This document shows, piece after piece, positions 1 through 39,221 of a stretch of DNA of 39,221 nt (positions are counted from its first letter, which is position 1; each line of letters starts with the position of its first letter). A program made the translations under genes and the position numbers. Source of the stretch: Treponema sp. (GTDB lineage: Bacteria; Spirochaetota; Spirochaetia; Treponematales; Breznakiellaceae); the NCBI GenBank assembly GCA_031290325.1, contig JAITNU010000028.1, positions 1 through 39,221 on the forward strand, read 5' to 3'. The notes beneath the pieces were generated by a model. The model was not told where the DNA came from. It saw nothing but the letters and a program-made list of their open reading frames with translations, and made no database searches.

Positions 1-2
1 AG

Positions 3-134
3 GCTCAACAACTCCTGACCATCGAGAACGCGATTCGGGAACAGCTTCCCGAAGGACTCATAGAGCGGATCACCGGCGCGGATGTCAAGACTATACGGAA
101 AGTTAAGGCGCGGTTGAAGAAGGCCGGTGTATAG
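3..134 (+). CDS. C-terminal fragment of a protein running in from the left edge (…AQQLLTIENAIREQLPEGLIERITGADVKTIRKVKARLKKAGV*)
   Basis: Open frame from the window edge to TAG at 132-134; no homology recognised. Confidence 0.5.
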   Translation, partial: AQQLLTIENAIREQLPEGLIERITGADVKTIRKVKARLKKAGV

Positions 135-225
135 TACGCAACAATGGAAAAGATGGAGAAAATGAAGTCGTCCCTGCAAACCTGACCAGCCTTCTCAGTT
201 TCCACATAATAGGGTATAATCATGT

Positions 226-890
226 ATGTACATGGTGCTGCCCTTTTTCTTCATTATATTGAATACGCCACCATCTCCCCCTATCTCCCTTTCTGAGTCC
301 GGGACTTGGGCTATAGTCCGGCTGTCGTGGGGATACTCCTGGGGGATCTTTGAAGGGGTCCTGGGGCCTTTTATCTTCGGCCATTTCGCGGATAAATGGG
401 GACGGTACAAGCCGGGCCTGGTCATCACCCATATCCTGGTGCTTATCCCGGCGATTCCCCTGGCCCTGTTTACCAAATCATCTCCGCTCCTGGTTGTCAC
501 TGGGCTTCCGGTCCTCCATGCCCCTTTTGGAAGCGGTAACCACCATCAGTATTGGGAACACCGGCGATTACGGCAAGATCAGAACCGCAGGGTCCATCAG
601 TTTCATCCTGATGATGCTTCCTGCAAGGGGTCCCCTTTTTGCGCCCCCAGGTTCCCTTCAATATTGCGATATGGATTATTTCGAGCTGCATCCCCCCTGA
701 ACGCCGGGCATGTCCCTCTACCTTGCCTTTGGCACCGGTCTTCCAACCTTCATAGGCAACATCCTGGGAGGCTTCATCGTGGAGCATCTGGGATATCATC
801 AGTCCCTTTTCGGCTCCTTTGCCTCCCGGTGATAGCGATAGGCATCTATGGGTTTATTGTGCTGTACCGGAAGAAAACCGTACTATTGGA
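226..890 (+). pseudogene. Decayed MFS-type transporter (MFS_1-like/LacY-like), multiple frameshifts
   Basis: MFS-like segments lie in different frames: GPFIFGHFADKWGRYKPGLVITHILVLIPAIPLALF (frame of 226), TTISIGNTGDYGKIRTAGSISFI (frame of 350), MSLYLAFGTGLPTFIGNILGGFIVEHLGYHQSLFGSFASR (around 710-830), PVIAIGIYGFIVLYRKK (frame of 226). Confidence 0.7.
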
Positions 891-905
891 TAGAGAATGC
901 AGGCT

Positions 906-2024
906 TTAATACTTTATGGGACGAACCTGTTCTTCAGATATCTTGCGGCCGTTTTCCCAGATCGCCCGGAGTATCTCCTCGCCGTTCATATAGAGGGATT
1001 CAACTTCCCGGGCCTGTTCCTGGCGAACGACCCGTTCCAGTACACCCCGGTTGTAATCCCGTTCGATGATGCGGTCCCCCTGGTGGTCGTATTCATATTC
1101 GGTACGCCGTTCATCGTCCCCGGACTTCCAGTCTACTGAGGCCAGCCGGTCTCCGGTCCAGGTATTGCGTATTTCACTCAGGATAGTGCCTGCTTCGTCC
1201 CACCTGGTTTCGGTCAAGACCCTTCCCCGCTCATCGGTGGTGTATACTACCCGGTCTCCAGGCTTATTGCTTGAACTGGAGAGGACATCCTGCATAAAGG
1301 TCGAACTATAGGCGGTACCGGGGCTGACAAAATTTTCATTCACCAACGCGTGTAAGCGCAACGGGGGGAAGGGCAGCCGTGTTAAACGGGCTTCTTCTGA
1401 AACTGCCTGATGATACACCCGCTCTATCGACCGAAGGGTATTTGAACGGGTATACCGGTAATAATCGGTTGTAATCGTGGTAATACGTGAACTATCCTCC
1501 AGCACCGGCTCGGTGGGTTCGGACCGGGAAACCGGGGTTTTCAAGCGGGTTTCCATCCTGATGAGTACCATGTTATTATAGAAATACACGATGATCTGTT
1601 CGGTATTGTCCGGATAACGTTGATGTTCCTCGGTAATCAGGTTGTTTTCATCGTAGATTTCGATGAAACCGGTGGGAGTCTCAGGCTCACCGGTTTCAGT
1701 CGCGTCCTGGGGAACATCCGCAACCAGGGAGGCAACCAGTCTTGTGGTTCTCTTTGCATCCTTGAATATCCACTGGCGACGTAATTCTTTGCCGTCTTCA
1801 TAGAGAATATGCAGCTCAATCCGGTAGGAGGGAGTATAGTATTGGCCTAAGGGTTCCGGCAGCTCCGCCAGTGAAGCAGTACCAACCTCAAGGCAGTACT
1901 TACTCCGCAAGGCGACAAGCTGTGAAAGGGCAGGTTCCAGGGCCATACCGGCGGCGTTGGAAAAGTACCATTCCTGGGCAGCGGCGTTTCCGGCCACCAT
2001 GCTGGTCCACAGGAGGACGGACAT
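906..2024 (-). CDS. Hypothetical exported protein with YD/RHS-like C-terminal sequence
   Basis: Start at 2024 (MSVLLWTSMVAGNAAAQEW, signal-peptide-like) lies 14 nt after the ftsY stop; the ORF-track start at 2111 overlaps ftsY; C-terminal text RVLTETRWDEAGTILSEIRNTW…YEYDHQGDRIIERDYNRG. Confidence 0.7.
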   Translation of the reverse strand: MSVLLWTSMVAGNAAAQEWYFSNAAGMALEPALSQLVALRSKYCLEVGTASLAELPEPLGQYYTPSYRIELHILYEDGKELRRQWIFKDAKRTTRLVASLVADVPQDATETGEPETPTGFIEIYDENNLITEEHQRYPDNTEQIIVYFYNNMVLIRMETRLKTPVSRSEPTEPVLEDSSRITTITTDYYRYTRSNTLRSIERVYHQAVSEEARLTRLPFPPLRLHALVNENFVSPGTAYSSTFMQDVLSSSSNKPGDRVVYTTDERGRVLTETRWDEAGTILSEIRNTWTGDRLASVDWKSGDDERRTEYEYDHQGDRIIERDYNRGVLERVVRQEQAREVESLYMNGEEILRAIWENGRKISEEQVRPIKY

Positions 2025-2037
2025 CCAGCGAATAGGA

Positions 2038-2931
2038 CTACGCAAGGCCGGCAAATCCAAAGGCATAGGCATGGGGATCAAAGGGGGCGATGTTCTGGTA
2101 TTGTTCACCATCGCAGGTAAAGATCACCGGAAGGCCCAGGTCCTCTGATAGTGAAAAAACCACACCCCCCCGTGCGCTGGAATCACATTTGGTCAGGACT
2201 ATGCCGTCCAGGGCAACCGCCTCGTGGAATATGGTGGCCTGAGCCAGGGCATTTCTGCCGGTGGTGGCATCCAGCACGAGCAACTTGATATACCGGGTAC
2301 CGGCAGCCTTGGACATCACGACCCGGTCTATCTTTTTTAATTCCTCCACCAAGGCGGATTTGGTGTGCATCCTGCCTGCCGTATCGGCGATGATGAGGTC
2401 CCCTCCGCCGGACCGGGCCGCGTCAAGGGCATCATAGACCACTGCCGCCGGGTCTCCCCCGTGTTTATGGGCCACCACCCGCACCCCCAGGCGTTCGCCA
2501 TGAATGATAAGCTGCTCAATGGCCGCCGCACGGAAGGTATCTGCTGCCGCGAGAATGGGTTTGCGGTTCTGAGAACGGTACCAGGCTGTCAGCTTCGCGG
2601 CGGTGGTGGTTTTTCCCACCCCATTCACCCCCAAAAGCAGGATGACCGTTAAGGTCCCGGGGGGAAGCTCACGAGTCGCGGCACCGGTACTCCCCAATTC
2701 CCGAAGGGTCCCTTCAAGCAGATCTGCCAGGGCGCGGCGTACCCCCTCTCCAGTGGTGATTTTCTCTTTTTTACAGATATTCCGCAGGGTATCCACGGTC
2801 TTATAGGCGCCGGCAGCGCCAAAATCCCCTTCTACAAGGAGATCCGTCAAGTCTTCAAACAGGGCTTCCGAGACCGCCGGACGGATGCCGAAAAAATTTT
2901 TCAAACGCTCAGTAAAAGCGTGTAGTCCCAT
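2038..2931 (-). CDS. ftsY: Signal recognition particle receptor FtsY
   Basis: SRP-GTPase motifs LLGVNGVGKTTTAAKLTAWY, AADTFRAAAIEQL, DTAGRMHTKSALVEELKK, GIVLTKCDSSARGG. Confidence 0.95.
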   Translation of the reverse strand: MGLHAFTERLKNFFGIRPAVSEALFEDLTDLLVEGDFGAAGAYKTVDTLRNICKKEKITTGEGVRRALADLLEGTLRELGSTGAATRELPPGTLTVILLLGVNGVGKTTTAAKLTAWYRSQNRKPILAAADTFRAAAIEQLIIHGERLGVRVVAHKHGGDPAAVVYDALDAARSGGGDLIIADTAGRMHTKSALVEELKKIDRVVMSKAAGTRYIKLLVLDATTGRNALAQATIFHEAVALDGIVLTKCDSSARGGVVFSLSEDLGLPVIFTCDGEQYQNIAPFDPHAYAFGFAGLA

Positions 2932-2945
2932 GATTCGCTATCCTT

Positions 2946-4490
2946 TTATGTACCTTTTCGTTGGGTTGATCGTGCCAGTTGCGGGGCATCTTTCCATCCG
3001 TTATATAAATACAACACAGTACGAACAACAAATTCTGCTGATACAGCCCCGAATACAATCCACGCACCAATGGAAATCTTCTGGGTCACCATTATATCCT
3101 CATACAGCTCAACGGTGGGTTGAGCCTGATACCCGGCTATTTGGGAACTATAGATACCCTGTATGACAAAGGCCACGGGCAGGGTAATCCAAAACCTTCC
3201 ATAGGCCCCATAAAACCGCCTTCTGGCTTTTTCGACCGGTTTGGTCCCCTCTGGTGGGGGCTTACGTGTTTTCAGTACCAGAGTCCCCCCGGCTTCAGCA
3301 GTACCCTGGAGAGCGCTCTTGGTTCGAGAATCCTCTAAGCTCAAAACCACCGAAGTATGTTCTCCTTCCGGTGTTTCAACCCGGTAATATTCATAGTGAT
3401 GCATCGGCGTATCCATACTCAGGGGCGTTTGCCCGATGTACAAGGCCCCCCGATATACGGATGCACCAGGTTTATCAGGTACCGTAATGTTGAGGGCCCC
3501 GTGGCTGAGGGGTTGTAAGTTAATATACAATTCCGCCAGTTCCCCGGACTTGAGTTCCAGGGGTATGGAAACCGCCTCATGCTGATCCGCGAAGCTCTCA
3601 ATTTCAATGGTACCAGCAGGACGTTCTATAGTCTCAGCCTGGCCTGCCAGGGAGCTGTCTATGAATACCCGGGCATCTTCCGGCACTGTATGGACCACCA
3701 CCGCGCCCAGGGGCATTCCGGAAACCGTTGCGACCAGTCTGTTGGCTAAGGTATTCACCATCTGGTCAGTAGTTTCCGTTGAAAAAACAACACTATCCTC
3801 ATATTGAAAGGATCGGGTATACCGGGTATACATCCGCAGGGTCACATAAAAGCGGCCATGAAATTCAATGATCTTCCCTGTCAGAAAAGCGTCGGCCTTT
3901 TGGGTAACGCAAAAGCGGTATTCCCCACCTTCCGCAGGAGGCACGGGAAAACTGCCTTTGATATTCTCTTCGGTCAATTTAAAACCCGGCTCAAGGACAA
4001 TCAGGGGAATTTCCGCTTCGGTCTCGATGAGGGCTTCCTCCAGTTTTTGTATCTCTGCGTCAATGACCTTTAAACGTTTCCGGTACTTCCATTCCGGGTC
4101 TCCCTGGTACACGAGTAAATCCCGTTCCCCCCGTTTTGCCGCCAGGGTTTGCGCCGCAACAGCACGGGTCTTTGACCAGGCATAATCCCCGTAATAGGCG
4201 TATTCCCGAACCATCCGGGATCTGGTGTGTACTGCGCCCAGGGATCTGATAAGGCGCCTGGTCATATCCTCCCCTATCTGCTGCCGGGATATAGGAAGCG
4301 CGGAAATATCAAAAGCCGTCACCGCGAGGACCCATTCCCCGTTCTGAGGTGTTTTTTCCGTTTTCGCTTCAGACGTTCCCAGAGCACAGACCCTTCCTGC
4401 CACACAAAAGAAAACCAGCGCCAGACAGCAATACCCTTGAACCGTGAAGCAGGCCACTTCCTTCTGTACCAGGGCGTTGCGTTTCCTCAT
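2946..4490 (-). CDS. Hypothetical membrane/exported protein with PEGA-like domain
   Basis: 514 aa; GAVVVHTVPEDARVFIDSSLAGQ… and YRGALYIGQTPLSM resemble PEGA repeats; hydrophobic N-terminus; ATG overlaps the prfB stop (ATGA). Confidence 0.7.
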   Translation of the reverse strand: MRKRNALVQKEVACFTVQGYCCLALVFFCVAGRVCALGTSEAKTEKTPQNGEWVLAVTAFDISALPISRQQIGEDMTRRLIRSLGAVHTRSRMVREYAYYGDYAWSKTRAVAAQTLAAKRGERDLLVYQGDPEWKYRKRLKVIDAEIQKLEEALIETEAEIPLIVLEPGFKLTEENIKGSFPVPPAEGGEYRFCVTQKADAFLTGKIIEFHGRFYVTLRMYTRYTRSFQYEDSVVFSTETTDQMVNTLANRLVATVSGMPLGAVVVHTVPEDARVFIDSSLAGQAETIERPAGTIEIESFADQHEAVSIPLELKSGELAELYINLQPLSHGALNITVPDKPGASVYRGALYIGQTPLSMDTPMHHYEYYRVETPEGEHTSVVLSLEDSRTKSALQGTAEAGGTLVLKTRKPPPEGTKPVEKARRRFYGAYGRFWITLPVAFVIQGIYSSQIAGYQAQPTVELYEDIMVTQKISIGAWIVFGAVSAEFVVRTVLYLYNGWKDAPQLARSTQRKGT

Positions 4491-5597
4491 GCGTGGATTT
4501 GATTCCAGGCAAACCGTAAGTACTCCTCAATGAACGGATCAATAGCTCCATCCATGACAGCCTGTATGTTGCCGATCTCCACCTTGGTCCGGTAATCCTT
4601 CACCATAGTATAGGGCTGGAAAACATAAGACCGGATCTGATTGCCCCAGGAAATATCCTTCTTTTCCTGGGCAAACTTTTCATTTTCCTTTTCCTTTTCC
4701 TGGCGGTAATACGCATAGAGCCGGGCTTTGAGTATGCTCATCGCAATGGCCCGGTTCTTGATCTGACTCCGTTCATTCTGACAGGTCACCACGATGCCCG
4801 TGGGGAGGTGGGTGAACCGCACCGCACTGTCGGTCTTGTTTACATGCTGCCCCCCGGCGCCTCCTGAACGGTAGGTATCCACCCGCAGATCCTCGGTCCG
4901 GATATCCACTGCTATGGAATCGTCGATCACCGGAAATATGTAGGCCGAGGCAAAGGAGGTATGCCGCCGGGCGTTTGCGTCAAAGGGGGAGATCCGTACC
5001 AGACGGTGGACCCCGGATTCACCCTTGAGATACCCATAGGCATAGTCCCCTTCAATCTTAACGGTGGCGGATTTGATCCCCCCTTCGGCTTCCAGGCGAT
5101 CCACCTCTTCCAGGGAGAATCCCCGCCGCTCCGCCCAGCGGAGGTACATCCGGTACAGCATCTGGGACCAGTCACATGCCTCAGTCCCCCCTGCACCGGA
5201 ATGGATAGTGAGGAAGCAGCCGTTCCTATCCACTTCCCCACCCATGAGTTCAAGGATGTTCTGCCATTCATAACGAGTGCTCAGGTCCGCTAAGGTACGC
5301 TCAATTTCCCCGTCCTGGGACTCATCCTGGACTTCACAGGCCAGTTCATAGAGTATCCCCAGGTCCTCAATTTCCCCATACAGGTTTTTCCAGGGTTCAT
5401 ACCGGGCCTTGAGGGTCTTGAGTTCCCCCATGAGTTTCTCCGCCCCAGCCTGATCGTTCCAGAAATCCGCTTCCCCCGCCTTCTTTTCTATATCAGCGAT
5501 ACGCTGTCCAAAAGAAGCGTCCTCAAAGACGCCTCCAGGTCGCGTAGATATGGGCCTTCAATGTTTCAATAGGCGTCCCTAATTCAGATAACAACAT
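4487..5597 (-). CDS. prfB: Peptide chain release factor 2, expressed by +1 programmed frameshift (zero frame 5597..5526, then 5524..4487)
   Basis: GGQ motif RSGGAGGQHVNKTDSAVRFTHLPTGIVV; zero-frame leader MLLSELGTPIETLKAHIYATWRRL then TGA at 5525-5523; +1 frame continues EDASFGQRIADIEKKAGEADFWNDQAGAEKLMGELK; GGAGG three nt upstream of CTT-TGA. Confidence 0.95.
5523..5536 (-). promoter_or_regulatory. RF2 autoregulatory +1 frameshift site (GGAGG CGT CTT TGA G)
   Basis: Minus-strand tggaggcgtctttgagg; same SD-like spacing as the E. coli prfB site (AGGGGG UAU CUU UGA C). Confidence 0.92.
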
Positions 5598-5700
5598 ACC
5601 ACTAACGTACAGGAAAGCGGGAAATCTGTCAAATAGGTGCAAAGGGATCCTTGCCAACACCACCTATAGTAACCTCCAATAATTGCAATCAACCGGGCAC

Positions 5701-6276
5701 TTACCAATTCTCCCCCAGCACTTCAAAGTAGTCCTGAGGATGCACACAGGCTGGACATACCTTTGGCGCCTCGGTCCCTTCATGGATATACCCGCAGTTA
5801 AGACAGCGCCAAAAGGTGCTCTTGTCCTTCTTGAATACCCTGCCGGCATCCAGATTGTCCTTGAGCTGCTGATACCGCCTGGCATGCTGCTTTTCCGCTA
5901 CCGAAATAGCTTCAAACACATCGGCAATGGCGCCGAACCCCTCTTCCCGTGCGGTCTTGGCAAAGGCAGGGTACAGCTCCTGCCATTCATGAGCTTCACC
6001 ACCGGCAGCGGCCCTGAGGTTCTCCGCAGTTGTACCGATAAGCCCTGCGGGAAAAGACGCCTCAATGGTGAGATCCCCGCCTTCAAGAAACTTAAAAAAC
6101 CGTTTGGCATGTTCCTTTTCCTGCTCCGCAGTTTCGGTAAAGACCTGGAATATCTGAATATACCCCTCTTTTTTAGCCACACTGGCAAAATAGGTATACC
6201 GGTTCCTCGCCTGGGACTCACCTGCAAAGGCGATGAGCAGATTTTTTTCGGTTTGAGTTCCCTTTACACTTGCCAT
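5701..6276 (-). CDS. Rubrerythrin
   Basis: N-terminal ferritin-like diiron region (LLIAFAGESQARNRYTYFA, EQEKEHAKRFFKFLE) and C-terminal rubredoxin-like CLNCGYIHEGTEAPKVCPACVHPQDYFE. Confidence 0.93.
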   Translation of the reverse strand: MASVKGTQTEKNLLIAFAGESQARNRYTYFASVAKKEGYIQIFQVFTETAEQEKEHAKRFFKFLEGGDLTIEASFPAGLIGTTAENLRAAAGGEAHEWQELYPAFAKTAREEGFGAIADVFEAISVAEKQHARRYQQLKDNLDAGRVFKKDKSTFWRCLNCGYIHEGTEAPKVCPACVHPQDYFEVLGENW

Positions 6277-6400
6277 TCCTATGCTCCTTACAAAAAATTA
6301 TTTTTTGCTTCTTTCAAAACCAGATTAGTTTCGTAAAGAATACTTCTATTCAGTATATGCCTTTTCCCCCTGATTTATCAACTCACCTTACGCACAGTCC

Positions 6401-6451
6401 GCGGATTAACGCGGATTAACGCGGATTTCCAATCCGTGAAAATCCGCGTAA
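6401..6451. repeat. Tandem GCGGATTAAC units plus inverted repeat (ACGCGGATTT … AAATCCGCGT)
   Basis: gcggattaac gcggattaac gcggattt-ccaatccgtga-aaatccgcgt; 10-bp perfect arms at 6419-6428 and 6440-6449. Confidence 0.85.
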
Positions 6452-6555
6452 CATGAGTGAAAAGTGTAACCGCAAAGGACGCATGAATAGATATTGATAA
6501 GATAGTGAAATAAGCATATAGTGGTGAAAATTAGCGAACAAAAAAGGAGTTTCGC

Positions 6556-8130
6556 ATGAATCTTGAAGCTGTTAATGTAGGCATTTGGTCGGTGGTACCG
6601 CCGATCATCGCCATCGCGCTGGCGCTCATCACCAGGGAGGTGATCTTTTCCCTGGTGCTGGGCATCATGTCGGGCGTACTGATCTACTGTTTTGGCGCAG
6701 GACTGGGCTTGATGGCCATCTTCAACACGACCGTTGACGTGATGGTAAACAGTGTATCGGGTAACGCCTCGATGATCATCTTCCTGTCGATGCTGGGGGC
6801 CTTGGTCGCCCTGATAACCCGTGCCGGAGGCTCCCTGGCCTATGGCAACTGGGCCTCCCGCAAGCTCAAGAGCAGACGGAGCGCCGGGCTTCTCACTGCG
6901 CTGCTGGGCATCCTCATCTTCATTGATGACTACTTCAACTGCCTCACCGTGGGTACCGTGATGAAGCCGGTCACCGACCGCTACAAGATCAGCCGCGAGA
7001 AGCTGGCCTACCTCATTGACGCCACTGCCGCGCCGGTCTGCGTCATCGCACCGATTTCCTCGTGGTCAGCCTCGGTGGTGGCCTACTACCCCACGGAATC
7101 CGGCATCACCGGTATGCAAGCCTTCGTTACGGCCATACCGATCAACCTGTACGCCGTGCTGTCCCTCATCATGATCCTGTGGATCGCCACGAAGAAAAAC
7201 GCTGACTTTGGCCCGATGGCCCGGGCCGAAAAGCGTGCGCTGGAGATGGACACCCTCCAGGACGATTCCATCGCAATGCAGGACGACATTGCCCGCCTTT
7301 CGGTGTCCGAAAAGGGCACGGTACTCGATCTCATCGTGCCGGTACTTTTCCTCGTGGTCTTCTGCATCGCCGGGATGCTTTTCTACGGCGGCCTCTGGGA
7401 CGGCACAGGCAAGTCCCTGTACCAGGCCTTCGGCGACACCGACGCCGGCATGGCCCTCTCCCTCGGCGGCTTCTGCGCGATCCTCGCGTCGTTCTTCATC
7501 TATGTGCCGCGTGGCCTCGTTAAGTTTGTCGATTTCTTTGCCAGCATCGTCGCCGGTGTCAAGGCAATGGTACCCGCCATCCTGATACTCACCCTCGCGT
7601 GGACCATTGCCGGCGTTTGCCGCAACCAGCTTCAAACCGGCCAGTACATCGCCGACGTGGTACAGAACTCCGCGATGCCCGTGGGCCTCATTCCGGCGAT
7701 CATGTTCCTCTGCGCCTGCGGCATCTCCTTTGCCACCGGCACCTCCTGGGGTACCTTCGGCATTCTCATCCCGATCACGATCAACGTGTGCGACCTTGTA
7801 GCGCCCTATCTGTCGATCATCAGCCTCGCAGCGGTGATGGGCGGCTCGGTCTTCGGCGATCACTGTTCGCCCATCTCTGACACCACGATCCTCTCATCCA
7901 CCGGCGCAGGCTGCCGCCACATCGACCACGTATCCACGCAGATACCCTACGCCCTCACCGTGGCAACCGCTTGTTTCATCGGTTACATCATCTCCGGCTT
8001 CACCGGCCACCTGGGTTTCGGCGTTGCCGTGGGCATCGCGCTGCCTGTTTCGCTGGCCATACTCTTCGGGTTGCTGCTGGTGCTACCCAAGGTCATAGGC
8101 GCACATAAGAGGAGATTGGTAACAAGATAA
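6556..8130 (+). CDS. Na+/H+ antiporter, NhaC family
   Basis: 524 aa polytopic protein; FATGTSWGTFGILIPI and GDHCSPISDTTILSSTGAGCRHIDHVSTQIPYAL typical of NhaC-type antiporters. Confidence 0.88.
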   Translation: MNLEAVNVGIWSVVPPIIAIALALITREVIFSLVLGIMSGVLIYCFGAGLGLMAIFNTTVDVMVNSVSGNASMIIFLSMLGALVALITRAGGSLAYGNWASRKLKSRRSAGLLTALLGILIFIDDYFNCLTVGTVMKPVTDRYKISREKLAYLIDATAAPVCVIAPISSWSASVVAYYPTESGITGMQAFVTAIPINLYAVLSLIMILWIATKKNADFGPMARAEKRALEMDTLQDDSIAMQDDIARLSVSEKGTVLDLIVPVLFLVVFCIAGMLFYGGLWDGTGKSLYQAFGDTDAGMALSLGGFCAILASFFIYVPRGLVKFVDFFASIVAGVKAMVPAILILTLAWTIAGVCRNQLQTGQYIADVVQNSAMPVGLIPAIMFLCACGISFATGTSWGTFGILIPITINVCDLVAPYLSIISLAAVMGGSVFGDHCSPISDTTILSSTGAGCRHIDHVSTQIPYALTVATACFIGYIISGFTGHLGFGVAVGIALPVSLAILFGLLLVLPKVIGAHKRRLVTR

Positions 8131-8133
8131 CAC

Positions 8134-8162
8134 TTGACAAGAAAGATAGATATATCTATAAT
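8134..8162 (+). promoter_or_regulatory. sigma70 promoter TTGACA-N17-TATAAT upstream of the hydrolase
   Basis: TTGACA 8134-8139, 17-nt spacer, TATAAT 8157-8162; SD-like aaggag just before the ATG at 8188. Confidence 0.8.
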
Positions 8163-8187
8163 TCTACGAGGGTTATAAGGAGACCTT

Positions 8188-9120
8188 ATGGCGTTTAAGG
8201 AATTGGATTTTCTATCATACAACGGACGGGACCAGGTGAAAGCCTGGATATATACGCCGATCCGCAAGCCCCGTGGTATCGTGCAGGTGGTCCACGGCCT
8301 GGGAGAACATTCACGGCGGTATCTGCACCTCATACTCAAACTTAATGAGGCGGGTTTTGTGGTAAGTGCCGATGATCATGTGGGGCATGGGAAAACTGCC
8401 GCTGATTCCAATACCTGGGGGGATTACGGCGACAAGGGTTATATCACCACCACGGAGGATGAAAAGAGCCTCCACGACATCGTCACCGCGGCCTATCCCG
8501 GATTACCCTTTATCATGTTCGGACACAGTTGGGGGTCAATGATCGGCCGGAGCTTTGCCGCCAGATATGGCACTTTGTTGAAGGCGCTGGTGATCTGCGG
8601 TACCTGCGGTGTCATAGAGGAGATAGAAAGCGTCTCTGGGGAACTCAAGACCCTCATTGATGCAGGCAAGGGTGGTGAACGGGATCCGAAATTCCTGGGC
8701 CTTATGTTTGGAGGCTGGACAAGCAGGTATGAAAATCCCAAGACCCCCAGTGACTGGATCTCGGGGGATAGCGATGTGGTGGCAGACCATGGGGCTGATC
8801 CGTTCAACAACTTCTACAATGTCCCCACGAACCAGTCCAACTACGATCTTACCGAGCTGGTGTATCGGATCACCGGCCTGGGGTGGGCGGAAAAGGTCCC
8901 CAGGGAGCTTCCCATCTACAACATTGCCGGGGATCAGGACCCGGTGGGCAATTACGGCGAAGGGGTCTACGCGGTCAGTAACTGGCTTGCGGTCACCGGG
9001 CACAAACGGGTTACGACGCAGCTCTACTCAGGTCACCGCCACGAGATTCACAATGACCGGGATATCCGGGAAGCGGTGACCGACGGGATAATCGCTTTTA
9101 TCCATGGGGAAGTCCTTTAG
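8188..9120 (+). CDS. Alpha/beta hydrolase, monoacylglycerol lipase / serine aminopeptidase S33-like
   Basis: VVHGLGEHSRRY, nucleophile elbow GHSWGS, late DQDPVG and GHRHEIHND acid/His positions. Confidence 0.88.
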   Translation: MAFKELDFLSYNGRDQVKAWIYTPIRKPRGIVQVVHGLGEHSRRYLHLILKLNEAGFVVSADDHVGHGKTAADSNTWGDYGDKGYITTTEDEKSLHDIVTAAYPGLPFIMFGHSWGSMIGRSFAARYGTLLKALVICGTCGVIEEIESVSGELKTLIDAGKGGERDPKFLGLMFGGWTSRYENPKTPSDWISGDSDVVADHGADPFNNFYNVPTNQSNYDLTELVYRITGLGWAEKVPRELPIYNIAGDQDPVGNYGEGVYAVSNWLAVTGHKRVTTQLYSGHRHEIHNDRDIREAVTDGIIAFIHGEVL

Positions 9121-9206
9121 CAAGTGCTGCTTTCACAGAGCAAGCGCAACGTTAAAAATTGTGGTTTTTCCATAGCTTGAGCGTTTATTGCTTTTATAAA
9201 CCATAT

Positions 9207-12173
9207 TCAGGGAGTTTTGCGTGAACGGATAGGTCGCAGTTCTGCCTCGCTCACCAGGGCGGGATCGTTGATGCCCGCAGGCAGTTCCCGGCCTTCCTCG
9301 ATTTCCACTTCCTCTTCCTCGTAGACCACGGTTTCTGGAGGCGGCGCCATAGCGTGCCGGGCAGAATCCTCGTTTTCCAGACGTACTGAAATCACCTTGG
9401 TTACCCCCGACTCTTCCATGGTAACTCCCAGGAGGGTACTGGCGCCGGTAACGGTTTTCTTGGTATGGGTGATGATGATGAACTGGCTGGCGCCGCCGAA
9501 TTCCCGGAGGATCTGGACAAAGCGGTTTACATTGGCTTCATCCAGGGCAGCGTCAATCTCGTCGAGGAGGCAGAAGGGACTGGGCTTGACCATGTAGGTT
9601 GCAAAGAGGAGTGCCACTGCCGTCATGGACCGCTCCCCGCCTGAGAGGAGATTGATGTTTTCCAGTTTTTTCCCCGGAGGCTGGGCGTAGATTTCGATCC
9701 CCGATTCCAGGATGTGGTTAGTATCCGACAGTTTGAGTTCTGCCCTGCCGCCGCCGAAGAGACGGCGGAACATGTTGTGAAAATTTTTCTTTATCTTGTT
9801 GTAGGTTGCAAGGAACAATGCCGATGATTCGGCCCGTATTTCTGCGGTAATGTTTGCAAGATCGTCCCGGGCCTTACTCAGGTCCGCAAGCTGACTGGAG
9901 AGAAAATCGTACCGTTCCTTGGTTTCGGCAAATTCCTCAGGCGCCATGAGGTTCACGGAACCGAGGTCTTTAAGAATCGACCGGGCATCGGCAAGTTTTT
10001 CCCGCAGTTCCGAGGCTGGGGCGGTGATGGTGCTGATCCGTTCCTCAAACTCCAGGAGGTCCCGGGAATGGGTCTCCCGGAAGTTGTTCTGGATGTTCCT
10101 GATTTCCGTCTCAGACTGGACCAGTTCCAGGTGTATCCGCTCAAGACTTTCCTGGACCCTGGCGAGTTCCATGGTCCGCTTCTTGATGGTCTCCTGTTTT
10201 CCCGCCACATCCCCGTTCCGCATTTGTATGTCCTGCTCCAGCTTTTCTAGTTCCCCGCTCAGGGCAAAGCCTTTCCGTTCGATGTCCGCAAGGTCCGATT
10301 CGGTATCGCTGATCCGTTCCTCGATTTCCTCGAAACGCTTACGGTCCAGGAAGAGTTCATCCTGGACGGTCTTGCGGAGGGCCTCCTGGCCCGCTAATTC
10401 CCGGCGGATCAGCTTGGCCTGTTCTTCAGCGGACTGGGCCTGGGCGCTCATCCGCGCCTGGTTTACCTGTAGTTCCGCCAGGGTCGTCCGGTATTCGTCT
10501 ATTTTGGCGCTCAGGTTTTCATTGTCCCCTCTGAGGGCGGCTATCCGTTCCCGCCGCAGGGCAACCCCTTCCCTGGCAGCACGGATCTGGGCATCATATC
10601 CCCGCTTCTTGGTGATGATCCCTTCGGGGGCAAGGAAATCATCCAGAAAGGAGGGGGTACTTTTCCGGTACGCCTCAAAGAGGGAACCGGCCTTATCCGC
10701 GCTTCCCGCTGCTGTTTCAAGGCTCGTTGCAAGTCCTTCGGCAATACGCTTGAGTTCCGTGGCTCCCAGAGGCTGCCCCCCTGCCACGGCCCGATCTGCC
10801 GCCTCGGTTAAGTCCCGGATCAGGCTTTCCCGGCCTGCAAGGAAGATTTTGATGACCCCTAAGGTCTCGTACAGTTCCGCCTCAATACGCTTCCGCTCGG
10901 TTGCCGAATACCCCGCCTCTTTGAGGCCCGCGTCCAGGGCGGCTACTATATCGTCGGTGATGGCTTCCAGTTCATGCTCATAGCCAGTCCGTTCTTTTTC
11001 AAGGCCCCGGATTTCCTCTTCAGCCCGGCGGGCGGCGGCCTCGTTTTCCCCGATTCGGGCGGCAGTAAGCCGGATGTTTTCCTCGAAAGAGGCGATATTT
11101 TCCGCGAGGGCCTGAACCTTCTTGCGGAGGTCTTGTACCACCCCATCCTGCTCTGCTGCGTCCTCGATGAGTTCCTCAATCTTGCTATTCACGCCCCGTT
11201 CCCGGCCCTCGTTCTGCTGGATCTTAGCCTTGCTCTCGTTTCGTTGTTCCGCGAGTAAGCGGGCCTCCTTCTCTCTGGCGTTCTTTTCCACCATAAGGCC
11301 ATAGATGTTCTTCTGGTACTCGACGATTTTTTCTTCCATAGAGTTCACCACATCCATGTTTTCTTCCAGGGACTTGCTCACCGCGTCCAGCTCGGCCCGG
11401 ATCGTATCCCGCTCGGCAGTCCGCTTGGTAAGCCCCCCCTCCCGTGCGTCCCGCTCATACTTGAACTGTTTCAGTTTGAGGAGCTGAATATCCAATTCAA
11501 ACTGAAAGACCGCTTCCCTCAAGGTCCGGTATTGCAGGGTTTTATCGGATTGCACCTTGAGGGTATCGTAGGAGCGCTTCACCTCCCCCAGAATTCCCTC
11601 AACCTGGCGCATATTCTCCTCGGTTTTCACGAGTTTCCGCTCTGCCTCGGCGCTTTTCACCTTGAATTTGGTGATCCCCGCGGCTTCCTCAAACAAATAC
11701 CGCCGCTCATCAGGCTTGGAAGAGAGGATCTGGTCGATTTTGCCCTGTTCCATCACCGAATAAGCCGCCTTTCCCACCCCGGTGTCCCAGAACAGCTCCC
11801 GTACCTCTTTGAGCCTGACCTGTGTGGTATTGATATAGTATTCACTCTCCCCGGACCGGTAGAGCCGCCGTTTGATCTGGACTTCAGGCATGTCAATAGG
11901 GAGCAGCCCCGCGTCATTGGCCAGGGTCAGGGTTACTTCCGCCACATTGAGGGGCTTCCGGTTCTCAGTACCGTTGAAGATCACGTCCTCCATCTTCTCT
12001 GCCCGCATGGCCCGGGATGCCTGTTCTCCCAGTACCCACTTTATCGCGTCCACTACATTGGACTTACCGCAGCCGTTTGGCCCCAAGAGGGCGGTTATCC
12101 CGTCGGTAAATACCATCTGGGTACGGTCGGCAAAGGACTTGAAGCCAAAGATATCAAGATTTTTCAGGAACAA
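9207..12173 (-). CDS. smc: Chromosome segregation protein SMC (non-canonical central region)
   Basis: Walker A GPNGCGKSNVVDAIKWVLGEQ, signature LLSGGERSMTAVALLFA, Walker B CLLDEIDAALDEANV; probable TTG start at 12173 (FLKNLDIFGFKSFADR). Confidence 0.93.
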   Translation of the reverse strand: MFLKNLDIFGFKSFADRTQMVFTDGITALLGPNGCGKSNVVDAIKWVLGEQASRAMRAEKMEDVIFNGTENRKPLNVAEVTLTLANDAGLLPIDMPEVQIKRRLYRSGESEYYINTTQVRLKEVRELFWDTGVGKAAYSVMEQGKIDQILSSKPDERRYLFEEAAGITKFKVKSAEAERKLVKTEENMRQVEGILGEVKRSYDTLKVQSDKTLQYRTLREAVFQFELDIQLLKLKQFKYERDAREGGLTKRTAERDTIRAELDAVSKSLEENMDVVNSMEEKIVEYQKNIYGLMVEKNAREKEARLLAEQRNESKAKIQQNEGRERGVNSKIEELIEDAAEQDGVVQDLRKKVQALAENIASFEENIRLTAARIGENEAAARRAEEEIRGLEKERTGYEHELEAITDDIVAALDAGLKEAGYSATERKRIEAELYETLGVIKIFLAGRESLIRDLTEAADRAVAGGQPLGATELKRIAEGLATSLETAAGSADKAGSLFEAYRKSTPSFLDDFLAPEGIITKKRGYDAQIRAAREGVALRRERIAALRGDNENLSAKIDEYRTTLAELQVNQARMSAQAQSAEEQAKLIRRELAGQEALRKTVQDELFLDRKRFEEIEERISDTESDLADIERKGFALSGELEKLEQDIQMRNGDVAGKQETIKKRTMELARVQESLERIHLELVQSETEIRNIQNNFRETHSRDLLEFEERISTITAPASELREKLADARSILKDLGSVNLMAPEEFAETKERYDFLSSQLADLSKARDDLANITAEIRAESSALFLATYNKIKKNFHNMFRRLFGGGRAELKLSDTNHILESGIEIYAQPPGKKLENINLLSGGERSMTAVALLFATYMVKPSPFCLLDEIDAALDEANVNRFVQILREFGGASQFIIITHTKKTVTGASTLLGVTMEESGVTKVISVRLENEDSARHAMAPPPETVVYEEEEVEIEEGRELPAGINDPALVSEAELRPIRSRKTP

Positions 12174-12412
12174 GCGTAAACTCCGTCTATTCGAGGTATC
12201 ATCATTTTTATGATTCACTGTAGCATACCGGGGGAAGCGCTGACAAGGGGCAAGCAGGAGCGTTTGGTTGATGTCCTGAACGGTGATCCGGATGGGACAA
12301 AAAACTTGACGGGCAAGCGTTTAAGGCGATGCCCCTCAAAATCCGCGCCTCTTGTGGAACTGCTTGACCACAATTCGAAACCATGCAATAACAACCAGAG
12401 GAGGAACGAAGT

Positions 12413-12985
12413 ATGTCAGATGCATTGCATATCGAAGAAAACACCTACACCTATGCCGATTACCTTGAATGGAACGACGGCAAACGTTACGAACTCATTG
12501 ACGGGAGAGCCTACATGATGGCCGCCCCAACGCCAAACCATCAAAGGATCAGCTTAAAGCTGTCCCGACTATTTGGAGATTTCCTTGATGGAAAATCCTG
12601 TGAGCTTTTCACCGCTCCCTTTGACGTCAGGTTATTCCCGCAAAAAAACCTGAACGACAAGACTGTTGTCCAGCCCGATCTCCTGGTGGTCTGCGACAAA
12701 ACCAAGCTTGACAAGCGCGGCTGTAACGGTGCGCCGGATTTAGTTATTGAGATACTATCTCCCTCAAATGACACTGAGGAAATGCTCCGAAAGTTCCAGA
12801 AGTATCTCCAAGCCGGTGTGCGCGAATACTGGGTCGTTGACCTTGATAGTCACCTGATTCAGGTACATATTCTTGATAAGGGCCGCTATATCTCAAGCGT
12901 ATACGACGGCGACGCTGTGGTGCCGGTTTTGATTCTGCCGGGACTCAGTGTTGATCTTAACGCTTTGTGGATCGTATTGGAATAA
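12413..12985 (+). CDS. Uma2 family (DUF820) putative endonuclease
   Basis: PTPNHQRISLKLSRLF, VVQPDLLVVCD, GAPDLVIEILSPSN…KFQKYLQAGVREYWVVD (PD-(D/E)xK-like core). Confidence 0.9.
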   Translation: MSDALHIEENTYTYADYLEWNDGKRYELIDGRAYMMAAPTPNHQRISLKLSRLFGDFLDGKSCELFTAPFDVRLFPQKNLNDKTVVQPDLLVVCDKTKLDKRGCNGAPDLVIEILSPSNDTEEMLRKFQKYLQAGVREYWVVDLDSHLIQVHILDKGRYISSVYDGDAVVPVLILPGLSVDLNALWIVLE

Positions 12986-13165
12986 GATATCCCGCTGAAG
13001 CTGATCATTACGCATTAACCCGCTCTTTATCATTAAGCTACTCCTTGTAATAAATGGTGAAACTGTTTTCTCAGTTTCATAGCATGAATAATCACCAAAA
13101 TGCCTGCTGAGGTTTTTGCCAATTATACAAGCGTTGCACTTCGTGATTGAATCCGGACACGTTCT

Positions 13166-16100
13166 TTAAACCGGCGCCACAAAGCCTTCGATGTTCCGGG
13201 AAAGCAGCCTGTCCAGGAGCGGCTTGGGATACCCTGCTTCAAGGAACTTGTGGTAGTAGGTTTCCGCCTGGGGATGCTTGTTGGCAAAGGCCCGCGCAAG
13301 GAGCGCATCAGCATAGGGGGCGCTCCGATCCGGGTCATCAAGTTCCCCCCGCCGAAGCTCCCCGATATACCGGCCGGCTCTTTCAAAGGCCGCATCCAGG
13401 AGCTTTACCCAGGCTGCCTCATCATCGTCATAGATAAACCGCAGGGCACGGCTCAACTCTCCGATATCAATAAAGGCCGTGGCCCAGCGGCGGTCCCAGG
13501 TCTTTTTCCCATCGGGAATCGGGCCGTGTTCGATTTTATAGATATCGTTAAGCCACTTATAGTGCTCCCGGCCCAGGCGCTGATACTGCTCAAAGAACTC
13601 TGCGCTGGAAAGGTGGCGGGAAGCGGCGTACAGGGCGGACCATGACTCAGGATCAATGGCATCCTCGGCAATAGCCCCTTCGGAGATGGTGGCAAAGACC
13701 TCATTTTTAAGGGGGGTATCTGCCACAGACAGGCAGCGGAGGATCATATTCAAATCCTCCAGATCAATTTCCTGCACGAATTCACCGGAAAGGGTCTGTT
13801 CAAGAAACCGAATGCCCACCTCTTCATCCCTGGTAGCCAGGACCCGCAGCAAACTCATGAGTTTATCACGTTTTGTTTTATACTCTGGAAGCAGGGCCTG
13901 TGCCTCGTCAATCAATTTTTGGGCAAGCGCCGCGCTGGGAATAACGCAGAGCGCCGAAAAGGTATCAAGGGGGTCTTTGTTAAGGGCCTCAACCTGATAG
14001 GCTTCCCAAGCTCTGGGATCATCGGCGGCAAGGGCATGACAGGCTGTCAGACACACCCCGGCCGTATCATCGGTGGTAAAGCCGCAGAGCAGGGGTATGT
14101 ACTCCGCCCCCCATCCCTGCCGGCCCGCGGCAATAATGGCCTTGAGCACCTCATGACGGACCCGCTCATCTTCGTCTTTTGCAAAGGAACGCAACAGGTC
14201 CTGATAGGCGCTGCGTTCCAGCTTTGCGGCGCCAAAGGCCATAAGCCCATAAGCGGCCGCAAGGCGCACATTGCGGTCCTCATCTTTGATAAAGCCTTCG
14301 AGGGCTGTCTTATACGGTGCGGTGTTGTCCTTATGGAGCAGCCGGTGAGCCAGGGCGCTAATGGCCGCTTTACGCACTTCCCGGTTATCATCGGACCTGT
14401 AGTCCCCCAGCATGGCGGCATACCGGTCATCATCCCAGGCTTGGGCGCCGTGGGTAATGAGCGCGTTCTGCACTGCAAAACGCACATCGTTATCCCGGTC
14501 TTTGGCAAAGCCCTGGAGGGCTGTTTCATACCGGGAGGCTTCCCATTTCTGAGAACCCAGGGCAATCAGGGGCTTGACCACCCCAAGGCGTACGCTCCAC
14601 TCGCCGTCCCGGGCAAAGGCTTCGATGGCCTTTTCATAAGGCGCGGTATTGTCCTTTTGAAGCAGCGCGTCCCCCAGGGCGGTAACCGCTGTTTTCCGTA
14701 CATCGCTGTCCCCGTCACCGGCATAGTCCTGCAAGGCCGCCGCATACCGAACATCATCCCAGACATGGGGGGCATACTCAATGATCGTTTTAAGAACCGC
14801 CAGCCGCCGGGTCCAGTCGCTGTCTTTGGCAAAGAGCCGGAGTACTGCCTCGTACTGGGAGTTGTTGTTTTCGTGCTGCGCCTTTTGCAGCAGCTTGTCA
14901 AAAGTCCGTTTCCTGAGCCGCGGATCTTTGTCCTTGACAAAGCTCCCCAGAAGGGCGGTGTACTGTACGCTATCCCAGGGAGCTCCGAGCTCACTCAGGG
15001 AATTCAGCACCAGGCTGCGGACTTCGCTGCTTTTATCCTTGGCAAAGCCCCGCAGGGTCTCAATATAGGCCCCTTCGTCTTCGGTGTGCCGGATATATGC
15101 CAGCAGCAGTTCTATGGCCTGCTGATGGGTTCCGCTGTTTTTCGCAAAGGCGAGGAGTATCTCTTTGTAGTTCTTATGGTTAAACTGCGGCGCTAAGGGA
15201 ACCAGGGCATCCAGGGCAGTCCGTGCGTTTTTCCCATCCTGATCATGGCAAAAGTCCACCAAGGCGGTCGCATAAGCATGGGAATTCTCCCAGCCTACTG
15301 CACACCGGGCAATCAGTGCGCTCAGGGCCGCATAGCGCACATCATGGTCCCGGTCATTGCAGAGTTTCGTAAAGATCTCACCGCTCTTCCGGGCATCCCA
15401 TTCGGCGTGTTTTGCCAGTAAGTTCACCGCGTCCCGGCGGATCTTCCAGCTTTGGTTTGGGGTGATAAAGGCCATGAGGGCCGTTTCATAACGGTGGGGA
15501 TACCTAAGGCCGGTAAAGGCATCGAATACCCTTTGTCTTATATCTTCGGAACTATCCCCGCTAAAGGACGTAAGCAGCTCCACATACCGGTCTGTTTCCC
15601 ACTGAGCTCCCCGTTTGATGAGTTCTTCGAGTGCCCCAAGGCGTACCGTGTCGCTGCCCTCAGCAGCAAAGGAGCGGAGTATCTGCTCAATCCGCTCATT
15701 ATCCGCCTGCAGAGACACCCAGCCGATCAAGCCTTCAACCACCCCATAGAGCACGTTGCTGCTACCCTCAGCGGCAAAGGAACGGAGTATCTTCTCAGTC
15801 CACTTATCATCCTGCTGTTCCCGTGCACGGCCTAGCAAGGCACGCAATGCCGTCTCCCGCACATCGTTGTCGCTGTCGCTGCAAAAGGGGGTAAAGGTTT
15901 TGTCGTATTTGACCCTGCCCCACTTGGCAATACCTGCCAGTTTTGTCAGGGCATTCACCACCCCCTGGCGTACGGTCCAGCCATAGCGATAGTTCCCATC
16001 AGCGTCCCTGGCGGCATAGGTGCTGATGGTCTCCTCGTACTTGGGATACGCCGCCAACAGATCCAGGATGGCCACGATAACATCACTCTGGGAATTGTGG

Positions 16101-16717
16101 GACAGGATGGCTTCAGCCCGGGGAAGAACCGTATCCCCCCGACGCTCATAGAGGTAGTGCAAAAACCAGATGATATTGCTGCTTTGGGGGGTAAGGGCAG
16201 CTTCGACAAAGGGCAGTATCAGGTCTCCCAGGGCGGGGATGATGGTCTCTTTGATATACTGGGCGCCGCTTGCGCCATTGCTGATTGCCCGGGCATAGGC
16301 GGCAAAGAGGCGGACATCCCGATAGGTTCCCCTGGTATAGAGTTCCTCAAGCCGGCTTGTGGCAGCTCCATAGCCATTGGCGATGCTGTCCACCATATCC
16401 TTGAGGGTTAAGTAGGATAGTTCTTCTTCCTCAAAGGGTAGCGCGGGATATGGCATATCCTGGGTCCTGGTACCTGGATCCGTTGCCCCCAGGGTGTGCC
16501 TAAGGGAGTGAAGCAGTACCTGTGCTTCCATAATTGATTCCGGGCTGGCCTTGCTTACCACGGTGGCAAGACATTCGACCAGGGCGGTATAGGCGGGGAT
16601 ATTCTCGCTGAGTTTGGTCAGGGTGAGAATCTGCAAGTGGGCAGAGCCTTTTGCCAGTTTGCTCCCCCCCATACAGATACTTAAAAGCCTACGGTCTAGT
16701 TCATGTAATAATGCCAT
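13166..16717 (-). CDS. HEAT-like repeat protein (1183 aa)
   Basis: Many ~36-aa repeats of the form RYxxALxxFAKDxDxxVRxxxxxALxxxGxxxWDD. Confidence 0.85.
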   Translation of the reverse strand: MALLHELDRRLLSICMGGSKLAKGSAHLQILTLTKLSENIPAYTALVECLATVVSKASPESIMEAQVLLHSLRHTLGATDPGTRTQDMPYPALPFEEEELSYLTLKDMVDSIANGYGAATSRLEELYTRGTYRDVRLFAAYARAISNGASGAQYIKETIIPALGDLILPFVEAALTPQSSNIIWFLHYLYERRGDTVLPRAEAILSHNSQSDVIVAILDLLAAYPKYEETISTYAARDADGNYRYGWTVRQGVVNALTKLAGIAKWGRVKYDKTFTPFCSDSDNDVRETALRALLGRAREQQDDKWTEKILRSFAAEGSSNVLYGVVEGLIGWVSLQADNERIEQILRSFAAEGSDTVRLGALEELIKRGAQWETDRYVELLTSFSGDSSEDIRQRVFDAFTGLRYPHRYETALMAFITPNQSWKIRRDAVNLLAKHAEWDARKSGEIFTKLCNDRDHDVRYAALSALIARCAVGWENSHAYATALVDFCHDQDGKNARTALDALVPLAPQFNHKNYKEILLAFAKNSGTHQQAIELLLAYIRHTEDEGAYIETLRGFAKDKSSEVRSLVLNSLSELGAPWDSVQYTALLGSFVKDKDPRLRKRTFDKLLQKAQHENNNSQYEAVLRLFAKDSDWTRRLAVLKTIIEYAPHVWDDVRYAAALQDYAGDGDSDVRKTAVTALGDALLQKDNTAPYEKAIEAFARDGEWSVRLGVVKPLIALGSQKWEASRYETALQGFAKDRDNDVRFAVQNALITHGAQAWDDDRYAAMLGDYRSDDNREVRKAAISALAHRLLHKDNTAPYKTALEGFIKDEDRNVRLAAAYGLMAFGAAKLERSAYQDLLRSFAKDEDERVRHEVLKAIIAAGRQGWGAEYIPLLCGFTTDDTAGVCLTACHALAADDPRAWEAYQVEALNKDPLDTFSALCVIPSAALAQKLIDEAQALLPEYKTKRDKLMSLLRVLATRDEEVGIRFLEQTLSGEFVQEIDLEDLNMILRCLSVADTPLKNEVFATISEGAIAEDAIDPESWSALYAASRHLSSAEFFEQYQRLGREHYKWLNDIYKIEHGPIPDGKKTWDRRWATAFIDIGELSRALRFIYDDDEAAWVKLLDAAFERAGRYIGELRRGELDDPDRSAPYADALLARAFANKHPQAETYYHKFLEAGYPKPLLDRLLSRNIEGFVAPV
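14120..14765 (-). repeat. Higher-order 108-aa (~324 bp) duplication within the HEAT-repeat gene
   Basis: WDDVRYAAALQDYAGDGDSDVRKTAVTALGDALLQKDNTAPYEKAIEAF… versus WDDDRYAAMLGDYRSDDNREVRKAAISALAHRLLHKDNTAPYKTALEGF…, offset 108 residues. Confidence 0.75.
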
Positions 16718-16750
16718 GTATTTCCCTATTTGTTAGTTTTTATTTCGCAC

Positions 16751-18232
16751 CTAAATCAAGCGGATAATCGCCTTATCGGTAACCAGGGAAAGGGGAACAG
16801 CATAGAGCATATCCTGATCCATATCCTGCTTAAAGCGGGCCACTAGGGTCTTACCTTCAACCTGCTCCCGGGAAAGACTCCGGATCCGGTTGCCATAGAC
16901 CGTGGGTTTCAGGGCAATCCGCTTCCCCTGCGGGTCAAACACCGAGAGGTTCTGCTCCCTATCAATACCCATGCGGGTGATATGTAAGGCGAAAACCGGC
17001 TCCTGAGCTGCCAGAGGGTTCCGGATCTGGACCTTAACCGCCTCGATCACCTCGTTAAAATCAGCGGCCCCTGCAGTCGCAAGGGCGGTAAAGTCTTCGG
17101 GGTTCAGGTCCCGCCAGGCCTGCCGTTCCCACCGCACCTGGGGGTTTTTATCTCCCGGATAGATGTAGAGTTCACTGGCGATCAGCACCTTAAAGAAACT
17201 GTCCTGGGGCGGCTTGTTTAACCGGTAGGGCCTCACGTTCCTGGTCATGTAGATATCCCTGGTACCCAGGGACAGCCAAATACCCTCATCAACATACTGT
17301 TTCCTGACATCGTCTTCATAAACCGAAAAGGCACACTGCACGAGTTCCACACCGGTCCGCATACAGCCCTTTGCTTTAAGTTCGGTGAGTTTCCAGGTAT
17401 AACCAATCTGTTCCTCAATAGCAGAATTGAGCATATCAGCTTCGGCAGTGTGGGTCAGCTCCGGGAATGCCGCATAATCCGCCTGCTTGTGTTCAAGGTA
17501 GGTCCGGCTCTTTTTCAGCAAGGCATAGAGATAGGTGAGCTGCCTGAGCGCAGGTTCAAAGTCTTTGCTGAATGGAGGTAAAGAAAGGCCCTTTTTTCCC
17601 CGGGACTGCTTGAGGTCCGCAGGTTCAGCAGCACTGGTATTTTTCTGTCCTGTCAGGATGAGGGTCATGAGTTCGGTAAACCCTGCCTGAATACCGCTTA
17701 TATTGTAATTCCCCAGCTCTTGTATCTGGGTATCAAAAGCATCGGTGATGGCATAGATCCCGGTAAGCACGATGTTGTGCAGCATTTTCTCCCCCAGGGT
17801 AATGCCCTCAAGCTGAACCGTACAGTTCTTTGCCTCACTGAGGGCCTTTGCCCTGGTGATAAGCACCGGTTTCGCCTCTTTTTCCGCCTTTGCCTTATCC
17901 TTGTCACGGGCTTTGAGCAGGGAAGGCGGAATCGGGCATACCGCAAAGGGATGTCCCACAAACAAGGCATACAAAAGGCCGATGCTGTGCTTACAGGGCT
18001 TATGCCGGTTTGGACAGGTGCATCGGCCCAGGGGCCTTTCAGGGTCCAGGAAATCAACCGAGCAATGATAGGCTTCCGCACCGCTTCCAATACAACTCCC
18101 CCACACCAGCGACTCATCCTCACTCCGGTTCAGGGTGATAAAATTCCCCTGCTCCACCAGTTCCCTGGCAGTTGCCTCGGTATGAGGATTACCTGCAAAT
18201 AGACTCATAATATCTTGTTCTGTTACCGTCAT
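16751..18232 (-). CDS. SWIM zinc-finger domain protein
   Basis: CxCx6CxH motif CTCPNRHKPCKHSIGLLYAL (codons ~18022-17987) following YHCSVDFLDPERPLGR. Confidence 0.88.
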   Translation of the reverse strand: MTVTEQDIMSLFAGNPHTEATARELVEQGNFITLNRSEDESLVWGSCIGSGAEAYHCSVDFLDPERPLGRCTCPNRHKPCKHSIGLLYALFVGHPFAVCPIPPSLLKARDKDKAKAEKEAKPVLITRAKALSEAKNCTVQLEGITLGEKMLHNIVLTGIYAITDAFDTQIQELGNYNISGIQAGFTELMTLILTGQKNTSAAEPADLKQSRGKKGLSLPPFSKDFEPALRQLTYLYALLKKSRTYLEHKQADYAAFPELTHTAEADMLNSAIEEQIGYTWKLTELKAKGCMRTGVELVQCAFSVYEDDVRKQYVDEGIWLSLGTRDIYMTRNVRPYRLNKPPQDSFFKVLIASELYIYPGDKNPQVRWERQAWRDLNPEDFTALATAGAADFNEVIEAVKVQIRNPLAAQEPVFALHITRMGIDREQNLSVFDPQGKRIALKPTVYGNRIRSLSREQVEGKTLVARFKQDMDQDMLYAVPLSLVTDKAIIRLI

Positions 18233-18290
18233 ATACCTACCGTCGTATAAAGCATGGGAATATTAAATACCATTTGGCCTGAGTAGTCAA

Positions 18291-18440
18291 CTATTCCCTA
18301 ATAGCCGGCAGGTTAAATACCATAGGATTACCGAAAACAATTTCGCCGCGTCCGGCAATGCGCTGTATTTCAGGTGGATATTGGTCTATATCGGTTAAAT
18401 AATGAAATACCGCACTATATCTGGTGGTCTTACCATCACT
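18291..18440 (-). pseudogene. Short open frame without evident start (SDGKTTRYSAVFHYLTDIDQYPPEIQRIAGRGEIVFGNPMVFNLPAIRE*); possible gene remnant
   Basis: Translated directly from the minus strand; upstream in-frame TAA, no usable start, protein-like composition. Confidence 0.3.
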
Positions 18441-18530
18441 TTATCCTGTTCCTCGACTACTGTCAAACCCCTGCGAAGTGAGGAGTTTCTTGGTAAGCTA
18501 TCGTTTGCCATTCCTGGCGCCTCCTTACCC

Positions 18531-19112
18531 CTACGCCCCCAGAACCCTATATAAAAGTGCCGCCACAGATGTAAAAATAAGGGATAAAAGCCCCATGGAG
18601 ATGAGCATCAGGGGAACGCCCCGCAGGAAGGAGGGGACCGCTTCCCGGTCGGATCGTATGCGGATCTCCTTGAGCAGGAACAGTGAAAACAACACCCCCA
18701 GGGCAAATCCCAGGGAGAGGATACAGGCTTCGGCAAAGGTAACGGCCAGGTGTATGGTTAGTATGAGGGAGCTGAGGGCAAGACCGTTGTAGGCGGAAAG
18801 GGCGGTAAACATCTTTGACGCCGGTACTATCCGGGGGAGGAACCGGGTACACAGCAGTTCAAGTCCCATACAGACCAGGGCGCTTAAGGGGAACAGCAAC
18901 ACATATTCAAGAAATCCAAAGGAGAGGGGGGATAAGATATACGAAAAAACAACCCAGAGAAACAGAACGGATACAAAGATCACCCCCCCTTGAAAGAAGG
19001 GGATTGGAATGGACTCCTCCTGCCCCATCTCCTGTATGACCAGGGGGAATTGCAGTATCAGGTTGAGGGAAAGGCTTGAAAAAACAGCCAGCGCTACCAG
19101 GGTACTCATCAT
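18531..19112 (-). CDS. rnfA: Rnf/Nqr-type electron transport complex subunit A-like
   Basis: 193 aa with about six hydrophobic segments, last gene of the C-D-G-E-A order; sequence very divergent. Confidence 0.7.
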   Translation of the reverse strand: MMSTLVALAVFSSLSLNLILQFPLVIQEMGQEESIPIPFFQGGVIFVSVLFLWVVFSYILSPLSFGFLEYVLLFPLSALVCMGLELLCTRFLPRIVPASKMFTALSAYNGLALSSLILTIHLAVTFAEACILSLGFALGVLFSLFLLKEIRIRSDREAVPSFLRGVPLMLISMGLLSLIFTSVAALLYRVLGA

Positions 19113-19753
19113 GAGCGCTCCGAAAGGTACTCTTTTCGCAGGTTCCGGAAAATAGCTACCCCGTACCCGAAGAGCACCAAGGCCCCTGCAGAGGTCGAGA
19201 GGACCTTGATGGGGAGGAGGGACTCTCCATTCGCCCCATCAACCAGGGAAATAATCCCCGTCGCGCCTCCAGGCAGTGAAAGGGACATAAACCCCAGGGG
19301 TTCCCGAATGAGCGCAAAGGCTACGATAAAGATGCCCAGGGTAATCGCCTCCAGTAAAGCCTTCATGAGGACCTCTTGAATGACCAGGGAATCATCAGGC
19401 ATATCAAGGTACCTGAATAAATCGGAACCAACGCAGTAACCGGGGATCAGCATGATAAGATACGAAACGCTCATGGTCAGGAACGGGCTGAGGAGCCAGA
19501 GCACCAATAGGAAGCAGCTCCCGATGAGGCTTGACAAGAAGATAAGCACAATGATCTTTCCCTTTTTGGGGAAATAGGGCTGGGCAAAAAAGGCCGCAAT
19601 AGCGGTCAATTCGTACACCCAGATCAAGGCTCCCACCACCGCAAGGGCAAAGGCAAGGTGGCTTGAAGCCATGATTAAAAGCCCGGCCCCGGCCAAGGTG
19701 GAAAGGGGCGCATGGGAACCCCAGAGCAAATACCGCTGAAAACGCCGTTTCAT
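19109..19753 (-). CDS. rnfE: Rnf complex subunit E-like
   Basis: 214 aa polytopic protein; LREPLGFMSLSLPGG-type segment (ALIREPLGF); position between rnfG and rnfA; 4-nt overlap with rnfA. Confidence 0.7.
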   Translation of the reverse strand: MKRRFQRYLLWGSHAPLSTLAGAGLLIMASSHLAFALAVVGALIWVYELTAIAAFFAQPYFPKKGKIIVLIFLSSLIGSCFLLVLWLLSPFLTMSVSYLIMLIPGYCVGSDLFRYLDMPDDSLVIQEVLMKALLEAITLGIFIVAFALIREPLGFMSLSLPGGATGIISLVDGANGESLLPIKVLSTSAGALVLFGYGVAIFRNLRKEYLSERS

Positions 19754-20248
19754 TTATTCTTCCTCCTGATCGTACTCTTCCGCGTCGTGTTCTTCCACAA
19801 GAACGGCAGTCTGGGGGATCCGCGCTGCCTCTGCTTCAATGCGCCGCAGGTAGATGTTGAGGATACCCCGGGGAAGCTGTTCCAGAATCTGTTTGGAATA
19901 CCGGTTTACCGGAATGAGGTCCCCTTCAGCAACGGTTCCTGTAGGGGAGACCACCGCGATACAGGGGGCCTGAATGCCGTCGGCCATGATGGAAAAAACC
20001 AGGGCCCGGTTTTCAGAATCCACCAGGGTATACCATGTTCCCAGGGAGATCGCCCCTTCGGGAAGCCCCCTCCGGGGGATTGGGGCATCAAGGCGCCGGG
20101 AATCTTCTTGCCATACCCTGGCGAGGCTGCTCCAGAGTATCTGGGTACGGATCGGCTGGGTAAAAAACCAGAGCAAGCAGCCGATGAGGATCAGCCCTGC
20201 AATCCATCCGATTAAAATACCCATATCTTTAAGATCATCATGCCGCAT
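19754..20248 (-). CDS. rnfG: Rnf complex subunit G-like, truncated/divergent, no flavinylation motif
   Basis: Single N-terminal TM (GILIGWIAGLILIGCLLWFFTQP) plus small periplasmic domain, between rnfD and rnfE; overlaps the rnfD 3' end. Confidence 0.6.
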   Translation of the reverse strand: MRHDDLKDMGILIGWIAGLILIGCLLWFFTQPIRTQILWSSLARVWQEDSRRLDAPIPRRGLPEGAISLGTWYTLVDSENRALVFSIMADGIQAPCIAVVSPTGTVAEGDLIPVNRYSKQILEQLPRGILNIYLRRIEAEAARIPQTAVLVEEHDAEEYDQEEE

Positions 20249-21245
20249 ACAAACTCCGGCTTTCAAGGTCCCGGATCAGCGGGACCAGGGCATTAATCAG
20301 CGTAATGGCAAAAAAAGCGCCATAAACTTCCGAACCCTGATACCGGAACAGATAGGTACAGCAGGCTGCCAGGAGGGCCGTGATAAGGGACCCCCGCGGT
20401 GATTTCGGTCCGGTAACGGGGTCGGTGCCCAGGAGAAATGCCGCCACCATGGTTCCCCCTGAAAAAAAGCCGAAGAGTATATCCCCGGCGCCCAGGGCGC
20501 CCCCAAAGGGCAAGGCTCCAAAGATTCTGATGAGCAGCCCGTACATACCCAGGTATACCGCCGGCACCCAGGATCGGGTTACCTTGAACGCGATAATGAT
20601 AATGGTTCCCCCTAAAAAGGCAAGGAGTCCCCGGTCCGCGATAATACCGGTGGTAGCAGTGGTAAGCAGATCGATATACCCTCCCGGTAATGCCGACCTG
20701 GTGATTGAAAAAACCGTTTTATTAAGCCACGCCGCTGCTATGCTGTCAAAGGAACGAAATTCCGGCTGAAAGTGTTCAAGACTTTCCTGCAAAAACGCGG
20801 CGGGAGAAATCTCCAGGGCCGTATTGAACGCGGCAGGCCATGAAAACCGGATAAAAAGCCACCCTCCAAGTGCGGGATTCAGCCAGTTTGCTCCCAGGCC
20901 GCCAAAACTATGCTTCACTACGGCCATGGCAAAGACGGCGCCAATAGCCGCATATAAAGGATGTACCGAATTGGGGAGGAGAAGTGCCAAGAGAAGGGCT
21001 GAGGTGATGGCGCTTCCATCCCGCAGCATCCCTGCCTTATCGGTTCTGAAGTAGATCAGAAATTCGGTGAAGATTGCCGCAATCACCACCGTAAGGGCGA
21101 TAATCAGAGAAGCAAACCCATCGGTTAAGGAAGACTGAAAAATCGTCATACCGGCGCAGAGGCTGACCAGCCACATCCGTCCTGCGGTTGGCCGGCTCAG
21201 ATTGATATGAGGTTTCTGAAAGAAGCGGATATACGGTTCATGCAT
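20238..21245 (-). CDS. rnfD: Rnf complex subunit D
   Basis: DGSAITSALLLALLLPNSVHPLYAAIGAVFAMAVVKHSFGGLGANWLNPALGGWLF and FSGGTMVAAFLLGTDPVTGPKSPRG are RnfD/NqrB family signatures. Confidence 0.9.
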   Translation of the reverse strand: MHEPYIRFFQKPHINLSRPTAGRMWLVSLCAGMTIFQSSLTDGFASLIIALTVVIAAIFTEFLIYFRTDKAGMLRDGSAITSALLLALLLPNSVHPLYAAIGAVFAMAVVKHSFGGLGANWLNPALGGWLFIRFSWPAAFNTALEISPAAFLQESLEHFQPEFRSFDSIAAAWLNKTVFSITRSALPGGYIDLLTTATTGIIADRGLLAFLGGTIIIIAFKVTRSWVPAVYLGMYGLLIRIFGALPFGGALGAGDILFGFFSGGTMVAAFLLGTDPVTGPKSPRGSLITALLAACCTYLFRYQGSEVYGAFFAITLINALVPLIRDLESRSLYAA

Positions 21246-22533
21246 GGTTGTTCTCCCCTGCCTGCAGGATAGTGGTACTCAGGGGAAGCCGTGAAGGGCA
21301 CACCACTTCACAGCAGCCGCAGCCGTGACATGCTCCTGCCGTGCCGGCGTGTCTTCCTCCCTTTATCCGCTTGAATAAGGTTTCCGGATCCAGTCCCACC
21401 GGGCATACGATTCTACATTCCCCGCATCCGATACAGCTTCTGGCCACAGTCCCCCCGATCTGTCCCTTGAGGAGGGCCATGACCGCGTAACTCGTCTTCA
21501 TCACTGGCTCGTCCAGATCAAGCACGGTGCGGCCCAAGAGGGGAGAACCGATGGCGATGCGCCGGGGTTCTTTGACAAAGCCCCCACATTCGGCAAAAAC
21601 ATCCCTGATCCTGGTCCCTATCCTCACCTTCATCACCTGGGGGGTCTTGATCGCCGAACCGCCCACCGCGATGTACCGGTCGAGGATGGGCTTTCTCAAG
21701 GTTACCGCGTCGTGGATTGCCGCCAAGGTAGCAGGCCCCTGGATGAAGAGCCTCCCTAATTCAAGGCCCTCTTTTTTTTCATACGCTCTGAGGACCAGTT
21801 CCAGTTCCCGCCGGTTCCGCTGGGGATACCGGGAACCGACCAGGATCAGGGAAGCGGGAATATCCCAGGATTTTGATTCAGCAAGTAACAAAGTCCCCAG
21901 CTCCTGCTCTTTATGGGAAACGGCGTATACAATACGGCTCGCCGGCCCGGCCCGGCTCATGATAACGCTCCCCTCCACCACCGCCTTGAGCCGTTCCCGG
22001 CAGAGGACATAATCGGCGGCGAGCCAGGGGTCATCAAACACGCAGCGGACAACCAGGCTCATCGGTTCCTGGACAGCATTGAGCGCAACAAACACATCTG
22101 CCAGGGGACGGCCTTCCCCTTCCATTTCCACAATGCCGTATTCCGTGATGAGGCGCTGCATTTCCGAGGGCATCATCTGTTCCCAGGGGTAACGTACCTC
22201 GGGCTTGCCTAGTTTTTCAAAACTCCCCTCCATACGGATGACCAGGGCATCGTTGCTATTTCCCCCGGCCATTTCCCAGGAAACCATGCGAACCACCTGA
22301 CCGGGAACCGTGGCATGGACATTTGCCGAGAGCGGCCCCCGGGCCCGGCCTATGAGCATGCCTTCCTTCACGTAATCCCCCACGGAAACCAGGGGCTGGG
22401 CCTTGGTTCCGGTTTGTTGAGCCAGGGGTATCACTGAAAGCACTGGCAGAAAGGCGATAACACCAGCATCTTTGGCAGGAACCGTGGCATCCTCAAAGTG
22501 TATCCCCCCGCGGGGAAATGAATATACTGTCAT
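21238..22533 (-). CDS. rnfC: Rnf complex subunit C
   Basis: N-terminal FPRGGIHFED, barrel-sandwich GDYVKEGMLIG, two 4Fe-4S motifs CIGCGECRIVCP and CHGCGCCEVVCP. Confidence 0.9.
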   Translation of the reverse strand: MTVYSFPRGGIHFEDATVPAKDAGVIAFLPVLSVIPLAQQTGTKAQPLVSVGDYVKEGMLIGRARGPLSANVHATVPGQVVRMVSWEMAGGNSNDALVIRMEGSFEKLGKPEVRYPWEQMMPSEMQRLITEYGIVEMEGEGRPLADVFVALNAVQEPMSLVVRCVFDDPWLAADYVLCRERLKAVVEGSVIMSRAGPASRIVYAVSHKEQELGTLLLAESKSWDIPASLILVGSRYPQRNRRELELVLRAYEKKEGLELGRLFIQGPATLAAIHDAVTLRKPILDRYIAVGGSAIKTPQVMKVRIGTRIRDVFAECGGFVKEPRRIAIGSPLLGRTVLDLDEPVMKTSYAVMALLKGQIGGTVARSCIGCGECRIVCPVGLDPETLFKRIKGGRHAGTAGACHGCGCCEVVCPSRLPLSTTILQAGENNHA

Positions 22534-24080
22534 GCGGCTATCCGTTTATCATTATATACCAACATCTTTTTCTTTTTTCCCTTACCCTGCTTCCGCTGGA
22601 ATATAGCGGGAATACAAAATCCCAGGACCAGGGTTTCCGGGATAAACTCAGGCACCTCGGTCGTATTGCTACCAGGAGCATGTTGAGCATCAGTATGCGC
22701 TGAATTGCCTAGAAATTCCATAAGCCCTGCCAGGGGAAAGGGGGGAATTTCCTGTTTTTTTTGATTTTTATCTTTTTTGTCAATATCGTCATAGACCGGG
22801 AGGGCCTGGGTATACGCTCCGGTAATGAGTCCATCTTCACCAATATAATACCGCACATAGGTTGATGCATCACCGTCCCCCAGGGGGGTTATGGAAAAAG
22901 AAGCCTGGAACATCGCATGACGTTCATATTCAGTAGCGTCAATTACGCATAAGAAATGGTCCTCCAGGCTGGCAGGCTGATGATAGGGGTTTACATTTCC
23001 AAGCATCCTGGGTACCAGCAAGGCCTGGAACGAAACCAGGGCAAAGGGAATGATGGTCCGGGGAAAAAAGGCAGGGTGTTCCTCCATGATGGTTACCGGT
23101 GTAAACCGTACATGATCCTTCCCCTGGTTTGATTCGGCGAAAAGGCTTGCCCAGAAGACTGCGAAGCAGCATACCAGGTCCATGATACCCAAAACCGGCG
23201 GGATCTTCCCCATACAGCAGAGTATCCCATAGAGGAGCACATATACCAGAGATAGGAACCAGGGCCGTTTAGCAGGGCGGTCTTTATACCCATACCGCAG
23301 AGAAACCAGCAGCTCCCGCAGCGGCTGGGTCAAGGCGCTGAACAAGGCGGTCAGTGCCGCAGCCAGGGTAAGCCCCAGGGGACCTGCACATACAAAGGCC
23401 CCCAGACTCGGAAACAGGGCGGCGGTGATGAGGGGGGCATCTGAAAGAAACAGGCTTACCACCGCAGCCAGGGCAAAGAGGATACAATAAAACAGGAGGG
23501 GCTCTTCTGCACGCCCCAGATATTCAATTGAAAAGGGGATATCCCCTAAAGCCGCGGTAAGGGATTGCTCAAAATACACGATTCCAGGGGGTTTACCAAG
23601 ACCAATACCGCTCGTATTCCACCAGGCAGATAACGTCGATAGTACCCCATGTATATCTGTTCTGGTCGTTTTAAAGGCCCCCCTCATTAATTCCCGTGAA
23701 AAGGGAATAAAAAACAGCCGTTTCCCATCGCGGACAAAAAAGGCCTGCAGCCGTTGTGCATACCCGTCATCCCGGGGATCAAAGGTTTCGATCCGCTCCC
23801 GGTACTCCTCCAGGGGGATCTGCGCTAAGGCACCAAAATCATCCAGAAACACCCATTGGGTTGACTCGGAAAGGTAATTGGTGATAGGAGGGTACCTTCC
23901 ACCCAGTCCTCCTGAAAGGGTATCCCCGATAAGCTTGTCAGGGTACGAGGCATCCACCCTCAGCACCGCGTATTTTTCACCAGGTTCCCGGGGCAGGTAT
24001 CCCAGGGCCAAAGAAACCATGCAAGCTCCCAGTCCCAGGGAGAGCAGCACCGCAAGCAGCAGGGACTTTCTGCAGGACAT
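22530..24080 (-). CDS. Hypothetical polytopic membrane protein, coupled to rnfC
   Basis: ~516 aa with several TM segments; stop overlaps the rnfC start (ATGA at 22530-22533). Confidence 0.75.
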   Translation of the reverse strand: MSCRKSLLLAVLLSLGLGACMVSLALGYLPREPGEKYAVLRVDASYPDKLIGDTLSGGLGGRYPPITNYLSESTQWVFLDDFGALAQIPLEEYRERIETFDPRDDGYAQRLQAFFVRDGKRLFFIPFSRELMRGAFKTTRTDIHGVLSTLSAWWNTSGIGLGKPPGIVYFEQSLTAALGDIPFSIEYLGRAEEPLLFYCILFALAAVVSLFLSDAPLITAALFPSLGAFVCAGPLGLTLAAALTALFSALTQPLRELLVSLRYGYKDRPAKRPWFLSLVYVLLYGILCCMGKIPPVLGIMDLVCCFAVFWASLFAESNQGKDHVRFTPVTIMEEHPAFFPRTIIPFALVSFQALLVPRMLGNVNPYHQPASLEDHFLCVIDATEYERHAMFQASFSITPLGDGDASTYVRYYIGEDGLITGAYTQALPVYDDIDKKDKNQKKQEIPPFPLAGLMEFLGNSAHTDAQHAPGSNTTEVPEFIPETLVLGFCIPAIFQRKQGKGKKKKMLVYNDKRIAA

Positions 24081-24084
24081 CACC

Positions 24085-24576
24085 CTATAAATTGGCATAG
24101 GCTGCGGCAATAAAAATACCCAGAAGCGCCCCCACTACCACTTCCAGCGGCGCATGACCATGGACCTCCTTGATCGGGTGGAATTCCGTCTTCAGCCGCT
24201 CCGCCACGTTCCGTCCCAGGATATTGAGCATCCGTGCCTGGATTCCCGAAGAACGGCGTACCCCCATGGCATCCCGCATGACAATGAGGGCGATCCAGAA
24301 AGAGACCACAAACAGATTGGACCCTATACCTGCGCTGAAGGCCACGGAGGTGGTCATGGACGAAACCAGGGCCGCATGACTGGAAGGCATACCGCCGGTA
24401 CGCCAGGCTATAGTCTCCAGTATTTCCCGGGGACTTCTTTTTTTACGGGCATTCAGCACAACGATCACGGTCTTCATAAGCTGGGCAAAAAACCAGCTTG
24501 AAATAGAGGATAAAAAAACAGGATTCTCAAAAAAAGGTTTTAACGATACCGCCCGTATAGACAATGATAACGACAT
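24085..24576 (-). CDS. Divergent PAP2 family protein (YuiD/DUF212-like)
   Basis: GGMPSSHAALVSSMTTSVAF, VMRDAMGVRRSSGIQARMLN, GHAPLEVVVGALLGIFIA. Confidence 0.88.
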   Translation of the reverse strand: MSLSLSIRAVSLKPFFENPVFLSSISSWFFAQLMKTVIVVLNARKKRSPREILETIAWRTGGMPSSHAALVSSMTTSVAFSAGIGSNLFVVSFWIALIVMRDAMGVRRSSGIQARMLNILGRNVAERLKTEFHPIKEVHGHAPLEVVVGALLGIFIAAAYANL

Positions 24577-24642
24577 TATGTAACAATCCATCAGGAAAGG
24601 GCTTTTGTCAAGGTTCCCCTGCTCAGGCGCTGTTTAAGGTAC

Positions 24643-24672
24643 TTGACGAGGGACGCCTTTGTAGGATATATA
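24643..24672 (+). promoter_or_regulatory. Candidate promoter of the rplU operon (TTGACG-N18-TATATA)
   Basis: TTGACG 24643-24648, TATATA 24667-24672, ~30 nt upstream of the rplU ATG. Confidence 0.5.
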
Positions 24673-24703
24673 CAGTATTACATTATTTATAAGGAAAATC
24701 GTC

Positions 24704-25015
24704 ATGTACGCATTGATAGAATTTAAGGGAAAACAGTACAAGGCCGAAAAGGGCGCACTCCTGCATGTAGACCGGATCAACGCTGAGGTTGGTTCCGCCC
24801 TGGATATTGACGCGGTACTCCTCCTTTCAGGAGATACGGTACAGGTGGGGGCTCCCTACATACCCGGGGCCAAGGTGTCTGCAGTGGTGGAAAGCCATGA
24901 AAAGGATAAGAAGATTATCGTTTTTAAGTATAAACCCAAGAAGGATTACCGCAGGAAGCAGGGACACCGGCAGCAGTATTCGGTCATCAAGATTCAGGAT
25001 ATCATCGGGGCCTAG
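24704..25015 (+). CDS. rplU: 50S ribosomal protein L21
   Basis: MYALIEFKGKQYKAEKG…KYKPKKDYRRKQGHRQQYSVIKI. Confidence 0.97.
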   Translation: MYALIEFKGKQYKAEKGALLHVDRINAEVGSALDIDAVLLLSGDTVQVGAPYIPGAKVSAVVESHEKDKKIIVFKYKPKKDYRRKQGHRQQYSVIKIQDIIGA

Positions 25016-25031
25016 GTGCCGGGATACGCGG

Positions 25032-25361
25032 ATGATAGCAATCGACGTGGCCGTGGATGAGGCGGGGCTGCTCAGGTCCTGTGCTGTTACGGGCCATGCC
25101 AAGGCAGGGCCTAAGGGCGGTGATATTGTCTGCGCCGCCGTGTCGGTACTTATCAGGACGGCCCTGAAGACCCTTTCCGGACGGGAAGGGATAATGGTAC
25201 GGGGAGACGCTCCAGAGCGGGGCGTCTTTTGGATGGAAATGGACTATACTCAGGAGGGCAGGGATTTCCTGTTTGCCGTGGGGGCTTTTCTTACCGAGGG
25301 GCTTGAGTCAGTTTCTGTAGAATATCCTGATTACTGTACCATACATATACGGAGGAACTAA
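25032..25361 (+). CDS. prp: Ribosomal-processing cysteine protease Prp (YsxB-like)
   Basis: [28 protein letters not shown] (GHA…G.DIVCAAVS motif), located between rplU and rpmA. Confidence 0.93.
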
Positions 25362-25362
25362 T

Positions 25363-25620
25363 ATGGCTCGAAAACGAGGCGGCAGTGGCGCCAAGAACGG
25401 ACGGGATTCTAATCCCCACTACCTGGGGGTTAAGGCATCAGGGGGATCAAGGGTAAAGGCCGGAACCATCATTGTCCGGCAGCGGGGAACCAAGATACAT
25501 CCCGGTACTAATGTAGGCTGTGGAGGGGACTATACCCTCTTTGCCCTGATAGACGGGACCGTGTCTTTCACCCGGCGCCGGGGCCGGAAACTAGCCGGGG
25601 TCATACCTGTCGGGGTATAA
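25363..25620 (+). CDS. rpmA: 50S ribosomal protein L27
   Basis: [48 protein letters not shown]; ggaggaa SD at 25351. Confidence 0.97.
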
Positions 25621-25653
25621 CGCGCTGTGTACGGTCAATCACGCAGACGCTGA

Positions 25654-27862
<2,209 letters not shown>

Positions 27863-27866
<4 letters not shown>

Positions 27867-29077
27867 AAAAAGCCAAATTCGATGCGAGTGTATTTTTCCT
27901 GGGGACCATTGTCGTGTTCCTGGGGGTAGGGGTGTTTTTTACCGTGCTGACCCTCCGGGCTGACCCGATAGAAGAGGTGCTTTCCGGGGACCGGGTCATC
28001 AATACCCTGTTTATTATAGAAGCGAAGTCCAAGCCCATCGGGACCTATGTGTTCATGTACTATCCGGTAACCCGGCGGGCCGCGATCTTCGATATACCCG
28101 GGGAGGTTGGCCTGATTTTACAGCGGATCAACCGGGTTGACCGCATTGATACGGTGTATGATCCCCAAAAAACAGCGCTCTTTGAAAATGAGGTTGAACG
28201 GCTTTTGGGGGTTGACATTAGTTTTTCCTTTATTTTTGACGACGAAACCCTGGGGAAAGCGGTTGATCTCGTTGAAGGGGTGGAACTGTTCATCCCCTCA
28301 TCAGTGGAAATCTACGATGAGGAACCGCCTATCCTGTTCCCTTCGGGAGTAACCCGCCTGGACGGGGATAAGGCCCAGGTGTACGTTACCTACGAAGTGC
28401 CGGAGGAAAACACCGAAGTGGCCCATTTCCGCAGGCAGCGGTTTTTTCTGGGGCTTATTAAACGCCTTGGGGAGCAGAACGAGGTGCTCAAACAGAGTTC
28501 GGTTGCCCAGATCTACCAGTCTCTGCTGAAAACCAACATGAATCAGCGCGCCCGGACCCGGCTTTTTGATGAGTATGCCGGGATCAACATGGACCGGATC
28601 AGCATCCAGTCTGTGGGCGGAAATATCCGGGAGGTTTCAGGTCAGATACTGCTGTTTCCTTATTATGAAGGCAACCTCATCAAAGAGATCGTGCGTCAGA
28701 CCCTGAGTGCCCTTACCCGGCAGGTGGAGGGGGATCTGACCGAACGGGTCTTTACGGTGGAGGTGCTCAACGGCACGGGGACCAACGGGCTTGCGGGAAG
28801 AACTGCGGAACTGCTCCGGAGCTTCGGGTATGATGTCATATCCATTGGCAATGCGGAGCAGCATGATTACGAATCCACCCTCATCATAGACCGGTCTGGT
28901 TATGAAAACATGGTCAAAACCTTTGGGGACATCATCCGGTGTAAAAACATCCGGTATGAGAGCGTAGACCCTGATACCTTAGAAATGGAACCGAGTCTCC
29001 AGAATTTTGAATATCGCTCGGATTTTACACTCATCATTGGAAGGGATTTTAATGGACGATACGTTACCGGCGGATAA
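27863..29077 (+). CDS. LytR-CpsA-Psr (LCP) family protein with LytR_C domain
   Basis: N-terminal TM, LCP-like core (INRVDRIDTVYDPQ…VDLVEGVELFIP), C-terminal VEVLNGTGTNGLAGRTAELLRSFGYDV; GTG start overlaps the previous stop. Confidence 0.85.
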
Positions 29078-29432
29078 TCGGGCCGCGGCAATAGAACTAG
29101 GCAAGCTCCTCCGGGAGCATCGGGGCGGGGATGTGGTGGTGATGGACCTCCGCGGCCTCAATACCTGGACCGACTTTTTTGTGTTGGCCACCGTTACGAG
29201 CAGGACGCATTTACAGGGGCTGGAACGGCACATCAAGGAGTTTTCCCAGGAAAAGGGGATAGATATCCTCCGGAAATCTCCTGTTCCCCGGGGGGCTGAT
29301 GATGCATGGCGACTTATTGACTTAGGCGTCCTGGTGATTCATCTTATGACGGCGAAGACCCGATCTTTTTATGAATTAGAGCGACTTTGGGGAGCCGCCG
29401 CAGTGGTTTTTTGCGAAGATGGAAAGTGCTAA
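29052..29432 (+). CDS. rsfS: Ribosome silencing factor RsfS
   Basis: VVVMDLRGLNTWTDFFVLATVTSRTHLQGL…DAWRLIDLGVLVIHLM. Confidence 0.93.
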   Translation: MDDTLPADNRAAAIELGKLLREHRGGDVVVMDLRGLNTWTDFFVLATVTSRTHLQGLERHIKEFSQEKGIDILRKSPVPRGADDAWRLIDLGVLVIHLMTAKTRSFYELERLWGAAAVVFCEDGKC

Positions 29433-29437
29433 CAGGA

Positions 29438-29477
29438 GGGTGAAGCCGGGGAGGTTTCCTTTCTCCCGGCTTCACCC
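29438..29477. terminator. Long perfect hairpin between convergent rsfS and the acidic-protein gene
   Basis: gggtgaagccggg (29438-29450) / cccggcttcaccc (29465-29477), 13-bp perfect arms; no obvious U-tract on the + strand. Confidence 0.65.
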
Positions 29478-29489
29478 CAGAGGCGTTAC

Positions 29490-29840
29490 CTATTCATCGA
29501 AGTCGTCGTAATCTTCCTCTTCGTATTCGTAGCCTTCCTCTTCCTCTTCGTAATCGTCGTCATCAAAATCATCATCCTCAAAGTCATCGTCGAAGTCGTC
29601 CTCCAGGTCATCAATGTCTTCTTCGTCGATGTCATCCTCATCATCGTCCTCATCGTCATCGAAGAGGAAGCAAGGGTAGGGAAGATCGTCATGCTGCCCG
29701 CTTTCTCCAAGAAAACCACAGCTAACCGAGGGCATCAACGCGAGCTCTTCTGACGTGTACAACTCGTCGAGCGAGTATAACGTGTCTGCGGGAATCCGCT
29801 TATTATTCATGGTCTCGTTCAGAACCATACTATTCTCCAT
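29490..29840 (-). CDS. Hypothetical protein with extremely acidic C-terminal half
   Basis: 116 aa; FLFDDDEDDDEDDIDEEDIDDLEDDFDDDFEDDDFDDDDYEEEEEGYEYEEEDYDDFDE; upstream promoter-like sequence supports expression. Confidence 0.7.
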   Translation of the reverse strand: MENSMVLNETMNNKRIPADTLYSLDELYTSEELALMPSVSCGFLGESGQHDDLPYPCFLFDDDEDDDEDDIDEEDIDDLEDDFDDDFEDDDFDDDDYEEEEEGYEYEEEDYDDFDE

Positions 29841-29864
29841 TTGATTGAGATTTCTCTTGAAAAA

Positions 29865-29893
29865 ACATAAGGGAGAGATTCAGTATCTGTCAA
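29865..29893 (-). promoter_or_regulatory. Candidate promoter of the acidic-protein gene (TTGACA-N17-TTATGT)
   Basis: Minus strand TTGACA at 29893-29888, TTATGT at 29870-29865. Confidence 0.6.
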
Positions 29894-29967
29894 CTGGTTT
29901 CCGATGGTTTCCGATTAAAAAAAGTGAGGAAATGTGGCGTATTATTTTGTATTCCTGCGTATCCTCC

Positions 29968-29996
29968 TTGACATAAGCGCTCCATTTCGTTATACT
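29968..29996 (+). promoter_or_regulatory. Promoter of ispE (TTGACA-N17-TATACT)
   Basis: TTGACA 29968-29973, 17-nt spacer, TATACT 29991-29996; ATG at 30039. Confidence 0.75.
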
Positions 29997-30038
29997 GTTT
30001 TTGAATCAGGGCACAGACAGTATTATGGTGAGGAAAAC

Positions 30039-30935
30039 ATGACAGGCTGTACTATTGAGGCCCCTGGTAAGATAAATCTGCATCTCCAGGTGAAAGAGCG
30101 GCGTTCCGATGGGTACCATGAGCTTGAGAGTATCTTTGTGGCCCTTGCCTTTGGGGATAGGCTTAGGTTTGAGCTTACCTCAAAGGATGAGGGCTGCGAG
30201 CTTCACGGGGGCGGGGATATTCCCCCGGGGCAGAATCTTATTGAGCGGGCAGTAGCCCTGTTCCGGGTACGGACCGGGTTTAGCCGGGGGCTTCGGGTAT
30301 GGGTGGAGAAGCGGATACCCCTGGGAGCGGGTCTGGGGGGCGGTTCTTCCGATGCGGCTTCCACGCTGCGGGCTTTGAATATGCTGGCGGCTACTGACCT
30401 TGCTCCAGAAGCGCTGGGTGAAATGGCTCGAAGTCTGGGAAGTGATGTGCCGTTTTTCCTCTCAGGCGGAGCGGCCCTGGTATCGGGCAGGGGGGAGCGT
30501 ATCCTGCCCCTCAGGGTACCGGAGGGCTTGTCCGTGGTGGTGGTGTATCCGGGGTTTCCCAGCAATACCGCCGGGGCATTCCGGTTGCTGGACAAGCAGC
30601 GGGATGGCCAGGAAATTCGTGATGATGGGGATACGGCACTTCTGATCCGGTCTTTGGGGGAACATCCCAGGGGATGGCCTTATCGCAATGATTTCCTGCC
30701 GGTTTTTCTGAGTGCGGGAAACCGGGAAACAGCGGAGGCCTATCGGGGTATATTACAGGAGCTGGCTACTTTGGGAGCGGATTTTGCAGGGCTTTCCGGA
30801 GCGGGATCGAGTTGTTTCGGAATCTTTGTTGATAGCGGTGTGGCGGAAAAGGCAGCAAGGACCCTTAGGCGGCCAGGGAATTTTGTCCAAGTAACGTTTT
30901 TCCTTGCGTGTTTAGGTGCTTTGGTATTAAAATAA
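30039..30935 (+). CDS. ispE: 4-diphosphocytidyl-2-C-methyl-D-erythritol kinase
   Basis: APGKINLHLQVKERRSDGYHELESIF, IPLGAGLGGGSSDAASTLRALN, GLSGAGSSCFGIF. Confidence 0.95.
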   Translation: MTGCTIEAPGKINLHLQVKERRSDGYHELESIFVALAFGDRLRFELTSKDEGCELHGGGDIPPGQNLIERAVALFRVRTGFSRGLRVWVEKRIPLGAGLGGGSSDAASTLRALNMLAATDLAPEALGEMARSLGSDVPFFLSGGAALVSGRGERILPLRVPEGLSVVVVYPGFPSNTAGAFRLLDKQRDGQEIRDDGDTALLIRSLGEHPRGWPYRNDFLPVFLSAGNRETAEAYRGILQELATLGADFAGLSGAGSSCFGIFVDSGVAEKAARTLRRPGNFVQVTFFLACLGALVLK

Positions 30936-30975
30936 ATACTAAAGTTATTCTGGACCAATAAAAAGGAGAGGCGTC

Positions 30976-31257
30976 ATGGAGATAACTGATATTAGGGTCC
31001 GTAAGGTAGCCGGTGAGGGGAAATTAAAGGCGTATGTAACGGTTACATTTGATGACTGCTTTGTTATTCATAATGTAAAAATTATCGAGGGAAAGAGCGG
31101 TGTGTTTATTGCCATGCCGAGCCGGAAAACGAGGGCCGGGGAATACAAGGATGTTGCCCATCCGATTCACCCTGAATTCCGTATGGAATTACAAAAAAAA
31201 ATACTGGATAAGTATGATTTTGGCGCCGGGCTGGATGATCTTTCCATGGAAATATAG
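30976..31257 (+). CDS. spoVG: SpoVG family regulatory protein
   Basis: MEITDIRVRKV…GKLKAYVTVTFDDCFVIHNVKIIEGKSGVFIAMPSRKT. Confidence 0.96.
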   Translation: MEITDIRVRKVAGEGKLKAYVTVTFDDCFVIHNVKIIEGKSGVFIAMPSRKTRAGEYKDVAHPIHPEFRMELQKKILDKYDFGAGLDDLSMEI

Positions 31258-31272
31258 TATATTATAACTAAT

Positions 31273-31344
31273 TGGGACGTAGGCAAGTGGTAAGCCACCG
31301 GGTTTTGGCTCCGGCATGCACAGGTTCGAACCCTGTCGTCCCAG
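31273..31344 (+). tRNA. tRNA-Gln (anticodon TTG)
   Basis: Acceptor TGGGACG/CGTCCCA, anticodon arm CCGGG-TTTTGGC-TCCGG, T-arm GGTTCGAACC; CCA not encoded. Confidence 0.93.
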
Positions 31345-31356
31345 CTAAGGAGTATG

Positions 31357-31959
31357 ATGATGAGTCAGGTTATTTTGGCGGCCCGGAACCGGGCCGTTAC
31401 CGGATCCGGGGAAGCTCGCCGGATCCGGCGTACCGGTCGTATACCGGCGGTTATGTATGGGCGTTCAGGTCAGGCCCTTACCATTGATCTGGATGCCAAG
31501 GAATTTTCGAATGGCATAAAGAATATCTCCGCCAGTACTATTGTTACGGTGGAAGTTGATGGCAAGTCCTATGATACCTTTGTAAAAGATACCCAGCGTA
31601 ACATCAGGGACGGAAATATACTCCATGTTGACTTCTATGAAGTGGAAAGCGGCGTGGCGTTGCGGGCCAAGGTTTCGATTCACATCCACGGCAATCCCGT
31701 GGGTGTCCGTGAGGGGGGTATTCTCGAATTTCCCCTCCATGAAGTGGAAGTGGAATGTCTGCCCAAGGACCTCCCGGAACGGATCGATGTGGATATAGCG
31801 GAACTCAAGGTAAACCAATCGATCCATGTCCGGGACCTTGCCCTGGGTGAGGGAATCCGTATTATTTCCGGTATCGATCAGGTAGTGGCGCTGGTTAAAT
31901 TTGCCAAGGCTGAAGCCGCGGCTGCCGCTGAGGAAGCATCGGAAGCTGAAGCAAAGTGA
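31357..31959 (+). CDS. rplY: 50S ribosomal protein L25 / general stress protein Ctc
   Basis: GEARRIRRTGRIPAVMYGRSGQALTIDLDAKEF…LHVDFYEV…LPKDLPERIDVDIAELKVNQSIHVRDL. Confidence 0.93.
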   Translation: MMSQVILAARNRAVTGSGEARRIRRTGRIPAVMYGRSGQALTIDLDAKEFSNGIKNISASTIVTVEVDGKSYDTFVKDTQRNIRDGNILHVDFYEVESGVALRAKVSIHIHGNPVGVREGGILEFPLHEVEVECLPKDLPERIDVDIAELKVNQSIHVRDLALGEGIRIISGIDQVVALVKFAKAEAAAAAEEASEAEAK

Positions 31960-32007
31960 GCTGGTTAGAACCATGATCGCCCTGGTTTTCATCCCACGTA
32001 TTGGAGT

Positions 32008-33387
32008 ATGAAGTCACTATCCCTTATACCTTCCCGGTGTTCATTTGAAAGTAGGGTGATAGAGGGGTTGGGAGCTTGGCCTCGGGGAACGGTTTTTTTA
32101 GCCGCAGTTTCCGGGGGTGCTGATTCTACTGCCATGTTGGCGGCTTTGGCTGTCTTGCGGGAAGAGCGGGGCTTCTCTCTTTACGGTCTTCATGTGGAAC
32201 ACGGGATCAGGACGGTGGAAGAAAGCCGGGGGGATGCTGAGGCGGTGCGGGAACGCTGTAAATGTCTGGATGTTCCCTGTAAGGTTGTTTCCATAGCACC
32301 GGGTAAAATCGCGGAGACCGCAAAAAGCACGGGCCTTGGTATAGAAGGGGCAGCGCGGTTTTTCCGGCATCGGGCCTGGAACCGGGAGGCCCGCCGTATC
32401 GGGGCGGCGCGGGTATTGGTGGCCCATACCCAGGAGGATCTCCTGGAAACCGTGGTGATGCGCTTCCTCCGGGGGGCCGGACCTGCAGGGCTTGCCGCCA
32501 TGCCCCGGGAGCGGGGTATGGTTCTGCGGCCCCTCCTGGGCCTGACCCGGTCGGAGGTGCTCGGCTATCTCGAAGCCCAGGGGATCCCCTTCCGCACTGA
32601 TTCCACCAATAGGGATATCCGGTACCTGCGTAATCGTATCCGGCATAAACTGATACCCTGTCTGGATGAGCTGTTTCCCCAATGGAAAAAAACGGTTTTA
32701 GCCTTAGCGGAAACCCAGCGGCTGACCGCGGATTTCCTGGAAGCTGAAACCCGGGAGCGGGTGCACTGGGAATGGGATGAAGGAAAACAGGTGTACCGTA
32801 CTGGGGAGATGGTGTTTTTTGCCCAGCCGTCGTTAATTCGGCAAGAAGCCCTGTTCCAGGCGGCGGATCAGCTGGTGGATCGTTTCCCCGAAAGGGCGCT
32901 GCCTGATCCTTCTTCAGGTTCCCCTGGAGGAAGCACGATCCGGCGGGCCAGTCTTCGGCGCTTTGCTGCAGGGGAGCTTTCGGCTATTGATCTGGGGCCA
33001 GTACGGATTGAACGGCAGGGAACTTTTGTAATTGTTTCAGCTCCCCAGAGGGTATATGATGGGGGATTTGCACGGTTGATTAAAACGCCGGGAATCTATA
33101 CACTTAAAGAGCTTACTATTGAGGTTACAGCTCTGGTGACTGAGAAGGGTTTGCAACAGGGGGCGGGGGACTTTTTTGCCCGGCTTCCCCTGGTTTTGCG
33201 GTCATATCGTCAGGATGTCCATACAGGACTTGATGAGAAACGGCTTTCGCAGTATACCAATAGTATTGTGGCGGAGGATATGAACGGTCCTGCTGCGGTA
33301 CTTTGTTCAGATGAAAAAGATATGATGATTTTGTTATGCAGGGAAGAAGATGGAAATTTCCTTTTTCATAGTTTCCGGGGGTATTGA
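32008..33387 (+). CDS. tilS: tRNA(Ile)-lysidine synthetase
   Basis: PP-loop AAVSGGADSTAMLAAL, LVAHTQEDLLETVVMRFLRGAG, DSTNRDIRYLRNRIRHKLIP. Confidence 0.95.
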   Translation: MKSLSLIPSRCSFESRVIEGLGAWPRGTVFLAAVSGGADSTAMLAALAVLREERGFSLYGLHVEHGIRTVEESRGDAEAVRERCKCLDVPCKVVSIAPGKIAETAKSTGLGIEGAARFFRHRAWNREARRIGAARVLVAHTQEDLLETVVMRFLRGAGPAGLAAMPRERGMVLRPLLGLTRSEVLGYLEAQGIPFRTDSTNRDIRYLRNRIRHKLIPCLDELFPQWKKTVLALAETQRLTADFLEAETRERVHWEWDEGKQVYRTGEMVFFAQPSLIRQEALFQAADQLVDRFPERALPDPSSGSPGGSTIRRASLRRFAAGELSAIDLGPVRIERQGTFVIVSAPQRVYDGGFARLIKTPGIYTLKELTIEVTALVTEKGLQQGAGDFFARLPLVLRSYRQDVHTGLDEKRLSQYTNSIVAEDMNGPAAVLCSDEKDMMILLCREEDGNFLFHSFRGY

Positions 33388-35331
33388 TTGATGTTTAATA
33401 ATCAGAATGATAAGACGCCTGGGCGCCAGCCTCGCCCGAATCTGCGGAACGGCAGGCCTAACCCTTTTGCGCTGATCTTTTTTCTGGTCATCGCAGGTCT
33501 TTTTATTGCCTATTTTTTCCGGGGTGATACCCCGTCCATACAGGAAATACCCTATTCGTCGTTTACCAACTACCTTGAACGAAACGATATTATGGCGGTT
33601 AAAATTTTCGATAACAACACCATAGAAGGTACCCTCCGGGGAGGGAGCGGGGATCAGGTACATTTTAAAACCCTCATCCCCTATCAGGATCCCGGACTGC
33701 TTCCCGCGCTGCGGGAAAAGGGGATCAATGTTTCAGGGGCGGTTTCAGGCTTGAGTCCCTGGCGGTTCATCCTGGAGTTCCTCCCCTGGATCATCGGCTT
33801 CGGGTTTATCTGGTTCATGTTCAGGAACATGCAAGGCTCTGGGAATAAAGCCTTTCAGTTTGGTAAGAGCCGGGCCAAGCGGTATCAGGATGAGGGGAAA
33901 AAGGTCAGCTTCACCGACGTGGCCGGCCAGAAAGATGCTAAATACGAGCTTGAAGAAGTGGTATCCTTCCTGAAAAGCCCCCAGAAATTCACCAAGATGG
34001 GGGCCAGAATTCCTAAGGGGGTACTCCTCGTGGGGATGCCTGGGACCGGGAAGACCCTCATGGCCAAGGCTGTGGCCGGGGAGGCCGGGGTGGCCTACTT
34101 TCACATGTCTGGCTCGGATTTTGTGGAGATGTTCGTGGGGGTCGGGGCCAGCCGGGTCCGGGACCTCTTTGACCAGGGCCGGCGCAACGCCCCCTGTATC
34201 ATTTTTATTGACGAATTAGACGCGGTGGGCAGAACCCGGGGCGCCGGGTACGGCGGCGGCCATGACGAACGGGAACAGACCCTGAATCAGCTCCTGGTGG
34301 AGATGGACGGCTTTGATTCCAAGGATGGGGTCATCATCCTCGCGGCCACGAACCGGCCGGATGTGCTGGACCCGGCCCTGCTCAGGCCCGGACGCTTTGA
34401 CCGTCAGGTGGTGGTTGCCATGCCAGATATCAAGGAACGGGAAGCCATTCTCAACATCCATGCCGCCAAGATCCCCCTGGGAGCGGATATTGAGCTGGCG
34501 CGGATTGCCCGGGCAACTCCGGGTATGAGCGGTGCGGATATCGCTAATCTTGTGAACGAGGCGGCCCTGTTCGCAGCCCGCAAGGATAAGGCCACCGTAG
34601 AAATGTTCGATTTTGAGGAAGCCCGGGATAAGATACTCATGGGGGTGGCCCGGAAGACCCTGGTCATTTCCGATAAGGAACGGCGTATGACCGCCATTCA
34701 TGAGGCAGGACACGCCCTGCTGCACTATTATTTGAAAAATGCCGACCCCCTTCACAAGGTTACTATTGTTCCCCATGGCCGGGCCTTAGGTATGGCCATG
34801 TCCCTGCCAGAAGAAGACAGTTACAGCCGGACCAAAGGGTGGATCGAGGACCGGATCGTCATCTGTTACGGCGGGTGGATTGCGGAAAACCTCTTTTTCA
34901 GCGAGACCACCACGGGAACCAAGCAGGATATACAGCAGGCCACGGAAATGGCCCGCCACATGGTCTGTGAATGGGGCATGGCAGATGAGATGGGACCGGT
35001 GGCCTATGGTCAAGAGGAAGAGCCGATCTTCCTGGGTAAGGAAATAGCCCGGCATAAAGATTATTCTGAGGATACTGCCCGGCAGATTGATTGGGCGGTG
35101 AAAAAAATACTGGATACCGCACGGAAGCAGGCAGAGCAGATCCTGCAAACCCATAAAGGGGAGCTTGAAAAACTGGCGGATGCGCTCATGTCCCGGGAAA
35201 CCCTCATTGATGATGAGGTGCGGGTTCTTCTGGGCCTTCCTCCGCGGGAAAACACCCATTTCGGCGCTGGAATCCCACGATTTGGGAATCCTGGAAAACC
35301 GGTCATTGCAAAGGGGTCTGGGACCCTTTAG
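33388..35331 (+). CDS. ftsH: ATP-dependent zinc metalloprotease FtsH
   Basis: [50 protein letters not shown]. Confidence 0.97.
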
Positions 35332-35340
35332 GAGTATAAT

Positions 35341-37041
35341 ATGGCTATCCTTCGAGTGTTGTCGGTTTTGTGGTTTGTGATGGTTTTGTGCTTTCCCACT
35401 TATACCGATCAGAATCAATGGATGGAAGGGGATGCCAGGATAGCCGCAAAATACGTTGACTGGGCCCAAGCCGCTATTGACGCAGGCCGTTGGGCTGATG
35501 CGCTTGTGGCGCTGGAACGGGGAGCTGATTTTGCGGATGTTTCTTCGGATATTTCCTATCTCCTTGCCTGTGTCCGTGCCCACGAAGATGCCTCCAAAAG
35601 AGTGGTGCTTGAGGTGCTCAGGCGGGCGTTGGAGGCAAACCAGTGGAATCGCTTCTCCCCTGAGGTGGCTCGGCTCTTTGAGGCCGAAATCCTGATCCGC
35701 CTGCGGAACTATTCTGAAGCGCTGCATATTCTTGCCGTGCTCCCCCCAAACGCTTATACCGCTTATTTACAACTCCTGGCCTTAAAGGGAACCGGGGACC
35801 GGGAATCCTTCCGGGCGCTCATGGCAAAGACCCTCGAAGCCTATCCCCGGGATCCACGGCCCGTGAGGCTCCTCTTTGATTACGCGGACCAGTTCCCTGC
35901 AGGAGATGATGTGCCCTTAGTGGCCCTGGCCTTAAGGCGGCTTCCCGCATTACTGAAAGTGGATCGGGAATTGGCTTATCGAGGGGTTCCATTTATCCAC
36001 AATATCGAAGCGGCCCGTACTATCATCGGGGCATACCGGGCCACGAATGACGGCGTTCCCGCTTCCATTCCCGTGGCCCTCTATCTGGGGCTTATTGACG
36101 AAACTCAAGCCATTGATGAACTTTTTCACCCCCATAAAGAAGCACTTCCGGGGGGTTTGGGGGGGCTGGACCCCCCAAAAGAAGTAACCCTGGACAAGTC
36201 CCTCCTTCAACCGGTGTGGGCCCTCCTTCGTCATGACGAGGGGCGAGCATCTTTCACGCGAAACCTTTTACGTTTCTCCGGTGTTATTACGGAAGACGTG
36301 GATCAGGACGGATATGTTGAGTCCTGGGTCAGGTACAAGGATGGTATGATAATAGGGTATTCCCATGATACGGATCAGGACGGGCTTCCTGAATTAATCG
36401 TTTCTTTTATGGCAGGAGTCCCAATAGGGGCAAAATTCTTCTCAGGTGAAGGCGAGCGGGTGGCGGTACAATGGGAAACATACCCGGCGGTTTTAGAAAC
36501 CGAACTGGAAGGAGGCCGGTACCGCGCCCGGTTCCGGGAGTTTTTCTTTGCCCCCCTGCGGTTCACGGTACTTTTCGAGAGCGGCTTCCTGTATCCTGAA
36601 TGGGATGCCCTGGGGGGAAAGCTCTCAAGACGAAACCTGCTTTCCTCTGTGACCTCGATTGAAAGGCCCGGTCAGGAAATCAAGGGGACCATTGAACAGG
36701 TGGACTTTGCCCAGGGGATACCTCAAAAGGCCCGTGTATTTTTGGATGGCCGGCTTGTTTCGGAAACCATCTTTCAGTTGGGCCGGCCCATCATCCAACG
36801 GATCGATCTTGATATGGATGGGCGTCTGGAAACGACGCGGCGTTTGCAGCAGGTGCAAGGGGATGCTGATCCGGTGAATTACAAGCTTATCATTGAATTT
36901 TCTGAAAGCGATTGGGATGGAGATGGTATTTGTGAATACAGTGAACAATACGTTTTCAATGACGGGCTTAGGATTCTGCGTTCCTGGGACATGGATAGGG
37001 ATGGAAGGCGGGAGTATGTGGAAACCGTGATGAAGGATTAA
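35341..37041 (+). CDS. Hypothetical exported protein, TPR-like N-terminal half and C-terminal DxDxDGxxE motifs
   Basis: N-terminal signal-like segment; five acidic loops: DVDQDGYVE, DTDQDGLPE, DLDMDGRLE, DWDGDGICE, DMDRDGRRE. Confidence 0.8.
   Translation: MAILRVLSVLWFVMVLCFPTYTDQNQWMEGDARIAAKYVDWAQAAIDAGRWADALVALERGADFADVSSDISYLLACVRAHEDASKRVVLEVLRRALEANQWNRFSPEVARLFEAEILIRLRNYSEALHILAVLPPNAYTAYLQLLALKGTGDRESFRALMAKTLEAYPRDPRPVRLLFDYADQFPAGDDVPLVALALRRLPALLKVDRELAYRGVPFIHNIEAARTIIGAYRATNDGVPASIPVALYLGLIDETQAIDELFHPHKEALPGGLGGLDPPKEVTLDKSLLQPVWALLRHDEGRASFTRNLLRFSGVITEDVDQDGYVESWVRYKDGMIIGYSHDTDQDGLPELIVSFMAGVPIGAKFFSGEGERVAVQWETYPAVLETELEGGRYRARFREFFFAPLRFTVLFESGFLYPEWDALGGKLSRRNLLSSVTSIERPGQEIKGTIEQVDFAQGIPQKARVFLDGRLVSETIFQLGRPIIQRIDLDMDGRLETTRRLQQVQGDADPVNYKLIIEFSESDWDGDGICEYSEQYVFNDGLRILRSWDMDRDGRREYVETVMKD
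36150..36180. repeat. G/C-run palindrome inside the coding sequence (tttgggggg-gctgga-ccccccaaa)
   Basis: 9-bp perfect stem at 36156-36164/36171-36179, preceded by another G run. Confidence 0.8.
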
Positions 37042-37046
37042 GGAGT

Positions 37047-38903
37047 ATGAGGGGCATGTATCGTAACAAAGTGTTATTTTTCCTGACGGTAACCATGGGA
37101 CTCTTAGGTTCCTGTTTATCTTCTGCAACTCAGGAACAACGTCTTAGCCCTCCAAAATCCACGGGTGAATACCGGCTTGAGGATATAAGACGGTATGTTT
37201 CCGAGGACCCGGTCAGGGCCATCCATCTTATCGGGGTCTACGAGATGATCTATGGTGAGAAGGGTGTTGATCCGAGGCGTGATGAGCTATCCGGCACGCT
37301 TGAGACCCTGGAAGCAGAGGCTATCCAGAATCTCAGGGGTTCCCAGTCCACGGCTATCGGCGAAAATCGCTGGGATGATGCGGCTTCTCTGGCCCGGTCC
37401 CTGGCAAGCCTGGGTATTACGGTAGAAAATACCGGCATGGAGCCTGATTTTATCCTGGCGGATGCCAAACAGCGCCTATCCGAAGGTAATGATCTGGGGG
37501 CCTTTCTCGCGGCGGTACGGTCCCATGTCTTAAACCCCCTGGGCTTTGATGATGCCATGGGGTTTCTTGAACGGGCGGTAAAGGTTAAGCAGCGGCGTAC
37601 TGCGGCGTTTTTTCTTGGGGCGGCAGAGGCTGCTGGTGAAGCAACAAACCGTGAAGATGGTATTCGGGAAATCCCGGAGGAATTGCGCCAGTATGCCGAG
37701 GGTCAGGATACGCCCACGGATATGATAAAGGGAGTCGCCACGGTTCTGATTGACCGGGGGTATCGTATTGAGCGGGGGCGGGGAATACCAGACCGGATCC
37801 TGGGTTCCGCCTTTTTCGTGGATGCCTCGGGGCTGCTCATCACCAATTACCATGTTATTGCCAGCGAAGTTGATCCCCGTTATGAAGGATATTCCCGGAT
37901 GGTTATCCGCATGGGCGATGGGTCAAGCCCCCGAATTCCCGCCAAGGTCATTGGGTGGGATAAGGCCATGGATTTAGCCCTGATCAAGGCGGAAATGACC
38001 CCGGAGTACGTGTTTTCCGTAGTGGACCGGGTTATACCACGGGTAGGGGATACGGTCTATGCCATTGGTTCACCAGTGGGGCTTGAAAAGACCGTTACCC
38101 AGGGGATCGTGTCCGCCCTGGGCCGCCGTTTCCTGCAGATCGGGGATGTGATCCAGATAGATGCCGCCGTAAACCACGGCAATTCCGGGGGCCCGGTGGT
38201 GGATATGGCAGGCCGACTGGTGGGGATCGTCTTTGCCGGAGTTGAACAATACCAGGGGCTTAATTTTGCGGTTCCCGGGGAACGTCTCGCCGCTGCGCTT
38301 CCCGCCATGATCAAGGGGGGCAAGGCGGAACGTCCCTGGCTCGGACTTACGTTGAGTGAGACCCTTGGGGGGGCGGAGATCATCTATGTGGCTCCCTTCA
38401 CCCCCGCGTCGGAACAGCAAATTAAAGAAGGCAGCTTCATCAAAACCATTAACAATGAAGCGGTGAGCGCCCCCCAGGGTGCCCTTATTCCCGCGTTACA
38501 GGATGTACTGTTTCCGACCCGACCTGGTGAACTGGTGGCCCTGGAAACCTCTGACGGCAGCCGGCGGGTGATCATGACCGTGTCCCGGCCGGATATTCCG
38601 CTGGCAGAGGCAGCTAAAAAGGACAGCCGGGAACGCATAGCAGCACCCCTCTTTGGTCTCGTTCTTGCCCCGTCCCTGAGTAGTTCATTTTCCTCTTCGT
38701 ATCTGGTGAAGAAGGTGGTTCGCGGTTCTATTGCCGATGAGGCGGGGCTTTCTGAAAACGATCCGGTATCCATCCGGGGCTTCCGCGTTGAGGAAAAGGA
38801 AGGCTATGCGTTGCTTAACATTGATGTGAAGCAGCGCCGTAGGGGATATCTCGAAACCTTCATGCAACTCCCTGCTATGCTTGATTCCCCGGATACGTTA
38901 TAA
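37047..38903 (+). CDS. HtrA/DegP-like trypsin-family serine protease with PDZ domain, putative lipoprotein
   Basis: LLITNYHVIA (His), MDLALIKAE (Asp), VNHGNSGGPVVDMAGRLVGIVFAG (Ser); lipobox-like LLGSCLSS; C-terminal PDZ-like segments. Confidence 0.9.
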   Translation: MRGMYRNKVLFFLTVTMGLLGSCLSSATQEQRLSPPKSTGEYRLEDIRRYVSEDPVRAIHLIGVYEMIYGEKGVDPRRDELSGTLETLEAEAIQNLRGSQSTAIGENRWDDAASLARSLASLGITVENTGMEPDFILADAKQRLSEGNDLGAFLAAVRSHVLNPLGFDDAMGFLERAVKVKQRRTAAFFLGAAEAAGEATNREDGIREIPEELRQYAEGQDTPTDMIKGVATVLIDRGYRIERGRGIPDRILGSAFFVDASGLLITNYHVIASEVDPRYEGYSRMVIRMGDGSSPRIPAKVIGWDKAMDLALIKAEMTPEYVFSVVDRVIPRVGDTVYAIGSPVGLEKTVTQGIVSALGRRFLQIGDVIQIDAAVNHGNSGGPVVDMAGRLVGIVFAGVEQYQGLNFAVPGERLAAALPAMIKGGKAERPWLGLTLSETLGGAEIIYVAPFTPASEQQIKEGSFIKTINNEAVSAPQGALIPALQDVLFPTRPGELVALETSDGSRRVIMTVSRPDIPLAEAAKKDSRERIAAPLFGLVLAPSLSSSFSSSYLVKKVVRGSIADEAGLSENDPVSIRGFRVEEKEGYALLNIDVKQRRRGYLETFMQLPAMLDSPDTL

Positions 38904-39024
38904 AGGACTGCGTTTCCGCTGGGGCGCTAAAAAAGCTACCGATGGAACCCGTTACCGCAGGACCGGTACTTTCGCTTCGGCAATGGAATTGTTCAGTAGA
39001 ATCATTTTCAATGCCAGGTACGCT

Positions 39025-39056
39025 AAAAAAAAAGACCCGCCGGAAGGCGGATCTTT
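39025..39056 (-). terminator. Rho-independent terminator for the minus-strand gene entering from the right edge
   Basis: Minus strand aaagatccgccttccggcgggtctttttttttag: GC-rich hairpin followed by T9. Confidence 0.85.
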
Positions 39057-39080
39057 GCGTTGGGTATTGCTTTGAAAGCG

Positions 39081-39221
39081 TTATTGTTGTATTGAACTCC
39101 ATAGTTCGTAGAGTTTCAACTTAGGCACAAAATCAGATAAACACACCGAGGTCAAACCGGTCATAATACCGCTGTAAAAATCATTGTACCGCCGCCACAT
39201 CAGATGATACTGTTTTGGTAA
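39081..39221 (-). CDS. C-terminal fragment of a protein entering from the right edge (LPKQYHLMWRRYNDFYSGIMTGLTSVCLSDFVPKLKLYELWSSIQQ*)
   Basis: Open minus-strand frame to TAA at 39083-39081, followed by a strong terminator. Confidence 0.6.
   Translation of the reverse strand, partial: LPKQYHLMWRRYNDFYSGIMTGLTSVCLSDFVPKLKLYELWSSIQQ

Follow-up and report, generated by a model that had tools for sequence, protein, structure and literature searches.

The window, by which we mean the whole stretch of 39,221 nucleotides of Treponema sp. DNA analysed here, carries a seven-gene operon, DUF212–X–rnfC-D-G-E-A, whose product we trace to a complete Rnf and which has been stripped of most of its redox cofactor sites. 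Rnf is thought to be among the oldest redox-driven ion pumps; the complex encoded here is very probably not a normal one. All seven genes lie on the minus strand in coupled frames, with successive overlaps, from DUF212/X to E/A, of 26, 4, 8, 29, 0 and 4 nt. The open reading frames, their order and their overlaps match the preliminary description, which had placed rnfC-D-G-E-A behind a PAP2-like gene and the gene of a large polytopic membrane protein:

24085-24591, minus strand: DUF212, 168 residues, a membrane protein of the divergent PAP2 family and the first gene of the operon
22530-24110, minus strand: X, 526 residues, a polytopic membrane protein
21238-22533, minus strand: RnfC-like, 431 residues
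20238-21245, minus strand: RnfD-like, 335 residues
19754-20266, minus strand: RnfG-like, degenerate, 170 residues
19109-19753, minus strand: RnfE-like, 214 residues
18531-19112, minus strand: RnfA-like, 193 residues

Homologues of RnfC, D, G, E and A are thus all present in Rnf operon order. RnfC (TIGR01945, E 1e-67) aligns along its length to the solved RnfC 7zc6_C (E 8e-87), RnfD is assigned to the RnfD/NqrB family (PF03116, E 4e-59), and RnfA is recognized both by TIGR01943 (E 2.7e-12) and by a profile match to 8ahx_A (E 6e-16). RnfE reaches Pfam PF02508 only below threshold (17.6 bits against a cut-off of 23.8); it matches 7zc6_E by profile (E 7e-9) and canonical RnfE by hhalign (E 7.6e-13). 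The RnfG-like protein, encoded between D and E, consists of a TM helix and a beta domain (AF2 pLDDT 84.5). Pfam and NCBIfam searches gave it no relevant family match, aligning its profile directly to that of canonical RnfG was unsuccessful (hhalign probability 2.8), and a fold search of the PDB returned RnfG chains at ranks 1, 10, 13 and 17, none significant; G is linked by profile to canonical RnfG only via intermediates. We found no rnfB, and no additional CxxCxxCxxxC protein, around the window operon. RnfB is the subunit that takes electrons from ferredoxin.

The two leading genes recur with the operon. DUF212 (PF02681, E 1.8e-41) adjoins X or rnfC at 31 of the 38 loci examined, and contig ends cut several of the others; X is likewise found at 31 of the 38, and in 128 of 395 Spirochaetota genomes. 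X represents a spirochaete family with an extracytoplasmic domain after TM1. Sequence searches of Pfam, NCBIfam and the PDB gave nothing significant for it, nor did a fold search of the PDB with its AF2 model (pLDDT 75.9), in which the top matches were SecDF/RND-like with E 0.08 or worse. T. pallidum and a small number of other loci have the operon with no X beside it, so X is not strictly required. Two loci (L103 and L113) have DUF212–X without adjacent rnf genes.

Losses of cofactor sites were called from profile alignments against solved Rnf chains and the canonical Rnf proteins of relatives. The sites concerned are:

22093-22128, minus strand: RnfC FMN-binding motif site, GxGGAxFPTHxK replaced by EMEGEGRPLADV
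22024-22038, minus strand: RnfC ECEPY site, with a new conserved FDDPW motif instead
21298-21435, minus strand: two intact RnfC [4Fe-4S] motifs, CxxCxxCxxxCP (the cysteine ligands; the clusters themselves are predicted)
20877-20879, minus strand: RnfD Asn123, riboflavin ligand, equivalent to N123 of A. woodii RnfD (9eri_D; PMC11889175)
20421-20423, minus strand: RnfD Asp275, riboflavin ligand, equivalent to D249 of A. woodii RnfD
19433-19435, minus strand: RnfE Cys107, the second cluster cysteine, kept (the first is lost)

The three glycines of the RnfC FMN motif occur in 32/32 canonical sequences and in 8/8 from intact operons linked to X; at this site most members of the window's own family have E-M-E, and in the FDDPW motif F, D and W are each conserved in 29 of its 30 members. 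All eight [4Fe-4S] cysteines of RnfC are present in every one of the 107 aligned sequences, canonical and stripped. The covalent-FMN segment of RnfD (S/T-G-A-T-P-L) is missing from the window protein; 15 of 30 loci in its family have a serine in a G-S-P-L context at the FMN-threonine site, which could mean that flavinylation at this position persists in some relatives. Both non-covalent riboflavin ligand residues are kept in the window RnfD, and the pocket may therefore be occupied. The asparagine is invariant at all 46 loci of the window's and T. pallidum's families; the aspartate position is D or E in 30/30 of the former and 9/16 of the latter, and is not conserved in the other seven. No SGAT-like flavinylation motif was found in the window RnfG, and a conserved arginine is a new feature of the stripped G. 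At the intramembrane cluster, both RnfA cysteines are lost in the window and in all 45 sequences of the two families. The window RnfE has a cysteine aligned to C108, as do 14 of 29 family members, so that one of the four RnfA/RnfE cysteines remains in the window. A search for ligands shifted to nearby positions revealed no family-wide feature, the RnfE cysteine and the RnfD serine remnant of some relatives being the exceptions. A cysteine lies one to four residues past the RnfA C25 site in L046, L056 and T. pallidum, but other members of their family do not share it.

The preliminary description had held that nearly every cofactor site was lost, naming as missing the RnfC FMN/NADH motif, the RnfD and RnfG flavinylation motifs and the RnfA intramembrane cysteines, and as remaining the RnfC 4Fe-4S motifs. 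The alignments bear it out at each of these sites and refine it: one RnfE cysteine and the RnfD riboflavin ligands are retained. Compared with the Rnf complex (RnfABCDGE; 7zc6, 8ahx, 9eri), the window operon shares the order C-D-G-E-A, homologous C, D, E and A subunits, a degenerate G, both RnfC [4Fe-4S] motifs and the riboflavin ligands; it differs in lacking RnfB, the RnfC FMN/NADH motif and the D and G flavinylation motifs, in the loss of cluster cysteines from A (both) and E (one of two), and in the extra DUF212 and X.

The operon is conserved in 37 relatives, the same loss pattern is found in about 45 Treponematales genomes, and dN/dS is 0.07-0.42 for every operon gene. Given this order-wide pattern and purifying selection, we reject local decay or an assembly error, in agreement with the earlier suggestion of selection rather than decay. 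It had also been proposed that the operon may be a paralog accompanying a normal Rnf, and a canonical rnf operon indeed coexists with the stripped one in nearly all relatives' genomes. Searches with PF02508 and PF03116 suggested that the window's own genome has no second Rnf, but this was overturned by the first 39 residues of a canonical rnfC at the extreme end of contig C33, which are 100% identical to those of a sister species. The canonical paralogs retain every site, which excludes a motif loss general to spirochaete Rnf. We saw no sign of canonical Rnf in one genome that is 99% complete (G032), which probably keeps only the stripped version.

In other Spirochaetia, older forms of the operon (L100, L101, L104, L107-L109, L111 and L114) combine X with rnfCDGEAB in the same gene order, and two of them (L100 and L111) also have DUF212. 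Unlike the window operon, they contain rnfB and complete cofactor motifs throughout (the RnfA of L100 was not recovered); rnfB is present in intermediate operons as well. The tree supports orthologous descent of the stripped and the intact X-linked operons, and a graded series leads from complete X-linked rnfCDGEAB through intermediates to the stripped forms. From these sequence comparisons we conclude that the stripped operon descends from complete Rnf; the RnfC FMN site was lost once and the intramembrane cluster several times. Na+-NQR (NqrABCDEF) resembles the window operon in that it, too, lacks rnfB and derives from duplication of an rnf operon (PMC4014512). The pattern of loss, however, is the opposite: Nqr retains the membrane cofactors and lost the RnfC/NqrA FMN and Fe-S clusters, whereas in the window sequences the RnfC cluster motifs stay and the membrane cofactor sites go. 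Pfam and NCBIfam searches detected no NqrF gene in the window operon.

We lean slightly towards an Rnf derivative that has been put to a new use and no longer pumps, with an Fe-S/riboflavin remnant on the cytoplasmic side and perhaps a role in redox-gated transport or sensing. Such a complex, if it assembles, would no longer act as a ferredoxin:NAD+ ion pump because RnfB, the NADH/FMN site, the complete RnfA/RnfE cluster site and the covalent RnfG flavin (in the window, that of RnfD too) are missing. Its remaining arm would be the cytoplasmic side, namely RnfC with its two [4Fe-4S] clusters, and the RnfD riboflavin pocket. In the mechanism that we favour, RnfC would be a redox-active cap, either trading electrons with a soluble partner (for instance flavodoxin or ferredoxin) or sensing the redox state. 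Its further step is a gating model, possible if doubtful, in which the redox state of this cap, perhaps via riboflavin, gates a transporter-like RnfD/A/E core, RnfD being similar to urea/ammonium transporters (PMC9588780); the core, partnered by X and the DUF212 protein, would act on a putative substrate and serve the envelope or transport. A different electron path or a non-redox function, as suggested in the preliminary description, may be envisaged.

The T. pallidum genome contains the stripped operon only (TP0151, which is rnfD, and its neighbours) and no canonical Rnf; the operon has DUF212, C, D, G, E and A and the same losses as the window, but is more divergent and lacks X. A noncanonical flavodoxin-linked RNF has been proposed for this species (mBio 2020, PMC7512555), and TP0151 has been described likewise (Lancet Microbe 2024, PMC11371664). 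On such proposals the complex would still work as a redox pump but with unusual partners, in that flavodoxin feeds RnfC, NAD+ is reduced and ions are moved; the remaining RnfC Fe-S and riboflavin ligands speak for it, as does the existence of ApbE and separate FMN_bind proteins. We consider it improbable, as the NADH/FMN, RnfG flavin and transmembrane cluster sites are gone, RnfB is missing, and other treponemes already have a complete Rnf for the job. In A. woodii, moreover, mutations equivalent to these losses are fatal to Rnf: changes to AE1 cysteines or to the FMN-G residues abolish Fd-dependent NAD+ reduction and growth, as do changes to the riboflavin residues N123/D249 (PMC11889175). 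For these sequences we found no demonstrated Rnf activity, the T. pallidum Rnf being, in the literature examined, proposed rather than demonstrated.

Coexistence of the two operons in nearly all genomes could instead mean that the stripped complex assembles with the same cell's canonical Rnf or regulates it, for instance in mixed complexes with common subunits. This is distinctly unlikely: T. pallidum has the stripped operon without a canonical Rnf, G032 shows no sign of one, and the stripped operon supplies all five paralogous subunits itself. The operon is highly divergent and has repeatedly lost cofactor sites in parallel, which might suggest a redundant duplicate in slow decay. This is very hard to credit: the frames are intact and overlap, dN/dS stays well under 1, motifs have newly become conserved (FDDPW in RnfC, the arginine in G), the Fe-S cysteines are retained in all 107 sequences, and the operon has persisted even in T. 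pallidum with its reduced genome.

We give about an even chance to the view that the non-pumping derivative is a third branch of the Rnf/Nqr superfamily, a redox-gated or non-redox spirochaete machine without electron-driven pumping and the only 'Rnf' of T. pallidum, which would then be without an Rnf pump. How T. pallidum generates its chemiosmotic gradient is a long-standing question, and the proposed Rnf answer depends on a complex whose sequence shows most of the redox sites to be missing. The spirochaete operons form a natural gradation that starts with a complete pump and ends with a selected, cofactor-stripped complex; it separates the role of the proteins as a scaffold from their role as a redox chain.

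The operon under study consists of seven overlapping or abutting genes:

24591 to 18531, minus strand: DUF212, X, rnfC, rnfD, rnfG-like, rnfE, rnfA

DUF212 is a divergent PAP2 family member and X a 526-residue polytopic membrane protein. The reading of the last five genes as rnfC-D-G-E-A in the preliminary description holds. RnfC, RnfD and RnfA of the window score clearly against family models (Pfam, NCBIfam), and RnfE scores only under the Pfam cut-off. Against the solved chains, RnfC aligns over its full length (E 8e-87) and RnfD at E 3e-43, while RnfA and RnfE align with weaker but real scores. The G and X proteins have no relevant family-model match. Sequence searches with G returned zero matches, its AF2 model (pLDDT 84.5) placed RnfG chains at PDB ranks 1, 10, 13 and 17, below significance, and in profile comparison it joins canonical RnfG only via intermediates; we identify it as RnfG because of its position, this weak fold similarity and the chain of intermediates. 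For X, comparisons of the AF2 model with PDB folds and of the sequence with PDB, Pfam and NCBIfam gave no assignment. Downstream of the operon (13166-18232) lie genes for a 493-residue SWIM zinc-finger protein and then a 1183-residue HEAT-repeat protein; the SWIM gene adjoins the operon elsewhere only in the sister species.

Cryo-EM of A. woodii Rnf identified the intramembrane cluster ligands (RnfA C25/C113, RnfE C25/C108), the covalent FMN sites (RnfD T156, RnfG T185) and the riboflavin ligands (RnfD N123/D249) (PMC11889175), and residues in C. tetanomorphum Rnf match these ligands (PMC9588780). Canonical Rnf from the window's order shows almost no variation at the cofactor sites. In the stripped operons of the window's family (f1), RnfA C25 and C113 are each found in 0/29 sequences, RnfE C25 in 0/29, the RnfD FMN threonine in 0/30 (serine in 15, a gap in 9, including the window), and the first and third glycines of RnfC GxGG both in 0/30; an SGAT-like flavinylation motif was sought in RnfG and is absent. 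About half of the f1 RnfD sequences (e.g. loci L036, L042 and L054) carry G-S-P-L where canonical RnfD has GAT-P-L, possibly a remnant of serine flavinylation. The ECEPY site of RnfC is replaced by a new conserved FDDPW, so this region is still constrained. The proposed loss of the RnfC FMN/NADH, RnfD, RnfG and RnfA motifs thus stands, with the refinement that RnfE C108 (14/29, the window among them) and the RnfD riboflavin ligands are kept: the asparagine in 30/30 f1 and 16/16 f3 (T. pallidum's family) sequences, the Asp/Glu in 30/30 and 9/16. The RnfC 4Fe-4S motifs remain as described, with all eight cysteines in 107/107 aligned proteins. According to the Rnf structures, electrons pass from ferredoxin through RnfB, AE cluster, FMN-G, FMN-D, riboflavin, RnfC clusters and FMN-C to NAD+; the survivors, riboflavin by its ligands and the RnfC clusters by their cysteines, are adjacent steps of this route.

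Within the order, 37 relatives carry the stripped operon, including termite-gut Treponema MAGs and Breznakiella homolactica. C and D occur in 38/38 loci and the remaining genes in 31-37; several absences are contig ends, and in some f3 loci G is too divergent for the profile, yet an ORF occupies its place. With dN/dS of 0.07-0.42 for each gene in three species pairs, this bears out the earlier suggestion of selection rather than decay.

Also borne out is the suggestion of a paralog beside a normal Rnf. RnfD matches in 60 relatives separate into two classes, canonical (E about 1e-100) and divergent (E 1e-18 to 1e-60), both present in most f1 and f3 genomes, and canonical RnfA/E (PF02508) occur in nearly all of 69 genomes tested. 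The window's genome initially appeared to lack canonical Rnf, but the end of its contig C33 (14318-14434 of 14434) encodes the N-terminal 39 residues of canonical RnfC, which match the sister species without a difference; its canonical operon falls in an assembly gap. Elsewhere in this genome, four FMN_bind matches (contigs C108, C162, C138, C2) and one ApbE (C102) point to extracytosolic flavoproteins in the organism. One canonical treponeme rnfCDGEA locus (L075, genome G038, 6103-10372) differs from L073 and L074 in that its 16.9 kb region contains no rnfB-like Fe-S gene. A third RnfD/NqrB homologue class (profile positions 15-293, E about 1e-75) exists beside these two, in families f4/f5 and in several genomes:

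G017:C30, third-class RnfD/NqrB
G019:C115, third-class RnfD/NqrB
G024:C140, third-class RnfD/NqrB
G030:C1:1923354, third-class RnfD/NqrB

X occurs in 128/395 Spirochaetota genomes, and in other families the same operon surrounds it in graded states. Eight X-linked loci are complete, with GxGG, ECEPY (ECEPF in L114), Thr/Ser at the RnfD site, SGAT-like RnfG, rnfB and, wherever both subunits were recovered, the four A/E cysteines. Loci of f4/f5 are intermediate: the RnfC FMN motif is lost, the RnfD threonine mostly kept, the A/E cysteines kept in some, RnfG remnants persist (e.g. DALAGAT in L086, TGDTITG in L092), and rnfB is retained in those checked (L086, L087, L089, L094, L124, L125). The stripped state is found in f1, f3 and several other families. 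On a C+D tree from which the motif columns were excluded, a single change accounts for the RnfC FMN motif and four changes for the four-cysteine site; given long branches and uneven composition, these counts are provisional. They suggest that loss began with the NADH site, and that the intramembrane cluster site disappeared several times.

T. pallidum carries a stripped C-D-G-E-A adjoining DUF212 (L055); its genome (G047, a single contig) has no PF02508 match, no X and a single RnfD (173952-174851), which is TP0151, because published tp0151 (rnfD) variation at position 174174 (PMC7162541) lies inside it. A noncanonical Rnf pump fed by flavodoxin has been proposed for this species (PMC7512555), and TP0151 described as part of a flavodoxin-oxidising, ion-gradient-building Rnf complex (PMC11371664). 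A literature search of incomplete reach found no paper pointing out the missing sites, which is not proof of none. The ApbE/Ftp gene and FMN_bind proteins of T. pallidum lie away from the operon (L129, G047:C1:622681-622899; G047:C1:863767-864651), which suggests that the flavinylation machinery serves other proteins. In an f1 genome (G032, 99% complete), the sole RnfD belongs to the divergent class and PF02508 gives a single weak match, so this genome may also have stripped Rnf without a canonical one.

By descent, the stripped operon belongs to the Rnf/Nqr superfamily. Of the features that mark a functional Rnf, it lacks RnfB, the FMN/NADH motif of RnfC, the flavinylation motifs of RnfD and RnfG and a complete A/E cluster site, and for this reason we name it an Rnf-derived complex rather than Rnf; relative to Nqr, the only other known Rnf derivative (PMC4014512), it took the opposite route of derivation. 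In A. woodii, mutation of AE-cluster cysteines, FMN-G residues or riboflavin residues stops activity and growth (PMC11889175), and the RnfD fold resembles urea and ammonium transporters, its outer half filled by covalent FMN (PMC9588780). The losses, kept sites, conservation, selection and descent are shown by the data. We hypothesize that X and DUF212 would be envelope partners, although two DUF212-X pairs without recognised adjoining rnf genes (L103, G183, 7286-9376; L113, G411, 7153-9319) suggest that they may have a job of their own. RnfC would be a redox-active cap, the RnfD core, with FMN-D gone, may be a transporter or channel, and the redox state of RnfC, perhaps with riboflavin, would gate it.
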